Of a stretch of DNA of 64,000 nucleotides, positions 1 through 64,000 are shown piece after piece; within the stretch, counting starts at the first letter, position 1, and every line of letters begins with the position of its first letter. Made by a program: the position numbers and the translations under genes. Below the pieces are notes generated by a model, which ran no database searches, had not been told where the DNA came from, and saw nothing but the letters and a program-made list of their open reading frames with translations. Source of the DNA: Actinomycetota bacterium (GTDB lineage Bacteria > Actinomycetota > Acidimicrobiia > Spongiisociales > UBA4744); contig JAADGS010000090.1 in the NCBI GenBank assembly GCA_013152275.1, forward strand, positions 1 to 64,000. Reading direction: 5' to 3'.

Positions 1-99
1 CAGCACCAGCAACTCGGCATCCGACACACGCCCATTCGTCAGATCCGCGGCATCAAGAGGCCGCCTCGAATCGCTCACCCTGTCCAGCTCATCGACCAA
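1..99 (-). CDS. N-terminal fragment of an unidentified gene (runs off left edge)
   Basis: A 33-codon open frame reads leftward off the window from a TTG at 99-97. An AGGAGGG ribosome-binding site (complement of 109-115) lies nine bases upstream, which is why this start is preferred. The visible peptide is acidic and leucine-rich and ends in SDAELLVL. That style is seen at the start of many actinobacterial DUF222/HNH endonuclease proteins, but too little is visible to assign a family. Confidence 0.35.
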   Translation of the reverse strand, partial: MVDELDRVSDSRRPLDAADLTNGRVSDAELLVL

Positions 100-546
100 A
101 GCGTGCGTCCCTCCTAACGAAGGCCACAAGATCCTCGCGGTAGACGCGACACGATAGCGACGGTCCCGAGTGACGTCGACCGTCCAGACAGTTACCCGGT
201 TGAGCCCTAACACGACATGGCCTCTCCCAAGCGAGCTGCCGGCAGTCTTGCCCGTGCCATGATGCCCCAAGAGCCCATCCGGGCGCTGCGACAGCAGCTT
301 CCTGATCTTCTCGGGCGAAACTTGTACATGCGCGAAGCACGACCACCGGCTTGACGTGTCTCAGATATCGAGCGGCTTCGGCAACCTGAATACCCGCTTG
401 GATCGCGATCCAGCCGCAGTGTGCCGGAAGGTACCAGCGTGTTCATTCCGGAACGATCTGTCACCGATCTCCCCGGAATGAACAGACGCCCGATCGGAGC
501 CGAGTTGGAGGTTTCTTGAAAAGGCCACTGGCACTCTGTTGAAAGG
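100..546. other. Non-coding or decayed stretch at the left edge
   Basis: No convincing gene is seen; the open frames here lack ribosome-binding sites and recognisable motifs. The stretch contains one perfect inverted repeat (440-484) and lies beside integrase and HTH remnants, so it is probably degraded mobile-element DNA. Confidence 0.4.
440..484. repeat. Perfect 12-bp inverted repeat, 21-nt spacer
   Basis: TGTTCATTCCGG at 440-451 is matched by its exact reverse complement at 473-484. There is no T-run after either arm, so it is a poor intrinsic terminator. It could be a recombination or regulatory site of the decayed element or the end of a lost insertion sequence. Only one copy was seen. 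Confidence 0.5.
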
Positions 547-726
547 GTCACCGTCCAGGATTCGCTCACGGACAAGCTCGACCGCCCGCTGTCACCCGCA
601 GAACTCGCCGACTACCTGCGCGTGCCGATCGCCACGATCGACGCATGGCGGCATCGCCGGCAAGGCCCACCAGGATTCCGGGCCGGACGGCATCTCCGTT
701 ACCGGCTCGCCGACGTGGAGCGGTAG
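547..726 (+). pseudogene. Excisionase-type helix-turn-helix remnant
   Basis: The frame after a TGA at 517-519 encodes LSPAELADYLRVPIATIDAW, then GPPGFRAGRHLRYRLADVER and a TAG at 724-726. This is the HTH_17/AlpA-like winged-helix signature, in which HLRYR and the terminal DVE are typical; such proteins often act as excisionases or small element regulators. No ATG, GTG or TTG precedes the domain in this frame, so the start has been lost. It lies just upstream of the integrase remnant on the same strand, the usual xis-int order. Confidence 0.6.
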
Positions 727-820
727 ATCACCGGACAACTCGAAGACACCAGCCGTCCCCACCGGTGAGGTTCGTCGGGCATACCTGAAACCAGGCCTCG
801 ACTGACCGACGGGAAGGATC

Positions 821-1347
821 ATGGCACGAGGAGCGATCGACCGACGAGACAACGGCCGGTACCGGGCACGCTACGAAGCACCCGACGGGCGGTGGCGCAG
901 CCGCACTTTCGACCGGAAGGTCGACGCGCAACGCTGGCTGGCCGACCAGCTCTCTCAACTCAACCGCGGCATGTGGATCGACCCCACCGCAGGGCAGGTC
1001 GCCTTCGACACCTACGCCCTGTCGTGGCTGGCCGCCAAGACCCGCATCAAGCCGAAAGCCCGCGGGGGCTACCGGTCACTACTCCGCTCCCGCATCATGC
1101 CCACCCCCGGACCCATCCGCCTCGCCACCATCGACCGGCGTTCGTCGGATCGTGGGTCCGGACCATGACCGACCACGGCCTGCCTGCATCGAGAATCCGC
1201 CGGGCCCACCAATGCCTGTCGGCCATCCTGGAACAGGCCGTCGCCGATGGCCTCATCGGCCGCAACCCCGCCCGCCGCGCCGAGCTTCCTCGGCTCGAAG
1301 AACCTGAGCACCGCTACCTCACCGCCGAACAGGTCGCCCGCCTCGAC
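821..1347 (+). pseudogene. Tyrosine integrase, N-terminal part, frameshifted and truncated
   Basis: The first frame from ATG 821 gives an AP2-like/SAM-like integrase N-terminus (RYRARYEAPDGRWRSRTF, then WIDPTAGQVAFDTYALSWLA). Near 1138-1142 the reading switches by one base into the frame that continues with RRAHQCLSAILEQAVADGLI and GRNPARRAELPRL, the core-binding domain. Similarity stops after EQVARLD at about 1347. The whole catalytic domain with its R-H-R-Y residues is absent, so the gene is dead. A C-terminal integrase piece of the same general type lies at 52.6 kb. Confidence 0.8.
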
Positions 1348-1481
1348 TTCGGTACCACCAAGACGCACCTCTTCGAAGGTGACCTTGGAGGCCGTGATGG
1401 ACCGTCTCGACGACGAGATCGCGTCCACAACGCGCCCTGAGAGCGTCCTGGGCGAGGTTGTCGACCTTCCTCAGCAAGCAC

Positions 1482-1508
1482 AAACCCCCCGCTGACCACG
1501 GGTTTCGT
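1482..1508 (+). terminator. Hairpin after the integrase remnant
   Basis: AAACCC (1482-1487) pairs with GGGTTT (1500-1505), leaving a 12-nt loop. It lies between the integrase remnant and the tRNA-derived repeat. A similar AACCCC...GGGGTT hairpin precedes the tRNA-Val remnant at 51.2 kb. Confidence 0.4.
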
Positions 1509-1512
1509 TGGC

Positions 1513-1558
1513 TCCGGAGGGTGGGACTCGAACTCACAACCTGCGGATTAACAGTCCG
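1513..1558 (-). repeat. tRNA-Asn 3' half: likely attachment-site copy
   Basis: Positions 1525-1558 are identical over 34 bases to 52840-52873 inside the intact tRNA-Asn(GTT), in the same orientation. The match covers the T arm, variable region and anticodon loop. The acceptor end (1513-1519, TCCGGAG) is similar but differs by one base, and there is one extra base before the T arm. The 5' half of the tRNA is missing. A 3'-half copy next to an integrase remnant is the normal product of tyrosine-recombinase integration into a tRNA gene, so this is read as the distal att site. Confidence 0.75.
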
Positions 1559-1767
1559 TTCCAGAAGTGACACCCGGCCCACCAGAAGGTGCGCGGATTC
1601 CCTGTGACTCGATGGTTCGAGTACCCACCTGTGGCCGCGACAGTGCACGACCGCTCGGCACATCGTGTTCCGAGAGGACCGTCGGTTCCGTGGTTCAGGA
1701 CCGACCATCCGTCTCCCGAGATGCTGGGCGCCTACGCCCACCACGATGGTTGCGAAAGAACGCGGAT

Positions 1768-1796
1768 TTGACATGTCGCCGAAGGAGCGCTTCACT
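1768..1796 (+). promoter_or_regulatory. Candidate promoter of the sulfur operon
   Basis: A consensus -35 TTGACA (1768-1773) is followed after 17 bases by TTCACT (1791-1796), a weak -10. A start near 1803 would give a leader of about 45 bases before the first short ORF. Confidence 0.4.
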
Positions 1797-1847
1797 CACC
1801 CGCCAACATGCCAACAGGTGTGACGCCGGATACGAGAGGAGCAGATA

Positions 1848-1958
1848 ATGGGTAGCCCAGCACCCGCCTCGCTCGTTTCCGCGTGTGACTTCGTCATGTG
1901 TATGTGCATGCTCGGCTCTCGGGTGGCCCACCCGAGCGCACCTGCACTGCGCTCCTAG
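1848..1958 (+). CDS. 36-aa Cys/Met-rich leader peptide
   Basis: ATG 1848 has a strong GAGAGGAG site at 1834-1841, six bases upstream. The peptide includes SACDFVMCMCMLGS, so codons 13-21 carry three Cys and three Met. The last third of the ORF overlaps a strong hairpin (1918-1936), and a second hairpin (2005-2021) sits just before the ribosome-binding site of the next gene. Actinobacteria are known to use Cys-rich short ORFs as ribosome-mediated attenuators of sulfur genes. The position in front of OsmC and metY fits such a role; the attenuation itself is inferred. Confidence 0.6.
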   Translation: MGSPAPASLVSACDFVMCMCMLGSRVAHPSAPALRS

Positions 1959-2021
1959 GAACTGCCACCGCCCGAGAGGTCCCTCCGGCGTTCCACTTCA
2001 ACCGGATCGGTCATCCCGATC
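1918..2021 (+). promoter_or_regulatory. Two leader hairpins: possible attenuator
   Basis: CTCGGGTGG and CCACCCGAG form a near-perfect palindrome at 1918-1936, overlapping the end of the first leader ORF directly after its Cys/Met codons. GATCGG/CCGATC forms a second stem at 2005-2021, about nine bases before the AAAAGGA site of the OsmC gene. Ribosome stalling on the Cys codons could change which structure forms. Confidence 0.4.
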
Positions 2022-2039
2022 ATATTGAAAAGGACTCAC

Positions 2040-2558
2040 ATGACGACATCAACCATTCCATTGAACGACGTCAACATCGAAGCCGTCGGCACTCTCGCAC
2101 AAGCGATCCAGACCGAGCCCGCGAAGGGCAACACGACATGGAAGGCCTCTGTCTCCTGGGATCGAGGATTTCGGACAACCACCCGGATCGGGAACTTTGC
2201 ACCCTTCGCAACAGATGAACCCGAGACACTCGGCGGCACCAATACCGCCCCCAACCCGGTGGAGCAACTTCTCGGTGCGCTCGGGTCGTGCCTGGCCATC
2301 GGGTACGCCGCAAATGCCAGTGTCGCGGGGATCCGCATCGACGACCTCCGAATCGATATCGAAGGAGAGCTCAACCTGGAAGTGTTCCTCGGCCTGCGAC
2401 CGGGCAATGCCGGCTATGAGACGCTGCGGGCCACGGTCCACATCACCACCGACGCCGACGATGCCACCGTTGCCGAGCTTCACAACAAGGTTGTGTCGAC
2501 GTCACCCGTAGGCCACACGTTGAGCCGGGCCGTCCCGCTCACCATCGAGCTTGCCTAG
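2040..2558 (+). CDS. OsmC family peroxiredoxin-like protein
   Basis: A 172-aa protein started at ATG 2040 (AAAAGGA upstream) rather than at an upstream in-frame ATG with no site. OsmC-fold proteins reduce organic hydroperoxides or handle reactive sulfur species with cytoplasmic thiols. The family motif PVEQLLGALGSCLAIGYA is present, with the peroxidatic cysteine at about residue 84. The second family Cys is replaced by Ser in TSPVGHTL, as in YhfA-like members, so it is probably not a standard two-Cys Ohr/OsmC peroxidase. It follows the first leader ORF and precedes metY, suggesting a job in sulfur metabolism. Confidence 0.85.
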   Translation: MTTSTIPLNDVNIEAVGTLAQAIQTEPAKGNTTWKASVSWDRGFRTTTRIGNFAPFATDEPETLGGTNTAPNPVEQLLGALGSCLAIGYAANASVAGIRIDDLRIDIEGELNLEVFLGLRPGNAGYETLRATVHITTDADDATVAELHNKVVSTSPVGHTLSRAVPLTIELA

Positions 2559-2566
2559 GAATCCTG

Positions 2567-2593
2567 GGGTCCGGATCCGTCGGGTCCGGACCC
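2567..2593 (+). promoter_or_regulatory. Stable hairpin between osmC-type gene and second leader ORF
   Basis: GGGTCCGGA (2567-2575) pairs perfectly with TCCGGACCC (2585-2593) around a 9-nt loop. There is no T-run, so it is more likely a Rho-dependent, processing or attenuation structure than a simple terminator. Confidence 0.45.
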
Positions 2594-2618
2594 TGGCCCT
2601 ACCCCGATAAGGACTATT

Positions 2619-2732
2619 GTGTTCTCCCTCGCCGTCGCATCGTGTGTCGCCCACCTGGGCATCGACTGCTGCCACAACGGTGGTACACGGGCTACGCTCG
2701 ACGACGATCGATCCACCGGAGCGTGTTCATGA
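2619..2732 (+). CDS. 37-aa Cys-rich leader peptide coupled to metY
   Basis: GTG 2619 follows AAGGA at 2609-2613. The peptide contains CVAHLGIDCCHNGG and ends GACS, giving four cysteines, two adjacent. Its TGA stop (2730-2732) overlaps the metY ATG (2729-2731) as ATGA, so translation of metY is probably coupled to this ORF. Cys-rich short ORFs with this overlap, controlling the next gene by cysteine supply, have been shown in mycobacteria. An His-x-x-Asp-Cys pattern resembles actinobacterial cysteine leader peptides. Confidence 0.65.
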   Translation: MFSLAVASCVAHLGIDCCHNGGTRATLDDDRSTGACS

Positions 2733-4015
2733 CCGAAGATACCCACGATTACGGTTTCGCAACGAGATCCATTCACGCCGGTCAGCGGCCCGACCCTGAG
2801 ACCGGTGCCAGGGCCATGCCCATCTATGCGACGACCTCCTACGTGTTCGACGATGCTCAGCACGCCGCCGACCTGTTCTCCCTCCAGACATTCGGCAACA
2901 TCTACACGCGTATCGGCAACCCGACATCGGCGGCATTCGAGGAACGGATGGCGTCACTCGAAGGCGGCATCGGGGCGCTGGCGACCGCGTCGGGGCAGGC
3001 GGCTCAACTGATCAGCATTCTCACCCTGGCTCAGAAAGGCGATGAACTCGTCGCCTCGAGGTCACTGTACGGCGGCACCTATACCCAGTTCGATGTGACC
3101 CTGCGCCGGATGGGTATCGATGTCACCTTCGTGGATATCCACGATCCCGAAGCGATCGACAACGCGATCACGGACCGCACCAAGGCCGTGTATGCAGAGA
3201 CGATCGGGAACCCGCGCGCCGATGTCCTCGATCTCGAAGCGGTGTCGGATGTCGCCCACGGCCACGGACTCCCCCTCATCGTGGACAACACGTTCGCCAC
3301 TCCCTACTTGTGCCGGCCGATCGAGCACGGCGCCGACATCATCACCCATTCGGCCACGAAGTTCATCGGAGGCCACGGCGCCGTGATCGCCGGCTGCATC
3401 GTCGAGAGCGGTAGGTTCCCATGGGACAATGGCAATTTCCCTCTTCTCACCGACCCCTCCCCTGCCTACCATGACCTCCGGTTCTGGGAGAACTTTCGAG
3501 AGTATGCATACCTGACGAAGGCCCGCACCGAGCTGCTCCGCGACACGGGGGCTTCGCTGTCGCCATTCAACTCGTTCCTGTTGCTGCTGGGCCTCGAGAC
3601 GCTGTCGCTTCGGATGAGACAGCACGTTGCCAACGCCAAGGCGGTCGCTCGGTTCCTGCGTGACCACGCCAAGGTCGCATGGGTCGGCTATCCGATCTTC
3701 GATGACAACGACTGGACGGTTCAGGCCCGGCGTTACCTGCCAGAGGGTCCCGGAGCCATCTTCACGTTCGGCCTCGTGGGAGGCTTTGCCGCCGGAGTCA
3801 GGTTCATCGAGAATGTCGAGCTGGCCTCTCACGTCGCCAACGTCGGCGATGCCAAGACGCTCGTCATCCATCCGGCCTCGACCACGCATCAGCAGGTACC
3901 CACGGACGAACGAGCGGCCATGGGAGTAGGTGACGACATGATCCGAATCTCGGTCGGGATAGAGGACATCGACGACATCCTGTGGGATCTCGGACGAGCA
4001 CTGGAGGCGACATGA
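2729..4015 (+). CDS. metY: O-acetylhomoserine sulfhydrylase (aminocarboxypropyltransferase)
   Basis: A 428-aa PLP enzyme of the Cys/Met metabolism family. It would make homocysteine from O-acetylhomoserine and sulfide in the cytoplasm (direct sulfhydrylation route to methionine). Full-length markers are visible: TRIGNPT near residue 60, the PLP lysine in THSATKFIGGHG at about residue 211, FPLLTDPSPAYH after it, and the C-terminal IHPASTTHQQ and VGIEDIDDI. The insert after the lysine and the ~430 length favour MetY over cystathionine gamma-synthase. The start is set by the ATGA overlap with the Cys-rich short ORF; the stop overlaps the next gene in the same way. Confidence 0.9.
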   Translation: MTEDTHDYGFATRSIHAGQRPDPETGARAMPIYATTSYVFDDAQHAADLFSLQTFGNIYTRIGNPTSAAFEERMASLEGGIGALATASGQAAQLISILTLAQKGDELVASRSLYGGTYTQFDVTLRRMGIDVTFVDIHDPEAIDNAITDRTKAVYAETIGNPRADVLDLEAVSDVAHGHGLPLIVDNTFATPYLCRPIEHGADIITHSATKFIGGHGAVIAGCIVESGRFPWDNGNFPLLTDPSPAYHDLRFWENFREYAYLTKARTELLRDTGASLSPFNSFLLLLGLETLSLRMRQHVANAKAVARFLRDHAKVAWVGYPIFDDNDWTVQARRYLPEGPGAIFTFGLVGGFAAGVRFIENVELASHVANVGDAKTLVIHPASTTHQQVPTDERAAMGVGDDMIRISVGIEDIDDILWDLGRALEAT

Positions 4016-4497
4016 CAACGGTCACCGTTCCCGAGGCAACACCCGCCGAGCGCCTGGACATCATCCGCAACGCCAAGTCCGTCGCCCTCGTGGGCGTCTC
4101 CGCCAACCCGATCCGCTCCTCGAACTTCGTCGCCGCCTACCTGGTACGCACCCGCTTTGATGTCTATCCCGTCAATCCCGCCTACGACGAGGTGCTGGGA
4201 CTGAAGTGCTATCCGTCGCTGCGCGATCTCCCCCAGATCCCCGACGTGGTCGATATCTTTCGACGACCCGAAGCGATACCCGATATCGTCGACGAGGCAA
4301 TCGAGATCGGAGCCAAGGTGGTGTGGTTCCAGCTCGGGTTGCGCCACGATGAGGCTGCCCGCCGAGCCCTCGATGCCGGCCTCCAGGTCGTTCAGGACCG
4401 GTGCCTGAAGATCGAGCACGCCCGGTGGCACGGCGGACTCCATCTCGGCGGATTCGACACCGGCATCATCTCGAGCAAACGACATCGTCCAATCTGA
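4012..4497 (+). CDS. CoA-binding domain protein (YccU-like)
   Basis: A 161-aa single-domain protein with a Rossmann-type CoA_binding fold. Visible markers are SVALVGVSANPIRSSN near residue 25, the PVNPAYDEVLG segment, VDIFRRPEAIPDIVDEAIE, and the C-terminal DRCLKIEHAR. Small proteins of this family bind CoA or a nucleotide cofactor, but their role is poorly defined. ATG 4012 overlaps the metY stop, so the two genes are co-translated. Confidence 0.88.
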   Translation: MTTVTVPEATPAERLDIIRNAKSVALVGVSANPIRSSNFVAAYLVRTRFDVYPVNPAYDEVLGLKCYPSLRDLPQIPDVVDIFRRPEAIPDIVDEAIEIGAKVVWFQLGLRHDEAARRALDAGLQVVQDRCLKIEHARWHGGLHLGGFDTGIISSKRHRPI

Positions 4498-5209
4498 GCC
4501 AAGTCACGGTCGACACGTGGAGCCTCGAGTCCGGTCCAGATCGAGAGCGGGCCATCCGGTGTTGCAGAGGCCCGCTGCGATGCCGTTGGCCGACAGTACC
4601 CAAGGTGAAAACAGGTGGTCGTGATCTGTGTTCCGTGCACGCACCACGACGTTCATGGAGTGTGTCCACGAACGTGGCACTTGAGAAGTCCGATCGAGGG
4701 TGCCCGCCGTTGGTGACCACTCATCGGGTGAGCATCGTAACCGATATCGGATGCCGTGTTGGGGTTCGGAGGCCGTGGCGATCGATGTGTGCGTCGCGAA
4801 CCTCCGGCATCTTGGCGCGGAAACGCGAATCCAACGAGTAGTCGTTCCACGACGGCCTTTCCGGCCTTCCGCCGGCAGCTACCAGATGGTCTCGCCCCCT
4901 CACCGGTGAGCGGAGGATCCAGTCTCCAACGTGTGCGTCAGGACGAATCATCTCTTTGCAGGCCACGCGCGTTCACCTGCTGGAGAAGAAGTTGGAGGAT
5001 GCCACCATCTCGGCCGCCGACTCGCACCTCGTTCTCCGTGTGACGATGAACGCAGCAGTCCGACACGACATCGCTCTCCCCCGGCGTCATCTCGCTCATC
5101 GCAGACGATGCACGTACGCGATCGACGCCTCCACCTGCCCCGGGCGAACGGAGAGCCCTCGACGTGACATGCATCCATGACCGCACGGTGCCCGCAGCCG
5201 GGAACCTCG
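4498..5209. other. 712-bp stretch without a recognised gene
   Basis: Downstream of the sulfur operon and downstream of the leftward TetR gene. No open frame has both a ribosome-binding site and familiar motifs. It contains one copy of a dispersed palindromic repeat (4664-4703). It may hold gene debris. Confidence 0.4.
4664..4703 (+). repeat. Dispersed repeat, copy 1
   Basis: The run GTCCACGAACGTGGCAC followed by a tail ending GAGGGTGC matches 44731-44768 with a few substitutions and two single-base gaps. The core CCACG-nA-CGTGG is palindromic. Both copies are intergenic. Confidence 0.45.
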
Positions 5210-5824
5210 CTACGAAGCTCCGAGTCCGTCGAACACGAGCCTGAACTGCCGCCGCACGATTGCCTTCACATCGCCTGGCGTGGTGTCGGGGACCGACATG
5301 TAGGTGAGCATCGCCACGGCGATCACGGAGAACAAGAGGTTGGCCGCATCACCGGGATCGACATGCTTCGAGGCGAGGCCGGCTCCCTGCAATCGCTCGA
5401 AGGCATGTGTGATCTGCAAGATGGCCCTGTCGTCGATGGACACCAGGTCATCCAGCAGGTCCGAGTGGGCAGGGTGGAATCCGGAGCGAAACACATCGGT
5501 GAGCACCTGTGGCCCCAACGCCGTTATCCCATCGACATATACGGCGATCGCAGGCATCAACGCATCGACAGGATCGTCCGCGGTCAGATCGACGGCGTCA
5601 CTCGCCGCGGACCAGGTCTCTTCCACATCGACCGTGACAACCGCCCCAAGGATGGCGTTCTTCGTGCCGAAGTAGTTGTACACGGTTCCGGGAGAGACGC
5701 CCGCAGCCGACGCGATCATCTCGATCGTCGTGGCCGCATGGCCACGTTCGGCGAAGCATCGCGAAGCCGCCGAAACGATGGATTCGAAGGTTCGGCGCTT
5801 GTTCTCCTCTCTGATGCCCGACAC
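5210..5824 (-). CDS. TetR family transcriptional regulator
   Basis: About 204 aa. The N-terminal TetR HTH is clear: RRTFESIVSAASRCFAERGH, then TTIEMIASAAGVSPGTVYNY. The C-terminal half is a typical variable ligand-binding domain. GTG 5824 (start of VSGIREENK) is preferred because upstream in-frame codons would run into the divergent promoter; the next GTG up is at 5833. It is transcribed away from the ABC exporter genes, and a palindrome lies in that exporter's promoter. By analogy it probably represses the exporter and is released by an exported compound. Confidence 0.88.
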   Translation of the reverse strand: MSGIREENKRRTFESIVSAASRCFAERGHAATTIEMIASAAGVSPGTVYNYFGTKNAILGAVVTVDVEETWSAASDAVDLTADDPVDALMPAIAVYVDGITALGPQVLTDVFRSGFHPAHSDLLDDLVSIDDRAILQITHAFERLQGAGLASKHVDPGDAANLLFSVIAVAMLTYMSVPDTTPGDVKAIVRRQFRLVFDGLGAS

Positions 5825-5840
5825 CGTCTCCACCACCCGG

Positions 5841-5869
5841 TTGAATCCGAATTTTGTAGTGACTACATT
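5841..5869 (+). promoter_or_regulatory. Exporter promoter with embedded TetR-type operator
   Basis: TTGAAT (5841-5846) and TACATT (5864-5869) are separated by 17 bases and point toward the ABC genes. Between and overlapping them, TGTAGT-G-ACTACA (5855-5867) is a perfect dyad, well placed for a TetR dimer to block RNA polymerase. Confidence 0.55.
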
Positions 5870-5913
5870 AATCGCCGACTTGTTCCTGTCACCACAAGTG
5901 AAACGAGGATAGC

Positions 5914-6627
5914 GTGAACCAACCGGCAGTCGTTGCACAAGGCCTGACAAAGGTATACGGCGAGGGACAAGCGGCGACGACGGCTCTTGACGACGTGTCG
6001 TTCTCGATCGAGACAGGCGAATTCGTTGTGTTGCTGGGTCCCTCAGGTTCGGGAAAGACCACGCTGCTCAACCAGATCGGTGCGCTCGAGGGACCCACCT
6101 CGGGCAGCCTGAAGGTGAACGGGTTCGAGATCGCAGGTATGTCGGCCAAGGAGCGTACCGAGTACCGCAGGTCGACGATCGGATTCGTGTTCCAGTTCTA
6201 CAACCTCGTGCCCACCCTGACCGCACACGAGAACGTGGCACTCATCGCCGAGATCACGGGCACCGACCCGGATGCTCGCTCTCAGGCGGTGCTCACCAAG
6301 GTTGGCCTCGCCGACAGGGCGGAGCATTTCCCGGGCGAGATGTCGGGAGGCCAACAACAGCGGGTGGCGATCGCCCGCAGCATCGTGAAGGACCCGCCCC
6401 TGCTGCTGTGCGACGAGCCCACGGGCTCGCTCGATCTCGAGACCGGTCGGACCATCCTCGAACTGCTCAAATCCACGACCGAGGGCGCCGACAGGACGGT
6501 CTTCCTCGTCACACACAACTCGACGATCGCCGAGATGGCCGACCGAGTCATACGACTACGTGACGGCAGGATCGTCGGCGTCCAAGCGATCGCGGATCCG
6601 GTACCTGCTTCGGAACTTCGCTGGTGA
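5914..6627 (+). CDS. ABC transporter ATP-binding protein (MacB/LolD type)
   Basis: A 237-aa ATPase. Walker A is GPSGSGKTTLL (about residue 40), the ABC signature MSGGQQQRVAIARS (about 145), Walker B LLLCDEPTGSLD (about 165) with the H-loop in LVTHN. The GSLD D-loop and the pairing with an FtsX-like permease place it in the MacB/LolD/FtsE class, which drives mechanotransmission or lipoprotein/antibiotic extrusion rather than classical transport. GTG 5914 has GAGGA upstream. Its stop overlaps the permease start as GTGA. Confidence 0.93.
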   Translation: MNQPAVVAQGLTKVYGEGQAATTALDDVSFSIETGEFVVLLGPSGSGKTTLLNQIGALEGPTSGSLKVNGFEIAGMSAKERTEYRRSTIGFVFQFYNLVPTLTAHENVALIAEITGTDPDARSQAVLTKVGLADRAEHFPGEMSGGQQQRVAIARSIVKDPPLLLCDEPTGSLDLETGRTILELLKSTTEGADRTVFLVTHNSTIAEMADRVIRLRDGRIVGVQAIADPVPASELRW

Positions 6628-9002
6628 GTTACCTCGCACGTAAGCGTCGCAGAGACATGCGTCGCCGTCGACGGCAGTTCCTTGCGGTCGGCGTGACGGT
6701 CGTCATCGGCGTCATGATGTTCGCCGCAACCTACGACTCATACCGGAACCTCGAGGTCAGCTACCAACGGACGTACGATCGACTTGCGTTCGCCGACATG
6801 ACAATCACCGGAGGCGACGAGAGTCTGGCCGCCTCCCTCGCAGCGATCCCCGGCGTGCGGGCGGTCACGGTGCGCCACACCGCCGATCTCCCGGTCACGA
6901 TCGGTGCGGCAACGCTTCGCGGGCGATTCATCGGTATGCCGACAGACGAGCAACCCGATGTCGACAAGATCCAGGTCCAACGAGGTTCCTATCTGCTTTC
7001 GGGTGGCGCCAACGAAGCGATCGCCGAGGACCACATCGCCAACACCTACGGGCTCCAGATCGGAGACCCGTTGACCGTGGCCGTCGGGCAGAAACAGAAG
7101 TTCACGATCACCGGTGTCGCCGTGTCGGCCGAGTACCTGTGGCCTGCACCCAGCACGCAGGAAAGCTTCATCGACCCAAAGCAATTCGGCGTCTTCTTCG
7201 TAGACGAAGAACTCCTGAAGCAACTTCCCCAGTCGGTCGCCGTCCGCCAAACGCTCGTGCTGTACGACAAAGGCGTCGTCACGAAGGACGTCGACGCCGC
7301 CGTACGCGCTGCGGCCACGCGAGCCGGCGCCACGAACATCCTCACCCGAGCCGACCAGCCCTCCAACAAGGCCCTCCAACTCGACGTCGACATGTTCGCC
7401 CAAATGGCCATTGCATTTCCGATCCTGTTCCTCACCGCTGCAGGCATGGCCGTGTACGTGCTCCTCACGCGCATCGTGTTCGCCCAACGCTCGATCATCG
7501 GTACGCTTCGCGCCTCAGGCATGTCGGCACGGGCCCTCCGACGCCACTACCTCGGCTACGGACTGCGGGTCGGAACTGTCGGGGCGATCGTCGGTGTCAT
7601 CCTCGGTGTTGCCTTCGGCGCGTGGATGACGGGCCTCTACACGCGAACACTCGACATTCCAGACACCATCGTCAGGATCAGGCCGATCACGATGTTCATC
7701 GGACTGACGTTCGGGATCGTGATGGGAGCGGTATCGGCATGGATCCCTGCACGAGCCGCATACCGGATCCCACCGGCCGAGGCGATGCGAGGGATTACTC
7801 CGTCGACGTCGGGCGGCGAGAGCCTCATGGAACGGATCCTCCCGCGCGTATCGCGTCTTCCCGTGAGAACCCGGATGACGCTCAGGGGCATCGGACGGGC
7901 AAAACGGCGAAGCCTCACCACCGTCCTCGGCGTAGTGCTCGCCCTGATCCTGATCGTCGCGGCAGGTGAGATGCTCGTCACGACCAACCACCTGATCGCC
8001 AAGCAGTTCAAGGAGATCACTCTTCAGGATGCATCCGTGATCGTGGACAAACCGGTCGACAAGGAACTGCTCGCCGCCATCGATGCCGTGCCGGGCGTGG
8101 CCGGCGCCGAGCAAGTCGCCGGCTTCGATGTGTCGATCACCCGTGACGGCACCACGTTCGCGACCACGCTTCAAGGATTCGAGGACAACACACAGATGCA
8201 CGGATGGACGAATCCTTCGGGGGCTCTTCCTCCCTCCGGGATGCTCGCCGCCAAACTTCTGAAAGACCGCCTGGGCCTCTCCCCGGGCGACCGGATCACC
8301 ATCAGCATCCCAGCACAGGACGTCTCGATCGAGCTCGAGCTCGTCGGGTTCGTCGACGAGCCTCTCGGGACTCCCCTCTACGCACGGCATGACGTGATTG
8401 CCAAGGCACTACGCGAGGCGGGTGTCGACGACCCGGAGACCGTCATGGCCGAACCGACGGTCGCCACCGTGATGACGAGATTCGACCCGGCGGCCGGCCG
8501 CACGGCCACACTTGCGGCGTTGAAGAACATCCCGGGCGTGGTCTATGTGGAGGATTCCCGAACGCTCTTCAACGTGATAAAGGAAGAATTCTCGTTGTTC
8601 GACACGTTCATCGGGATCATGTTCATCTTCGGTAGCGTCATGGCATTCTCCCTGATGTTCAACACGATCTCGGTCAACGTCGCGGAACGGTCGACCGAGT
8701 TCGCGACCCTCAAGGCCAGCGGCATATCGGACAGAACGATCGCGTGGATGATCGTGGGTGAGAATCTGTTACTCACCGCAGCCGGAATCATCCCGGGTAT
8801 CGTCCTCGGCGTCTGGATCTCGGGCCTGCTGATGGCAACGTTCAACAGCGACGCCTTCAACTTCGAGCTGACGACACGTCCTCTGACGCTTCTCCTCGCA
8901 GCAGTGTCGATACTGGTGATAGCGCTACTGTCGCTGATTCCCGGGATTCGATCGATCAAACGGCTGGACATCGCGGCCGTGGTCCGCGAGCGATCCGTCT
9001 AA
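6624..9002 (+). CDS. FtsX/MacB-like ABC permease
   Basis: A 792-aa membrane protein. One membrane segment lies near residues 13-33, followed by a large extracytoplasmic domain. A first FtsX-type three-helix block (about 255-390) ends in an amphipathic ARAAYRIPPAEAMRGI motif. A second helix, a second outside domain and a second FtsX block (about 670-785) end with RSIKRLDIAAVVRE. This duplicated-FtsX plan is typical of actinobacterial exporters linked to TetR genes. The substrate is unknown; the preceding ATPase is its partner. Confidence 0.9.
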   Translation: MSYLARKRRRDMRRRRRQFLAVGVTVVIGVMMFAATYDSYRNLEVSYQRTYDRLAFADMTITGGDESLAASLAAIPGVRAVTVRHTADLPVTIGAATLRGRFIGMPTDEQPDVDKIQVQRGSYLLSGGANEAIAEDHIANTYGLQIGDPLTVAVGQKQKFTITGVAVSAEYLWPAPSTQESFIDPKQFGVFFVDEELLKQLPQSVAVRQTLVLYDKGVVTKDVDAAVRAAATRAGATNILTRADQPSNKALQLDVDMFAQMAIAFPILFLTAAGMAVYVLLTRIVFAQRSIIGTLRASGMSARALRRHYLGYGLRVGTVGAIVGVILGVAFGAWMTGLYTRTLDIPDTIVRIRPITMFIGLTFGIVMGAVSAWIPARAAYRIPPAEAMRGITPSTSGGESLMERILPRVSRLPVRTRMTLRGIGRAKRRSLTTVLGVVLALILIVAAGEMLVTTNHLIAKQFKEITLQDASVIVDKPVDKELLAAIDAVPGVAGAEQVAGFDVSITRDGTTFATTLQGFEDNTQMHGWTNPSGALPPSGMLAAKLLKDRLGLSPGDRITISIPAQDVSIELELVGFVDEPLGTPLYARHDVIAKALREAGVDDPETVMAEPTVATVMTRFDPAAGRTATLAALKNIPGVVYVEDSRTLFNVIKEEFSLFDTFIGIMFIFGSVMAFSLMFNTISVNVAERSTEFATLKASGISDRTIAWMIVGENLLLTAAGIIPGIVLGVWISGLLMATFNSDAFNFELTTRPLTLLLAAVSILVIALLSLIPGIRSIKRLDIAAVVRERSV

Positions 9003-9013
9003 ACAACAACCCG

Positions 9014-9066
9014 CCGTTCTCGTGACGCTTCACAGGAATAATCCCACCCAGGCGTCACGAGAACGG
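9014..9066. terminator. 15-bp perfect inverted repeat between convergent genes
   Basis: CCGTTCTCGTGACGC (9014-9028) pairs with GCGTCACGAGAACGG (9052-9066) around a 23-nt loop. It lies 11 bases after the permease stop and before the end of the leftward aldehyde dehydrogenase, so it can serve as a bidirectional terminator, although there is no strong T-run. Confidence 0.55.
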
Positions 9067-9098
9067 GAATGAGGGACGGCCATCCACTTCGTGTCTCG

Positions 9099-10523
9099 CT
9101 ACGCCTCGTAGATCGCCTGCAGTTCCGAGTAGAAAGCCAACGCGACCACACCCTGTTCCCTCCACCCATAGCCACTGGCCTTCATTCCCCCGAAGGGCGC
9201 ATGTAGCTCGACACCGGAGGTGGGGCGATTCACAACCACGACGCCGGCCTCGATCTCTGCTTCGAATCTCGCTGCCGACGCGAGACTCGCGGTGTGGATG
9301 GCGGCCGACAAGCCGAACGGGGTTGCGTTGGCGCTGGCGATCGCATGATCGAGATCGCGAACCGCCTCCAGCACCAAGACCGGGCCGAACACCTCGTCGC
9401 AGCCGAGGTCGACGTCGGCGGGCACACCGGCCACGATGGTCGGCACGACGACGCCGCCATCACCCTCCGCACCCCCACAGATGAGCTCTGCCCCGGCTTC
9501 GACCGCCTCGCGAATCGACGCCCTCACGGCATCGGCGGCGCTCCGGCTGATGAGGGGCCCGACCAAGGTGGATCGATCGAGGGGATCTCCGGGGACCATC
9601 CGTTCGGCGGCCCCCGACAAGAGTGATCGAACATGGCCATACACGGAGTCTTGAATGAGCGCCCTCCGGGTGGCGGTGCACTTCTGCCCTGCGTAGCCGA
9701 ACGCCCCCGAGGCCACCGCCGCAGCCGCCGCCTCCAGGTTGGCGTCGGCGAGGACGATTGCCGGGTTCCGACCCCCCAACTCGGTCTGTATGCGGATGCC
9801 CCTCTCGGCGCAGGCCACCCGCAGCACCCGACCAACCTCGACAGAGCCCGTGAAGCTCACCCCGCGGATGTTCGGATCGCCCACCAAAGCATCTGCAACG
9901 ACGGATCCCCTGCCCGTAACGAGCGCAACCAATCCGTCGGGGATCGGCGCCTCCTCAACGCATTCCATCAGTACGGTCGCCACGCCGGCACCGGCGGTGG
10001 CCGGCTTGAGAACCACGCCGTTCCCGGCGACGAGCGCGGGCGCCATCTTCCACGCCGGAATGGCCAGCGGGAAGTTCCATGGCGTTATGAGACCCACGAC
10101 GCCCAGGGGCCGCCGTCGACTGAACACTCGCATCGACGGAACCGGGCCTTGGAGAACCTCGCCGGTGCCGATGCGAAGCATGCTCGCATAGAACCGGAAG
10201 ATGGCGACAGTCCGGGCCACCTCACCTTCTGCCTCAACGATAGGTTTGCCAACCTCCCGTGCCAGAAGGGGAGCAAGGTCATCTCGCCGCTCGAGCTCGT
10301 CCGCGATCGAGCGAAGTGCCAACTCCCGATCCGCCAGCGGGAGCGCGACCCATTCTCTCTGTGCATGAACCGCGGTCTCACATGCCAGCGCGACATCCTT
10401 CCGAGAAGCCTCCCGCACGGCTTTGAGAGGCTCCCCCGTCCAAGGCTCGGTGCGCTCGATGAGAGCGCCACCTTCGGAGGACCAATCGTGGATACGACTG
10501 TTGATAACGGCTGCTCGTGTCAC
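9099..10523 (-). CDS. NAD(P)-dependent aldehyde dehydrogenase
   Basis: 474 aa from GTG 10523, which has TTGGAG eight bases upstream; a longer TTG start (10613) lacks this support. It oxidises an aldehyde to the acid. The general base Glu is in TELGGRNPAIV (about 248) and the catalytic Cys in YAGQKCTATRR (about 282); ITPWNFPLAIP and SFTGSVEVGR line the cofactor site. The non-acylating architecture differs from the MmsA-type enzyme at 39 kb. It is the last gene of a long minus-strand run, 105 bases after an oxidoreductase. Confidence 0.9.
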   Translation of the reverse strand: MTRAAVINSRIHDWSSEGGALIERTEPWTGEPLKAVREASRKDVALACETAVHAQREWVALPLADRELALRSIADELERRDDLAPLLAREVGKPIVEAEGEVARTVAIFRFYASMLRIGTGEVLQGPVPSMRVFSRRRPLGVVGLITPWNFPLAIPAWKMAPALVAGNGVVLKPATAGAGVATVLMECVEEAPIPDGLVALVTGRGSVVADALVGDPNIRGVSFTGSVEVGRVLRVACAERGIRIQTELGGRNPAIVLADANLEAAAAAVASGAFGYAGQKCTATRRALIQDSVYGHVRSLLSGAAERMVPGDPLDRSTLVGPLISRSAADAVRASIREAVEAGAELICGGAEGDGGVVVPTIVAGVPADVDLGCDEVFGPVLVLEAVRDLDHAIASANATPFGLSAAIHTASLASAARFEAEIEAGVVVVNRPTSGVELHAPFGGMKASGYGWREQGVVALAFYSELQAIYEA

Positions 10524-10628
10524 ACTACGCTCCAATCTGGCCTGCTTGCTCGGTTCCTGCTCGTCCCTTCGAATCCCGCCGGTCTGTGTCCTGCCGAGCG
10601 ATGGATGCGACAACGTGGCTCTCGGTGG

Positions 10629-11687
10629 CTATCCCATCACTTCAGGCGGCAGGGAGATCCGAGATCTCTGTGGTGATGACCTCCTTGACAGGTCGAATCG
10701 GCTCGAGTCGATTTCAACACGGATTCCTTCTCGCGCGGAGGCGTAGGCGGCTTCGATGATCTGCACGATCCGGCGGCCGTCGGCACCTGTCACCGGAGGC
10801 TCCGTCCCGTTCGCCACCGCGGCACAGAACGCGTCCACGGACACCTTGACCGACCCGGCCCAGTCGTTGGCCGAATCACGCTCCGTCCAGGTGCCGTTGC
10901 GCCACACCCGGAGAGCCGGGCCGGTGGCAAAGCCTTCGAAAAGGGCCTCACATCCGGCCACTCGGGCGATCGCCTCGGTGCCGACCACCTCGATCTGATC
11001 GTCGAACAGGCCGGCCGGGCCCCCATAGGTCGCATCGATCGTGCCGATCGCACCCGTGGCGAACTCGAACAGGATCGAGTATCGGTCCTCACTTCCCGGA
11101 CGGTCCATCACTGCAGTGACGGCGGTGATCGGCCCTCCCAGCGCCTCGAGTACGTAGACGCGGTGAACCCCGGCGTCCATGAGGAGACCACCGCCGGCCT
11201 GAGCGGGGTTCGATCGCCATCCACCGTACTTGCCCCCGATCGCAAGCCTCGCCCGGATCGTCAGCACGTCCCCGAGATCCCCCCGCTCGAGCATTCCGGC
11301 GAGCCTACGATGCGGCTCATAGAACAACTGGTTGTGCGACACTCCGACACTGCGACCTGCGTCCGCTGCGACGGCCAGGATCTGGTCGCACTCGGCAACG
11401 GACATCGCCATCGGCTTCTCGAGCAATACGTGCCGTCCGGCCGCCAGGGCCCGTAACGCGTGGGACGCATGGAGGTGGTGTGGCAGGCAGATATCGACAA
11501 CCTCGATGTCATCGTCTGCGAGCAACTCGTCGAGCGACGAGGCCACCCGCCCATCGCCCCGAGACCGTTCCATGAGATCCGCATCGAGATCGCAGACAGT
11601 CACCGGTCCAACATGTGCCGATTCGCGCAGTCCGGCGAGATGGACCTGGCCGATCTCCCCGAGACCGATCAGGCCGACACCCACCAT
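10629..11687 (-). CDS. Gfo/Idh/MocA family oxidoreductase
   Basis: 352 aa. The N-terminal Rossmann motif GLIGLGEIGQVHLAGL and the family-defining EKPMA (about residue 95) are clear. The C-terminal alpha/beta dimerisation domain includes the GGLLMDAGVHRVYVL segment. These NAD(P)-dependent enzymes act on sugars, inositols or related polyols. The start ATG shares one base with the stop of the upstream TIM-barrel gene (TGATG), so they are co-translated. With the isomerase-like neighbour this recalls inositol or rare-sugar modules, but the exact substrate is not visible. Confidence 0.9.
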   Translation of the reverse strand: MVGVGLIGLGEIGQVHLAGLRESAHVGPVTVCDLDADLMERSRGDGRVASSLDELLADDDIEVVDICLPHHLHASHALRALAAGRHVLLEKPMAMSVAECDQILAVAADAGRSVGVSHNQLFYEPHRRLAGMLERGDLGDVLTIRARLAIGGKYGGWRSNPAQAGGGLLMDAGVHRVYVLEALGGPITAVTAVMDRPGSEDRYSILFEFATGAIGTIDATYGGPAGLFDDQIEVVGTEAIARVAGCEALFEGFATGPALRVWRNGTWTERDSANDWAGSVKVSVDAFCAAVANGTEPPVTGADGRRIVQIIEAAYASAREGIRVEIDSSRFDLSRRSSPQRSRISLPPEVMG

Positions 11688-12472
11688 CAGGCGGCTCCCG
11701 GGACAAGGGCGCGCACCTGGTCCATCGCGAGCCGCGCCGCCGCGACGGGGTCGTTTCCGAGCACCTGGTCGAGGTACCGATAGGCCTCGAACTCGACCGA
11801 GAGCGGGCCCGTGTACCCGGTGTCATCGAGCGCCGTGAAGAACTCCGGCCACGGCACCTTGCCTTCGCCGAGCAGACAGAACAGGAAGTCCTCGCCCTCT
11901 ATGCCCGGCGCTCCGAACGCGTCCTTGAGGTGGACGTGGACGATTCGATCGCCTACCTCACGTACGAAACCGGGGATGTCGTCATTCTCCATCACGAAGT
12001 GGCTCGGATCGAAGTTGACCGCGCAGGGAACCTCGGCAAGCACCCTGCGCATCGTGGCCGCGTCGTGGGCCAGGGTGCCCCAACAGGGCTCCAAGGCAAC
12101 CTTCACACCGAGAGGCTCGGCGTAGGCGCAGGCGGCCTCCAGTGCCCGGAGCGAGTCGGTCCAAGCGGCTTCATCGTGGCGCGCCGCGGCGCCGTCCTCC
12201 CACAGGTTTGGGCCGGTGAGCACGTTGACCGTCGGCACACTGCGCCGCGCGGCCACGTCGATCGCCGACTTGGTGCGCTCGAGTCCGCCGACGGGGTCCG
12301 TGACCAGATCTTGCTGGCACGCGATGGCACACGCCGGTTCGACGAAGTCGTCGATGTGCGCCATGGTCCACTCGATGCTGTCGTAGCCCGCTCCGGTGAT
12401 CGCCGCAGCGACCTCATCGGCCGGCATCGTGGCAAAGCCGATCTCGGCAAGGAACGCGATGGGGCGTCTCAC
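11687..12472 (-). CDS. Sugar phosphate isomerase/epimerase-like TIM barrel
   Basis: 261 aa of the xylose-isomerase-like/AP-endonuclease-2 barrel. Metal-ligand landmarks are visible: VALEPCWGTL (Glu, about residue 140), NFDPSHFVMEN (Asp/His, about 177), VHVHLKDAFG and the late SVEFEAYRY (Glu). Members include 2-keto-myo-inositol dehydratase (IolE), hydroxypyruvate isomerase and various epimerases. GTG 12472 overlaps the aminotransferase stop (GTGA). Function within the family is not resolved. Confidence 0.85.
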   Translation of the reverse strand: MRRPIAFLAEIGFATMPADEVAAAITGAGYDSIEWTMAHIDDFVEPACAIACQQDLVTDPVGGLERTKSAIDVAARRSVPTVNVLTGPNLWEDGAAARHDEAAWTDSLRALEAACAYAEPLGVKVALEPCWGTLAHDAATMRRVLAEVPCAVNFDPSHFVMENDDIPGFVREVGDRIVHVHLKDAFGAPGIEGEDFLFCLLGEGKVPWPEFFTALDDTGYTGPLSVEFEAYRYLDQVLGNDPVAAARLAMDQVRALVPGAA

Positions 12473-13812
12473 GACATCGCCCCCGCATCGGTGAGCGCGG
12501 CCTCGAAGCGATCGACCATCTCCATGAGCTCGTCCCGCGTCGAGTTGACTGCCGGTTTGAGCTTGATCGTGTTACCGAGGTTGCCGAACACCGGGCCGGT
12601 GCGCCCTACCATCAGGCCTCGGTCGAGAGCGGCCTGGACGACCTCCGCGGCCTTCTCGAAGGCAGGCTCGCGGGTGGTCTCGTCCTCGACCAACTCGATG
12701 CCGATCATGAGGCCCTGCCCCCGCACGTCGCCGATGAAGCCGGAACGCTCCTGCAGGTCGCGAAGACGGTCGACGATGATCGCCCCCATCTCCTGAGCGT
12801 GTGCCGGCAGATCTTCCTCCTCCATCACCTCGATCATGGCGATGGCTGCAGCGCACGACACGGGATGACCGGACATCGTGAAGCCGTACTCCCATGCTGC
12901 CAGGTTGGCGTATTCGGGTGTTGCCAGGGTCGCGGACACGGGGAACCCGCCGCCGATGGCCTTGCCGAGCACGATCATGTCGGGCTCGATGTCGTAGTTC
13001 TCGCTCGCGAACATCGGGCCGCATCGGCAGAACGCGCCCTGAACCTCGTCCACGATCAACGGTACTTCTCGGTCTTTGCAGATCTCGGCAACCCGCTCCA
13101 TATACCCGTCCGGAGCGGGAATCATGCCGCCGTTCGCCTGGAAGGTCTCGACGATCACGCCCGCGGGCTTGTGGGTGTGCGCCCGCTCCAGCGACCAGTC
13201 GATCAACTCGGCGCATGCCAGCCCGCAGCGTTCACGCTCGAGATTGAGCGGACAGCGGTAGCAGTAGTACTGCGGCACCCTGATCTGGCGTTTCAGGTAG
13301 CTGTCCAATCCCTTGTTGGAGCCCTCGTACATGCCCGGATACACGTAGCTCAACGGGATCGTCCCGAACGTCCTGCCGTGGAACGCCCCGTCGAGGCACA
13401 CGAAATCGGTGCCTTCGGTCGTCCGCATCGCCATGTGCATGGCTCCCTCCACGGCCTCACCTCCCGAGAGGGCGTACAGCGTCTTCGAAAGGTCGCCCGG
13501 TGCCAGTGCCGCCAGCTTCTCGGCGAGCCGCGTTCGCGTCTCGGACTCCCACACCGGCGTCGTGTATTCCGTATTCCCGATCTGCTCCAGCACCGCCGCA
13601 CGGATCTTCGGATGGTTGTATCCGAGGTTGACCACCCATTCACCGGAGATGGCATCGAGGTATTCTCTCCCGTCTGCAGCGGTAACCCACACACCCTGGG
13701 CCTTGGCGATGCCGATCGGCTCATCGCCCATGCTCTTGAGTACGTACCGCCGAGAGACCTCGCGGAGCTCTTCGTAGGATCCGTAGAACCGCAGCAGCGA
13801 TTCCTCACCCAT
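12469..13812 (-). CDS. Class III aminotransferase with four-Cys insert
   Basis: 447 aa PLP enzyme of the omega-aminotransferase group. The PLP lysine is K284 in VLGKAIGGGFP, preceded by LIVDEVQGAF. A four-Cys insert reads YYCYRCPLNLERERCGLAC (C184, C187, C196, C200), seen in only a subset of the family; it may bind metal or be structural. Likely substrates are omega-amino acids such as beta-alanine, GABA or taurine, or an amino sugar. The start (GGAGGAG upstream) lies inside the end of the ThDP gene, an 8-base overlap. Confidence 0.88.
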   Translation of the reverse strand: MGEESLLRFYGSYEELREVSRRYVLKSMGDEPIGIAKAQGVWVTAADGREYLDAISGEWVVNLGYNHPKIRAAVLEQIGNTEYTTPVWESETRTRLAEKLAALAPGDLSKTLYALSGGEAVEGAMHMAMRTTEGTDFVCLDGAFHGRTFGTIPLSYVYPGMYEGSNKGLDSYLKRQIRVPQYYCYRCPLNLERERCGLACAELIDWSLERAHTHKPAGVIVETFQANGGMIPAPDGYMERVAEICKDREVPLIVDEVQGAFCRCGPMFASENYDIEPDMIVLGKAIGGGFPVSATLATPEYANLAAWEYGFTMSGHPVSCAAAIAMIEVMEEEDLPAHAQEMGAIIVDRLRDLQERSGFIGDVRGQGLMIGIELVEDETTREPAFEKAAEVVQAALDRGLMVGRTGPVFGNLGNTIKLKPAVNSTRDELMEMVDRFEAALTDAGAMS

Positions 13813-15562
13813 CGCTCGCTCCTCCGAGATACGCCGGCTTCGGCAGATCCCAATGCCCGACGTTGATGTTCTCCGTGTCGGCAGGATCCCGGCTGAGACG
13901 GAAGTCGATGAGGTATGGACCCCCGCTCGCCTGGGCCCTCCCGAGCGCCGCGTTCACCTGCTCCACTTCGGTGACCGTCTCGGCCTCGCACCCCATGGCC
14001 CGGGCGACTCCGGCGAAGTCGATCGGATTCGACGACCCGTCGGCCTTGACGAAGTCCACGGCCACCGGCCGCTCCTCACCGAACATGCCGCGCTGGAAGT
14101 CACGGATCGACACCCAACCGGCGTTGTTCAGACAGGCGATCACGACTGGTACGCCCAACTCGGCCGCAAGGTGCAGCTCCTGCACCGTCTGCAGCAGGTC
14201 ACCGTCACCGGCGAGAGCGACGACGGGGTACTCGGGCTTCCCGAGCTTGGTGCCGATCGATGCCGGGAGCGTGTACCCCATTGTCGAGTAGCCGCCGGGC
14301 GACAACCACGGCTCGAACACCGGAAACTCCTGAAAGGCCTGGATCTGGGGATGACCGGCCGACGCGATCGCGATCGTCTCACGCGGCATGGCATCCCGGA
14401 TCATGGCGAGGACCCGGCTCATCGACAGGGTGTCCTCACGCCAACGGGCACGAACCATCTTCCACCACTCCTCGGTACGCCCCTGCACCTCGGCGACGTA
14501 GTCTCCACGGTCAGCCCGCCCGCCCGCGAGGCTCTGCACCGCATCCAGCAGATCGGCAAGACCGGTCTTCGCATCACACACGATTCCGACCGCGACGGGG
14601 TAGTTCTTCCCGATTTCGTATGGATCGATGTCGAGGTGCACGAGTTTGGTCGGTGGTATGTTGAATGATTTGCCCGGAACATACGATGAGGCCGTCTGCT
14701 CGGCGAAGCGCGTTCCGACGGCAAGAATGACATCTGCTGCGGCGGTGAGCGCATTGCCACACGACGTGCCACACGCACCCGTGTGTTGGGCGCACAACGC
14801 GTGATCCTCCGGGAAGATGCCCTTGGACATCATCGTCGTCACGACCGGTGCCTGCAGGTACTCGGCAAGGGCTCGCAGTTCTGCCGCAGCATCGGCACGC
14901 ACACATCCTCCGCCGGCGAGGATCACCGGCCTCTTGGAAGAGATGAGCAACCGGGCCGCCCGTTCGACTTCCTGAGGATCGGGCCGCACTCTGCCCGCAG
15001 GCCGCCGCTCCACCGGCAGCAGAGCCTCGGCCTCGACGGCAACCGACTGGACGTCCATGGGCATCTCGACGTGCACGGGGCCCGGCCGCCCGGTGAGCGC
15101 TTCATTGAAGGCCCTGGCGATGATCGACGGAACCCGGTCGCCACGATGGGCCACGAAGCTGCGTTTCACCACGGGACGCATCAGATTCGAGAAATCTGCA
15201 TCGGCGTGCCGCTCGATCTCCTGCAACACCCCGGTGCCCTCCATGTAGGTCTGCGGACCACCGGTGACCGCCACCACCGGAATCGAATCGACGAACGATG
15301 TCGCCAACCCGACGATCGTGTTCACCGACCCCGGACCGATCGAGGTGACCGTGGCGAGCGGAGAGCCACTCGCCCGACAGTAGGCGTCGGCAATATGGGC
15401 AGCCGACTGCTCGTGTCTGGACTTCACCAGGGTGATGTCACTCCCGCGATCCTTCAGTGCGTCAAAGATACTCATGTTCCCGTGCCCGGGAATACCGCAC
15501 ACATACGGCACTCCCTCTGCGATGAGGTAATCGGCGAAGATCTCGCCGCCCGTCTTCGGCAT
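13805..15562 (-). CDS. Thiamine-diphosphate-dependent enzyme, acetolactate synthase superfamily
   Basis: 585 aa with the three-domain plan. The N-terminal PYR domain has the catalytic Glu in RHEQSAAHIADAY (E51), the middle domain is nucleotide-like, and the C-terminal PP domain shows the ThDP motif from ALAGDGDLL to CLNNAGW. It could be a carboligase or decarboxylase. It is too divergent from IolD, sulfoacetaldehyde acetyltransferase and glyoxylate carboligase, as remembered, to name. GGAGGAC precedes the ATG. Confidence 0.85.
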   Translation of the reverse strand: MPKTGGEIFADYLIAEGVPYVCGIPGHGNMSIFDALKDRGSDITLVKSRHEQSAAHIADAYCRASGSPLATVTSIGPGSVNTIVGLATSFVDSIPVVAVTGGPQTYMEGTGVLQEIERHADADFSNLMRPVVKRSFVAHRGDRVPSIIARAFNEALTGRPGPVHVEMPMDVQSVAVEAEALLPVERRPAGRVRPDPQEVERAARLLISSKRPVILAGGGCVRADAAAELRALAEYLQAPVVTTMMSKGIFPEDHALCAQHTGACGTSCGNALTAAADVILAVGTRFAEQTASSYVPGKSFNIPPTKLVHLDIDPYEIGKNYPVAVGIVCDAKTGLADLLDAVQSLAGGRADRGDYVAEVQGRTEEWWKMVRARWREDTLSMSRVLAMIRDAMPRETIAIASAGHPQIQAFQEFPVFEPWLSPGGYSTMGYTLPASIGTKLGKPEYPVVALAGDGDLLQTVQELHLAAELGVPVVIACLNNAGWVSIRDFQRGMFGEERPVAVDFVKADGSSNPIDFAGVARAMGCEAETVTEVEQVNAALGRAQASGGPYLIDFRLSRDPADTENINVGHWDLPKPAYLGGASDG

Positions 15563-15621
15563 GTCACTGTCCTCCTTCAGATGCCGTTCACATCACCATC
15601 GATGCCCTGCCCTGCGCGTTG

Positions 15622-16515
15622 TCACCTCCCCGCCGCCGCCGCGACCCGGCCCGCAAACGTCGCCGCCGAACCAGGATCCAACTCCCAATCGATGACGATC
15701 TCCTTGCGAACACCGACCAGAAGATCGCCATCGATCGCAATGGCTCCCGGATGAACGAGGACATCCACGCCCTCGAACGGCGCATCGCCGTCGAGATCCG
15801 GTGCGAGGATCGTCCCCGCGTAGTACTGACTCACCAGCGCCCTCACCCGCTCCACCCCACGCGGGGTCGGAGCCACCACCGCCGCAACGGCCGACGGCGA
15901 GATCATCGCCAACTGGCGCAGCACAGAGCGCGGTGGGATGAAGTTCAGATCGACGACCCGGTTGAGATCACATGACAGCTCCGCGAGATCGGCCAGGTGG
16001 AATACCGGAGTCGCCACGACATCGATCTCGTCCGCCCATCCAGGCGTCAGCTCGTCGAAGAGCAACGGCCTCAGGGCGACACCGGTGGTGTTCTCGACCA
16101 GCGGAGTCATGTGGTCCAGGTCGTATCGGTTGCACTCGACGAACGCCACTGCACCGACACCCCTCCCGCCGACCGCGAGCGCGGACTCGAACAGCTCCTG
16201 GATCCGCGCCGGACCGAGGCCGGCGCGCCGGGCGGTGAGGACGGCATCGCGTACGACGCGCTCCACCTCGTCATGGCCGAGTTCGGGGGCTGCACCGGCG
16301 TTCACCAGGAAGGCCCCGCGTCGCGGTTCCGTCCGCACCAGGCCGTGACGCGACAGCCGCCGGATGGCACGATTCACCGTGCTCGGGTTCGATCCGAGCT
16401 CCTCGGCGAGCACCCGGCACGACGGCAACTTCGCGCCGACCTCGATGATGCCTGCACCGATCCGTTCCAGCAGGGCAACATAGACCTCGTCGACACCCGC
16501 AACTCGAACGTTCAT
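15622..16515 (-). CDS. GntR family transcriptional regulator
   Basis: 297 aa. The N-terminal winged HTH is typical: GAGIIEVGAKLPSCRVLAEE, then GSNPSTVNRAIRRLSRHGLV and RRGAFLV. The C-terminal two-thirds resembles neither a FadR/FCD domain nor an aminotransferase (MocR) domain and may be a periplasmic-binding-like or UTRA-type sensor. ATG 16515 overlaps the methyltransferase stop as ATGA. It is the only regulator inside the catabolic run, so it is the best candidate for controlling it. Confidence 0.87.
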   Translation of the reverse strand: MNVRVAGVDEVYVALLERIGAGIIEVGAKLPSCRVLAEELGSNPSTVNRAIRRLSRHGLVRTEPRRGAFLVNAGAAPELGHDEVERVVRDAVLTARRAGLGPARIQELFESALAVGGRGVGAVAFVECNRYDLDHMTPLVENTTGVALRPLLFDELTPGWADEIDVVATPVFHLADLAELSCDLNRVVDLNFIPPRSVLRQLAMISPSAVAAVVAPTPRGVERVRALVSQYYAGTILAPDLDGDAPFEGVDVLVHPGAIAIDGDLLVGVRKEIVIDWELDPGSAATFAGRVAAAAGR

Positions 16516-17498
16516 GCCACCCTCCCCATCAGGAGTGTGACGGGCTCGGGAACCTCCACGGCACGGACTTCCTGCAAACCCGCCGCCTCGAGCATGGACC
16601 GCAGCGTCGCGAGCGGATAGGCGGCGCCACCGGTCTCGACACGCATCATCACATCGAACAAGGGTCCGAAGGCGCCCGGCCCCACATCCCCGGCGAAGTC
16701 GTTCACGACGACGGTGCCCCCCGAACGCACCGCCGAGCAGACCCTGCGGAGCAGATCGACCCCTTCCTCCTCGGACAGGTCGTGGACCATGTGTGAGACG
16801 AGGGCGGCGTCGACGCTGCCGGCATCGACTCCGCACGATGGGGCCGTCATCACGTCGACTGCGATCAACTCGATGGACACGTCCGGGAGCGTGTTCAGAC
16901 GCCGCTCCAACGCTTCGATCACCGGCGGCAGGTCCACCAGCACGACGGCCGAGCCCGCCTCGGCGAGGCGGAACGCGAAATACCCGAAACCACCGCCGAC
17001 GTCGAGGACCCGCCGGCCGGGTGCAAGCTCGGGGAGGTCCCACGGTCTGGGACCGGTGTGCTCGGCGAGGACGTTCAGTGCATCGAGGAACATGTGTGCG
17101 GTCGCCGGATCGGAGGCGAGGCGGCTCTTCCACGGTTCGAGTGCCGGCCGGCCCGTTCTCACCACGTCGCCGAGTGACAGCCAGGCCCTGGCAAAGTACT
17201 CCTCCTTCTCGATCACCAAAGCGAGGTCCCGGCCACCTGCCATGTGGGCGGCGACGAAGGGAGTGGTCGCGAAACGGCCACCATCCTCGACGGCGAGACC
17301 GATACCGGCGAGGGAGCGCAGCAGTGCTCCCAGGGCTGCGGCATCGACTCCGATGGTCGCCGCCATGTCGGCAACGTCGCACGGCTCACTGGTCAGGTTC
17401 TCGAACACGCCGAGGCGTCGTGCCGCCATGACCACCATGGCGGGCTGATACCCGGTGAGTAGGTCGATGAACCCGAAGACGTCGGTAATCTCGCTCAC
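16512..17498 (-). CDS. SAM-dependent O-methyltransferase (COMT-like)
   Basis: 328 aa from GTG 17498, with GAGGAGGAG four bases upstream. An N-terminal winged-helix dimerisation domain (FGFIDLLTGYQPAMVVMAAR) precedes the SAM-binding motif I, RRVLDVGGGFGYFAF, then VVLVDLPPVIE and the catalytic region LVSHMVHDLSEEE. Members methylate hydroxyls of small aromatic or heterocyclic compounds. It overlaps the FAD gene by four bases. A methyltransferase inside a catabolic operon is unusual; it might act on a toxic intermediate or belong to a biosynthetic branch. Confidence 0.85.
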   Translation of the reverse strand: MSEITDVFGFIDLLTGYQPAMVVMAARRLGVFENLTSEPCDVADMAATIGVDAAALGALLRSLAGIGLAVEDGGRFATTPFVAAHMAGGRDLALVIEKEEYFARAWLSLGDVVRTGRPALEPWKSRLASDPATAHMFLDALNVLAEHTGPRPWDLPELAPGRRVLDVGGGFGYFAFRLAEAGSAVVLVDLPPVIEALERRLNTLPDVSIELIAVDVMTAPSCGVDAGSVDAALVSHMVHDLSEEEGVDLLRRVCSAVRSGGTVVVNDFAGDVGPGAFGPLFDVMMRVETGGAAYPLATLRSMLEAAGLQEVRAVEVPEPVTLLMGRVA

Positions 17499-19081
17499 GC
17501 GCTCCTCCTCATTGATCGATATAGGCCGAACGCGTCCCAGAGTCCCTTGATCTCCCGTCGCCATCTGCTCACGCGACGCGGAGGTGCTCCCAGATCGGCA
17601 AGTAGTGCCTGCGCTGCGTTGCGACCCGGCAGCCCTGAGACTCCACCGCCCGGGAAGGTCCCGGCCCCCGTCAAGTAGAGCCATGGTAGTTCGGTCCGAT
17701 ACCCGCGGGCCCCCGGCGGACGCCAATCGAACAGCTGATCGAGTGTGAGGTCGAGGTGGTTCGGGTTTCCTCCCGGAGCGCCGATACGCCGCTCCCAGCC
17801 GGCCGGGCCGAGGACTCTCCGGTCGACCGTGATCGGTCGAAGGTCGATGCCGGTGATCCGTGCGAACCCGTCGAGAACGCCGTCCACGGCCTGCTCCTCG
17901 GCCGCTCCATCCCAGGAGCGATCGCGTAGCCGCACCGGAACGAAGGCCGAGAGCCATACCGTACCCCCTCCGTCGGGCGCCGCGGTCGGGTCGAGCACCG
18001 ATGGGGCTGCCCACATCATCGCAGGACTGCCGGGCATACGGCCGGCGATGATCTCCCCAAAGGAGGTGTGTAGCGAGTCGGACCGTTCCTGGAGCAGCCA
18101 CAAGGCGGCATCTGCGTCTCCGCCCACGATCGTCGCCGGAGCCGACAGCGCCAGATCTATCTTGAGTTCCCCGATATTGAGGGCACCCGACTGCACGGCC
18201 TCGGCGGCCGACCGCAGGGTCGGAGGCGGATCACCCAGCAGGTGCACCGTACGGCGGATGTCGAGCGACGACATCACGCGGCGAGCCGCCACGAACTCTC
18301 CGTCCTCGAGACGGATCACCGCTCCCTCCGCCGTGGAATCGATGCCAACCACTCTGGCGTTGGTCCGCAGCGTGCCACCCGACGCCTCGAGCGCGGAAGC
18401 GATGGCATCGATGAAGGCACCCGCCCCGCCCCTCGGACGGTGGCTCCTGCTGCCGTGAGAGCCGGGCAACATCAGGGCGAACAGCCCGGTCCCGGGGAGC
18501 CATGGCGGCAGTTGGCCGTGAGCCCCGTACATCGCCACGGCACCGGCAAGGTGTCCGTCGCGGATGCGACGCCCGATCACCGATTCGGCGGATGAAACGA
18601 GCAGCCGGGCGAGATCAACGTCGGTCGAGAGCGACTCCGCGAGCCTGATGACCTCGCCGAAGGCGGGCACGCCGGGGAGAGCGTCGAACGCGTCGACCGC
18701 GCGCGCCGCCAGGTCTGCAAAGGACCGGTAGGACTCACGGTCGGCCCGCCCGATCCCGCCCCACCCATCGATGGTCGCTTCGAGGTCGGAATGGAACAGC
18801 AAGCGGGCACCATCGCCGAATCCGGCACCGACGAGGATCTCACGATCGAGCAGGTGCAGTCCGTGATCGGTGAGGTGCAGGTCGGCGACGACGTCGTCGA
18901 TCATCGTCAGGTCCACGGCCCCCCGTTCGAGCCGGTGTCCGCTGTCGAGTGCCTCCGTCCAGATACATCCGCCGGCGTCATCATTGGCCTCGAGGACCTC
19001 GACGTCGAGTCCCGCGGCCGCCAGATAGGCGGCACACACGAGGCCGTTGTGGCCTCCGCCGATAACGGCTACATCTCGCAC
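17495..19081 (-). CDS. FAD-dependent oxidoreductase, phytoene-desaturase-like
   Basis: 528 aa from GTG 19081. An N-terminal dinucleotide fold is clear: DVAVIGGGHNGLVCAAYLA, then EANDDAGGCIWTEA. The C-terminal end carries the family FAD motif LYLTGAGTFPGGGVSGLPG. This is the CrtI-like amine-oxidase superfamily often annotated as NAD(P)/FAD-dependent oxidoreductase; it is probably not a carotenoid enzyme here, since no carotenoid genes are present. It overlaps the amidohydrolase end by 13 bases and the methyltransferase start by four. Confidence 0.87.
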   Translation of the reverse strand: MRDVAVIGGGHNGLVCAAYLAAAGLDVEVLEANDDAGGCIWTEALDSGHRLERGAVDLTMIDDVVADLHLTDHGLHLLDREILVGAGFGDGARLLFHSDLEATIDGWGGIGRADRESYRSFADLAARAVDAFDALPGVPAFGEVIRLAESLSTDVDLARLLVSSAESVIGRRIRDGHLAGAVAMYGAHGQLPPWLPGTGLFALMLPGSHGSRSHRPRGGAGAFIDAIASALEASGGTLRTNARVVGIDSTAEGAVIRLEDGEFVAARRVMSSLDIRRTVHLLGDPPPTLRSAAEAVQSGALNIGELKIDLALSAPATIVGGDADAALWLLQERSDSLHTSFGEIIAGRMPGSPAMMWAAPSVLDPTAAPDGGGTVWLSAFVPVRLRDRSWDGAAEEQAVDGVLDGFARITGIDLRPITVDRRVLGPAGWERRIGAPGGNPNHLDLTLDQLFDWRPPGARGYRTELPWLYLTGAGTFPGGGVSGLPGRNAAQALLADLGAPPRRVSRWRREIKGLWDAFGLYRSMRRSA

Positions 19082-20457
19082 AACCTGGACATCCCCTCCG
19101 CCACGAGCCCGGACTCCCTCGCCAGGGTCTCGGCGAGGGGCCTGCATCGGGCGATCTGCTCCAATTCGTCGACGGTCGTCGGCACTCCCTCCGTGAGGAG
19201 CCGTCTCCCGTCGACCCACACATCCGATACCGAACGCGGGCTCGTGCAGTATGCGATCTGCTGGTACGGATCGTGGATGTTGGCCAGCTCCGCCGTTCCA
19301 CCGAGGAGTACGACGTCGGCCCGCTTCTCCGGTTCCAGACTGCCGATACGGTCCGCAACCCCCAGCGCCTCGGCTCCACCGATCGTCGCCATTCGCAGTA
19401 CCTCGGGCGCGGTCAGTGACGCAGGGTCGAGCCGGTCGACCTTCTGCAGCAGTGCCGTCATCTTCATGACCTCGAGCATGTTCTGGGAGTCGTTCGATGC
19501 CGCGCCGTCGGTACCGAGCCCGAGACGCAGACCGGCGGCCCGAAGCCTGGGCACGCAGCTCACTCCCGATCCGAGGATCATGTTGGCGACCGGGTTGTGG
19601 ACGCCGGCGGTGTCATGAGCGGCGAGTAGCTCGATATCGCCCTCGGAGAGCCAGATGAGGTGGGCGGCGATGACCTCGAGATCGAGCAGACCGATGGCCG
19701 CCGCCTGTTCGATGCTGTTCCTGCCCCAGCGAGACCGCGCCTCGACGATCTCCTCGCGGACCTCTGCCAGATGGGTGTGTACCGGCCAGCCCCGCTCGGA
19801 TGCCGTGGCAACGGCAGCCTCGAGCAAAGGGTCACTCGATCCCAGCATCGTCCCGACACCCATCCGGAAATCGAGCAACTCGGCCCCTGCAGCCGCCTCA
19901 TCGAGTGCCAGGTGCTCCTCGATGGCGGCCTCCACCGTGAATCGACGACCTCCAAAAGGATCGAAGGCGTCCTCTGCCCCGAAGGCGACCATGCCGCGAA
20001 GTCCTGCCTCGGCGAGGCCCTCGACGACCCCGAGACTGGCGAACGAGCCCGGGTGGTAGTGATGGAACATGTCGTTGACACAGGTCACACCCGAGTGGAG
20101 CAACTCGGCCGCCTTCAGAAGGGAGCCCTCCCTGGCCATCTCTTGCGTGAGCACCGCGCCCGCCGGAGTGACCACGCGCGTGCCCCACTCGAACAACGTC
20201 AGGTTGGACCCCATCCCCGGGATCAGTGCCTCGGAGAGATGGGTGTGCGCATTGACCAGACCCGGGATGACCACGCCCGTGCCATCACCGATGACGGTGA
20301 CACCGGGATGCGCCCTTCGTACGTCCGCATAGGAGCCGACCATGGCGATCGCGCCGTCGCGCATCAACACGGCGCCGTCGCGAACCTCCCCGATCGGACC
20401 GGACGTGAGCACCCAGGCCCCGCGCACGAGCACGTCTTCGCGTGCCGGCAGGCTCAC
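19069..20457 (-). CDS. Metal-dependent amidohydrolase/deaminase (AtzA/TrzN/guanine-deaminase type), paralogue 1
   Basis: 462 aa. Zn ligands follow the deaminase pattern: HxH in VNAHTHLSE (H71, H73), HTHLAEVREE, a fourth His in AHLIWLSEGD, and Asp in GTDGAASND. Family members hydrolyse amino or other groups from nucleobases, triazines or their analogues. It is clearly paralogous to the gene at 26775-28109 (shared SEALIPG/SEPLITG, the following ASND, and LLQKVDRL/LLQRVDRL). GTG 20457 overlaps the aminotransferase stop (GTGA). Two such paralogues in one cluster suggest two successive hydrolytic steps or two related substrates. Confidence 0.88.
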   Translation of the reverse strand: MSLPAREDVLVRGAWVLTSGPIGEVRDGAVLMRDGAIAMVGSYADVRRAHPGVTVIGDGTGVVIPGLVNAHTHLSEALIPGMGSNLTLFEWGTRVVTPAGAVLTQEMAREGSLLKAAELLHSGVTCVNDMFHHYHPGSFASLGVVEGLAEAGLRGMVAFGAEDAFDPFGGRRFTVEAAIEEHLALDEAAAGAELLDFRMGVGTMLGSSDPLLEAAVATASERGWPVHTHLAEVREEIVEARSRWGRNSIEQAAAIGLLDLEVIAAHLIWLSEGDIELLAAHDTAGVHNPVANMILGSGVSCVPRLRAAGLRLGLGTDGAASNDSQNMLEVMKMTALLQKVDRLDPASLTAPEVLRMATIGGAEALGVADRIGSLEPEKRADVVLLGGTAELANIHDPYQQIAYCTSPRSVSDVWVDGRRLLTEGVPTTVDELEQIARCRPLAETLARESGLVAEGMSRLCEM

Positions 20458-21692
20458 ACGACACCCTCGACTTCGGTGAGCGACTCGTCGAGCACACCCA
20501 GCAGCTCGTCGAGTTCGTCGGTTGTGACAATGAGCGGTGGTGCCACGCGGATCGTCCCGTCGGCGTTCAGCATGGAGCCAACGATCACGCCGCGCCGCTC
20601 CATCGCCTGGACCACCGGCATTGCCAGATCGTCGGAAGCGACGTCGAATGCCCACCAGAGCCCGAGCCCGCGCACCGCCACCAAAGTTTCATGGCGATCC
20701 ATCAACCGGGCAAACCCCGAACCGAGATACTCCCCCATCTCGCGGGCTCGGTCGATGAGGCCTTCGCGTTCGATGATGTCGAACGTGGCGGTGGCGGCAG
20801 CGCACGATACCGGGTTGCCGCCGAACGTGGTGAGGTGAGACAGGGGCGGGTCGAGGAACGTGGAGAATATCTCTGCGGTCGAGATGAAGGCGCCCAGCGG
20901 CAACCCTCCACCCACGGCTTTGGCGAGGGTGATCACGTCGGGAACGACACCCCACTCCTGGCAGGTGTACCAGTGACCGGACCTACCCATGGCTCCCTGC
21001 ACGTCGTCGGCGATGAGCAGCGCCCCGCGCTCGGTGCACAGATCCCTGAGGCCGGGGAGAAAGCCGTCCGACGGGATCCGGACACCCGCTTCCCCCTGCA
21101 CGGGCTCCACGATCACGCCTGCAGTGTCATCCCCGATGGCCGCCGCCGCCGCATCGAGATCGTCGAACGGCACAAACGTGACCCGTTCGAGGAGTGGACG
21201 GAACGGTGCCCGATATCGTTCGCGCCAACTCACCGACAACGACCCGTAGGTGCGGCCGTGAAAGGACCCTTCGAACGCCACATACCCGGGCCGACCCGTG
21301 TACTTGCGCGCCAGCTTGAGAGCACCTTCGTTGGCCTCTGTGCCGGTGCTCGTGAGGAATGCAACGTCGAGGTCGCCGGGGGCGACCCTGGTGAGGCGCT
21401 CGGCGATATCGACCTGGGGTGGCAGCACGAAGCGTCCGTAGACGTTGACGTGTGCGAAGCGTCGCATCTGACGTTCCACGGCGGCGACGACCTCTGGATG
21501 GGAGTGACCGACGTTGGACACGGCGATGCCCGAGATCATGTCGAGATAGGAGATGCCGTCGGCGGCAGTGATCCGACACCCGGAGGCGCCCGTGATCACC
21601 ATCTCTTTCCGTCCAGGCACCGTCTGGGACAAGTGGGCGAGAAAGCCGTCCTTGTATCGTTCGGCAACCTCGGTAGGCATGGAGTCGGTCAT
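20454..21692 (-). CDS. Class III aminotransferase
   Basis: 412 aa, GABA/ornithine/omega-aminotransferase group. The PLP lysine is K258 in ITLAKAVGGGLPLG, preceded by LLIADDVQGAMG; GTEANEGALKLARK and FGGNPVSCAAA complete the family pattern. Unlike the 12.5-kb paralogue it lacks the four-Cys insert. ATG 21692 overlaps the permease stop as ATGA. It probably transaminates an amino-acid product of the ring-opening enzymes. Confidence 0.9.
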   Translation of the reverse strand: MTDSMPTEVAERYKDGFLAHLSQTVPGRKEMVITGASGCRITAADGISYLDMISGIAVSNVGHSHPEVVAAVERQMRRFAHVNVYGRFVLPPQVDIAERLTRVAPGDLDVAFLTSTGTEANEGALKLARKYTGRPGYVAFEGSFHGRTYGSLSVSWRERYRAPFRPLLERVTFVPFDDLDAAAAAIGDDTAGVIVEPVQGEAGVRIPSDGFLPGLRDLCTERGALLIADDVQGAMGRSGHWYTCQEWGVVPDVITLAKAVGGGLPLGAFISTAEIFSTFLDPPLSHLTTFGGNPVSCAAATATFDIIEREGLIDRAREMGEYLGSGFARLMDRHETLVAVRGLGLWWAFDVASDDLAMPVVQAMERRGVIVGSMLNADGTIRVAPPLIVTTDELDELLGVLDESLTEVEGVV

Positions 21693-22465
21693 TGAGCACC
21701 TTCCATCTGACGAGCCTTGTGATACCAAGGAATCGTGATCCGTTCGATGAGGACGATGAGGCTGAAGAACCCCACGCCGAGCACCGAGAGGGCAAAGATA
21801 ATGGCGAATACCTCGTCGGTGTTGACTGCACGATTCTTCAACAGCAGCAGGTAGCCGAGCCCGCCCTTCGCTCCGACCCACTCCCCGAAGACTGCGCCCA
21901 GCACACTGAACGCCGCGGCCACTTTCATCCCGGTGAAGATGTGCGGTAGGGCCACGGGAATGCGAACCTCTCTGAAGATCCGGGCGCGGCTCGCCCCGAA
22001 CGTCCGCATGAGTCGCACCATCTCCGGATCGACCGCCTTCAGGCCGTCGACGGTGCTGACCGCTATGGGGAAGAAGGCGATCAGCACCACCACCAGCACC
22101 TTTGGCAAGATCGAGAAACCGAACCAGATCACCAGCACTGCTGCAACGGCCGGAATCGGGATGGTCTGGCTGACGATGAGCCAAGGGTATACGGCAGAAC
22201 GCACGACCTTCGAGTAGGCGAGCAGAACGCCGATGCTGATGCCGACCACCGCTCCGAGCGTGAAGCCCAGGACCATCTCGAGGGTCGTGATCCGTGCGTT
22301 GCTCAGCATGCTGCCCGGACTCTTGAACAGAGCGACCACGATCTCACTCGGCGCCGGGTAGATCCGGGGATCGGCGTGGGTGACGATGGTGAGCAGCTCC
22401 CACCCGAGGACCACGAGCAGCCCGAAGGCCACCGGCGGCAGCGTCTTCTTGAGCCAGTTAGGCAT
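21689..22465 (-). CDS. ABC transporter permease (SsuC/ThiX type)
   Basis: 258 aa with about six membrane helices. The EAA loop reads TFGASRARIFREVRIPVALPHIFTG, which binds the ATPase; the N-terminal segment PRIYPAPSEIVVAL is typical of nitrate/sulfonate/taurine/HMP importers. It forms one importer with the ATPase just upstream and the NMT1-type lipoprotein. It overlaps the ATPase by eight bases. Confidence 0.92.
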   Translation of the reverse strand: MPNWLKKTLPPVAFGLLVVLGWELLTIVTHADPRIYPAPSEIVVALFKSPGSMLSNARITTLEMVLGFTLGAVVGISIGVLLAYSKVVRSAVYPWLIVSQTIPIPAVAAVLVIWFGFSILPKVLVVVLIAFFPIAVSTVDGLKAVDPEMVRLMRTFGASRARIFREVRIPVALPHIFTGMKVAAAFSVLGAVFGEWVGAKGGLGYLLLLKNRAVNTDEVFAIIFALSVLGVGFFSLIVLIERITIPWYHKARQMEGAQ

Positions 22466-23249
22466 CCGACGTCATCTCCTTGGCGCTCATGTCCTGTGTG
22501 TCGGGGTGCAGGTAGCGGATGGCCTGCGCCTTCAGGGCCGCGAACTCGGGTGACAGGACAGTTTCGTAGGGTCGGGGTCTGGGCAGGTCGATCTCGAGGG
22601 TGAGCACCACGCTCGCCGGACGTTCCGACAGAACGTAGACACGATCGGACAACCGGATGGCCTCGTCCACATCATGGGTGATGAACAGGATCGATGCAGC
22701 CGACGCCTGCCAGATATCGAGCAGCCATGACTGCATCTGCAGCCGGGTAAGGCTGTCGAGCGCCCCGAACGGCTCATCCAGCAGCAACACGTCGTCACCG
22801 GCGAGGAAGGTCCGGGCGAGTGCCGCCCGTTGCCGCATCCCCCCGGAGATCTCACTGGGGTAACAATGGCCGAACCCACCAAGCCCGAACCGCTCCAGGA
22901 TCTCCTCGGCCCTGGCCCGCGCCTCCCGGCGGGATGTCCCCTTGACCATGAGGCCGAGTGCCACATTGTCGGTGATGCGCTTCCATGGCATGAGCAGGTC
23001 CTTCTGCTGCATGTACCCGCAAGTGCCGAGTCGGTCCGGCGAACCATCGACCAGCGCCTCGCCGTCAGTCGGCTCGAAGAGTCCCGAGATGATGTTGAAC
23101 AGGGTGGATTTGCCACAGCCGCTGGGACCAAGGAGGCTGACGAAGTGATGCCGGCCGACCTGAACATTGATCCCGTCGAGGACTTCGACACGGCCAGAGC
23201 CCTTCCCGAACTCCTTCGAGATGTTCCTGACGCTGATGCGTTCGTTCAT
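22458..23249 (-). CDS. ABC transporter ATP-binding protein (SsuB/ThiZ type)
   Basis: 263 aa. Walker A is GPSGCGKSTLF, the Q-loop YMQQKDLLMPW, the signature [15 protein letters not shown], and Walker B LLLDEPFGALD followed by ITHDVDEA. The FGALD D-loop and H-loop wording are standard for nitrate/sulfonate/pyrimidine importers. It follows the binding-protein gene across a 68-base gap containing a strong hairpin. Confidence 0.93.
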   Translation of the reverse strand: MNERISVRNISKEFGKGSGRVEVLDGINVQVGRHHFVSLLGPSGCGKSTLFNIISGLFEPTDGEALVDGSPDRLGTCGYMQQKDLLMPWKRITDNVALGLMVKGTSRREARARAEEILERFGLGGFGHCYPSEISGGMRQRAALARTFLAGDDVLLLDEPFGALDSLTRLQMQSWLLDIWQASAASILFITHDVDEAIRLSDRVYVLSERPASVVLTLEIDLPRPRPYETVLSPEFAALKAQAIRYLHPDTQDMSAKEMTSDA

Positions 23250-23270
23250 GGGGCCCTTTCCGTGATTGAT

Positions 23271-23306
23271 GGCCGGGGGGGAATACGGCGTGCTTCCCCC
23301 CCGGCC
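23271..23306 (-). promoter_or_regulatory. Strong GC hairpin between binding protein and ATPase
   Basis: GGCCGGGGGGG (23271-23281) pairs perfectly with CCCCCCCGGCC (23296-23306) around a 14-nt loop. Placed directly after the binding-protein gene, it probably protects that mRNA end or partly terminates, so that more binding protein than translocator is made. Similar hairpins follow the binding-protein genes at 47.6 and 60.0 kb. Confidence 0.6.
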
Positions 23307-23317
23307 GACACCACCGC

Positions 23318-24313
23318 TCAGGGAAGGAACTCGGTGGTAATCAGGTTCTCCGGCATGGACTCGAGCACGCCAACTTGGACTGCCCAGGTTAGGTAGTCGG
23401 CAATCCCCTCGTCGGAGATCTCGCCGAACTTGCCGTTCGGGCCAAGGAAGTACGGCTTGACGTTATTGAACTCCGCGGTTGCGAATTCGACGTCGATGCC
23501 GTCCGCGTTGTCGGCCAGATCGGCGATGGCCTTGTCCTCGTTGTTCAGAGCGAAGTCATAACCGCGCGCCAATGCCTGGGCGAAGGCGGTCAAGACCTCC
23601 GGCCGGTTCTTGATCGTGTCGCCACTGGCGAAGAGCACCAGCTCCGGGTAGGGAGGTGCCCCATACTCGTCAGGCCGGAACACGTAGGGTGTTTCGCCTT
23701 CGAGTTCCAATACGACGGCCTCCGCGCTCCAGAAGCCGATGGCCGCATCGACCGTCTGGCCGATGAGGTTGCTGACCGCATCGAAACCAATCGTGACAAA
23801 CTCGACGCTGTTCACGTCGACACCGGAGCTCGACAAGATCACCCGTGCAATCGCCTCATCCGACGGCACGCCGGTGACACCGATCGTGCCTCCACCCAAC
23901 TGACTCGGATCGGTGATGCCGATCGCGGCAGTCGACATCAGGGCAGCAAGCGGTACCTGCTCCAGAGCCATGAAGATCTGGATGTCCTCGCCCTGGGCGC
24001 GCAACGAAGCAACGTCGGCGATCGGCGCTATGCCGATGGTTGCCTTCCCGGCCATCACCAGGCGCAACGTGTCTGCCGACGACGTCGGCGGCTGGATATC
24101 GATGTTGATGTTGGCATCGTTGAAATAGCCCTCGGCAAGCGCAGCGTAGATGCCGGTGTGGATGCCGCCGGGAACGAAGTCCAGGATCAGCGTGGCATCC
24201 GTCTTCTCGGCGAGGCCTCCCCCGCTGCCGCCACAGGCTGCGGCGACGAGCGAGATGGATAGCACCAGTACCATCAACCTGGCGATCCGTCCTCGTTTCA
24301 CTCGACTCGTCAT
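23318..24313 (-). CDS. NMT1/ThiY-type substrate-binding lipoprotein
   Basis: 331 aa from ATG 24313 with AGAGGAGC upstream. The signal peptide ends in lipobox SLVAAAC (Cys27). The mature part starts ILDFVPGGIHTGIYAALAEGYF, the NMT1 hallmark found in binding proteins for HMP/formyl-pyrimidine, riboflavin, hydantoins and sulfonates. The thiamine-precursor Cys motif CCCFC is absent. It should deliver a small heterocycle or amide to the SsuBC-type translocator encoded next. Confidence 0.9.
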   Translation of the reverse strand: MTSRVKRGRIARLMVLVLSISLVAAACGGSGGGLAEKTDATLILDFVPGGIHTGIYAALAEGYFNDANINIDIQPPTSSADTLRLVMAGKATIGIAPIADVASLRAQGEDIQIFMALEQVPLAALMSTAAIGITDPSQLGGGTIGVTGVPSDEAIARVILSSSGVDVNSVEFVTIGFDAVSNLIGQTVDAAIGFWSAEAVVLELEGETPYVFRPDEYGAPPYPELVLFASGDTIKNRPEVLTAFAQALARGYDFALNNEDKAIADLADNADGIDVEFATAEFNNVKPYFLGPNGKFGEISDEGIADYLTWAVQVGVLESMPENLITTEFLP

Positions 24314-24359
24314 ACCTTGCTCCTCTCTGTGTCGGTTCGCATGTCGTCGGTCGTCGGAC

Positions 24360-25040
24360 TCATGTTCTTCCACGCGGTCTCGGAGACCCTGGATCCCCGA
24401 AGGTCGCCTCCACCCATGCCATCGCTCGCGGCAGCTCCGCGGCGGTGTGCCGGAGGCGATTCCCCCAATCGGTCTCCCCTCTCTCGGTCGTCCCGTCGAG
24501 AGCCACACGCGCCCGCTCCTCCAGAAAATAGAGGCGGGTGAGCGCTTCGAGCGGTGTCGCCCCGACGGTCAGAGCACCGTTCGCCCGCAAGATCACCGCG
24601 AAGGCGTCGTTCAATGTCGCTGCGACCGCTGCACCCTGGACGAGGGTAGCGACGAGGTCGACGTCGTCATGGACTGCAACCTGCTCGCCCGCAAGCGCTC
24701 CCAGGCCGTGCAGGAGCGGCAGATCCTCGATGCCCGCGCCCCATGAGACGACGGCGGGCGGATGCCCTCGGCAGATAGCCCCGACGTCGGAACGCTCCAT
24801 ATACACGGCAGCATGCATCGCCGTCTCGAGCGGCGCTCCACCGACCCCCGACGGCGGGACCGCCATGTCGGGAACGATGATCACATCGTCCGGACCGGCG
24901 CCGACAAACGGGAGTGTGCTCGTAATGGCGAACCCGTCGCGCCATCTGGCCGAGACATGCCCGAAGGCCTCGGCCAGTCCGGCACCGGCCATCATCCGGG
25001 CGGTCCGAACAACGGTCTCGCGGACGGCACGCTCATCCAT
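24360..25040 (-). CDS. Class II aldolase/adducin family protein
   Basis: 226 aa from ATG 25040 (GGGAGG upstream), overlapping the aldehyde dehydrogenase stop by eight bases. Visible marks: GHVSARWRDGFAITST (about 35), a metal-site region CRGHPPAVVSWG (about 105) and LLHGLGALAGEQ. The usual HTHS metal motif is reduced to RGHPP, so the metal site may differ from fuculose- or ribulose-phosphate aldolases. It may be an aldolase, decarboxylase or epimerase acting before the aldehyde dehydrogenase. Confidence 0.82.
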   Translation of the reverse strand: MDERAVRETVVRTARMMAGAGLAEAFGHVSARWRDGFAITSTLPFVGAGPDDVIIVPDMAVPPSGVGGAPLETAMHAAVYMERSDVGAICRGHPPAVVSWGAGIEDLPLLHGLGALAGEQVAVHDDVDLVATLVQGAAVAATLNDAFAVILRANGALTVGATPLEALTRLYFLEERARVALDGTTERGETDWGNRLRHTAAELPRAMAWVEATFGDPGSPRPRGRT

Positions 25041-26475
25041 CCCCCCCACCTCCCAATGGAACACCGGGAGGGCGCACGCCCCGAATGGCGATGAACCGGG
25101 TCCGCGTCAGATCCTCGTACGTGTAGCCGATGCCCTCCCTGCCGGCACCTGCGAGCCCGACTCCTCCGAACGGAACCACCGGTGGTCGATAGTTGTTCGT
25201 GCCGTTGATCACAACGCCACCGACCTCGAAGCGTTCCGCCGCGGCCAGCGCCCGCTCCAGATCGCCGGAGAAGACTGCAGCGGTGAGGGCCAGCCGCGAC
25301 GAGTTGACGATCTCGATCGATTCCTCCTCCGTGTCGAAGGGGATCACGGTGACGACGGGCCCGAAGATCTCATCATCGGCCACCACGTCGGCACCGGTCG
25401 GCACCGAGTCGAGCAGCGCCGGCCGGTACCACGCGTCCCTCGCCGACACCTCACCGCGCACAAGGGTCCCGCCCTGGGCAACGGCGTTCGCGACCTGGGC
25501 CGCAACCCGGGCTGCACTGCGGGCATCGATGAGTGGGCCAACCTCACTGCGCTCGTCGGTCGGGTCGCCGACGGTGACCGCCGCCAACGCCGCCTCCAGC
25601 CGCTCGGCAACCTCTGCGGCAACCGAACGGTGCACGACCAGTCGCTTGGTCGCCGCACACGCCTGACCGTTCATGAGCATCCGACCCCTCATCGTCTCGG
25701 ACACCACCAGGTCCAAATCGGCGTCATCGAACACGACGGCGGCACCGTTCCCGCCCAGCTCGAGGTGAAGCGGCCGCAGCATCCGGGCGGTCGCCTGTGC
25801 GACCGCCATTCCGGCTCCGACGCTTCCGGTGAGCGAGACGGCATCGACGCCTGGGGCTGCACAGAGGGCGGCACTGATTACACGGTCACCAGGGAGAACC
25901 GTCAGTACGCCCTCCGGCAGCCCCGCATCGATGAGGACCTGTGCGGTGGCGATGGTCGCCAGCGGGTTCTGTGGAGGCGGCTTGATCACCACCGTGTTGC
26001 CCGCAGCGAGCGCGGCCCCCGCTTTCTCGACGGTGAGCTCCACCGGAAAATTGAAAGGAATCACGCATGCCACGACCCCCAGAGGCACCCGCTCGACGAG
26101 AGTCAGGTCCCGCTCGCCGCCGGGCAGGGCCCCCGTGGGTGCCAGGTAGCCGGCATCGAACCGGCCCACATGAGCGTTTTCGTCGAGGAGAGCCGCTGCC
26201 CCCAAGACCTCCTTGCGGGCCTGGGTGATGACCTTGCCGCTCTCGCGGGCGTGAGCCGGTCCGAGTTCCCCGGCCCGCTCCTCGAGCAATGCAGAAGCCC
26301 GGGAGAGGACGGCCGCCCGCTCGTGTGGGGCAGCCCGCCGCCAGTCGCCGAACGCCCGCCTGGCAACGGCAACGGCACGGATGACGTCATCGGGAGTCGC
26401 CTCGCGGACCGAGCCGAGAACCACGCCGTCGGCAGGGGCGTGGATCACTCGCTCGGTACCCGAGGCGATCATCAT
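25033..26475 (-). CDS. NAD(P)-dependent aldehyde dehydrogenase
   Basis: 480 aa. Catalytic Glu is in HLELGGNGAAVVFDDADLD (E239) and Cys in MNGQACAATKRL (C273); VIPFNFPVELT and SLTGSVGAG bind the cofactor. The GQACAATKR wording is that of the glyceraldehyde/lactaldehyde/phosphonoacetaldehyde group rather than MmsA. It is the first gene of the 9-26 kb part of the minus-strand run, and the 26-bp motif shared with the hydantoinase promoter lies 62-87 bases upstream of its start. Confidence 0.9.
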   Translation of the reverse strand: MMIASGTERVIHAPADGVVLGSVREATPDDVIRAVAVARRAFGDWRRAAPHERAAVLSRASALLEERAGELGPAHARESGKVITQARKEVLGAAALLDENAHVGRFDAGYLAPTGALPGGERDLTLVERVPLGVVACVIPFNFPVELTVEKAGAALAAGNTVVIKPPPQNPLATIATAQVLIDAGLPEGVLTVLPGDRVISAALCAAPGVDAVSLTGSVGAGMAVAQATARMLRPLHLELGGNGAAVVFDDADLDLVVSETMRGRMLMNGQACAATKRLVVHRSVAAEVAERLEAALAAVTVGDPTDERSEVGPLIDARSAARVAAQVANAVAQGGTLVRGEVSARDAWYRPALLDSVPTGADVVADDEIFGPVVTVIPFDTEEESIEIVNSSRLALTAAVFSGDLERALAAAERFEVGGVVINGTNNYRPPVVPFGGVGLAGAGREGIGYTYEDLTRTRFIAIRGVRPPGVPLGGGGDG

Positions 26476-26774
26476 GGAGACGACCCTCGCTTACCTTGCC
26501 TGGAATTCGACCAACCGGCCATGCACCCCGCCGCTCTTGTCTCTAACAGAGACACAGTCTACAGGAACCAAACGCCGATTGCACGGCCCAGGCGGTGATT
26601 TCGTGCCGGAATGCTCACTTTGTCGAGAACGACGAACATACCCGACAAGCGCATCCGAAGGAGGGATCACCGCCGTCGACGGTGAAGTCTCCGATGGACG
26701 CACCGACCGCCCGGGGCTCTCCGGCCTGATCAACGATGGCGTTCACCTCCTGTGAGCACGATTCGGAGGGAGAT
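26476..26774. other. Intergenic control region between the two catabolic operons
   Basis: 299 bases separate the end of the upstream amidohydrolase from the aldehyde dehydrogenase start. It holds the shared motif at 26537-26562. No riboswitch fold or terminator with a T-run was recognised in the rest. Confidence 0.5.
26537..26562 (-). promoter_or_regulatory. Shared operator candidate, copy 1
   Basis: The + strand reads TTGTCTCTAACAGAGACA, then CAGTCTAC. TGTCTCT-AAC-AGAGACA is a perfect dyad. The 26-base block matches 38235-38260 at 23 positions, and both blocks precede leftward catabolic genes. It is likely the target of one regulator, possibly the GntR protein at 16 kb. Confidence 0.6.
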
Positions 26775-28109
26775 TCAGCCCAATCCGGCCGCGGTGATGA
26801 TTCTGCGGGCGATCGGACGGGAGCGCTCCACCGCCTCGACCGGGTCGACATGCACGATCCGGCCACCCACGACCGACCGGGTACCGGCGACCCAGACATC
26901 CTTGACCTCCGTGGGCCCGGCAGAGTAAACGATCGCTCCAAATGGATCGTGAACGTTGGCCAACGCCGGAGCCTCTCCATCGAAGACAACGAGATCGGCA
27001 GCCTTTCCGGGCTCGAGCGACCCGACCTCGTGATCCAGGCCGAGCGATCGAGCACCATCGATCGTTGCCATCGCAAACGCCTCGCCCGCCGAGAACGCGG
27101 TTGCCTGGAGCCGATCGACCCGCTGTAGCAGCACGGTCGTCTTGATCGCCTCGAGCATATCTTGGCGATCGTTGCTGGCGGGGCCGTCGACTCCCACACC
27201 CACCGCGACACCGAGCGCACGTAGCTCCGGCACCGGACACACTCCCGACGCCAAGATCATGTTCGACACCGGGTTGTGGGCCACGCCCACCCCGTGTTCG
27301 GCGAGAAGCTCGCGATCGTCGGCATCGACCCACACGCAATGAGCTGCGATGGTCGGCGCTGCGAACAGCCCCGAACGTGCGCAGTGCCCGATGGGTGAGA
27401 CGCCGTAGCGGGAACGGATGACGGTCACCTCTTCCCTGACTTCCTGAAGATGGATGTGCACGCCGTGTCCGCCCGACGTTGCAAGATCGACGCTCTCCGC
27501 GAACAACGCCTCGGACTGCGCGCCGAGGGCGGCGATCCCCACTCTGAAGCGGGACAGCCGGCTCTGTGCTGCGGCTTCGGCAAGGGCGGCGTGCTCTTCG
27601 AGGAGCACCGGGATCCTCACGCCTCTGATGTCGGCCGCCCCGAAGGACACGACACCACGCAGCCCCAGATCGTCGAGTGCACGCACCACGCCGGGTGTCA
27701 CCGGACGACCCTGCTGCGGGTCGCACACGAACATGTCATTGGCCATCGTGATCCCGCTTCGCAGCATCTGCATCCCGCCGATCAGCGTGCCGACGTAGGC
27801 GGCCTCGTCGTCGAGATGTGGGGCCACGGGTCCGATCAAGGCGTCGATCCACTCCCAGAGCGTGTACTGCTTGGCGATACCGGTGATGAGCGGCTCCGAG
27901 AAGTGCCCGTGGGTATTGATGAACCCCGGGGTGACCACATCGTGTGGCCCGCCGGCGACGACATCCTCGGGGAACCGTGCCCGAAGGTCCTTCCAGGTTC
28001 CGACCGCGTCGATCCTGTCGCCCAGGATCCTGACCGCCCCATCGGTGATCACCGCCGGTTCTGCCGCGGTCAACACATGACGCGCGCGGATCAGCGTCGC
28101 CTTCTTCAT
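26775..28109 (-). CDS. Metal-dependent amidohydrolase/deaminase, paralogue 2
   Basis: 444 aa from ATG 28109, chosen because it overlaps the permease stop as ATGA; an ATG 12 bases upstream is also possible. Zn ligands: HxH in INTHGHFSE (H67, H69), HIHLQEVREE, AHCVWVDADD and GVDGPASND. It belongs to the guanine/8-oxoguanine deaminase and chlorohydrolase (TrzN/AtzA) branch and is paralogous to the 19-kb enzyme. It is the last gene in the operon with the nucleoside-type importer, so a nucleobase-like substrate is likely. Confidence 0.88.
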   Translation of the reverse strand: MKKATLIRARHVLTAAEPAVITDGAVRILGDRIDAVGTWKDLRARFPEDVVAGGPHDVVTPGFINTHGHFSEPLITGIAKQYTLWEWIDALIGPVAPHLDDEAAYVGTLIGGMQMLRSGITMANDMFVCDPQQGRPVTPGVVRALDDLGLRGVVSFGAADIRGVRIPVLLEEHAALAEAAAQSRLSRFRVGIAALGAQSEALFAESVDLATSGGHGVHIHLQEVREEVTVIRSRYGVSPIGHCARSGLFAAPTIAAHCVWVDADDRELLAEHGVGVAHNPVSNMILASGVCPVPELRALGVAVGVGVDGPASNDRQDMLEAIKTTVLLQRVDRLQATAFSAGEAFAMATIDGARSLGLDHEVGSLEPGKAADLVVFDGEAPALANVHDPFGAIVYSAGPTEVKDVWVAGTRSVVGGRIVHVDPVEAVERSRPIARRIITAAGLG

Positions 28110-29047
28110 GTCTTCATCCACGGTCTGCCGAGCGCCGCGGGGGGCTTACCGCTGCGCGCCGCGACGGCGTAGGCGACCAGTGTCAGCACGAACGGGATCA
28201 TCAGCGTGATCTGGAATGGGATAGAGACGATACCGAGTGCCTGCACCCGCACCGCGATGGCATCTGCCGCCCCGAAGAACAGCGCGACGCCGATGGCCCA
28301 CATGGGGCGCCATCTCGTGACGATGACGAGAACGAGAGCGATGAAACCCGTCCCTCCCGTCATGTTCTCGATAAAGGTGAACAGCTGTGCGAGTGAGATC
28401 GCCCCGCCGCCGAGCCCGGCAAGGGCGCCGCACAGAAGCAGTGCCCCCCACCGGCTCCGGACGACCGACACGCCGACACTGTCGAGCGCATCCGGATCCT
28501 CGCCGGACGCACGCCAGCGAAGACCTGGCCTCGATCGGAACAGCACAAGGCTGAGGATGACCGCAATCGCCACGGCGAGATAGAAGAACGGCGACTGCTG
28601 AAACAGGACCTCGCCGAAGAACGGGATACCGGACAGGCCGGGGATGTTGATCGGCTCGAAATGGGCGACCTCCAACTGCTGGGTCGTACCAAACATCAGC
28701 CGTGACAAGTACGTGGTGAGCCCGAGAGCGCCGAGGTTGAGAGCGATCCCGCTCACGATCTGGTCACCCGCCCATCGGATGACCACCACACCATGAAGTG
28801 CTGCCACCGCCATCCCGCCGAGTGCGGCGGCCACGGCTCCGAGCCAAGGGTTACCGGTCACCTCCGCACCCACCACACCTGTGAAGGCGCCCATGAGCAT
28901 CATCCCCTCGAGGCCGATGTTGAGGATGCCGGCGCGTTCCGAGATCACCTCTCCGGTACCGGCAAAGATGATGGGTACCGCCAAACGCACGGCGCTGGCA
29001 AAGAAGGCGGTGGAGATGAACAGGTCGACGATGGTGTCCACGGTCAC
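28106..29047 (-). CDS. ABC transporter permease, nucleoside type (second permease)
   Basis: 313 aa. The BPD_transp_2 motif SERAGILNIGLEGMMLMGAF sits near residue 35, and GGAISLAQLF and later helices follow. This is the second permease of BMP-dependent nucleoside importers (NupQ/YufQ type). GTG 29047 overlaps the first permease's stop (GTGA) and its stop overlaps the amidohydrolase start. Confidence 0.9.
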   Translation of the reverse strand: MTVDTIVDLFISTAFFASAVRLAVPIIFAGTGEVISERAGILNIGLEGMMLMGAFTGVVGAEVTGNPWLGAVAAALGGMAVAALHGVVVIRWAGDQIVSGIALNLGALGLTTYLSRLMFGTTQQLEVAHFEPINIPGLSGIPFFGEVLFQQSPFFYLAVAIAVILSLVLFRSRPGLRWRASGEDPDALDSVGVSVVRSRWGALLLCGALAGLGGGAISLAQLFTFIENMTGGTGFIALVLVIVTRWRPMWAIGVALFFGAADAIAVRVQALGIVSIPFQITLMIPFVLTLVAYAVAARSGKPPAALGRPWMKT

Positions 29048-30141
29048 TCCTCCCCATCGGCGGCAAGTAACTCGCTGACGGCTCTTCGGCGCTTGATCCA
29101 CATGGACAGCCGCTCCGATCGGGCTATGACGAGTAGCAGAATGATGATGGCCTGGGCGATCAGGCTGGTGGCGGCCGGCACTTGGGCGATCCGCTCCATC
29201 GAGGAGGCACCGGCTTGCAGACCTCCGAACAGGAGAGCCGCTGCAACGACTCCGCCGGATCGCGCGTTTCCGACCAGTGCCACGGCAATGGCAGTGAACC
29301 CGTACCCGGGTGAGAAGAAGTCGCTGAGGCGGTATTGCGTTCCGGCCAGTTCCACGACACCGGCAAGCCCCGAGAGTCCACCGGCGATCACCATCGCAAG
29401 GATGGTGAGCCGGCGTACCGACATTCCCGCGAACTCGGCGACGTGCGGGTTGTCCCCGAGTGTGCGGAGCTGCAGCCCGAAGCGGGACCGCTCGAGGAGC
29501 ACGTACACGCCGATGGCGGCGACACCCGCGAGCACGATGCCGAACGGGATCGACAGGGGTCCGATCTCGAGGACCGGAAGACGGAATTGGACGGCGATCT
29601 CCTTGGACCAGGGGTATCCGCCGCCCGCCCGATCGCGCAGCGGCCCGTGGATGGCCCATCCGGCGAGCAAGATGCCGATCGCGTTCAGGAGGATCGTGGT
29701 GATGACCTCGTTCATGCCGAGGCGTGCTCGCATCCACCCCGGGGACCCGCCCCACACCACGCCGGCAGCCGCCCCCACGATGAGGATCATCATGACCGCG
29801 ACGAACGGGATGCCGATCGGAACTGCCTGGGAGATCGCTATGGCTGCGAGGGCCGCTACGTACAGCTGGCCATCTCCCCCGAGGTTGAACAGGCCCGCCC
29901 TGAGCCCGACGGCCACACCGAGGCCGATGAACATGAGAGGGATGGTCTGACGAAGCGTCTCCTCGAATGCTCGCGCGTCTCCCACGGCTCCCCTCGCGAG
30001 CGCAGGCAGCGCCTGGCCCAGATCGACGCCGCTCAGCGCGAGGAACGCGATGGACAGGCCGACGCCCAGGGCGACGATCGCAATGCTGACCGCTCGCTGG
30101 GAGGTCAGAAGGTTCGCGAGAGTGAAGCGGCGCGTGGTCAT
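29044..30141 (-). CDS. ABC transporter permease, nucleoside type (first permease)
   Basis: 365 aa. The first helix lies near residues 18-38; FIGLGVAVGLRAGLFNLGGDGQ is the family hallmark, and NEVITTILLNAIGILLAGW is typical of NupP/YufP. It overlaps the ATPase by four bases. With the double ATPase and BMP lipoprotein it forms a complete nucleoside or nucleobase importer. Confidence 0.92.
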   Translation of the reverse strand: MTTRRFTLANLLTSQRAVSIAIVALGVGLSIAFLALSGVDLGQALPALARGAVGDARAFEETLRQTIPLMFIGLGVAVGLRAGLFNLGGDGQLYVAALAAIAISQAVPIGIPFVAVMMILIVGAAAGVVWGGSPGWMRARLGMNEVITTILLNAIGILLAGWAIHGPLRDRAGGGYPWSKEIAVQFRLPVLEIGPLSIPFGIVLAGVAAIGVYVLLERSRFGLQLRTLGDNPHVAEFAGMSVRRLTILAMVIAGGLSGLAGVVELAGTQYRLSDFFSPGYGFTAIAVALVGNARSGGVVAAALLFGGLQAGASSMERIAQVPAATSLIAQAIIILLLVIARSERLSMWIKRRRAVSELLAADGEE

Positions 30142-31667
30142 GGCCGATCCAGCTTCTCACCGCTCATGAGCAGACCGATGCGCTGGTCGGCCCCATCACC
30201 CGGGATCACCTCGCCGACGATTCGGCCCGACGACATCACCAGGATCCGGTCCGCCACCGACAGGATCTCGTCGAGATCATACGACACGAACAACACTCCC
30301 CCTCCCCGACCCCGGACGGCGAGGAGTTGTTCGAGCACGAACCTGGCTGCGGCGATGTCGAGGCCCCGACACGGGTTCATGGCAATGACCAGCTCGGGTT
30401 CATCGCCGAGCTCGCGAGCCAGGACGGCCTTCTGCTGATTGCCTCCCGACAGCTCACCGGCCGGCTGGTCCGGTCCGGCGGCCCGCACGTCGAATCGCTC
30501 GAGGAGCGACACACATAGGCGATGTGCCTTCTGGCGATCGATCAATCCCTGGTGCACCAGGCCGCGCTGTCCCCAGCGTCCCAGATGCAGGTTCTCCCAG
30601 AGCGCCAGGCCGAGAGCCAAGCCGTGGCGATGCCGATCCTCCGGGATGCGAGCGATGGACGCCGACAGTCCGCGATTCCAGCATCTCGAACCGTCGCTGA
30701 ACCAGACCCCTCCCCCGTCGGCCTCACGTATCCCGCAGATCACCTCGATCAGCTCCCGCTGGCCGTTGCCATCCACGCCCGCGATGCCCACGATCTCGCC
30801 GGCCCGTACCTCCAGTTCGACGTCCTGCACCAAACGACGCTCACCGGAGATGTGCAGGCCTTCGATCCTCAGCAGCGGCCTCCCCACCGTCGCAGGAGGA
30901 GGATCGAAACCCGTCTCGATCCGCCGTCCGACCATGAACGTGACGAGCTCCTGGCGATCTGTGGCGGCAGTGTCGAGCGTCGCCACTTCGCGGCCATTCC
31001 GCAGAACCGTCACCCGGTCGCTCAACGCAAACACCTCGTCCAGCTTGTGTGTGATGAAAATGACGCTGAGTCCCGAAGTCCGGTACTCGCGCAGAGCGTC
31101 GAAGAGCACGTCACGCTCGAGTGGGGTGAGCGTGGCGGTCGGCTCGTCGAGGACCAGGAGCGTCACCTCCTGGGCCAGTACTCGCAGCAGGCTCACCCAC
31201 TGTCGTTGACCCACGGAGAGGTCGGCGACGACCGCGTCCGGATCGACGTTCCCCCCGAACCGACCCTCGACGTCCTTGACCACGGCCCGCACGGAATCCA
31301 TGGCGAGCCAGAAGTGATCGCCCATGGCGAGCGCGAAGTTCTCGGCGACCGTGAGCGCCGGGACGAGTCGATCGTGCTGATGCACCATGCCGATGCCCAA
31401 TGCGGCGGCCGCCTGCGGCGAAGCGATCTCGACACGCCGCCCTCGCCAGAAGATCGCGCCCGAGTTCGGTCGCGTGATCCCGTCGAGCACCCTCATCAAT
31501 GTGGTCTTGCCCGCCCCGTTCTCACCGAGGAGTGCGTGAATCTCCCCAGGTCGAACCGACAACGATGCGCCGTTCAGAGCGACGGTCGTCGCATACTGCT
31601 TCCGGATCCTCTCCAACCGGAGCAGGTCGGTGCCGCCGGAGGGCGTCCCACCCACCGGCGGCTCCAT
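30138..31667 (-). CDS. ABC transporter ATP-binding protein with two ABC domains
   Basis: 509 aa. Domain 1 has Walker A GENGAGKTTLM and Walker B LLVLDEPTATLT; domain 2 has the signature LSGGNQQKAVLARELG and a degenerate nucleotide site. This two-domain plan is that of sugar/nucleoside importers (NupO, RbsA-like). It lies between the BMP lipoprotein (23-base gap) and the first permease (4-base overlap). Confidence 0.93.
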   Translation of the reverse strand: MEPPVGGTPSGGTDLLRLERIRKQYATTVALNGASLSVRPGEIHALLGENGAGKTTLMRVLDGITRPNSGAIFWRGRRVEIASPQAAAALGIGMVHQHDRLVPALTVAENFALAMGDHFWLAMDSVRAVVKDVEGRFGGNVDPDAVVADLSVGQRQWVSLLRVLAQEVTLLVLDEPTATLTPLERDVLFDALREYRTSGLSVIFITHKLDEVFALSDRVTVLRNGREVATLDTAATDRQELVTFMVGRRIETGFDPPPATVGRPLLRIEGLHISGERRLVQDVELEVRAGEIVGIAGVDGNGQRELIEVICGIREADGGGVWFSDGSRCWNRGLSASIARIPEDRHRHGLALGLALWENLHLGRWGQRGLVHQGLIDRQKAHRLCVSLLERFDVRAAGPDQPAGELSGGNQQKAVLARELGDEPELVIAMNPCRGLDIAAARFVLEQLLAVRGRGGGVLFVSYDLDEILSVADRILVMSSGRIVGEVIPGDGADQRIGLLMSGEKLDRP

Positions 31668-31690
31668 GGCCTGCTGTCCAGCGAGACCGC

Positions 31691-32785
31691 TCAGCTCTGC
31701 GGCTCCGGAATGAACGGCACCTTGATGCTGCCGTCGACGATCGAAGCACTCGCTGCATCAACGGCCGCCTGGATCTTGCTTGCGAGCGCGTCATCAACAG
31801 CCCTGATCGGCGCGAGACGGAGCACGTCCGAATCAAGACCGAAGAAGCGCTGTTTGCCGCTGAACTTGCCGTTCACAATGTCACCCACTGCATCGACGAT
31901 GAGAGCACGCTGATCCACGATCTGGGACGTGATGACCGCCTCCGGTGCCACATCGTACTGGTCGCCACCCCAGCCGATAGCGTAAACACCTTCTTCCCGC
32001 GCCGCCTGGATGACGCCGATACCGGCGGCATCGGCTATCTGATACACGACGTCGACACCTTCCGAGATCATGGCCCGGGCGGTCTCCTTGCCCTTCTCGA
32101 CGTCGTCGAAGGTTCCGAGGTACGTGAGGGTCACCTTGATATCGGGGTTGACGGACTGCGCCCCGAGACGATATGCCTCCATCTGTGCGACGATGACCGG
32201 GAACTCGAAGCCGGCGATCCCACCGATCTGATCGGTTTTCGTTGCCATGGCGGCGACGATTCCGGCGAGGTAGGCGGCATCCTGGGACTCTGGCTGCAGA
32301 CCCTGCATGTTGGGACCGGACAGGTCATTGTTGTTGGTGACAAGGAAGATGGTCTCCGGATACTCCGGCGCAACCTTCTTGGCAATGTCTCCGAACTCGA
32401 ACCCCTGGCCGATCACGATGTCGTATCCGGCCGACGCATAGTCTTCGAACGCCTTCACGAACTCCGGCACCGGCGTCATCTCCGAGTACGCGGTCTTCGC
32501 ACCAAACTGCTTCTCGAGTATCGCCAGCGACTCGAAGGCCAGCTGGTTGAAGCCCTTGTCATTTGCCGAGCCCGGCAGGACCAGAGCCACCTTGATCGGC
32601 TCCGCCGCCGCGGTCGTCGTGGTTGCCTGTGTGGTCGACGACTGTGAGGCTGCGGTCGTCGTGGTTGCCTGTGTGGTCGACGACTGTGAGGCTGCGGTCG
32701 TCGCGGTGGTGCTACCCCCACAGGCCGCAGCCAGCAGGGCCATCGTCAGTAGTAGTCCGATCAAGTGTATCCATCGTCGTGTCAT
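31691..32785 (-). CDS. BMP family nucleoside-type binding lipoprotein
   Basis: 364 aa from ATG 32785 (AGAGGAAG upstream). Lipobox LLAAAC (Cys22) is followed by a low-complexity linker with an exact 14-residue repeat (AASQSSTTQATTTT twice). The Bmp domain begins IKVALVLPGSANDKGFNQLA, with YDIVIGQGFEFGD and LVTNNNDLSG typical of purine-nucleoside receptors. It is expected to be the extracellular receptor for the importer encoded next. An aromatic nucleoside or nucleobase-like ligand is likely but not shown. Confidence 0.92.
   Translation of the reverse strand: MTRRWIHLIGLLLTMALLAAACGGSTTATTAASQSSTTQATTTTAASQSSTTQATTTTAAAEPIKVALVLPGSANDKGFNQLAFESLAILEKQFGAKTAYSEMTPVPEFVKAFEDYASAGYDIVIGQGFEFGDIAKKVAPEYPETIFLVTNNNDLSGPNMQGLQPESQDAAYLAGIVAAMATKTDQIGGIAGFEFPVIVAQMEAYRLGAQSVNPDIKVTLTYLGTFDDVEKGKETARAMISEGVDVVYQIADAAGIGVIQAAREEGVYAIGWGGDQYDVAPEAVITSQIVDQRALIVDAVGDIVNGKFSGKQRFFGLDSDVLRLAPIRAVDDALASKIQAAVDAASASIVDGSIKVPFIPEPQS
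32610..32703. repeat. Exact 42-bp tandem repeat in lipoprotein linker
   Basis: Unit 1 (32610-32651) and unit 2 (32652-32693) are identical, and ten more matching bases follow. The length is a multiple of three, so changes in copy number would shorten or lengthen the linker by 14 residues without breaking the frame. Confidence 0.85.
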
Positions 32786-32921
32786 GAGTTGGCTTCCTCT
32801 CGTGCAGTCGGCCACCGATCGGCGGCACAACTTCGTCAGGGCCGGGCCTTCGATGGCCCGTCTTTCTCCTCACTTCTCTTCATCAGTACTTCCGCCCCGT
32901 CCGGCGGGTGGGTCACAGCCG

Positions 32922-33935
32922 TCACCTCCCTTCCAACCAGGCCGTCAAGTGGTCGAGTGCCTCCGGTAACCCGAGCGGGGTGTCGTTGCCATCGCCCCGG
33001 GCGTACACGGCGCGGACCGCACCCGGTGTCGCCGACCTGCCCTCGCGGGCCAGCCGCTTCGCGAGCGCCGCCTTCGCCTGGCCGAGTTGCTCCACCGTCG
33101 GCATGATCGTGACGACACCCGGCAACTGATCGAGCACGCCACGCAGCGCGATCGGGCCCTCCGGGCCCTTCCGGGTCATGGGAAGTCCCTCGGCCTTCCT
33201 CAGCGCCGCATCGGCCAGAAACGAGCGGTGGGTGAGCCCGGGTGATACCCAGGCGCCGATGCCTGCGTAGCGGTGCCTCACCCGTCGCAACGTGGCGGCG
33301 ATGATGTCGACGAGTCGGTTGTGCATCTCCACGTACGCAGCCCGCTCGTTGGGGCCCCATCGCCACTTCCCGTTACCGAGGTCGATGGCGGTGCAGTCGT
33401 CCCGCTCCGGCGACACCGAGGTGCCCCGCGCTTCGAACAAACCGGGGTCGTCGTAGCTGGTCGCCGGACTCTGCTCACCGCGCCACTCGTAGATGTACGG
33501 ATAGGGCACCATCGCCATGGGCTCGGACATGACGATCCGGTCCAGTGCCACGTCCCCTTTGCGCAGCGGTCCGACGTGCAGCAGCGCAGGATCCTCGTCC
33601 GGGTCGAGCACGGCGCGCAATGGAGCCGGCACCGCCAAGTCGCCCTCCGGCTCCCACCCCGCAGCAAGCAGCGCCCCGTTGATGGCCCGGTGCTCTCGGC
33701 TCGTGCTGTACGGCTTGTACTTGGTGCACGGCATGATGAGCGCCAACCGCCGGCCGCCTGCCTGTGGCGGCTCCCACTCGTGCATGAGGAATCGAACCCA
33801 CGCCTTCACCCTCGGGTGCTCGAGCGCATCCAGATTCGCCTGGGGAGAGTAGATGCACAGGGTCGGATCCAGCTCGAACGGAGCGCGGATCTTCCGCCGT
33901 GAATCGGCGAGACGATCGGCCGGCAGGAGACTCAT
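32922..33935 (-). CDS. DUF5591-like protein related to archaeosine synthase
   Basis: 337 aa, soluble. Residues 66-85 read LIMPCTKYKPYSTSREHRAI, matching the PCxxxKPYxxSxxH motif of the DUF5591 domain in archaeal tRNA-guanine transglycosylase relatives (ArcS), where it forms the site that modifies the 7-deazaguanine base. PLRKGDVALDRIVMSEPMAM also resembles that family. Here it stands alone, without TGT, PUA or radical-SAM domains, in an operon with DUF1989, enamidase and hydantoinase genes. A role on a deazapurine-like compound is possible but inferred. It starts four bases after the DUF1989 stop. Confidence 0.65.
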   Translation of the reverse strand: MSLLPADRLADSRRKIRAPFELDPTLCIYSPQANLDALEHPRVKAWVRFLMHEWEPPQAGGRRLALIMPCTKYKPYSTSREHRAINGALLAAGWEPEGDLAVPAPLRAVLDPDEDPALLHVGPLRKGDVALDRIVMSEPMAMVPYPYIYEWRGEQSPATSYDDPGLFEARGTSVSPERDDCTAIDLGNGKWRWGPNERAAYVEMHNRLVDIIAATLRRVRHRYAGIGAWVSPGLTHRSFLADAALRKAEGLPMTRKGPEGPIALRGVLDQLPGVVTIMPTVEQLGQAKAALAKRLAREGRSATPGAVRAVYARGDGNDTPLGLPEALDHLTAWLEGR

Positions 33936-33939
33936 CGGC

Positions 33940-34548
33940 TCAGCCCTCGTCGATGACGCGCAGCAGCATCGGCGTCGGGTTGAAATTGTTGCAGGGGGTG
34001 AGATCCTGGGGACATGCCGAGAGGAGTACCACGAGGTCTTCGTGGGCCTTCAGCGTGATCGTCGCGCCCGCGCCGTGGGCGGCAGGGTCGGTGACGACCG
34101 AGCCGTCCGGTTCGACGCGGTTGTGCATGAACACGTTCCAGGCGGTCTCGCCGTGCAGCTCGTACTCCTCCCCGAGGAGGTCCCTGGCCTGCTCCAGGTT
34201 GCCGAGGCAATGCGCGTGATCGGGGAGACCGTAGTCGTTCAGGTACCGCTCACGATCGCAGCACGGCACGATGATGTCGTGCTTCTCGACGTCGTCCCGC
34301 ACGATGGTGAACACCGGGTTGCGATGATTGGAGAAGACCTGGGACCCGGTCTTCAGCACCACCGACTGATTGCAGGACACGGTGTGCGTCGGCGACATGT
34401 ACTCCGAAGGGTCGTTGCGGAACCAGGCGACGATGTCGCCCACCTGGTGGCCGACAACGTCGACGATGTCGAGCAACTGGCCCTTCTTGACATAGACGCC
34501 CCGTCCCTCGCGTGAGGGGACGAGGACCTCCTCGACTGTCGTACTCAT
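33940..34548 (-). CDS. DUF1989 (urea-carboxylase-associated) family protein
   Basis: 202 aa. Family marks include SPTHTVSCNQSVVLKTGSQVFSNHRNPVFT, DHAHCLGNLEQA, AWNVFMHNRVEPDG and SACPQDLTPCNNFNPTP, each with conserved Cys/His. DUF1989 proteins occur beside urea carboxylase, and two members act as carboxyguanidine deiminase subunits; other members are uncharacterised. No urea carboxylase or allophanate hydrolase is in the window, so this copy probably works on a different amide or amidine. Confidence 0.88.
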   Translation of the reverse strand: MSTTVEEVLVPSREGRGVYVKKGQLLDIVDVVGHQVGDIVAWFRNDPSEYMSPTHTVSCNQSVVLKTGSQVFSNHRNPVFTIVRDDVEKHDIIVPCCDRERYLNDYGLPDHAHCLGNLEQARDLLGEEYELHGETAWNVFMHNRVEPDGSVVTDPAAHGAGATITLKAHEDLVVLLSACPQDLTPCNNFNPTPMLLRVIDEG

Positions 34549-34573
34549 CGCTGCTCCTCTCGTTGGATCTCAT

Positions 34574-35767
34574 TCACACATGGCCTGAACCGGGCGGCTC
34601 GGGAATCTCGGGAGTGACCGTGACCGCCCGGGAAGCGGCCGGCGTGTTGCGACTCCGCAGCGCCCGGACGACACCGTCGATGATGACCGCGCCGATGCCC
34701 GGAATGTCGCCTCGTGTCAACGCGCCGCGCGCATCATCGGCCAGCGCTCCCCACGGCGCATCGCACACCACGAGGTCGGCCGGCCGACCGACCTCGACCT
34801 TGCCCGACTCCAGGTCATAGACATCGGTGATGTTCCCCGATGCCCACGCCCACGCCATTTCGGGCTCCACGCCGGCCAGCGAGCACAGCTCGGCCATCGT
34901 CTTGAGGATCGCCAGGGGAATCACCCCGGTGCCGGTCGGCGTATCCGAGCCGAGGATGACCCGATGCTCCACACCGGCCTCTCGGACGGCCTCGGTGATG
35001 TGGATGGCACTGCGAAGATTGCCGGCCTGGACCAATTGGAGAACGAGATCGGTCTCGTTGATGAGGGTGAGCAAGCCGTCGTCATCGAGTGACGTCGGCC
35101 CACCGTTGATGTGCCCGCACACGTCGGGCCGGAGCAACAGCAGATGGTCGACGGTGATCGGTTTCGACCCGGGGATCGACGCCCCACCGGAATGACACAT
35201 CACCTTGATGCCGGCCGCCTGTGCGGCCTTGATCTGAGGCAGCCCGTCTGCGGGGTCCTGGTAGTTCCCGAACCCGAACTTGGCCAGCCACACGCCCTGA
35301 GATGCGATCTCGAGGAAATCCTCGTCGGTGAGCACCGGTTCGATGACCACCGCTCCACCGTGCACCTTCATGCCGTTCGGCCGATACGTATCCCACCAGT
35401 GCGCTGCCGCCACGGCCAGCGCCTTGACACCGATGCGGTCTCGCGGCCGCCCCGGCGTGTGGATCTCACCGGGCGAGATGGCCTGGCAGATCCCCCCGTG
35501 GACATACGACGACAGGAACCCGATCGTGTTCTGACGCGGCGTGAAATCGCCCATCACCACATGACAATGCGAGTCGATGAGGCCGGGACCCACGGTGGCG
35601 CCGTGGACGTCGATCACCCGCTCGGCATCCCCCGCGGCGATACCACCGACGGTCGCGATCCGCCCGTCTTCGATGAGCAGCGACTCTGCCTCGGCGACGG
35701 GCGCGGTGAGATCACCGGTGAGCAATGTCCCGATGTTGATGACGGCTGTGGTCTTCGGCTCGGACAT
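34574..35767 (-). CDS. Enamidase-like amidohydrolase
   Basis: 397 aa from an ATG with GAGAGGAGG upstream. HxH metal ligands are H67/H69 in LIDSHCHVVMG. Segments PRQNTIGFLSS, GGICQAISPGEIHTPGRP, KVHGGAVVIEP, CHSGGASIPGSKPIT, GHINGGPTS and the near-terminal RSRNTPAA all follow enamidase of nicotinate-fermenting Eubacterium barkeri as remembered. That enzyme opens a cyclic enamide (6-oxotetrahydronicotinate) and releases ammonia. This copy likely opens a related ring. Neighbours are a cysteine hydrolase and a hydantoinase-like protein. Confidence 0.8.
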   Translation of the reverse strand: MSEPKTTAVINIGTLLTGDLTAPVAEAESLLIEDGRIATVGGIAAGDAERVIDVHGATVGPGLIDSHCHVVMGDFTPRQNTIGFLSSYVHGGICQAISPGEIHTPGRPRDRIGVKALAVAAAHWWDTYRPNGMKVHGGAVVIEPVLTDEDFLEIASQGVWLAKFGFGNYQDPADGLPQIKAAQAAGIKVMCHSGGASIPGSKPITVDHLLLLRPDVCGHINGGPTSLDDDGLLTLINETDLVLQLVQAGNLRSAIHITEAVREAGVEHRVILGSDTPTGTGVIPLAILKTMAELCSLAGVEPEMAWAWASGNITDVYDLESGKVEVGRPADLVVCDAPWGALADDARGALTRGDIPGIGAVIIDGVVRALRSRNTPAASRAVTVTPEIPEPPGSGHV

Positions 35768-35824
35768 GTCGCCTCCTCTCTCCGTGATGGCGCCTCGGCG
35801 CGGTCGCGCCGAGCTGTCGCCCTG

Positions 35825-36577
35825 CTAGCCCTCCTGTCGTGCCGCCTTCGCCGCCGGCGGGTACGTTTCGTCGAACAACCCCTCTTCGAGACCCTCGAGG
35901 TACTCGAGCACATCGGCAACGTCGGTCACGTCCACGTACTTCATGTGGAGGTCGAACAGAGCGATCTTGTGAGACACCTCACCCCGGTCGAACGCGGCCT
36001 CGTGTGGGATGGTCACCCGCAGGTCGTAGGAGAGGGCGTCGACTGCCGTCGCCCGCACACACCCGCTCGTGGTGCTCCCGGTGAGGATGAGCGAGTCGGC
36101 GCCCATCTGATTGAGATGACTCATCAGCGTCGTACCGAAAAACGCGGACGGCTTGCGCTTCTCGATGAACAGATCATCCGGCAGGGGGGCAACCTCGGCA
36201 ACGATGTCGTTGCCCTTGTGACCCATGACATCGACCTCGTCCTCGGCTCGGTAACTCTTCAGCGTCCACACGCCGAGGTCGAATCCATCCTCGCGCCGCG
36301 GGTTCGTCGTATAGATCACCGGGAGTCGCTTACGACGTGCCACCTCGAGAATCGACCGGATCGCCGGAATGCCCCGAGACCAGGCGACACCGCCGCACGA
36401 GTACCGCCACCGCTTGATCGAATCGAGGATCGGTTCTTCACGATCACCGCAGAAGTTGTAGTTCACGTCGATCACCATTACCGCCGGCCGCTTGCCGTAG
36501 CCGGCGCGCCTGCCCCAGCCGGCAGCCTCGAACACGACCCGGTCGGTGTCGGTGATCACGTCGTCCCAGATCGCCAT
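35825..36577 (-). CDS. Isochorismatase-family cysteine hydrolase (carbamoylsarcosine/maleamate amidase-like)
   Basis: 250 aa. The catalytic triad is visible: Asp in VMVIDVNYNF (D37), Lys in KRKPSAFFGT (K142) and Cys in TGSTTSGCVRATAVDAL (C173). The SGCVRATAVDA wording is shared with N-carbamoylsarcosine amidase and maleamate amidohydrolase (NicF), which cut small amides or carbamoyl groups and release ammonia. It starts three bases after the hydantoinase-like gene's stop, suggesting it hydrolyses the ring-opened product. Confidence 0.88.
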   Translation of the reverse strand: MAIWDDVITDTDRVVFEAAGWGRRAGYGKRPAVMVIDVNYNFCGDREEPILDSIKRWRYSCGGVAWSRGIPAIRSILEVARRKRLPVIYTTNPRREDGFDLGVWTLKSYRAEDEVDVMGHKGNDIVAEVAPLPDDLFIEKRKPSAFFGTTLMSHLNQMGADSLILTGSTTSGCVRATAVDALSYDLRVTIPHEAAFDRGEVSHKIALFDLHMKYVDVTDVADVLEYLEGLEEGLFDETYPPAAKAARQEG

Positions 36578-36580
36578 GGG

Positions 36581-38191
36581 TCAGCCTCCGATGGGCCCGG
36601 TGTACTTGGTGGTCTCAGGGCTGAAGCCGGGCTTGACAAAGGCGTCGTTCAACCAGCGATCCGTGGGGGCCAAGCGCACCGGACTCGTGAGCTGGGCCGG
36701 CGGGCCGGCATCGCGCAGAGTGCGGGGCAGGTACTGCCCGCGAGGATCACCCACCGGCCGCATGCCCGGTGAGTCGTCAGCCCACTCCGCCGTCACCTTG
36801 CCGCGCATGATCGTCTTGATGGGCCATCCGGTGAAGGTGTGACCCTCCATGAGGGACCAGCCGGCCCTCGTGTTGATGTGCTTCTTGTTGACCTCGACTT
36901 CACGCCCGAGGTCGACGATCACGATGTCGGCGTCGAAGCCGGGCATGAGTGAGCCCTTCTTGCCCCACAGGCCGGACGTCTTGGCCGGGTTCTCGCACGA
37001 CACTTGAACGACGCGCTCCAGAGAGCAGCGGTGCTTGTTCACGCCTTCGGACAGCATCACCGGCAAGAACAGCTCCACACGGCTGAAGCCGGTGCGCAGC
37101 TTCCAGATATTCTCGTTGTACATCTCCTCGCGCGACGCCGGCTCCCAGCCGACCACGTGGTCGGACCCCACCACGTCGACGATGCCTCCGGCGAGAGCCT
37201 CCCACAGCGCCTCGATGTTGTCACGGCGGCGCAGTGGCACGTTGATCCGCCAACCGTACTCCGGCTCCGCCCACAGCCAGGCCGGGCCGGTCTGCGCGTA
37301 CAGCTCCAGGCCCTCGGCACGGGCCTTGAGGACCTCCTCGAAGCTGAGACGGGTGGTGCAGTGCTGCAGGTAGAGCGGCACGTTGCCGGGAGTCTGTGCC
37401 GCCAGATACGCGTACGCCCTGACGTGCTGTGCCTCGAGGAAGTCGGGGGAGCGATCGGTCCACGCGCCAAAGTCGGTACGGCCGGCCTCGAGAAGACGGT
37501 CCTCGAAGATGCGGCCGATCTCCCAGTTCTCCGGATGAATGTGGACGATCCCCGGATAACCGAGATGCCCGACCTCCTCCATCACGCGATAGACGGTGCC
37601 GTCGTCGATACCGGTGCCGAGGCCCGCCCTGCGGCTCGGCCAGTTGGTGTCGACGTCGTCGGCCGTTCCCTTCATGCCGCGGGTCTGCAGGTACAGCTTG
37701 AACGAAGTGACGCCGTGCTCCTCAACGTATTGGGGAATCTCATCGGCGTGCTGGTCTGTCTCGAGCATGTAGGTGAAATACGCGTCGACATGGCTGACCG
37801 TCTCGACGACCTCCTTGCCGGCGGGAAACGACTCGTTGAACGAGACGACGTCCGCTCTGGCGACGACCTCCTTGAAGGGCTTGGTGCCGAGCCGAGTGAC
37901 GGGCGCCTGGATGCCCCACGTGGTGACCCCGGCGCAGGCCGCGGCACGTGACTCACTGGTCATGTCGTAGTCGAACGGCACATAGCAGCCCGGGTGGGCC
38001 TCGGAGTCGACGATGCCCGGGAGGATATAGTGTCCCCTGGCGTCGATGGTCTCCTTGGCGTCCGGGAGCAACTCGTCGGGAGCCAACAGAGCGACTTTGC
38101 CGTCCTTGATACCGACTCCGACACGATACCGGCCGTCACCGAGGACGACGGTCCCGTTTACGACCTTTGCGTCGAGAGGCTCGCCCACCAT
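36581..38191 (-). CDS. Hydantoinase/dihydropyrimidinase-like amidohydrolase with altered metal site
   Basis: 536 aa. The fold is clear from ILPGIVDSEAHPGCYVP (about 56-72), the carboxy-lysine region TSFKLYLQT (K165), VHIHPEN, YLQHCTT and VGSDHVVGW. The usual Asp-x-His-x-His metal motif is Asp-Ser-Glu-Ala-His: Glu64 replaces the first His. The metal centre may be mononuclear or differently built. It is the first gene of the operon, transcribed from the region with the shared 26-bp motif. Cyclic amide or imide ring opening is the most likely reaction class. Confidence 0.85.
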   Translation of the reverse strand: MVGEPLDAKVVNGTVVLGDGRYRVGVGIKDGKVALLAPDELLPDAKETIDARGHYILPGIVDSEAHPGCYVPFDYDMTSESRAAACAGVTTWGIQAPVTRLGTKPFKEVVARADVVSFNESFPAGKEVVETVSHVDAYFTYMLETDQHADEIPQYVEEHGVTSFKLYLQTRGMKGTADDVDTNWPSRRAGLGTGIDDGTVYRVMEEVGHLGYPGIVHIHPENWEIGRIFEDRLLEAGRTDFGAWTDRSPDFLEAQHVRAYAYLAAQTPGNVPLYLQHCTTRLSFEEVLKARAEGLELYAQTGPAWLWAEPEYGWRINVPLRRRDNIEALWEALAGGIVDVVGSDHVVGWEPASREEMYNENIWKLRTGFSRVELFLPVMLSEGVNKHRCSLERVVQVSCENPAKTSGLWGKKGSLMPGFDADIVIVDLGREVEVNKKHINTRAGWSLMEGHTFTGWPIKTIMRGKVTAEWADDSPGMRPVGDPRGQYLPRTLRDAGPPAQLTSPVRLAPTDRWLNDAFVKPGFSPETTKYTGPIGG

Positions 38192-38234
38192 GAAGTCCTC
38201 CTCTCCTGGCCCGACACGCCGTCAGGCACTAGGG

Positions 38235-38260
38235 TTGTCTCTTACAGAGAGACAGCCTAC
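38235..38260 (-). promoter_or_regulatory. Shared operator candidate, copy 2, in divergent promoter region
   Basis: The + strand reads TTGTCTCTTACAGAGAGACA, then GCCTAC, matching 26537-26562 at 23 of 26 positions. It lies 44 bases before the hydantoinase-like gene and 87 bases before the rightward PF06684 gene, so it could control both. Arms TGTCTCT/AGAGACA are spaced by five bases here and three in copy 1, so the conserved unit is the whole string rather than one fixed dyad. Confidence 0.6.
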
Positions 38261-38346
38261 CATCGGTGCCGGTGCGGCGACAACCGGAACTCGGCCGGGC
38301 CCCACCGCACCGCAGGCGGGCACACGCACACGAGAGGACCCAATCG

Positions 38347-38919
38347 ATGCCGAGCATCCGCAAAATCGTCACCTTCATAGAGGACGGCCTCACCGAGGCG
38401 GGCATTCCGGTAGACCCGCCGTACCGCAAGGTTGCCGTTGCCGCCGTCATCGAGAACCCCTACGCCGGAAAGTTCTCCGAGGATCTCGGAGAGATCATCG
38501 ATTTCAGCGTCGGCCTCGGTGATCTGCTCGCCGGCCGGCTCGTCACTGCAATGGGCGACCAGGTCAACGGGTACGGCAAGGCCAGCATCGTCGGTGTGAA
38601 CGGCGAGATCGAACACGGCCACGCCTTCTTGACGACCCCCATGGCCGATCGCTTCCGGGAGGCCGTCGGCGGCGGCAAGGCCTGGATCTCTTCGACCGGC
38701 AAGCGGGGCGCCCCAGGCACGACGATCGACGTGCCCCTCGCCCACAAGGATGCTCTCAAGGTCCGGTCGTTCTACGACACGATGACCGTGACCATCCACG
38801 ACGCCCCCGAGCCCGACGAGGTCGTCGTCATCATCGCTGGCGTGAACCGGGGCCGCCCCAACTTCCGTCTTGGGGGCCTGCTACTCGAAGACGTCATCGG
38901 CGAGGACGGCCTCCAGTAA
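38347..38919 (+). CDS. PF06684 ("amino acid synthesis", DUF1185) family protein
   Basis: 190 aa from ATG 38347 with GAGAGGA upstream. Family marks are KVAVAAVIENPYAGKFSEDL, GYGKASIVGVNGEIEHGHA and STGKRGAPGTTIDVPLAHKD. The fold of known members is YjgF/chorismate-mutase-like, similar to the domains of cyclic amide hydrolases (barbiturase, cyanuric acid hydrolase), but no activity is established that I know of. Divergent from the hydantoinase operon and 62 bases upstream of the MmsA-type dehydrogenase. Confidence 0.85.
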   Translation: MPSIRKIVTFIEDGLTEAGIPVDPPYRKVAVAAVIENPYAGKFSEDLGEIIDFSVGLGDLLAGRLVTAMGDQVNGYGKASIVGVNGEIEHGHAFLTTPMADRFREAVGGGKAWISSTGKRGAPGTTIDVPLAHKDALKVRSFYDTMTVTIHDAPEPDEVVVIIAGVNRGRPNFRLGGLLLEDVIGEDGLQ

Positions 38920-38981
38920 CGAGACGAGTTTCCAAAACGCACACACCACCCGCCACCCCGGGAAGAAGGAGGACAGACAAG

Positions 38982-40454
38982 ATGACGCTGCTACCCGAAC
39001 CACAGGCGGAGTACGGCACGCTCAAGAACTACGTCGGCGGAGAGTGGAAGGAGTCGACGGGCTCTCTTCGGAACGTGGTCAACCCCGCAACGGGAAAGGT
39101 CATCGCCCGCGTGCCGGACTCGACCCCGCAGGAGGTCGCCGAGGCCGTGGCAGTCGCCAAGGAAGCGTTCCAGGAGTGGAAGCAAACCTCGGTGGTCAAG
39201 CGAACCCGCCCGTTCTTCCAACTCAAGTGCCTACTCGAGGAGCACAAGGAGGACCTGGCGCGCTCGCTGGTCCAGGAAATGGGCAAGACCATCAAGGACG
39301 CCCGTGCCGAGATGCTGCGGGCCGTCGAAGAGATCGAGGCCGCCTGTGCGATCCCGACCACCACCAGGGGCTACCAGCAGGAGAACATCGGCCCCAACCT
39401 GGACCTCAAGGTCACCTACATCCCTCGCGGCGTGTTCTTCATGGTCCCGTCGTTCAACTTCCCGGCGATGGTTCCCCTCGAGTACCTGCCGTACGCCGTG
39501 GCAGCCGGCTGCACCTACATCAACAAGCCGTCGTCGCGGGTACCGATCACGCAGGTACGCATCTTCGAACTGATCGACCGGTGCGGTTTCCCACCGGGCG
39601 TGATCAACCTGGTCCATGGAGGAGCCAACGTCGTGAACGCCCTCATGGAGCACCCCGATACCGAAGGTTTCTCCTTCGTCGGATCCACCCGCGTCGGCGC
39701 GGCCCTGTACGCCAAAGCCGCATCGTTGGGGAAACGGGGGCAGGCGGCAACCGAGGCCAAGAACCACTTCGTGGTCATGCCCGACGCCGATCTCGACACC
39801 GTCGTGAACGCCGCGCTCGCCTCGTTCTTCGGAGCGGGAGGACAGCGCTGTCTTGCCGGATCGGTGCTCGTGCCGGTCGGTGAGATCTACGAGCCTCTGC
39901 GCGACCGATTCGTGGAGGCGGCGTCACGGTGGAAGCTGGGGTACGGACTCGATGAGAGCGTGGACCTGGGTCCCGTCGTCACGCATCGCGATCGCGACCG
40001 GATCAACGGCATGATCGACACTGCCGTGGCCGAAGGCGCCATCCCCCTGCTCGATGGACGCAATCCCGACGTTCCGGACTGGAAGAACGGCGCGTTCGTG
40101 GGTCCGACGATTCTCGACGGTGTCACTCCCGACATGAAGATCGCTCAAGATGAGGTGTTCGGCCCGGTCGCGGCCATCAGCCCCGTCGACAGCCTCGACG
40201 AGGCGATCGCGCTGATCGAGCGAAGCCGCTACGGACACTCGGCCATGCTCTTCACCAAGAGCGGTTCGGCGGCTCGGTCGTTCGAGTCACGGGTACCCGT
40301 CGGCAACATCGGCATCAACGTCGGCGTGCCGGCGACCCAGGCGTGGGCGACGCTCGGCGGCCTCAAGGAGTCCGGGTACGGAGCCGTGCACGGTCGGGGC
40401 GAGTCGTACCTGTTCTTCACCGACCGCAAGATCGTCGCCCAACGCTGGGCCTGA
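38982..40454 (+). CDS. mmsA: CoA-acylating (methyl)malonate-semialdehyde dehydrogenase
   Basis: 490 aa. It converts malonate or methylmalonate semialdehyde plus CoA to acetyl- or propionyl-CoA, CO2 and NADH. MmsA marks: KNYVGGEWKES near the start, MVPSFNFPAMVPL, and AATEAKNHFVVMPDADLD, where the usual general-base Glu is replaced, as expected for the CoA-dependent subfamily. The catalytic Cys is C290 in GAGGQRCLAGS. AGGAGG precedes ATG 38982. It is the natural last step after beta-alanine transamination and links the heterocycle cluster to central metabolism. Confidence 0.92.
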   Translation: MTLLPEPQAEYGTLKNYVGGEWKESTGSLRNVVNPATGKVIARVPDSTPQEVAEAVAVAKEAFQEWKQTSVVKRTRPFFQLKCLLEEHKEDLARSLVQEMGKTIKDARAEMLRAVEEIEAACAIPTTTRGYQQENIGPNLDLKVTYIPRGVFFMVPSFNFPAMVPLEYLPYAVAAGCTYINKPSSRVPITQVRIFELIDRCGFPPGVINLVHGGANVVNALMEHPDTEGFSFVGSTRVGAALYAKAASLGKRGQAATEAKNHFVVMPDADLDTVVNAALASFFGAGGQRCLAGSVLVPVGEIYEPLRDRFVEAASRWKLGYGLDESVDLGPVVTHRDRDRINGMIDTAVAEGAIPLLDGRNPDVPDWKNGAFVGPTILDGVTPDMKIAQDEVFGPVAAISPVDSLDEAIALIERSRYGHSAMLFTKSGSAARSFESRVPVGNIGINVGVPATQAWATLGGLKESGYGAVHGRGESYLFFTDRKIVAQRWA

Positions 40455-40714
40455 CCCTGCCCGGCGGCCGGAGACCGGTGGCCTGCTCCCGACTTCGCAT
40501 GGGGTAGGTCCGGGACCGGTTCGCGGCGGGTCGCCTCGCGAGAGTGTCGGATCACGAGATCCAGTCGACTTCGGTACCGTCATCGTCGCGCTTCGCTCGT
40601 GCGGAATCCCGACACATCACGTTCCCCACCCGAGTCGATGACCTCGCCGAATACGCCCGCCCGCAGCCGAGTTCACGGATGCCTCGACGCCACGGGAGAC
40701 AGATGGTGTGAACC

Positions 40715-41554
40715 TCAGTGGATCGTGCCCAAAACGACCGTGACGGTGGACCCTCCAACCCAGATCTGGGAGTCGTCACTCGTGATGTGGATGCGACCCG
40801 CCCTGCCCATGGCAGCTCCTTGTGCCGCGATGTACGAAGCTGGAGCCCGACCGCTTCCGATCAGCCACTGGGCAAGGGATGCGTTGAGGCTACCGGTCAC
40901 AGGATCTTCGAGCAGCCGGCCCTTGTCGTCGGTGAAGAAGGCTCTGACCTCGAAGTCGGCGTGGCTGCCGGTCGGATGTGGCGCGACCACGCCAATGTCC
41001 AAACCCCCGACCCCGCCATGGCGTCCGATGTCAGGTGTGAGTGAGAGCACCGCGTCGCGGTCCTCGAGCATGATCCCAACCCAGCCGGGACCGTTATCCA
41101 CCCACTGCGATGCAAGGATCTCACTCCTACCGATCCCGAGCACCGCGGCGACCTCATCCACGAAGGCATCATCCACCGGTCCGCTGCGGATGAGAGGAGG
41201 TGCTTCGAACGACAGGCGCTCGCCTCTCTTCAACGGGACCAGTCCGAGTCCGCACTCTTGCACGATGATGTCGCCTTTCGGTGTGCCACCCGCGCCGAGC
41301 CACGCGTGGCAGGTGCCGAGCGTCGGGTGTCCGGCGAAGGGGAGCTCACCCCTGAGCGTGAAGATCCGCACCCGATAGTCGGCTGCTTCGCTCGTCGGTG
41401 GGAGCAGGAACGTCGTCTCGGACAAGTTCAACCACCGTGTGATTGCCACCATCTCGTCTGATGTCAACCCCTCGGCGTCATGCACGACAGCGAGCGGATT
41501 GCCCGAGACCGCGCCGGAACCGAACACGTCGATCATCTCAAAAGGGCGGCTCAT
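40715..41554 (-). CDS. PhzF family isomerase/epimerase-like protein
   Basis: 279 aa with the duplicated PhzF fold. Visible: DVFGSGAVSGNPLAVV at the N-terminus, NLSETTFLLPP (catalytic Glu), RIFTLRGELPFAGHPTLGT and the second-half EDPVTGSLNASLAQWL. Characterised members isomerise small hydroxy-acids. The role here is unknown. It is last in a minus-strand group with a benzoate-CoA-ligase-type gene, but a 232-base gap separates them. Confidence 0.9.
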   Translation of the reverse strand: MSRPFEMIDVFGSGAVSGNPLAVVHDAEGLTSDEMVAITRWLNLSETTFLLPPTSEAADYRVRIFTLRGELPFAGHPTLGTCHAWLGAGGTPKGDIIVQECGLGLVPLKRGERLSFEAPPLIRSGPVDDAFVDEVAAVLGIGRSEILASQWVDNGPGWVGIMLEDRDAVLSLTPDIGRHGGVGGLDIGVVAPHPTGSHADFEVRAFFTDDKGRLLEDPVTGSLNASLAQWLIGSGRAPASYIAAQGAAMGRAGRIHITSDDSQIWVGGSTVTVVLGTIH

Positions 41555-41786
41555 CGGCCGGATGCTACAACAGGCGATTCCTCCGGCCGACCTCCGCGGA
41601 GTCGGACACGAGGTTGTGGCGGAAGCGCGCCGGCATCAGGCGGGTTCGAGCAAGAGCGAGCGCAACACGGGAGGTGTCCACGGTGATCCAACGCCGACTC
41701 CACTTCTCGGCGACGCCGCTTCCCTCCATCCTGCACGTGACATCCCCCGATACGCGCGCTGCAGTCCGAACTGGACGGTCTCGGGG

Positions 41787-43355
<1,569 letters not shown>

Positions 43356-43516
43356 GATCGCACCCCCTCCATCTGCCCGGCCCGCACAATTCGCAGATGC
43401 CATCGTACCCATCCGGAAGGTCGGCCGTCGGCGTCGAGCGGGAGAGAACCCTCATGGATTCCGCCGGACCGTGCCGAACCATGCAAGGGCGCCACGAAGC
43501 ATTGCCAGACGGGTTC

Positions 43517-43909
43517 CTACGACGTGCCCGCCAGCTTGGCACGGATATCTTCCGGCCATGCCGTTGCCTGCCCGGTCTGTCGATCTATGAGTGCAACGAC
43601 GACCTTGCCGGTTGTCACCTGCTGCCCATCCACGGACAACTCGATGTGGTAGGTCAACGAGCTGTCCCCGACCTCGTCGACTGTCAGTGTGACACAGACG
43701 ACCTCATCGAAGAGGACCGGGCGCACGAAGTCGAACTCCACGTGGACCCGGGGCAGCGCTCCGAACGTGAACTCGACGATGCCCAGCTCACGGTGGAGGG
43801 CGCTCTCGGCGGCCTCCGCGTATCGGATGACCGTGGAGTAGTGCCATATGCCCGCGGCATCCGTGTCAATCCACTCGAGTCGCCGTCGAATGGTCGTCGA
43901 TGCGCCCAT
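43517..43909 (-). CDS. Hot-dog acyl-CoA thioesterase (4-hydroxybenzoyl-CoA thioesterase-like)
   Basis: 130 aa. The active-site stretch WIDTDAAGIWHYSTVIRYAEAAE carries the Asp and following helix of the 4HBT family; RVHVEFDFVRPVLFDEVV is the usual second strand pair. It probably hydrolyses stray aromatic CoA esters made by the neighbouring ligase. Its ATG overlaps the hydrolase stop (TGATG). Confidence 0.85.
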   Translation of the reverse strand: MGASTTIRRRLEWIDTDAAGIWHYSTVIRYAEAAESALHRELGIVEFTFGALPRVHVEFDFVRPVLFDEVVCVTLTVDEVGDSSLTYHIELSVDGQQVTTGKVVVALIDRQTGQATAWPEDIRAKLAGTS

Positions 43910-44703
43910 CACGCGCTTCCGCAGACGTCGCGAACGAAGCCGACCGTGGCCTCGAGTGTCGATACCGGCTGGGACAGGTGCGGTGCGTGGCCGCACTCGC
44001 TCAGATCCACGCGTTCCACCGGCCCGGCGATCTGCCGCTCGATGGCATCGATCTGGGCCATCGTCCCATACTCGTCATCCCTGCCCTGTATCAGGAGCAC
44101 GGGGCACTCGATCCGGTTGAGCAGGTACTCGATGTTCCAACTGGCGAAGCGTCGGTCGAGCCAGACGTCATGCCACGCCCGGAACGTGGCGACCGGGTCA
44201 CAGTGGTACTTCGCCATCTTCCCGGCCAACTCGCCATCGGCGAACCGTTGCCCCAAGGTCGCGATCGTGTCGAGGCCGACCGCCTCGACGAAGACGTGAG
44301 GGGCCAGGAGGACCAGCGCCGCGACGGGATGGTGAGCGGCGTATACAAGCGAGATCGACCCGCCGTCGGAATGCCCGATGAGCACCGGGACAGAAACGTC
44401 GAGTTGCTCGAGCACCGACGGCAAGACAACGAGCGCCTCGCGGTCGACGAAGTCGATCGGCCGTGGTTCGGTGGCCGGGTCGGACCAGCCATGCCCATAC
44501 CGACTGTAGACAAGGCCGCGATGATCGGTCGCCCCCACGACATCGTCGGGAAATGTCCGCCACAGCTCGATGCTGCCGAGCCCGTCGTGCAGGAACACGA
44601 CCGTCGGCCGCAGGCCGGACTCGTTCACGACACGATACTCCAGCCGGCAACCGGCAACGGTCAAGAGCGACGTAGACGACGGTTTCGACACGGCAGACGA
44701 CAT
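43909..44703 (-). CDS. Alpha/beta hydrolase
   Basis: 264 aa from ATG 44703; GTG 44736 would add 11 residues. The nucleophile Ser is in VLIGHSDGGSISLVYA, the acid in IQGRDDEYGTM and the His in SECGHAPHLSQP. The oxyanion strand FLHDGLGSIELW is clear. Adjacent thioesterase and CoA-ligase genes suggest hydrolysis of an ester or C-C bond in aromatic-acid metabolism. Confidence 0.88.
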   Translation of the reverse strand: MSSAVSKPSSTSLLTVAGCRLEYRVVNESGLRPTVVFLHDGLGSIELWRTFPDDVVGATDHRGLVYSRYGHGWSDPATEPRPIDFVDREALVVLPSVLEQLDVSVPVLIGHSDGGSISLVYAAHHPVAALVLLAPHVFVEAVGLDTIATLGQRFADGELAGKMAKYHCDPVATFRAWHDVWLDRRFASWNIEYLLNRIECPVLLIQGRDDEYGTMAQIDAIERQIAGPVERVDLSECGHAPHLSQPVSTLEATVGFVRDVCGSA

Positions 44704-44730
44704 CACATCACCGGTCCGATCGCCGGTTGC

Positions 44731-44768
44731 GTCCACGGACGTGGCACCTGGGGGTCCGTTGAGGGTGC
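44731..44768 (+). repeat. Dispersed repeat, copy 2
   Basis: Matches 4664-4703 with a few substitutions and two small gaps; starts GTCCACGGACGTGGCACC and ends GAGGGTGC. It overlaps the start region of the alpha/beta hydrolase gene. Confidence 0.45.
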
Positions 44769-44782
44769 TTCCTTGTCACGGA

Positions 44783-45364
44783 TCAGTCCTCTTCGATCTT
44801 CCACAAGTCCGCCGGGTATCCGTCACGCAGCGCTTCACCGAAACGTTCATGCATCGCCGTGACGTCCTCGATGTCGTTCTCATCCAACTCGTATCCGGTA
44901 TGCGACTGGACCTGATGCTCGGCTGAGAGGCGGCGAATCGTTCTCCCGTCGACCGTTCCGGTGGCCTGGAGCGATGAGGATGGGTAGAAGACGCCACTCT
45001 CGGGAGGACCGTGGTTCCCTCGACCCTGCTCGTCGATCACGATGATGTGGAAGTCGATCCTCTGGCCGGCCTGACTCGCCATGATGAAGTTCCAATCGGT
45101 ACGATCGTCGGTCTCGACATCCTCGAAGCCAGATCCGGCGAGTGCGTCACGCAGCTCCTGCACGTCTTCCCGTTGGATGACAGTATCGAGATCGGCATGC
45201 GGGCGCGTCTGCTCACCAACCGGCACGTCGACGCCCCAGCCCCCATCCAGCCAGACGGCAAGACCGAGCTCATCGAACAGATCAACGTAACGGTGGACAA
45301 CGTCCGCCGTCATCTCACGGCGTGGCGCTGCGCCTTCATGCTGCTCCAGACCCATCACAACCAT
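44783..45364 (-). CDS. Lincosamide-nucleotidyltransferase-like protein
   Basis: 193 aa; ATG codons 12 and 51 bases further in are possible starts and the last gives a more usual length. The nucleotidyltransferase motif is VWLDGGWGVDVPVG, then RPHADLDTVI with its metal-binding Asp pair, and RIDFHIIVID. The C-terminal SAEHQVQSHTGYELDENDIEDV follows the Lnu/LinA pattern. Known members adenylylate lincosamide antibiotics, but many chromosomal homologues have no proven substrate. It sits beside an IS110 fragment. Confidence 0.8.
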   Translation of the reverse strand: MVVMGLEQHEGAAPRREMTADVVHRYVDLFDELGLAVWLDGGWGVDVPVGEQTRPHADLDTVIQREDVQELRDALAGSGFEDVETDDRTDWNFIMASQAGQRIDFHIIVIDEQGRGNHGPPESGVFYPSSSLQATGTVDGRTIRRLSAEHQVQSHTGYELDENDIEDVTAMHERFGEALRDGYPADLWKIEED

Positions 45365-45376
45365 TGAAGCGTAGGC

Positions 45377-45709
45377 ATGGATACACGAACGGTGTCGGCG
45401 ATCGACACCTTCCTGTCACACCCCGGCCGAATCTGCAGCGAAGCCGCGTTCGCGATGCTCGCCCGGGTCACACCGATCCCCGCGTCTTCCGAACTCACCA
45501 CCAGACACCGGTTGACCAGGCGTGGCGATCGTCATCTCAACTCGGCCCAACACATCGTCGTGATCCAACACCAACGGCACGACACCCGACTCCGCGCCCA
45601 CTTCGAGAAACGGCACGCCGAGGCCAAAACCGACCGCGAAATCCGACGCTGCCTCAAACGCTAGATCGCCCGCGATCTTTGCCGCACCCTCAAAACGGAC
45701 TTGACAACC
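45377..45709 (+). pseudogene. IS110-family transposase, C-terminal fragment with premature stop
   Basis: The frame encodes SEAAFAMLARVTPIPASS, then RHRLTRRGDRHLNSAQHIVV and KTDREIRRCLKR, the conserved Transposase_20 C-terminus. A TAG at 45662-45664 interrupts it where Tyr is normally found; the same frame continues IARDLCRTLKTDL. The N-terminal DEDD domain is missing. It marks a past insertion between the nucleotidyltransferase and sugar importer genes. Confidence 0.88.
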
Positions 45710-46277
45710 AATAGGAGCGTCCTCTCAGGAAATGGAGCCTCCGCAAAACCCGGACCGGCACACCCATCCAAGGTCTTCCCGGCTCCGCGTGGGAAGCCGC
45801 TCCGGTGCCCGTACACGCGCAAGATAGAAGTGAGTTCCCGGCCACAAACTGCCCGTCGACGACCTCGCCAAGATGTCGACTCCCGCATACTCCCCGTTGC
45901 CCGATTCGGCGGCGGGCACGAGATCTTCACGATGCCCTTGTCGCATCCTGTTCTCGACTTCCCATCGGTGGCATCACTGTGTTTCACAGGTGTTCCACCC
46001 GCACTATCGGCGGTCGTGCCACCGAAAGGAATCGGCGTTGTCGCCAATGTTTCATTGGGATATGACCCATGTTTCGCCCAGAGATGCAAAGAGCAGTCGA
46101 GACGGATTCTTGGCCGGCGAACAGGTAGCGCCTTGACGTGATACCGGCGAGCCGGACCGTACCTCTCGACACGCACGGCAGCCGGGAAGCTAGGCTGAAT
46201 TGTCGTGTTACCGCCGCGGTCGATGAGAACCCGGCGGAACAGCGAGAGATCACATTCAAGCCAGAAGGAGGCAAACA
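45710..46277. other. About 570 bp without a recognised gene
   Basis: Lies between the IS110 fragment and the sugar importer. Open frames here show no known motif. The last 150 bases should hold the importer promoter; TTGACG at 46132 and TAGGCT at 46190 are present but not well spaced with partners. AGAAGGAGG just before 46278 is the importer's ribosome-binding site. Confidence 0.4.
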
Positions 46278-47606
46278 ATGGCATTATCCACCCGATGGGT
46301 GAGATGGCTCACGATGGGTGCGGTACTGGCCCTGTTGGTAACCGCCTGCAGCAGCGGCAGCAGCACTACCCAGGAGACATCCGCCACCACAGCTACCACG
46401 GCAGCCGCACAAACGGTCACCATCGACGTGATGGGGGCGTTTCGAGGCGCCGAGGCCGACGACTTCCAGAAAGTCATCGACGTCTTTCAGAAGCAGAACC
46501 CCAACATCAAGGTGAATTACGAGGGTTCGGCCCAGTTCGAGACCGACATCCAGGTACGCGTCAAGGCAGGCAACCCGCCAGACATCGCCGCGTTCCCGCA
46601 GCCGGGAGCAGTGGCACAGTTCGCGCAATCGGGTGATCTCGTGGCACTTCCCGGCTCGGTGGTCACCAGTATCAAGTCGAATTACCAGCCTGGATGGCTC
46701 GATCTTGGATCGGTCGACGGGACCCCGTACGGTGTGTTCCACCGGGTGAACGTCAAGGGCTTCGTCTGGTACAACAAGCCGGCATTCGATGCCGCCGGCT
46801 ACACGGCACCCAAGACCTGGGACGAATTCCAGAGCCTCCTCAACAAGATGAAGTCGAGCGGGACATCACCGTTCTGCATCGGAAACGAGTCCGGTGATGC
46901 GAGCGGTTGGCCGGGGACCGACTGGGTGGAGACCTACATGCTCCGCATGTACCCGTCCAGTGACTACATCGACTGGTACACCGGCAAGCTGAAGTTCGAG
47001 TCGACCCAGGTCGATACGGCCTGGTCCGATGTCGGAAAGATCTGGCTTGACCCGGACATGGCATACGGCGGACCAAAGACGATCGCCACCACCGGCTTCA
47101 AGGAGTCGGCCGCCATGCTCTTTGACCCCACACCGAAGTGCTGGCTCGTCATGCAGGGTTCCTTCGTGACCGGGTTCTTCCCGGACAGCGTCCAGAAGAA
47201 CCTCGACTCCGAGCTCGGTGTCTTCGCATGGCCGAAGATGGGCGACGTTCCATTCACACTCGAAGTGGGTGGCGACCAGTTCGTCATCTTCAAGGGCCAC
47301 GAGAGCGACGCCGTGACGAAGTTCATGGAGTTCCTTACGACGCCGGCGTCGGCGGAGCCGTGGGCTGCGCTCGGAAACGCGCTGTTCCCCCACAAGGGCC
47401 AGAACCTGGACATCTATCCGAACAAGGTGATTCGGACTCTCGCCCAGGACCTGACCACCGCCGAGAGCGTCCAGTTCGACGCGTCGGACCAGATGCCGCC
47501 TGCGGTTAACCAGGCCTTCTGGAAAGGCGTGACCGACTGGGTCACAGGTACACCACTCTCGAAAGCCGAGAGCGACATCGATGCGGCATGGTCGAGCGGT
47601 AGCTGA
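46278..47606 (+). CDS. Sugar ABC transporter substrate-binding lipoprotein (AglE-like)
   Basis: 442 aa. Lipobox ALLVTAC (Cys24) and an Ala/Thr linker precede a family 1 solute-binding domain: VKAGNPPDIAAFPQPGAVAQF, NVKGFVWYNKPAFDAAGYTAP and a late AWAALGNALFPHKG-type region. The pattern resembles alpha-glucoside receptors (AglE). It delivers an oligosaccharide to the two permeases that follow. A strong hairpin follows its stop. Confidence 0.9.
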   Translation: MALSTRWVRWLTMGAVLALLVTACSSGSSTTQETSATTATTAAAQTVTIDVMGAFRGAEADDFQKVIDVFQKQNPNIKVNYEGSAQFETDIQVRVKAGNPPDIAAFPQPGAVAQFAQSGDLVALPGSVVTSIKSNYQPGWLDLGSVDGTPYGVFHRVNVKGFVWYNKPAFDAAGYTAPKTWDEFQSLLNKMKSSGTSPFCIGNESGDASGWPGTDWVETYMLRMYPSSDYIDWYTGKLKFESTQVDTAWSDVGKIWLDPDMAYGGPKTIATTGFKESAAMLFDPTPKCWLVMQGSFVTGFFPDSVQKNLDSELGVFAWPKMGDVPFTLEVGGDQFVIFKGHESDAVTKFMEFLTTPASAEPWAALGNALFPHKGQNLDIYPNKVIRTLAQDLTTAESVQFDASDQMPPAVNQAFWKGVTDWVTGTPLSKAESDIDAAWSSGS

Positions 47607-47611
47607 CCCGA

Positions 47612-47654
47612 TTGGAGGGTGGGCCTCCCCGGAGGTCCACCCTCCAACTTTTCT
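47612..47654 (+). terminator. 16-bp hairpin with T-run after binding-protein gene
   Basis: TTGGAGGGTGGGCCTC (47612-47627) pairs with 47632-47647 with one G-T pair, a 4-nt loop and CTTTTCT after it. It is a good intrinsic terminator six bases before the permease ATG. It probably gives partial termination so the binding protein is made in excess. Confidence 0.75.
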
Positions 47655-47659
47655 GGACC

Positions 47660-48805
47660 ATGACTGAACAGAAGCACAAGGACGGCGCCAACAGCCGGAT
47701 TCAAACCACGAATCGACGCGACACCCTCGTGGGGGTATTGCGGGCTGCCTGGCTGATCGGCGGACCCCTCCTCGTCGTCGCCGCCCTCGTCGGCGGATTC
47801 CTGTTCCTCAGAGACAATGCCCTGACCGCCCCCAAGCTCCTCGTCGCTGCGATCGCCATCGTATGGGGTGTGGGAGGCGTCATCGCCCTCTTCGCCCTTG
47901 CCGCCACCTACGTCGGGCACCTCCGGCTATCTGCACAGCAGCGTCTGTCTCCGTTCATCTTCGTCGGTCCCGCCGTCCTCGTCCTCGGCCTCTACCTGGT
48001 CTATCCGACCGTGGAGACCCTGTATCTATCCTTTTTGGGCCCCAAGTCCCACCAGTTCGTAGGCTTGTCCAACTACATCTTCGCCTTCACCGACGAGTCG
48101 ATGACCACGTCGTTCAGGAACAATGCTCTCTGGCTCATCTTTGGAACGGGGCTCAGTGTGGGGTTCGGACTACTCATCGCCGTCCTGGCAGAACGTACCG
48201 CCCACTGGTTCGAGCTCACGGTCAAGTCGATCATCTTCATGCCAATGGCGATCTCACTCGTCGGCGCCAGCATCATCTGGCTGTTCGTCTACGCCTACCG
48301 TCCGCCGGGGAGCCCGCAGATCGGCATTCTCAACGCGGTCCTGACCGGTCTTGGTGGCCAACCTCAGGCGTGGCTGCTCGGTCAACCCTGGAACACGCTG
48401 TTCCTGATCGCCATTCTCATCTGGGGCCAGACGGGCTTCGCCATGGTCATCTTCTCGGCCGCGCTCAAAGGCGTCCCGCTTGAACTGGTGGAAGCGGGGC
48501 GAATCGACGGCGGCAACGAGTCTCGGATCTTCTTCGCCATCACGCTTCCGTACATCCGGGGCACGGTCGTCATGGTCACCACGACAATCGTGATCTTCAC
48601 GCTGAAGATCTTCGATATCGTGCTCACCATGACTGGCGGCAACTACGGAACCCAGGTGATCGCCAACGCCTACTACGACCAGCAGTTCAAGTTCTTTCAA
48701 CCTGGTCGGGCATCTGCCATCGCCATCGTCCTGCTATTGCTGGTGACCCCGGTGATGTGGTACAACCTCCGCAATTTCCGTAGTCAGACGGAGGCGTTTC
48801 GGTGA
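47660..48805 (+). CDS. Sugar ABC transporter permease (AglF/MalF type)
   Basis: 381 aa from ATG 47660. Two extra N-terminal helices (about 20-45 and 62-85) precede the MalF-like core beginning FIFVGPAVLVLGLYLVYPTV. The EAA loop is ELVEAGRIDGGNESRIFFAI. It pairs with the next permease, overlapping it by four bases (GTGA). Confidence 0.92.
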   Translation: MTEQKHKDGANSRIQTTNRRDTLVGVLRAAWLIGGPLLVVAALVGGFLFLRDNALTAPKLLVAAIAIVWGVGGVIALFALAATYVGHLRLSAQQRLSPFIFVGPAVLVLGLYLVYPTVETLYLSFLGPKSHQFVGLSNYIFAFTDESMTTSFRNNALWLIFGTGLSVGFGLLIAVLAERTAHWFELTVKSIIFMPMAISLVGASIIWLFVYAYRPPGSPQIGILNAVLTGLGGQPQAWLLGQPWNTLFLIAILIWGQTGFAMVIFSAALKGVPLELVEAGRIDGGNESRIFFAITLPYIRGTVVMVTTTIVIFTLKIFDIVLTMTGGNYGTQVIANAYYDQQFKFFQPGRASAIAIVLLLLVTPVMWYNLRNFRSQTEAFR

Positions 48806-49677
48806 ACCCGACCAGCCGTCGACCTCTCGCCAGGGCCGCTGTCTACGGATCCCTCACGCTCATCGCGTTCCTGTGGATCCTGCCGACCGCCGGCTTGCTC
48901 GTCACCTCGTTCCGACACCTGACCGACATCAACCAGACAGGGTGGTGGTCCGCCATCCTTCATCCGGGATCGGCACATTTCACGGTCGCGAACTACGCGG
49001 CCGTGTTGGGAGCATCGGGCAATGCAGGGCAAATCGATCTGGGGAATGCCCTGCTCAACAGCATTGCCGTCACAATTCCCGCCACGATCATCCCGATCTT
49101 CATCGCGGCGCTGGCCGCCTACGGATTCGCCTGGATGCGGTTCCCGGGCCGTCTGATCCTCTTCACGATGGTGGTCGCCCTGCTCGTCATCCCGCTCCAG
49201 ATCGCCCTGATCCCGATTCTCCGCCTCTATGTCTCGGGTGGTATCGCCGGCACCTACGTCGGCATCTGGTTCGCACACACGGGTTTTGGCCTACCGCTTG
49301 CCATCTACCTCATGTACACGTATATCTCGGCGCTTCCCAGGGACATCTTCGAGTCGGCGTTCGTGGATGGAGCGAACCACTTCACCGTGTTCACGCGGCT
49401 TGTTCTCCCCCTGGCGGTTCCGGCGCTTGCCTCATTTGCCATCTTCCAGTTCCTCTGGGTCTGGAACGATCTGCTCGTCGCACTCATCTTCCTGGGGTCC
49501 GGCCGCAACGTCGAGGTCCTCACCGTGCAGCTCCTCAACATGGTGGGCAGCTACGGTACGGACTGGCAACTTCTCACGGCGGGCGCCTTCATCTCCATGA
49601 TCTTCCCACTCACCGTGTTCTTCGGCCTCCAGCGGTATTTCGTGCGAGGCCTCCTCACCGGCTCCGTCAAGGGCTGA
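48802..49677 (+). CDS. Sugar ABC transporter permease (AglG/MalG type)
   Basis: 291 aa. Six helices. The EAA loop reads PRDIFESAFVDGANHFTVFTRLVLPLAVPA, with QFLWVWNDLL after it, typical of MalG/AglG. No ATPase gene follows; a shared MsmX/UgpC-type ATPase elsewhere is presumed. No glycosidase is linked either. Confidence 0.92.
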   Translation: MNPTSRRPLARAAVYGSLTLIAFLWILPTAGLLVTSFRHLTDINQTGWWSAILHPGSAHFTVANYAAVLGASGNAGQIDLGNALLNSIAVTIPATIIPIFIAALAAYGFAWMRFPGRLILFTMVVALLVIPLQIALIPILRLYVSGGIAGTYVGIWFAHTGFGLPLAIYLMYTYISALPRDIFESAFVDGANHFTVFTRLVLPLAVPALASFAIFQFLWVWNDLLVALIFLGSGRNVEVLTVQLLNMVGSYGTDWQLLTAGAFISMIFPLTVFFGLQRYFVRGLLTGSVKG

Positions 49678-49848
49678 GACGCTCCCCCTGCCCCTGCTCC
49701 ACGGGGAGATGTGTACCGGTGGTTCTCTCGATGCACCATTCGTGCCGGACCCCGACTCAGGAAACTCGAATGTCCCCACTGATGAGACCCGGCGAGGCCA
49801 CCCCTCCCGCCGCCCAAGATCACTTCGGCCCGACCGGCGGGCGCCGGT

Positions 49849-50856
49849 TCACGGGGTGGGGTGGTCCCTGAGCCAGGCTCGGAGCAGCTTCACATTCGCC
49901 TGGTGCTCTTTGTAGGTGACGGCATAGCGGGTCTCGCCCGAGTGCAAGTCGATGGTCACGTAGCCCGGCGGCGGGGCCAGGAAGGCGTCGAGCGACGCAT
50001 CGTCTGGGGAACAGATCGGCGTGGGCGGCAGACCGTCGTGCCGGTACGAGTTGTACGGCTGGTCGGATGCCCGTTCCTCACTGGTGGTGAAGATCCGGTC
50101 CTCGGGCACGGGGTAGAGGATGATTGAATCCATCTGCAAAGGCCCGCCGCCAGCCAGCCGGTTGGTGAGCACGCGCGCCACTCTGGGCTTCTCGTTCTGG
50201 TTGTACGTCTCCTTCTCGATCACCGAGGCGGCGGTCAGCACCCGGTGCCACTGATCCCGGGGAACGTTGCGCTCTTCGAGTTGCGCCACCCGGCGATCCA
50301 CCATCGCCTGCACGATCTCCCCTGCGCTTGCACCGTCGGCCGGTTCGTAGGTGCCGGGCGCCAGCCAGCCCTCCGCGTTGCCGCCGGCCTCGGGCGGCAG
50401 CTCCACTTCGGCGATCGCCACCTCCACCTCGGCGGTGTTGAATCCAAAAGCGGTGGCGATATCCGCCGCCAGGTGCTTGGTGAGAGCGCCGCCCGGAGCG
50501 ACCGTGTCCGGCCCCGCAGTGGGTTTGGGTACTGGGGCGTACCCGCTCGCCGGCGAGGCCGGGGACACTGACGTAGTCGTCGTCGCCGGCGGTGCAGTGG
50601 TGGTGGTCGAGGGTGCGAAAGTGGTCGTCGTGGTGGTAGCGGGAGGCAAAGGCGCCGTAGCGGACCTGGGTGCGGGGTCCGGCGGCGAAGCTTCGGTCAC
50701 GGAGGTCTCCGCCGCGACCAGTTCGTCCGGCACCGCGCCATCGCCGCTCTCGTCTCCCCCGCCGCCGAGCACCAACGCCAGAATCGCCGCCACCGCCAGC
50801 ACCGCCAAGCCGGCCAAGGTCCATGCCAGAGATCTCGATCTCACAGACACCATCAT
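49849..50856 (-). CDS. mltG: Endolytic transglycosylase MltG-like (YceG)
   Basis: About 335 aa from the ATG at 50856, which is followed by a second in-frame ATG. One membrane helix (about 13-34) and a long Thr/Pro-rich linker precede the YceG domain: catalytic Glu in TAASVIEKETYNQNEKPRVA, LQMDSIILYPVP and YNSYRHDGLPPTPICSP. MltG cleaves nascent peptidoglycan glycan strands. The usual aroE/ruvX neighbours are absent and the N-terminal LysM-like part is short, so this could be an accessory copy. Confidence 0.87.
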   Translation of the reverse strand: MMVSVRSRSLAWTLAGLAVLAVAAILALVLGGGGDESGDGAVPDELVAAETSVTEASPPDPAPRSATAPLPPATTTTTTFAPSTTTTAPPATTTTSVSPASPASGYAPVPKPTAGPDTVAPGGALTKHLAADIATAFGFNTAEVEVAIAEVELPPEAGGNAEGWLAPGTYEPADGASAGEIVQAMVDRRVAQLEERNVPRDQWHRVLTAASVIEKETYNQNEKPRVARVLTNRLAGGGPLQMDSIILYPVPEDRIFTTSEERASDQPYNSYRHDGLPPTPICSPDDASLDAFLAPPPGYVTIDLHSGETRYAVTYKEHQANVKLLRAWLRDHPTP

Positions 50857-50882
50857 GCCGCGGCCACGCAGCAAACCTGAAA

Positions 50883-51008
50883 TCAGGTTGATGATGCTCC
50901 GCTCGCTGTCGAAGAACCAGGCAAGCTGGTCCCGTCGGGACCGGAGTCAATCGAGTCTTCCGTGGCCACGTCCGAAAGGTCGAGCCCCTCGAACTCGACG
51001 CCTTCCAC
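50883..51008 (-). CDS. Possible 41-aa acidic small protein upstream of mltG
   Basis: GTG 51008 follows GAGGGAAGG. The peptide contains FEGLDLSDVATEDSIDSGPD and a Ser/Gly-rich tail. It has protein-like composition but no known family, and ends 26 bases before mltG. It may instead be the tail of a lost gene. Confidence 0.3.
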   Translation of the reverse strand: MEGVEFEGLDLSDVATEDSIDSGPDGTSLPGSSTASGASST

Positions 51009-51791
51009 CGCCTTCCCTCATCATTGCGGTACAACCGGAGGGTGGCCGAATCTCCGGTTGGTCCAAGCGAATGCAGAAGGGGTGGAGCCCCCGTCCCTCA
51101 ATATGGGATCGGTTGCGGAACGGCGCTACAAGAGCTTTCAGAGTCGCGTTGTGGTCGTGGGCTCCAAGAGCGTGCCCAGATATCAGGTCAGTGAAGGCGC
51201 AGAAACCCCCGTCTACCAGGGGTTGCGCGTGGTGGGCAATACTGGGATCGAATCGGTGACATCTGCCGTGTGAAGGTTTCTGGAGGCCTTGGTGCGTCTG
51301 CGCAGAATCGGGGTGATAGGACGAGAAGCCTTGTGCACTATGGGTTTCCGGCTCTCATCGTTTCGCGTCTCTTCTCGGTGTTTCTCAGCATCATGTGGAC
51401 GCGATGTGGTCGCGAGAACCGACCCCGAATCGGATGTGTCGTGGAACACTGCCTCGATGCGCACGGTGTATCTAATCTGGACGACAGGGCGCGGTCGGTC
51501 CCATCAGTCGCTCTTCACCCGCTGATCCGTACTCATTAGCACGGCTCCTCGCAATCTTGAGGACACGGCTGAAATCCATGCGGCACATCAATTCTCGCCG
51601 CTCACCGGTTTGCACCGGTTCCCGTCGTTTCTCAACCTCTCGCGGCCCAGGCCCAGTGTGTTCCACCGCCGGGTTTCGGCGACATCTTCCTGCTGTAGAA
51701 ACCTGTGCGTCCTCGGCAGGCCGCGATGAGTGTCTGATTGATGATGCAGGCGGTGTCGCGGGACGTTCCGGTTTCATACCGATGCGCGACC
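51009..51791. other. About 780 bp of gene debris with hairpins and a tRNA remnant
   Basis: No supported coding region. Contents: a 9-bp hairpin (51032-51040 with 51052-51060), an AACCCC/GGGGTT hairpin (51204-51224), and a partial tRNA-Val (51230-51276). The remainder has short open frames without motifs or good starts. This looks like mobile-element scar tissue. Confidence 0.5.
51230..51276 (-). repeat. tRNA-Val(CAC) 3' half: likely second attachment-site remnant
   Basis: Read on the minus strand it gives the anticodon loop TTCACAC, a T loop TTCGATC and an acceptor end GCCCACCA with encoded CCA. The D arm and 5' acceptor strand are missing, so it cannot be functional. No intact partner is in the window. 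A 3'-half tRNA fragment preceded by a hairpin has the same layout as the tRNA-Asn copy at 1.5 kb. Confidence 0.65.
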
Positions 51792-52400
51792 TCAGCCTGA
51801 TGGAACCGACCATGGAATGGCGGTTTCGTCCCCGCCAGGAACGATGACCTGCAAGACACGCCACCTGCCGCTAGGTGATTGCGCCAAGCGGAACCGGACT
51901 TCTCCATCGATCCCTGCAACGACGGAGGAAACCTCGATGTCGTCCCCCACCTGTGTCTCATCGCCTGGGGTGACATCACCGCTCAGATCGATGAGATACG
52001 CATCGTTGCGATCGGCAATCATCATGACCTCGCTAAAGAGGTACCACCGGTCGGTGGTCTCGAGGTTGTCGAACGACAAGACTGAAGCTATCTCGGAACC
52101 CATGTCCGGCACGGCGTCAGTGTCAATGACGTTGCGCCACTGCAACAGGTCGAATGAGGCCCCAAGAATCTCCTGGGTTCTCATGTCGAACGTGAGCCAT
52201 ACCGTCATGAAGTCATTCCGTGCAAACGCATCGGCGAACGTCTCGACCGCCGCAGACGGAGACTCCAAATCAAGAGACTCGTAGAAGTTCACAGCGCCAT
52301 CAGAATCGGACGACTCCGCAGTACATCCAGCCCCAATGAGACCCAGGACTACCACCAGCGCTACCGCTCCGACACTCGAACGAGAACGCGGTCTGGTCAT
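51792..52400 (-). CDS. Lipoprotein of unknown function
   Basis: 202 aa. A signal peptide ends with lipobox LGLIGAGC (Cys26). The mature part is a single domain with AAVETFADAFARNDFMTVWLTF, resembling NTF2-like/DUF4878 folds, and ends in a beta-rich segment. No catalytic motif is seen. It lies alone between mobile-element remnants. Confidence 0.7.
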   Translation of the reverse strand: MTRPRSRSSVGAVALVVVLGLIGAGCTAESSDSDGAVNFYESLDLESPSAAVETFADAFARNDFMTVWLTFDMRTQEILGASFDLLQWRNVIDTDAVPDMGSEIASVLSFDNLETTDRWYLFSEVMMIADRNDAYLIDLSGDVTPGDETQVGDDIEVSSVVAGIDGEVRFRLAQSPSGRWRVLQVIVPGGDETAIPWSVPSG

Positions 52401-52474
52401 CTGGCCGTCGCCTGTGTCAAACACCGAGGGATCACACTTCCAAGTCTGACACATCGCCTTCCCATATCTGGCAT

Positions 52475-52573
52475 TTATGTTCGGCTGCCGGCCGCGCCAT
52501 GGCAGTGCTTGTACTTGCGTCCCGACCCGCACGGGCACGGTTTGTTGCGTCCGACCTTCGTGTGGTTCGCTCC
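52475..52573 (-). pseudogene. SEC-C zinc motif fragment (SecA C-terminus-like)
   Basis: The minus strand encodes [20 protein letters not shown] and ends a few residues later in TAA. This is the C-x-C-x8-C-H zinc motif from the end of SecA or other SEC-C proteins. A TGA eight codons upstream blocks the frame and there is no start, so only the tail survives. Confidence 0.75.
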
Positions 52574-52743
52574 TCATCGCCGCCGGCGCCCATCCTCGCC
52601 ACGTCAAGGAGCACCTCGGCCACTCGAGCATCCGCGTCACGATGGACGTCTACGGGCATCTCTACGAGGACTCCAAGGACGAAATCGCCCGGCGTCTGGA
52701 GGCTCATCGGGACAGGGAAATCGCCCGCCGAACGCGCCGCTGC
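52570..52743 (+). pseudogene. Tyrosine integrase, C-terminal catalytic fragment
   Basis: The frame reads [20 protein letters not shown], then IRVTMDVYGHLYEDSKDEIA, with the conserved LGH box and the nucleophile Tyr of phage-type integrases. The preceding HxxR box and the rest of the gene are missing. It points toward, and ends about 85 bases before, the intact tRNA-Asn, the normal place for an integrase of a tRNA-targeting element. Confidence 0.85.
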
Positions 52744-52827
52744 ACGAATTATCGCGCCCTCCCCGCGGCCTGCAGGCACGAAACGACCAAACACGAAAAC
52801 TCCTGTCGGCACAAGGGCTTTCGATCG

Positions 52828-52900
52828 CTCCGGGGGTGAGACTCGAACTCACAACCTGCGGATTAACAGTCCGATGCTCTGCCAATTGAGCTACCCCGGA
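52828..52900 (-). tRNA. tRNA-Asn (anticodon GTT)
   Basis: Complete cloverleaf on the minus strand: acceptor TCCGGGG/CCCCGGA, D arm GCTC...GAGC, anticodon loop CTGTTAA, T arm GTGAG-TTCGAGT-CTCAC, discriminator G, no encoded CCA. There is one mismatch at the top of the anticodon stem. Its 3' half (52840-52873) is repeated at 1525-1558. Confidence 0.95.
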
Positions 52901-52950
52901 TCGGAGAGGGATGGTACCACCGTAGAATTGGGTCTCATACGAAGGGAGCA

Positions 52951-53166
52951 ATGATGAGATTTCGACTCGGACTGCTGCTCGGTTTCGCCCTCGGATACAT
53001 TCTTGGCGCAAAGGCCGGCAGGGAACGCTACGAGCAGATCGTCAAAGCATGCCGTGGACTCACCGAAGTCGAGGGCGTCCAGAGCGCGACCGGCAAGGTG
53101 AAAGAGACCGTTGGCGAAGGGATGACGGCGGCGTCGCAGCTGATCCGGGACCGCATAGAGACCTGA
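52951..53166 (+). CDS. Small YtxH-like membrane protein
   Basis: 71 aa. An N-terminal helix with glycine motif (LLLGFALGYILGAKAGRERY) is followed by a charged amphipathic segment. The G-x-x-x-G and AGRERYEQI pattern matches the YtxH-like group found in actinobacteria. AAGGGAG precedes ATG 52951. Role unknown; it converges on rpoD. Confidence 0.75.
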   Translation: MMRFRLGLLLGFALGYILGAKAGRERYEQIVKACRGLTEVEGVQSATGKVKETVGEGMTAASQLIRDRIET

Positions 53167-53183
53167 CCTCGCGACGCCCCGAC

Positions 53184-54317
53184 TCAGTCGTCACCAAGGA
53201 AACCTTCGAGCCGCTTCGAGCGGGCCGGATGACGCAGCTTCGCCAGGGCTTTCGTTTCGAGTTGGCGGATCCGCTCCCTGGTCACGTTGAAATGTTTCCC
53301 CACTTCTTCGAGCGTGCGCACCTGCCCGTCCTCGAGGCCGAACCGCATCACGATGACCTGTCGTTCCCGCTCGTTGAGTTCTTCGAGCGCGTGCGCGACG
53401 TACTCCTGGAGCAGCTTGAACGCTGCCGCCTCGACCGGAACGGCGGCTTCCGGATCCTGCACGAAGTCGCCAAGTGTGGAGTCGTCCTCCTCCCCCAGCG
53501 GCGTCTCGAGCGACACCGGATCCTGAGCGATGCGACGAAGCTCGGAGACTCTGTCGGGGTCGACCTCGAGTTCGGTGGCAATCTCTGCAATCGTCGGTTC
53601 ACGGCCGAGCTCCTGCAACAGCCGCCGCTGCGCGTGGGCGAGCTTGTTGATCGTCTCCACCATGTGCACCGGAACCCGGATGGTTCGCCCTTGGTCGGCC
53701 AGGGCCCGTGTCACCGACTGTCGTATCCACCAGGTTGCATACGTCGAGAACTTGAACCCCTTGCGATAGTCGAATTTCTCCACTGCACGCATGAGGCCGA
53801 GATTCCCTTCCTGGATCAGGTCCAGGAGCGGCATGCCGCGTCCCACGTACCGCTTGGCGATGGACACCACCAGCCGGAGGTTCGCCTCCACGAGTCGCTG
53901 CTGCGCCGAGTCCCCTCGGCGCCGGTCACGCTCGAGGATCGCACGGTCTTCGGTGCTCAGCGACGTGTCTTCGCTCTCGAGCCGCTCTGCGGCGCGCCGC
54001 CCCGCCTCGAGCAGCATTGCAAGCTCGACTTCCTGCTGAGGGGTGAGTAACGCAACTCGTCCGATCTCCCTCAGATACATTCGCACGGGATCGGAGACCG
54101 CCATCAGATCATCCTCGACGACGCGGATGTCGAGAACATCTTCGCTGTCCTCCTCGATGCGTACATCTCGGCTCCTCAGCCGATCGGCAACGTGGTCAAA
54201 CGCCTCGACGGGTGCCTTCAGGTCTTCGAGTTCCTGCTGTATCTCGCCCACGGTCACGAATCCACGCTGGCGAGCACGTTTGACGAGGACCTCGATCAGA
54301 TCACGGAAGGATTCCAA
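53184..54317 (-). CDS. rpoD: Principal RNA polymerase sigma factor
   Basis: 377 aa. Region 1.2 begins [11 protein letters not shown]; region 2 is [18 protein letters not shown] to [19 protein letters not shown]; region 3 starts [11 protein letters not shown]; region 4 has [17 protein letters not shown]. The short N-terminal region 1.1 carries acidic segments. These features mark a group 1 sigma-70, and dnaG directly upstream (no gap) is the classic macromolecular-synthesis arrangement. Confidence 0.96.
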
Positions 54318-56081
54318 CTAGCTCCTCTTTCCCATCTCGCGCTTCTTGTGCTCCAAACCTATCAACTCACCGAACAACGTGGAATGGGTCTGTGGTTCCG
54401 ATCCGGGATCGATCTGCTCCAGGCGCCGGCGAATCTCCGCGGCCTGGGAGTCGATCCGGGCAATCTCCAACCTGCGGACGAGTGCTACAGGATCCTCCAG
54501 CGGTTGTTCGTCGACGATCAATGCTCGAATCATCTGGCCGATCCGGTCGTTCCGTTCACCAACCACACCACCCAGTTGAGGGCGCATGCCGGGAGGAAGG
54601 CCGGCCAACACCCCCTTGAGCAGATCATATGCATCGCGATGATCCTCTGCACCAAAGAGATCCCTGTCGATCTCGAGTCCTTCGAGTCCGGGATCGTTGA
54701 CGGCAAGAGCCCGAAGGAGTTGACGTTCCGCCTTCTCGATTCCGGACCGGCGTGCGGGTGGACGGTCCCTCACCGGCTTGCCGTGCCCACCGACAAACGC
54801 CTCCTCGACGGCAGAGAGAACCGGTGCGAATTCGGAGCCGACCTTCCTCGCGAGAAAACGGGCGTATTCACGACGCACCAGCGAGTCGGGCTGTCGGGCG
54901 AGCAAGCCGACAACCGACCGAATCGCCCGTGCCCGGGCCTCGGGTTCGTCCAGGTTGTACCCGGACAGTTCCCGTTCGATCCGGAACTGCAGCAGAGGCC
55001 GGGACTGCTCGATCGCCTCTCGCAGCTCATCGACCCTCCCGTCTTGCACCATGTCTGCAGGGTCTTTTCCCTCGGGCATGACGGCGACACGCACGTCGAG
55101 GTCCAGCTGCACGGGGGTGCGCAGCTCGTCGCCACGGATCGCTGCTCCGGCTCCCGCCTGATCGGCATCGAACGCGAGAACCACACGGTCGGCAAAGCGG
55201 CGCAACACGTCGAAGTGATCCTCACCGAGAGCGGTGCCACACGTTGCCACGGCCTGGGGGATCCCGGCCTGATGCATGCCCATCACGTCGGTGTATCCCT
55301 CCACGATCACCGAGAACCCGGAACGGCTGATGTCCCCCTTCGCCCAGTTCAAGCCGTAGAGCAGCCTCGCCTTCCGATAGATACGGGTCTCGGGACTGTT
55401 CAGGTACTTCGGCCCCGTGCCTTCGAGGAGGCGGGCTCCGAATCCGACCGGGTCGCCACGAAGATCGAAGATCGGGAACATCACCCGGTTTCGAAACCAG
55501 TCCCTGAGCCGCCCGTTGCTCGTCCGTGTTGCGAGGCCGGCACCCACCATCACCTTCTCCGACACCTTGCGCTCTCGAAGGTGATCGATGAGGGCGCTCC
55601 ACTGCTCAGGCGCAAAGCCGATCTGGAACCGATCGATCACGTCACCGTCGTAGCCACGGCCACGTAGGTAGGCACGCGCCCGGCCTGCATCGACACCGCT
55701 GCGAAGACGCTCGTTGTAGAACGAAACAGCAATCCGGACGGCGTCGACCAGGGCCTCCCTCTCCCCTTTGCGGCGGGCGGCCTGCGGATCACGGTGCAGT
55801 GTGACACCCGCCTGCGCAGCGAGGTACTCGACTGCTTCACTGAATTCGAGACCCTGTGTTTCCTGTACGAATCGAAAGATGTCTCCACCGGCACCGCAGC
55901 CAAAACAGTGATAGAGACCCTGAGCGACGTCGATGGACAGCGACGGTGTCTTCTCCTGGTGGAACGGACAGATCGCCTTGTAGCTGCGGCCCGTCCTCTT
56001 GACGGTGGTGACGGCTTCGAGTAGATCCACGATATTGATAGAGGATCTGACACGCTCGATGTCGGTGCGCTGATAGGCCAT
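54318..56081 (-). CDS. dnaG: DNA primase
   Basis: 587 aa from ATG 56081. The CHC2 zinc finger is C38-x2-H41 and C59-x2-C62 (CPFHQEKTPS, YHCFGCGAGG). The RNA polymerase core has GFAPEQW, and the TOPRIM part VIVEGYTDVMGMHQAG and LAFDADQAG. The C-terminal helicase-binding region follows. It makes primers for replication. It sits 29 bases after the peptide importer operon on the same strand and abuts rpoD. Confidence 0.96.
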   Translation of the reverse strand: MAYQRTDIERVRSSINIVDLLEAVTTVKRTGRSYKAICPFHQEKTPSLSIDVAQGLYHCFGCGAGGDIFRFVQETQGLEFSEAVEYLAAQAGVTLHRDPQAARRKGEREALVDAVRIAVSFYNERLRSGVDAGRARAYLRGRGYDGDVIDRFQIGFAPEQWSALIDHLRERKVSEKVMVGAGLATRTSNGRLRDWFRNRVMFPIFDLRGDPVGFGARLLEGTGPKYLNSPETRIYRKARLLYGLNWAKGDISRSGFSVIVEGYTDVMGMHQAGIPQAVATCGTALGEDHFDVLRRFADRVVLAFDADQAGAGAAIRGDELRTPVQLDLDVRVAVMPEGKDPADMVQDGRVDELREAIEQSRPLLQFRIERELSGYNLDEPEARARAIRSVVGLLARQPDSLVRREYARFLARKVGSEFAPVLSAVEEAFVGGHGKPVRDRPPARRSGIEKAERQLLRALAVNDPGLEGLEIDRDLFGAEDHRDAYDLLKGVLAGLPPGMRPQLGGVVGERNDRIGQMIRALIVDEQPLEDPVALVRRLEIARIDSQAAEIRRRLEQIDPGSEPQTHSTLFGELIGLEHKKREMGKRS

Positions 56082-56110
56082 CACAGCGAGTGTAAACGGG
56101 CAATCGTGGA

Positions 56111-57112
56111 TCAGTTCGAGTGCTCTCGCAGTGCCGCGAAGTGACAGGCGCTGGGGTGATCGAGACCCGGACGAATCTTCAGCTCCGGCTCCTCCTCGGC
56201 GCAGATGTCTTGGGCCTTCCAACATCGCGTTCGAAACCTGCACCCCGACGGTGGATTCGCCGGACTCGGGACGTCACCTTCGAGCAGGATCCGATCCTTG
56301 CGGGCATCGATGTCGGGATCCGGAATCGGCACTGCAGACAACAGAGCCTGCGTATACGGATGGCCGGGCCGGTCGTAGATCTCGGCTTCGGTACCGAACT
56401 CGACGATCTTGCCCAGATACATCACCGCAACCCGATCGGAGATATGTCGAACCACCGACAGGTCGTGAGCGATGAAGAGGTACGAAAGACCCAGCTCCCC
56501 CTGAAGCTCCTCCAACAGGTTCACAACCTGGGCCTGGACCGAGACATCAAGTGCCGAAACCGGTTCGTCGCACAGGATGATGCTCGGATTCAACGCCAGG
56601 GCGCGAGCCACTCCCACCCGCTGGCGCTGTCCCCCCGAGAACTGGTGGGGATAACGGTTGACGTGGTTCGGATTCAATCCCACGACCTCGAGGAGCTCCC
56701 GGACTCGTGCGCGTCGCTGCTCTCGAGGCACCATCGACGAGTGGATGGCCCACGGCTCCGCAACGATGTCTCCGATGGTCATGCGCGGGTTCAGTGACGC
56801 GTAGGGATCCTGGAAGATGATCTGGATGTTTCTCCGCAGCTCCCGCATCTCCGCCTTCGGCAAGTCGAAAATGCTGTGTCCATCGAAGTACGCGGCGCCA
56901 CTCGTCGCTTTCTCTAGTCGCAAGAGCGTCCGGGCCACCGTCGACTTGCCACAGCCGGATTCGCCGACGAGGCCAAGCGTCTCCCCTTTGTGGAGGTCGA
57001 AACTGATGCCGTCGACCGCCTTGATCGTGCCGACCTGACGTTTCAGCAGGATCCCCCGCAAGATCGGAAAATGCTTGACGAGATCCTGAACCACGAGGAT
57101 CGGCTCAGCCAT
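56111..57112 (-). CDS. Oligopeptide ABC transporter ATP-binding protein (DppF/OppF)
   Basis: 333 aa. Walker [12 protein letters not shown], signature [15 protein letters not shown], Walker [19 protein letters not shown]. The C-terminal oligopeptide-importer extension has [15 protein letters not shown]. It overlaps the DppD-type gene by eight bases. Confidence 0.94.
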
Positions 57113-58121
57113 CGGCCATCACATCCTCCGCGAAATGACACGCACTCATCCGCTCTGGCGCCACTTCGTGCAGCGCCGGAATCTCTCGCAGGCAGATGTC
57201 TCGAGCGTATGGGCAACGCGGGTGGAAGGCACAGCCGGATGGGACGAACATGAGATCCGGAGGGGACCCGACGATCGGATGCAGCTTCTCACCTTTACGA
57301 TCCGCTCGGGCGAGGGACCGCATGAGGCCGCGTGTGTACGGGTGAGCGGAGTCACGATAGAGCTCACGGATCGGCGCGGTCTCGACGAGTCTGCCCGCAT
57401 ACATCACGGCGACTCGGTCGGCCACCTCCGCGACGACCGCCAAGTCGTGCGTGATGAGGATCAACCCCATCCCGGTCTCACCCTGGAGTTCGGCGAGGAG
57501 ATCCATGATCTGTGCCTGCACGGTGACATCGAGTGCGGTCGTCGGCTCATCGGCGATGAGGATTTCGGGGCCGAGGGCCAGTGACATGGCGATCATCGCC
57601 CTCTGTCGCATCCCACCGGAGAACTCGTGAGGGTAAGAATCGACCCGCTCGATGGCCGAGGGGATCCGCGCCCGCTCCATGATCTCGATCGTCCGCTTCC
57701 GGGCCTCCTTCTTCGACAGGCCTTCATGCACCCGGAACATCTCGGCGATCTGCCAGCCGACCGTGAAGACCGGGTTCAAGGCCGTCAGGGCGTCCTGAAA
57801 CACCATGGCAATCTTCGTCCCGCGAAACTTGCGGCGCTCACCCTCGGGAAGTCCGAGCAGGTCGACGCCGCGGAACTTGACGCTGCCGCCGGTGATGAAT
57901 CCGGGCGGCGTATCGAGGATGCCCATGATCGCCTGAGAGCTCACGGTCTTCCCGGAACCCGACTCGCCGACGATCGCAAGCGTCTCATGGTGCTCGAGCA
58001 TGTAACTCACCCCGTCCACGGCTTTCACGATCCCGTCCCGCATGCGGAACTCGACCTTGAGACCGGTGACCTCCAGCAGCGGGGCAGTCACATCGAATGC
58101 GAACTCCTGGTCGTTGGCCAC
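57105..58121 (-). CDS. Oligopeptide ABC transporter ATP-binding protein (DppD/OppD)
   Basis: 338 aa from GTG 58121, two bases after the permease stop. Walker [17 protein letters not shown], signature [15 protein letters not shown], Walker [19 protein letters not shown], and the C-terminal [14 protein letters not shown] motif of the Opp/Dpp ATPases. Confidence 0.94.
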
Positions 58122-58123
58122 GG

Positions 58124-59065
58124 TCAGCGCAACTTCGGGTCGATTGCGTCCCGGAGCGCGTCGCCCATCAGGATGAAGCTGAAAACGGCGGCGCTCAGAA
58201 ACGCACCCGGGAACAGCAGCAGGTAGGGATGCTCGAGAATGTAGTTCTGGGCGACAGTGATCATCAGCCCCCAAGAAATCGCCGGCAACTGGATGCCGAC
58301 ACCGAGAAACGAAAGGCTGGCTTCCGCCGCAATGACGGCACCAACGGTGATCGTGGCGTAGACGATGACCGGTGCGATCGCGTTGGGCAGGATGTGGCGG
58401 GTGATGATCCGAAAGTCACTGGCGCCGAGCGCACGAGCAGCGTCCACATAGTCCTGCTCTTTCACCGAGAGCACCGTGCTTCGCAGCAGGCGAAGCATCG
58501 TCGGCCATCCCAGAATCGTGAGCACCAGAGCCACCTCGAAGAACCCTTTCGATCCGAGCAGGCTGAGAACCACGATCGCTCCAAGGATGAACGGAATGGC
58601 GAACCAGACATCGGTGACCCGAGCGATGATCGCGTCGAGCGCCTTGCCGTAGAACCCGGCGATCGAACCCAGCACGACGGCGATCACCACAGCTGCTGCG
58701 GTCACCACGACCCCGATGAAGATCGAGATCCGAGCGCCGTAGATGGTCCTTGCGTAATAGTCGCATCCCTGTAGGTCATACCCGAAGATGTGTTGTGCAC
58801 TGGGGCCTTCGAGTGAGTGCGCAAGATCACACGCATACGGATCTGCATGGGTGAACAGCGTCGGAAAGAACGACATCACGAGAAAGACGATGATGAGCAG
58901 AGACGAGATGATGAACATCGGGCTCTTCCTGAGCTGCCGCCACGCGTCCCTCCAGAGGCTCGCCGGCCGACCTCGATCCTCTTCTCCGTTGGTCGGTTTC
59001 CCGTCGAGAAGCCGACCACCACTCTCTCCCTCGGCCGGATCGCGGTCGAACCCCTCGTCACTCAT
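58124..59065 (-). CDS. Oligopeptide ABC transporter permease (DppC/OppC)
   Basis: 313 aa from ATG 59065, overlapping the upstream permease by eight bases. After an acidic N-terminus come a first helix (about 47-67), the OppC/DppC segment HIFGYDLQGCDYYARTIYGAR, and the EAA loop DYVDAARALGASDFRIITRHILPNA. Two Cys in the first outside loop may form a disulfide. Confidence 0.93.
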   Translation of the reverse strand: MSDEGFDRDPAEGESGGRLLDGKPTNGEEDRGRPASLWRDAWRQLRKSPMFIISSLLIIVFLVMSFFPTLFTHADPYACDLAHSLEGPSAQHIFGYDLQGCDYYARTIYGARISIFIGVVVTAAAVVIAVVLGSIAGFYGKALDAIIARVTDVWFAIPFILGAIVVLSLLGSKGFFEVALVLTILGWPTMLRLLRSTVLSVKEQDYVDAARALGASDFRIITRHILPNAIAPVIVYATITVGAVIAAEASLSFLGVGIQLPAISWGLMITVAQNYILEHPYLLLFPGAFLSAAVFSFILMGDALRDAIDPKLR

Positions 59066-59981
59066 AGCGGATCCTGGGATCCAGGACGGCATACAACAGG
59101 TCGACCAACAGGTTGGAGGTCATGTACACGACCACGAGGAACGTGACGATCCCGACGACCACCGGTCCCTCTTGATTCATCACGGCCTGGTACACGGCCC
59201 TGCCGATCCCTGGCAGGTTGAAGATCGTCTCGGTAATGATCGCACCCCCCATCAGCGCACCCAGGTCCACACCCAGGAAGGTCACCACGGGTATGAGCGA
59301 GTTGCGCAGCGTATGCACGCCGACTACTCGTGCCCGGCTCAGGCCCTTGGCGGTCGCCGTACGCACATAGTCGGCCCGCAGGTTCTCGACGAGACTGGTC
59401 CGCGTCAACCTGGCAACGTACGCGAGCGAGACGGACCCCAACACGAGCGCCGGGAGGATATAGCTATAGAACCCCTGCCGGATACCGGCGATCGGAAACA
59501 GGTGGATCTTCAGTCCCAGGACGATCTGGGCAATGAACCCGAGCACAAAGATGGGAATGGAGATCACCACGATCGTGGAGATGAGCACGAGTGTGTCCAT
59601 GAACCCTTCTCGTCGAAGCCCGGCAAGGACTCCTGCGAGAACTCCGATGATCGTCTCGAAGATGAACGCGTAGAGCGCCAGCCGGACGGTCACCGGCAGG
59701 CGCTGCTTCATGATGTCGGAGACGGGTCGACCCTGGAACGTCTCACCGAAGTTGCCCCGAAAGATGTTCTCCATGTAGATCAGGTACTGCTTCGGCAACG
59801 GGTCGTCGAGGTGATAACGGGCACGCAGTTCGTGCACGACGCTGGGAGGCATGGGACGTTCGCCGGAAAGGGCACGGATGGGATCTCCGGGAATCATGAA
59901 CACGAGGGCGAAGATCAGGAACGTCGCCCCGAGAAAGACCGGGATGAACTGGAGCAGCCGCCTGATCAGGTATCTACCCAC
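59058..59981 (-). CDS. Oligopeptide ABC transporter permease (DppB/OppB)
   Basis: 307 aa from GTG 59981 with AAGGAAGG upstream. It begins RYLIRRLLQFIPVFLGATFL; LVFMIPGDPIRAL and the EAA loop DYVRTATAKGLSRARVVGVHTLRNS are typical. It follows the binding-protein gene after a 91-base gap with a perfect hairpin. Confidence 0.94.
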   Translation of the reverse strand: MGRYLIRRLLQFIPVFLGATFLIFALVFMIPGDPIRALSGERPMPPSVVHELRARYHLDDPLPKQYLIYMENIFRGNFGETFQGRPVSDIMKQRLPVTVRLALYAFIFETIIGVLAGVLAGLRREGFMDTLVLISTIVVISIPIFVLGFIAQIVLGLKIHLFPIAGIRQGFYSYILPALVLGSVSLAYVARLTRTSLVENLRADYVRTATAKGLSRARVVGVHTLRNSLIPVVTFLGVDLGALMGGAIITETIFNLPGIGRAVYQAVMNQEGPVVVGIVTFLVVVYMTSNLLVDLLYAVLDPRIRYE

Positions 59982-60014
59982 GATCCTTCCTTGCCGATCC
60001 TTTCCCCCGACGCC

Positions 60015-60044
60015 ATGCAGGGGCGGCTCGCGCCGCCCCTGCAT
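60015..60044 (-). promoter_or_regulatory. Perfect 13-bp hairpin between peptide-binding protein and permease
   Basis: ATGCAGGGGCGGC (60015-60027) pairs with GCCGCCCCTGCAT (60032-60044) around TCGC. There is no T-run. It is the third binding-protein/translocator hairpin in the window and probably sets the expression ratio. Confidence 0.6.
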
Positions 60045-60072
60045 AGTAGTCTGGCTCGGGTAGTCGAGACTT

Positions 60073-61803
60073 CTACTTGCTGCTCTTGGTCAAGTCGGTG
60101 TAGACGAGGTTCGCAAAGGCATCCACGTAGACTCCGCTGACGGGGCTGTTCCAGGCATACTGGTTCTGACCGTAGAAGATCGGCGTCAACGGGACGTTCT
60201 CGCAGGCGATCTTGTCGGCGGCCTGATACAACGGGATGGCAGTCTGTAGATCAGACTCGGCCAGCGCCTTCTTCAAAGCCGCATTGAAATCGGCATTGTC
60301 GAAGAACGTGTCGTTCGCTCCACCCATCTCAGGCTTCATCCAACCTGCCAGGATCAACTCGAGGTAGTCCTGTGGGTGCGGATAGTCCATACCCCAGCCG
60401 AGTCGGAACGGTCCGTCGACCTTCGCTCCGTCGAGCTTCTGCAGGTACTGGGCCCATGGCAACTGCTGGAACTTGATGCTGTCGGCCGGAATACCGAGGT
60501 TGTTCACCCACTGGTTGGTCACGGCTTCGATCCACGCCTGGTGCGCGGCACCCTCGTTGAACCAGACGTTGAGCGTCCCGGTCCAACCTCCGGCGGCGTC
60601 GAACAGCTCCTTCGCCTTGGTCGGGTTGTACGTCCAATTGTCACAGACGGTGTCCTGATGCCCTGGAATCACCGGTGAGAGCAGATCGCCTGCCGGCGCC
60701 CGCGTGCCGTTGAAGATCTTGTCCGTGATGGCCTTGCGATCGATGGCCATCGACAGCGCTGCCCGGAGGTTCTTGTTGGCGGCCCCACCGAGTGCCGGAT
60801 CGTACATCGGGAAACCGATGTAGTTGATGCCCGAACTCGGCGACTGATCGTAGTTTGGAACCTGCTTCTTGACTTCGGCCCAGCGCTCCGGCGGAACGGC
60901 GTCGACAATATCCAGGTTCCCTGCTTCGAGATCCGAGACGGCCGTGTTGACATCCGCGTAGATCCGAAACTCGATGCCCGCAATCTGTGCCTTCTTGGCA
61001 CCCGCATAGTTCGGATACGCCTTGACCTTGATTGCCACATCATGGTTCCACGTGCCGTCCATCATGAACGGCCCGTTGCCGATCGGCGCCTCGTTGAACG
61101 CCTTCGGATCCTTGAAGAACGCTTCCGGTAGCGGCGCATAGGCCGGGTAGCCGAGCTTCTCGGAGAAGAACGTCTCCGGCTGTGACAGCGTCACGGTGAA
61201 CTGGAGATCGTTGTCGACGACCAGACCGGACAGCGTCTTCGCCGTTGGGGTCCCACTCGCCGGGTTGACGGCGTCGTAGCCGGCGATCTCGGCGAAGAAA
61301 CCGGCGTTCTTCTGGGCGTTCGGACCGTAGGCGCCGTAGTTCCACGCGTCGACGAACGACTGCGCGGTCACCGGTGTGCCGTCGTGGAACGTCCATCCCG
61401 GCTTCAGCTTGATGACCCAGGTCGTGCCACCATCGGTCGACTTGATCGATTCGGCAACACCTGGGGCCGGCTTCGAGGTTTTCGGGTCATAGGTGATCAG
61501 TGGTGTATACAGAGCGTCGAGCACTGCGATGCCTTCGGACTCGTTGTCGTCGAGTGTCGTCAGGCTCTTCGGCTCTGTTATGTACGTGGAGACCACTCCG
61601 GTCGGCGCGGCCGGTGGGGCCTGCGTCGTCGTGCTGGAGCTACCTCCAGGTGTGGTCGTGGATGTCGTCGTCAGAGTGGTACTGGTAGTTGCAGTGCCAC
61701 TCGTGGTCGTGGTTGCTCCGGTCCCGCAAGCAGCGAGCACCATCGCAAAAACCACGAGGGCGGCGAACCGTGGGGCCTTGCCCCTGGACCAGCGTGATCG
61801 CAT
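60073..61803 (-). CDS. Peptide ABC transporter substrate-binding lipoprotein (DppA/OppA)
   Basis: 576 aa from ATG 61803 with AGGAGGAA upstream; a longer start is possible but unsupported. Lipobox MVLAAC (Cys26) and a Thr/Ser-rich linker precede the family 5 domain: IVLDALYTPLITYDPKT-like region, WVIKLKPGWTFHDGTPVTAQ, and ALSMAIDRKAI. It binds oligopeptides or similar ligands at the cell surface for the DppBCDF-type importer downstream. Confidence 0.93.
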   Translation of the reverse strand: MRSRWSRGKAPRFAALVVFAMVLAACGTGATTTTSGTATTSTTLTTTSTTTPGGSSSTTTQAPPAAPTGVVSTYITEPKSLTTLDDNESEGIAVLDALYTPLITYDPKTSKPAPGVAESIKSTDGGTTWVIKLKPGWTFHDGTPVTAQSFVDAWNYGAYGPNAQKNAGFFAEIAGYDAVNPASGTPTAKTLSGLVVDNDLQFTVTLSQPETFFSEKLGYPAYAPLPEAFFKDPKAFNEAPIGNGPFMMDGTWNHDVAIKVKAYPNYAGAKKAQIAGIEFRIYADVNTAVSDLEAGNLDIVDAVPPERWAEVKKQVPNYDQSPSSGINYIGFPMYDPALGGAANKNLRAALSMAIDRKAITDKIFNGTRAPAGDLLSPVIPGHQDTVCDNWTYNPTKAKELFDAAGGWTGTLNVWFNEGAAHQAWIEAVTNQWVNNLGIPADSIKFQQLPWAQYLQKLDGAKVDGPFRLGWGMDYPHPQDYLELILAGWMKPEMGGANDTFFDNADFNAALKKALAESDLQTAIPLYQAADKIACENVPLTPIFYGQNQYAWNSPVSGVYVDAFANLVYTDLTKSSK

Positions 61804-61847
61804 GGTCGGTTCCTCCTTTGTCATGCCGGCCAATCAGACCGACGTCT

Positions 61848-61879
61848 CTCAGAAATCTGAGCCAGACCCATCGATTTTA
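61848..61879 (-). promoter_or_regulatory. Candidate promoter and operator for the peptide importer
   Basis: On the minus strand a -10-like TAAAAT (61879-61874) is followed by the dyad CTCAGA-AA-TCTGAG (61861-61848), which would lie just downstream of the transcription start, a usual repressor position. No clear -35 was seen. Confidence 0.4.
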
Positions 61880-62003
61880 GTGACGAGCGAGAACTACGAG
61901 GCATCCGCAAGCAACGTGGCCGGGAACACGCGGCGCTCCCTCAAGCCCTCCGAGTCAGGCCCGGATCTTCCCTCCGAACAGCCCTTGACGAGTGACACCT
62001 CCG

Positions 62004-62009
62004 TACAAT
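62004..62009 (+). promoter_or_regulatory. TACAAT -10 element placed for a leaderless transcript
   Basis: TACAAT ends seven bases before ATG 62017, so transcription would begin at or next to the start codon. No ribosome-binding site precedes the ATG, which fits leaderless translation, common in actinobacteria. The -35 is unclear: TTGACG lies only 13 bases upstream. Confidence 0.45.
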
Positions 62010-62016
62010 CACCGGC

Positions 62017-63420
62017 ATGCACATCGCGTTTCTCAACCCGCAAGGGAATTTCGATCCACAGGATCGGTACTGGACCCAGCACCCCGACTTCGGTGGTCAG
62101 CTCGTGTACGTCAAGCAGGTGGCCAACGCGCTCACCGCCCAAGGACATACCGTCGATATCCTCACTCGCCGCATCGTCGATCCCCGATGGCCCGGCTTCG
62201 AAAGCAGGCAGGACGCCTACCCCGCCGGCGCCCGAATCGTGCGGCTCCACGCGGGACCGAACGACCGGTTCGTACCCAAGGAGGACCTTTGGCCTCTGCT
62301 CGGCTCGGACTGGGTGCCCGACATCCTCGCCTTCTATGGTGGAGACCTCCCCCACGTGTTCACGGCGCACTACGGCGACGGCGGCATCAGTGCCGCACTC
62401 CTTCGATCGATAACGGGCATTCCGTACACGTTCACGGCACATTCGCTCGGTGCCCAGAAACGCGACGGCCTCCTCGCCGCCGGCGAATCCATCGACGAAG
62501 ACCGGTACCACTTCACACGACGCCTCGAGGCCGAACGCGTCGCCATGAACCACGCCGGCATCGTGATCACCTCGACGAACCAAGAGCGCTACGCCCAGTA
62601 CGGCCATTCCGCCTACGCAGGGGCCATCGACCCGAATGACGACCGACGATTCGCCGTCGTCCCACCAGGGGTCGACCAAACCGTCTTCTACCCGGGGGAC
62701 GCCGACGACAGCACTGCTCGACAGATTCGTGCTTTCCTGAAGAGAGATCTCGAAACGTCTCGGATCGAGCTCCCCGCCGTTGTGTCGTCGAGCAGACTCG
62801 ACCCGAAGAAGAACCATCGCGTCCTCATCGATGCCTTCGGTCACAGTGAGGAGCTCCGATCTCGTGCGAATCTGGTACTCATCACGGGAGCGATCGAAGA
62901 TCCCCTGCACGACGACGGTCCCGCCTCACGATCCGAGCGGCGTGTCCTCGCCGGCTTGCGTGAAGCAATCACCGCGTACGATCTGGGCGGAGCCGTGTCG
63001 GGTTTCGCCATCGGCAACCAACGATCTCTCGCCGACGCATATCGATTCTTTGCCGCCCGAACATCCGTCTTCGCTCTCACGGCGCTGTACGAACCGTTCG
63101 GACTTGCCCCCCTCGAGGCCGCGTCGACCGGACTCCCTGTCGTGGTGACCCGCAACGGTGGACCCGCCGAGAGTTTGCGTGACGAACGCGGGGAGTATGG
63201 AGTTCTGGTCGACCCATCCGATCCGGACGACGTCGCGAGCGGTCTCCTGAGGGCGCTCGACCAATGGCACCACTTCGCCCGAGAAGGCAGGCGCCGCGTC
63301 CTCGAACGCTACACGTGGGACCGCACCGCACAGGGATACGTCGCCGCCATCGAACGGGCCCTCACGGTTCCGGTCCACCCCACGGAGCCCATCCCGGCGT
63401 GGTGCTCTCTCAGGAGCTGA
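62017..63420 (+). CDS. GT4 glycosyltransferase, sucrose/mannosylfructose-phosphate synthase-like
   Basis: 467 aa. The N-terminal domain has HPDFGGQLVYVKQVANAL (sugar-nucleotide glycine loop) and the acceptor-site YTFTAHSLGAQKRDGL. The C-terminal domain has SSSRLDPKKNHRVLIDAFG and the EX7E motif in ALYEPFGLAPLEAASTGLPVV. These match the sucrose-phosphate synthase/mannosylfructose-phosphate synthase branch of GT4. The product could be an osmolyte disaccharide phosphate. No phosphatase partner is adjacent. Confidence 0.87.
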   Translation: MHIAFLNPQGNFDPQDRYWTQHPDFGGQLVYVKQVANALTAQGHTVDILTRRIVDPRWPGFESRQDAYPAGARIVRLHAGPNDRFVPKEDLWPLLGSDWVPDILAFYGGDLPHVFTAHYGDGGISAALLRSITGIPYTFTAHSLGAQKRDGLLAAGESIDEDRYHFTRRLEAERVAMNHAGIVITSTNQERYAQYGHSAYAGAIDPNDDRRFAVVPPGVDQTVFYPGDADDSTARQIRAFLKRDLETSRIELPAVVSSSRLDPKKNHRVLIDAFGHSEELRSRANLVLITGAIEDPLHDDGPASRSERRVLAGLREAITAYDLGGAVSGFAIGNQRSLADAYRFFAARTSVFALTALYEPFGLAPLEAASTGLPVVVTRNGGPAESLRDERGEYGVLVDPSDPDDVASGLLRALDQWHHFAREGRRRVLERYTWDRTAQGYVAAIERALTVPVHPTEPIPAWCSLRS

Positions 63421-63502
63421 CGATCCTGCGCCTCCGCTCGGTGAACAGGTCCGCCACACCGACGGCGAACAGCGGAAGGAGTGGCCGGAACGACGACGCA
63501 TT

Positions 63503-64000
63503 TCAGATTGCGTGTTCTTGCCCTTGAAGCCGATCCGTCAGATAGGTGACCAGCTGATCAATGGACACGCGATCCTGCTCCATGGAGTCGCGATCACGCA
63601 CCGTGACGGCACGATCTTCGAGTGACTCGAAGTCGAACGTGATCGCGTATGGAGTACCGATCTCGTCGTGGCGCCGATACCTGCGGCCGATCGACTGGGT
63701 GATGTCGAGTTCCAACATGAAGTGAGGACGGAGCATGTCGGCAACCTTCTCGGCCTCCGCCACAAGGTGCGGTTTCTTGGACAGCGGCAGTACTGCAACC
63801 TGATAGGGAGCCAGCCTCGGGTCCAGTCGTAAGACCACCCGTTTCTCCCCCCGGACCTCCTCCTCATGGTATGCGTCCATGAGAAACGCGAACGTGGTTC
63901 TGGTTGCACCCGCCGCCGGCTCGATGACGTAGGGAAAGAACCGTTCCCCGGACTCGTCGTCGAAGTAGCTGAGGTCCTGGCCGCTGGCCTCGGTATGCGC
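63503..64000 (-). CDS. glyS: Glycyl-tRNA synthetase, C-terminal part (runs off right edge)
   Basis: The last 165 codons of a class II synthetase. Class motif 3 is in [20 protein letters not shown]; the anticodon-binding domain follows with [14 protein letters not shown] and [27 protein letters not shown], then [11 protein letters not shown]. This is the single-chain alpha-2 type. The start lies beyond the window. It converges on the glycosyltransferase gene. Confidence 0.95.

Follow-up and report, generated by a model that had tools for sequence, protein, structure and literature searches.

Introduction

The DUF5591 domain has been known essentially from one archaeal enzyme of tRNA modification, archaeosine synthase (ArcS), which is, to our knowledge, the only characterized protein in the domain family. 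ArcS transfers lysine to preQ0, and does so also when preQ0 is offered as a nucleoside without tRNA (PMC11298593). A cysteine thioimide on preQ0 is formed by the non-homologous enzymes QueF and QueF-L (PMC5485725). A literature search returned no mention of DUF5591.

Versions of the domain that depart from the ArcS architecture occur in viruses. The Sulfolobus viruses STSV1 and STSV2 encode free-standing DUF5591 proteins of 185 amino acids that match the Pfam profile over nearly its full length and adjoin a TGT-like gene. The STSV2 protein matches PF17884 (DUF5591) over positions 1–124 (E=8e-20) and the structure 2q07 (AF0587) with E=3.6e-8. Its open reading frame overlaps the TGT-like one (L097:570-1980), and because of this adjacent gene the viral DUF5591 frame appears as if an ArcS had been split. 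In Synechococcus phage Ssp-JY38, the domain lies outside a tRNA-modification setting and beside a class III aminotransferase-like gene, but it is fused to a HAD/polynucleotide-kinase-like N-terminal domain and belongs to no catabolic cluster; the fusion (L103:1069-2058) is annotated only as an acid phosphatase. A plasmid of Haladaptatus sp. (L102) carries two open reading frames annotated as tRNA-guanine transglycosylase with a PCSxxKPYxxSRTH motif and, since both are on this one plasmid, ArcS-like genes can be plasmid-borne. Vibrio phage nt-1 was considered as a carrier of ArcS and set aside, because no ArcS is annotated in the first 50 kb of its genome.

A second body of knowledge concerns the degradation of nitrogen heterocycles. 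Enamidase converts 6-oxo-1,4,5,6-tetrahydronicotinate to 2-formylglutarate and ammonia (PMC7356986), and COG0402 enzymes near the AtzB and 8-oxoguanine group hydrolyze modified guanines (PMC13054789). The nicotinate enamidase module and the hydantoinase/N-carbamoylsarcosine (creatinine-type) modules have been described without a DUF5591 protein. Here we analyze a gene in which these two bodies of knowledge meet. It lies in a 64,000-nucleotide stretch of an Actinomycetota genome (contig JAADGS010000090.1, positions 1 to 64,000), referred to below as the window. The original prediction, made from the letters of the window, held that the gene encodes a single protein with the ArcS-type DUF5591 motif, flanked by nucleobase uptake and ring-opening genes, and that it might act on a free deazapurine-like compound.

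Results and Discussion

A Stand-Alone Gene within a Catabolic Cluster

The stand-alone DUF5591-like protein, P0001, is encoded on the minus strand at 32922..33935, with its ATG at 33935, its stop at 32922, and a product of 337 amino acids. The plus-strand frame of the same interval is interrupted by stops. The gene starts 4 nucleotides downstream of the end of the DUF1989 gene, GAGGG lies a few bases 5' of the ATG, and the GC contents of the three codon positions (0.69/0.51/0.85, with GC2 at 0.51 and GC3 at 0.85) display the usual high-GC codon bias. Orthologues with 64–69% identity are present in 10 other genomes among 296 sampled from the class. The open reading frame is a real protein-coding gene, and the description of its product as a 337-residue single protein in a bacterium was confirmed, DUF5591 being the sole domain detected.

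The P0001 gene has the DUF1989 gene on one side and a BMP/PnrA-type ABC system on the other. The DUF1989 (UAAP/DUF1989) protein (33940..34548, minus strand) belongs to the same family as carboxyguanidine deiminase subunits. At higher coordinates, also on the minus strand, are genes for an enamidase-like amidohydrolase (34574..35767; PDB 2VUN, E=4e-110), an isochorismatase-fold amidase near N-carbamoylsarcosine amidohydrolase (35825..36577), and a hydantoinase/dihydropyrimidinase-like amidohydrolase (36581..38191). On the plus strand are a divergent AA_synth (PF06684) protein (38266..38919), whose true start is probably internal to the open reading frame, and a methylmalonate-semialdehyde dehydrogenase-type aldehyde dehydrogenase (38982..40454; above the TIGR01722 cut-off). 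On the other side of the P0001 gene, all on the minus strand, lie a BMP/PnrA-like ABC substrate-binding lipoprotein (31691..32830), an ABC ATPase of the nucleoside/sugar type (30138..31667), an ABC permease (BPD_transp_2; 29044..30141), and a second such permease (28106..29047, start approximate) that occupies the C-terminal part of the open reading frame 28106-30160. Beyond them are a COG0402 (SAH/8-oxoguanine-type) deaminase (26775..28121), an aldehyde dehydrogenase (25033..26475), a class II aldolase/decarboxylase-family protein (24360..25064), an NMT1/THI5-like ABC substrate-binding protein (23318..24508), the remainder of an NMT1-type ABC system (21689..23249; ATPase 22458-23249, permease 21689-22465), and a class III aminotransferase (20454..21690, start approximate). 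A single catabolic cluster thus holds two distinct uptake systems, one NMT1-type (21689-24508) and one BMP-type (28106-32830).

The predicted neighborhood of nucleobase-type uptake and ring-opening genes was accordingly recovered, in the form of PnrA/BMP-type and NMT1-type ABC systems and amidohydrolases. The amidohydrolases and the amidase are relatives of the described enzymes (2VUN, hydantoinases, N-carbamoylsarcosine amidohydrolase). This combination of modules was not found in the literature searched, where no text united two of enamidase, hydantoinase, and DUF1989. Degradation of vitamin B6, ectoine, and the thiamine pyrimidine was considered and set aside, as it accounts for some of the neighboring genes but not most of them. 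In the window, the gene set contains no monooxygenases, and the cluster would depend on hydrolytic ring opening.

Profile Comparisons Relate P0001 to the DUF5591 Domain of ArcS

The sole Pfam match of P0001 is to PF17884, with E=1.8e-5 and a score of 25.0 bits where the cut-off is 26, and it spans only profile positions 2–45 of 150; when the frame was taken with its neighbors the score was 27.5 bits. P0001 also stays far from the equivalog cut-offs of the NCBIfam ArcS models NF053620 and NF040592 (23.7 against 600 bits and 21.1 against 440 bits), and it has neither the TGT-like nor the PUA domain. To decide whether the similarity to PF17884 exceeds a lone motif, two peptide patterns inside the motifs were used to gather relatives, a match to either one being sufficient. 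PF17884 was matched by all 45 family members (best E=1.1e-8), and a Rhizobium relative, at 34.5 bits, exceeded the cut-off. In the HMM comparison proposed with the original prediction, all family members match the profile, with P0001 by itself just below the cut-off.

Comparison of profiles extends the match well beyond the first motif. A PDB sequence search with the family profile returned 2q07 (AF0587) as its sole match (E=9.5e-4). Against the STSV2 DUF5591 protein, profile–profile comparison gave a probability of 97.4% and E=1.5e-11 over residues 34–165. Against an alignment of four archaeal and viral DUF5591 sequences (STSV2, two Haladaptatus proteins, and one Synechococcus phage protein), hhalign gave a probability of 97.4% and E=1.4e-11 over residues 34–243 and 131 columns.

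Three motifs recur in this alignment. Motif 1 (residues 69–82, 33690..33731, minus strand) reads PCTKYKPYSTSREH and has the form PCTxxKPYxxSxxH; C70, K74, P75, Y76, S79, and H82 are common to the archaeal and viral DUF5591 proteins. In motif 2 (residues 137–144, SEPMAMVP; 33504..33527, minus strand) S137 and P144 are invariant in all compared sequences, as is Y161 in motif 3 (residues 156–165, SPATSYDDPG; 33441..33470, minus strand). These nine residues are invariant in the joint alignment of the family with the archaeal and viral proteins. Within the family, all 45 sequences have C70, K74, E81, and H82, and several acidic residues are strictly conserved too. Invariance at the motif columns is partly by construction, because the peptide patterns sit in the motifs, but sites outside the patterns, such as W193, H205, T235, and H236, are unaffected by this and are invariant as well.

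The same alignment defines how the family departs from canonical DUF5591. Two insertions are family specific, one at approximately residues 92–128 (33552..33662, minus strand) and one at approximately residues 166–194 (33354..33440, minus strand), and the C terminus is altered. P0001 thus shares with ArcS and 2q07 the PC[TS]xxKPYxxSxxH motif, a second motif with a serine and VP, and a third around YD, but differs from ArcS in the missing TGT-like and PUA domains, in the two insertions of some 30–37 residues, in its C terminus, and in its setting, which is a bacterial catabolic operon and not tRNA modification. The STSV1 and STSV2 proteins, although free-standing, are without these insertions.

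By these comparisons P0001 is a free-standing protein remotely related to the ArcS DUF5591 domain and not itself an ArcS, and the proposed motif link to the archaeal domain is borne out by the profile–profile match and the nine invariant residues. That the resemblance is a chance motif in a protein from an unrelated family would agree with the slightly sub-threshold score of the single sequence and with the failure of the full P0001 model, described below, to recover 2q07. The profile–profile match over 131 columns largely refutes this explanation, and together with the PF17884 matches of all 45 members and the agreement in secondary-structure order with the STSV2 model it leaves a chance origin scarcely credible. 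Neither the profile nor the structure searches placed P0001 in an unrelated family, the outcome on which the original prediction had said it should be abandoned.

Structure Models and the Elaborated Core

An AlphaFold2 model of P0001, computed from the 45-sequence alignment, had a mean pLDDT of 94.8 and a pTM of 0.92. A Foldseek search with the full-length model found no match in the PDB or BFVD at E≤0.001, and no fold match to UDG or SMUG1. As a control, the model of the STSV2 DUF5591 protein, with a pLDDT of 66, returned 2q07 as its top match (E=7e-5, TM 0.54). Since the control found this target, the negative result for P0001 reflects elaboration or divergence and not an absent target; with a model of such confidence it indicates a heavily elaborated fold.

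Core helices and strands follow one another in the same order in the P0001 and STSV2 models, a further likeness to the ArcS domain. In P0001 these elements are helix 41–53, strand 62–69, helix 80–91, strands 129–137 and 141–144, the long helix 195–222, strand 225–229, helices 235–249, strand 276–278, and helix 281–297. The structural check suggested at the outset gave a confident model and a core order shared with the STSV2 model, but the search of known folds came back empty. As judged from the models, the two proteins would have in common an alpha/beta core, probably UDG-like, to which large family-specific elaborations have been added.

The canonical STSV2 model bears a weak Foldseek likeness to SMUG1 glycosylases (TM ~0.43-0.46, E 0.04-0.12), and a nucleoside-type ABC importer adjoins the P0001 gene. 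On this basis a protein with a uracil-DNA-glycosylase fold could bind a base or nucleoside, or act in the manner of an N-glycosidase, removing ribose or sensing the substrate without covalent cysteine chemistry. That C70, K74, E81, H82, and several acidic residues are strictly conserved instead suggests chemistry, and we regard a role of this kind as unlikely, though worth keeping in view.

The Gene Marks Related Clusters in Three Bacterial Phyla

A relative with 44% identity is located on a plasmid of Rhizobium sp. ACO-34A. When 84,980 species genomes were scanned with an eight-sequence alignment of relatives, 56 loci were recovered, distributed over Actinomycetota, Chloroflexota, and Alphaproteobacteria. 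The gene is rare; of 396 genomes sampled from the phylum 3 have it, and of 289 genomes sampled across the class of one alphaproteobacterial carrier (L061) that carrier alone does. No members were found when IMG/VR was scanned with the family profile.

Gene context was compared in 58 loci (the window, the Rhizobium plasmid, and the 56 loci) across all open reading frames and representative proteins. Individual gene boundaries are approximate, as a simple codon-bias rule served to call the open reading frames. The DUF5591-like gene often directly adjoins the following gene or overlaps it. In raw counts, 45 of the loci have a COG0402 deaminase, 37 an uptake ABC system, and 34 a class III aminotransferase; many of the loci, especially those from Acidimicrobiia, belong to close relatives and so are not independent of one another. 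The operon is conserved across phyla. Importers of the NMT1/NitT type (26 loci) outnumber those of the nucleoside type (13), which weighs against the ribose-removing or sensing role considered above.

Two alternative ring-degradation modules accompany the gene. The hydrolytic module, defined as at least two of hydantoinase, isochorismatase, enamidase, DUF1989, and AA_synth, is found in 23 of the 58 loci. An oxidative module, defined as at least two of HpaB, amidase, PuuE-like protein, FAD monooxygenase, and a protein named, from its sequence, as dihydroxyphthalate-decarboxylase-like, is found in 24, and under these definitions the two occur together in none. In a maximum-likelihood tree the actinobacterial and alphaproteobacterial branches are separate and module type tracks the tree, with one exception, an alphaproteobacterium with the hydrolytic module (L086). 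Three actinobacterial loci (L049, L050, and L053) combine companions of the hydrolytic set with single oxidative parts (HpaB, PuuE-like, or FAD monooxygenase), suggesting that the routes are interchangeable.

At L064:1684-5368, a three-gene molybdenum hydroxylase of the xanthine-dehydrogenase type abuts the DUF5591-like gene and is convergent with it. Genes for histone-deacetylase-like amidohydrolases recur in 14 of the 58 loci (for example, L034:2895-3917 and L071:14443-15564), hinting at an acylated amine intermediate.

The co-occurrence of deaminases, uptake ABC transporters, and two ring-degradation modules points to clusters that take up and degrade a nucleobase-like N-heterocycle bearing an exocyclic amine.

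Is the Substrate a 7-Deazaguanine?

The original prediction proposed a deazapurine-like substrate, and a deazapurine is possible. In its most specific form, the proposal would be that the clusters degrade 7-deazaguanines (preQ0, preQ1, queuine, or related compounds) and that the protein keeps the specificity of ArcS, its target being the nitrile, amidine, or aminomethyl 7-substituent on a free base or nucleoside. The family history lends itself to this idea, as the one member that we know to have been characterized acts on such a compound. That member, ArcS, works on the preQ0 nucleoside alone (PMC11298593), and COG0402 deaminases of the 8-oxoguanine/AtzB group take modified guanines (PMC13054789). 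An alphaproteobacterial neighbor scores 618 bits, above the 8-oxoguanine deaminase cut-off of 532. Hydantoinase, carbamoyl-amidase, and enamidase could open the pyrimidinone ring and then the pyrrolinone, and an HpaB monooxygenase and a nitrilase-family gene are present in some loci.

The same enzyme families, however, would suit pterins, creatinine-like compounds, and other aminopyrimidines, and the TGT-like domain, which is absent here, may be the base binder in ArcS. No recognized deazaguanine gene was found in the loci examined. Rfam searches of the window and 14 related loci for preQ1, guanidine, and purine riboswitches found none; two tRNAs and a single distant glycine riboswitch were the only matches. 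TGT is present and QueF absent in the window genome, but because TGT is nearly universal this is uninformative on deazaguanine metabolism. A deazaguanine substrate would tie the history of the domain to the operon, yet nothing favors it over pterins or other aminopyrimidine-type compounds, and we consider it decidedly improbable. The corresponding pathway, in which bacteria import and mineralize tRNA- or DNA-derived 7-deazaguanine bases or nucleosides and a tRNA-free enzyme derived from ArcS acts on the 7-substituent ahead of pyrimidine and pyrrole ring opening, is likewise a long shot; no catabolic route for 7-deazaguanines was found among the papers listed by a literature search on deazapurine catabolism.

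A Proposed tRNA-Free DUF5591 Enzyme

The reading we prefer, and to which we give somewhat better than even chances, is that this rare bacterial branch of DUF5591 is a cysteine-dependent catabolic enzyme acting on a C–N, C=N, or nitrile center. It is proposed because of the precedents of ArcS, enamidase, COG0402 enzymes, and QueF and because of the invariant C70, K74, E81, and H82. Separated from the TGT and PUA domains through which ArcS handles tRNA, the domain would serve in the cytosol as one of the enzymes of a transferable catabolic cluster. The cluster would import a nucleobase-like N-heterocycle, which the COG0402 enzyme would deaminate; the rings would then be opened and the fragments passed to the aminotransferase and aldehyde dehydrogenase. 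C70 may act as a nucleophile that attacks a pathway intermediate at an electrophilic carbon (of an amidine, a cyclic imide or lactam, or a nitrile), a role we infer, since an assignment of the ArcS catalytic cysteine to DUF5591 was not found in the literature searched. K74, H82, and the family-specific E81 would assist, and water or an amine would then cleave or replace the C–N bond. The two insertions and the altered C terminus may form a small-molecule pocket in place of a tRNA-binding surface.

A tRNA-free, catabolic DUF5591 protein in three bacterial phyla would reveal the domain's own chemistry. The DUF5591-like gene, moreover, marks clearly delimited clusters for a putative, uncharacterized pathway of N-heterocycle degradation. 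Named and cultured species, such as those of Kaistia, Parvibaculum, Bradyrhizobium, and Mycolicibacterium, are among the carriers, which makes a direct search for the substrate feasible.
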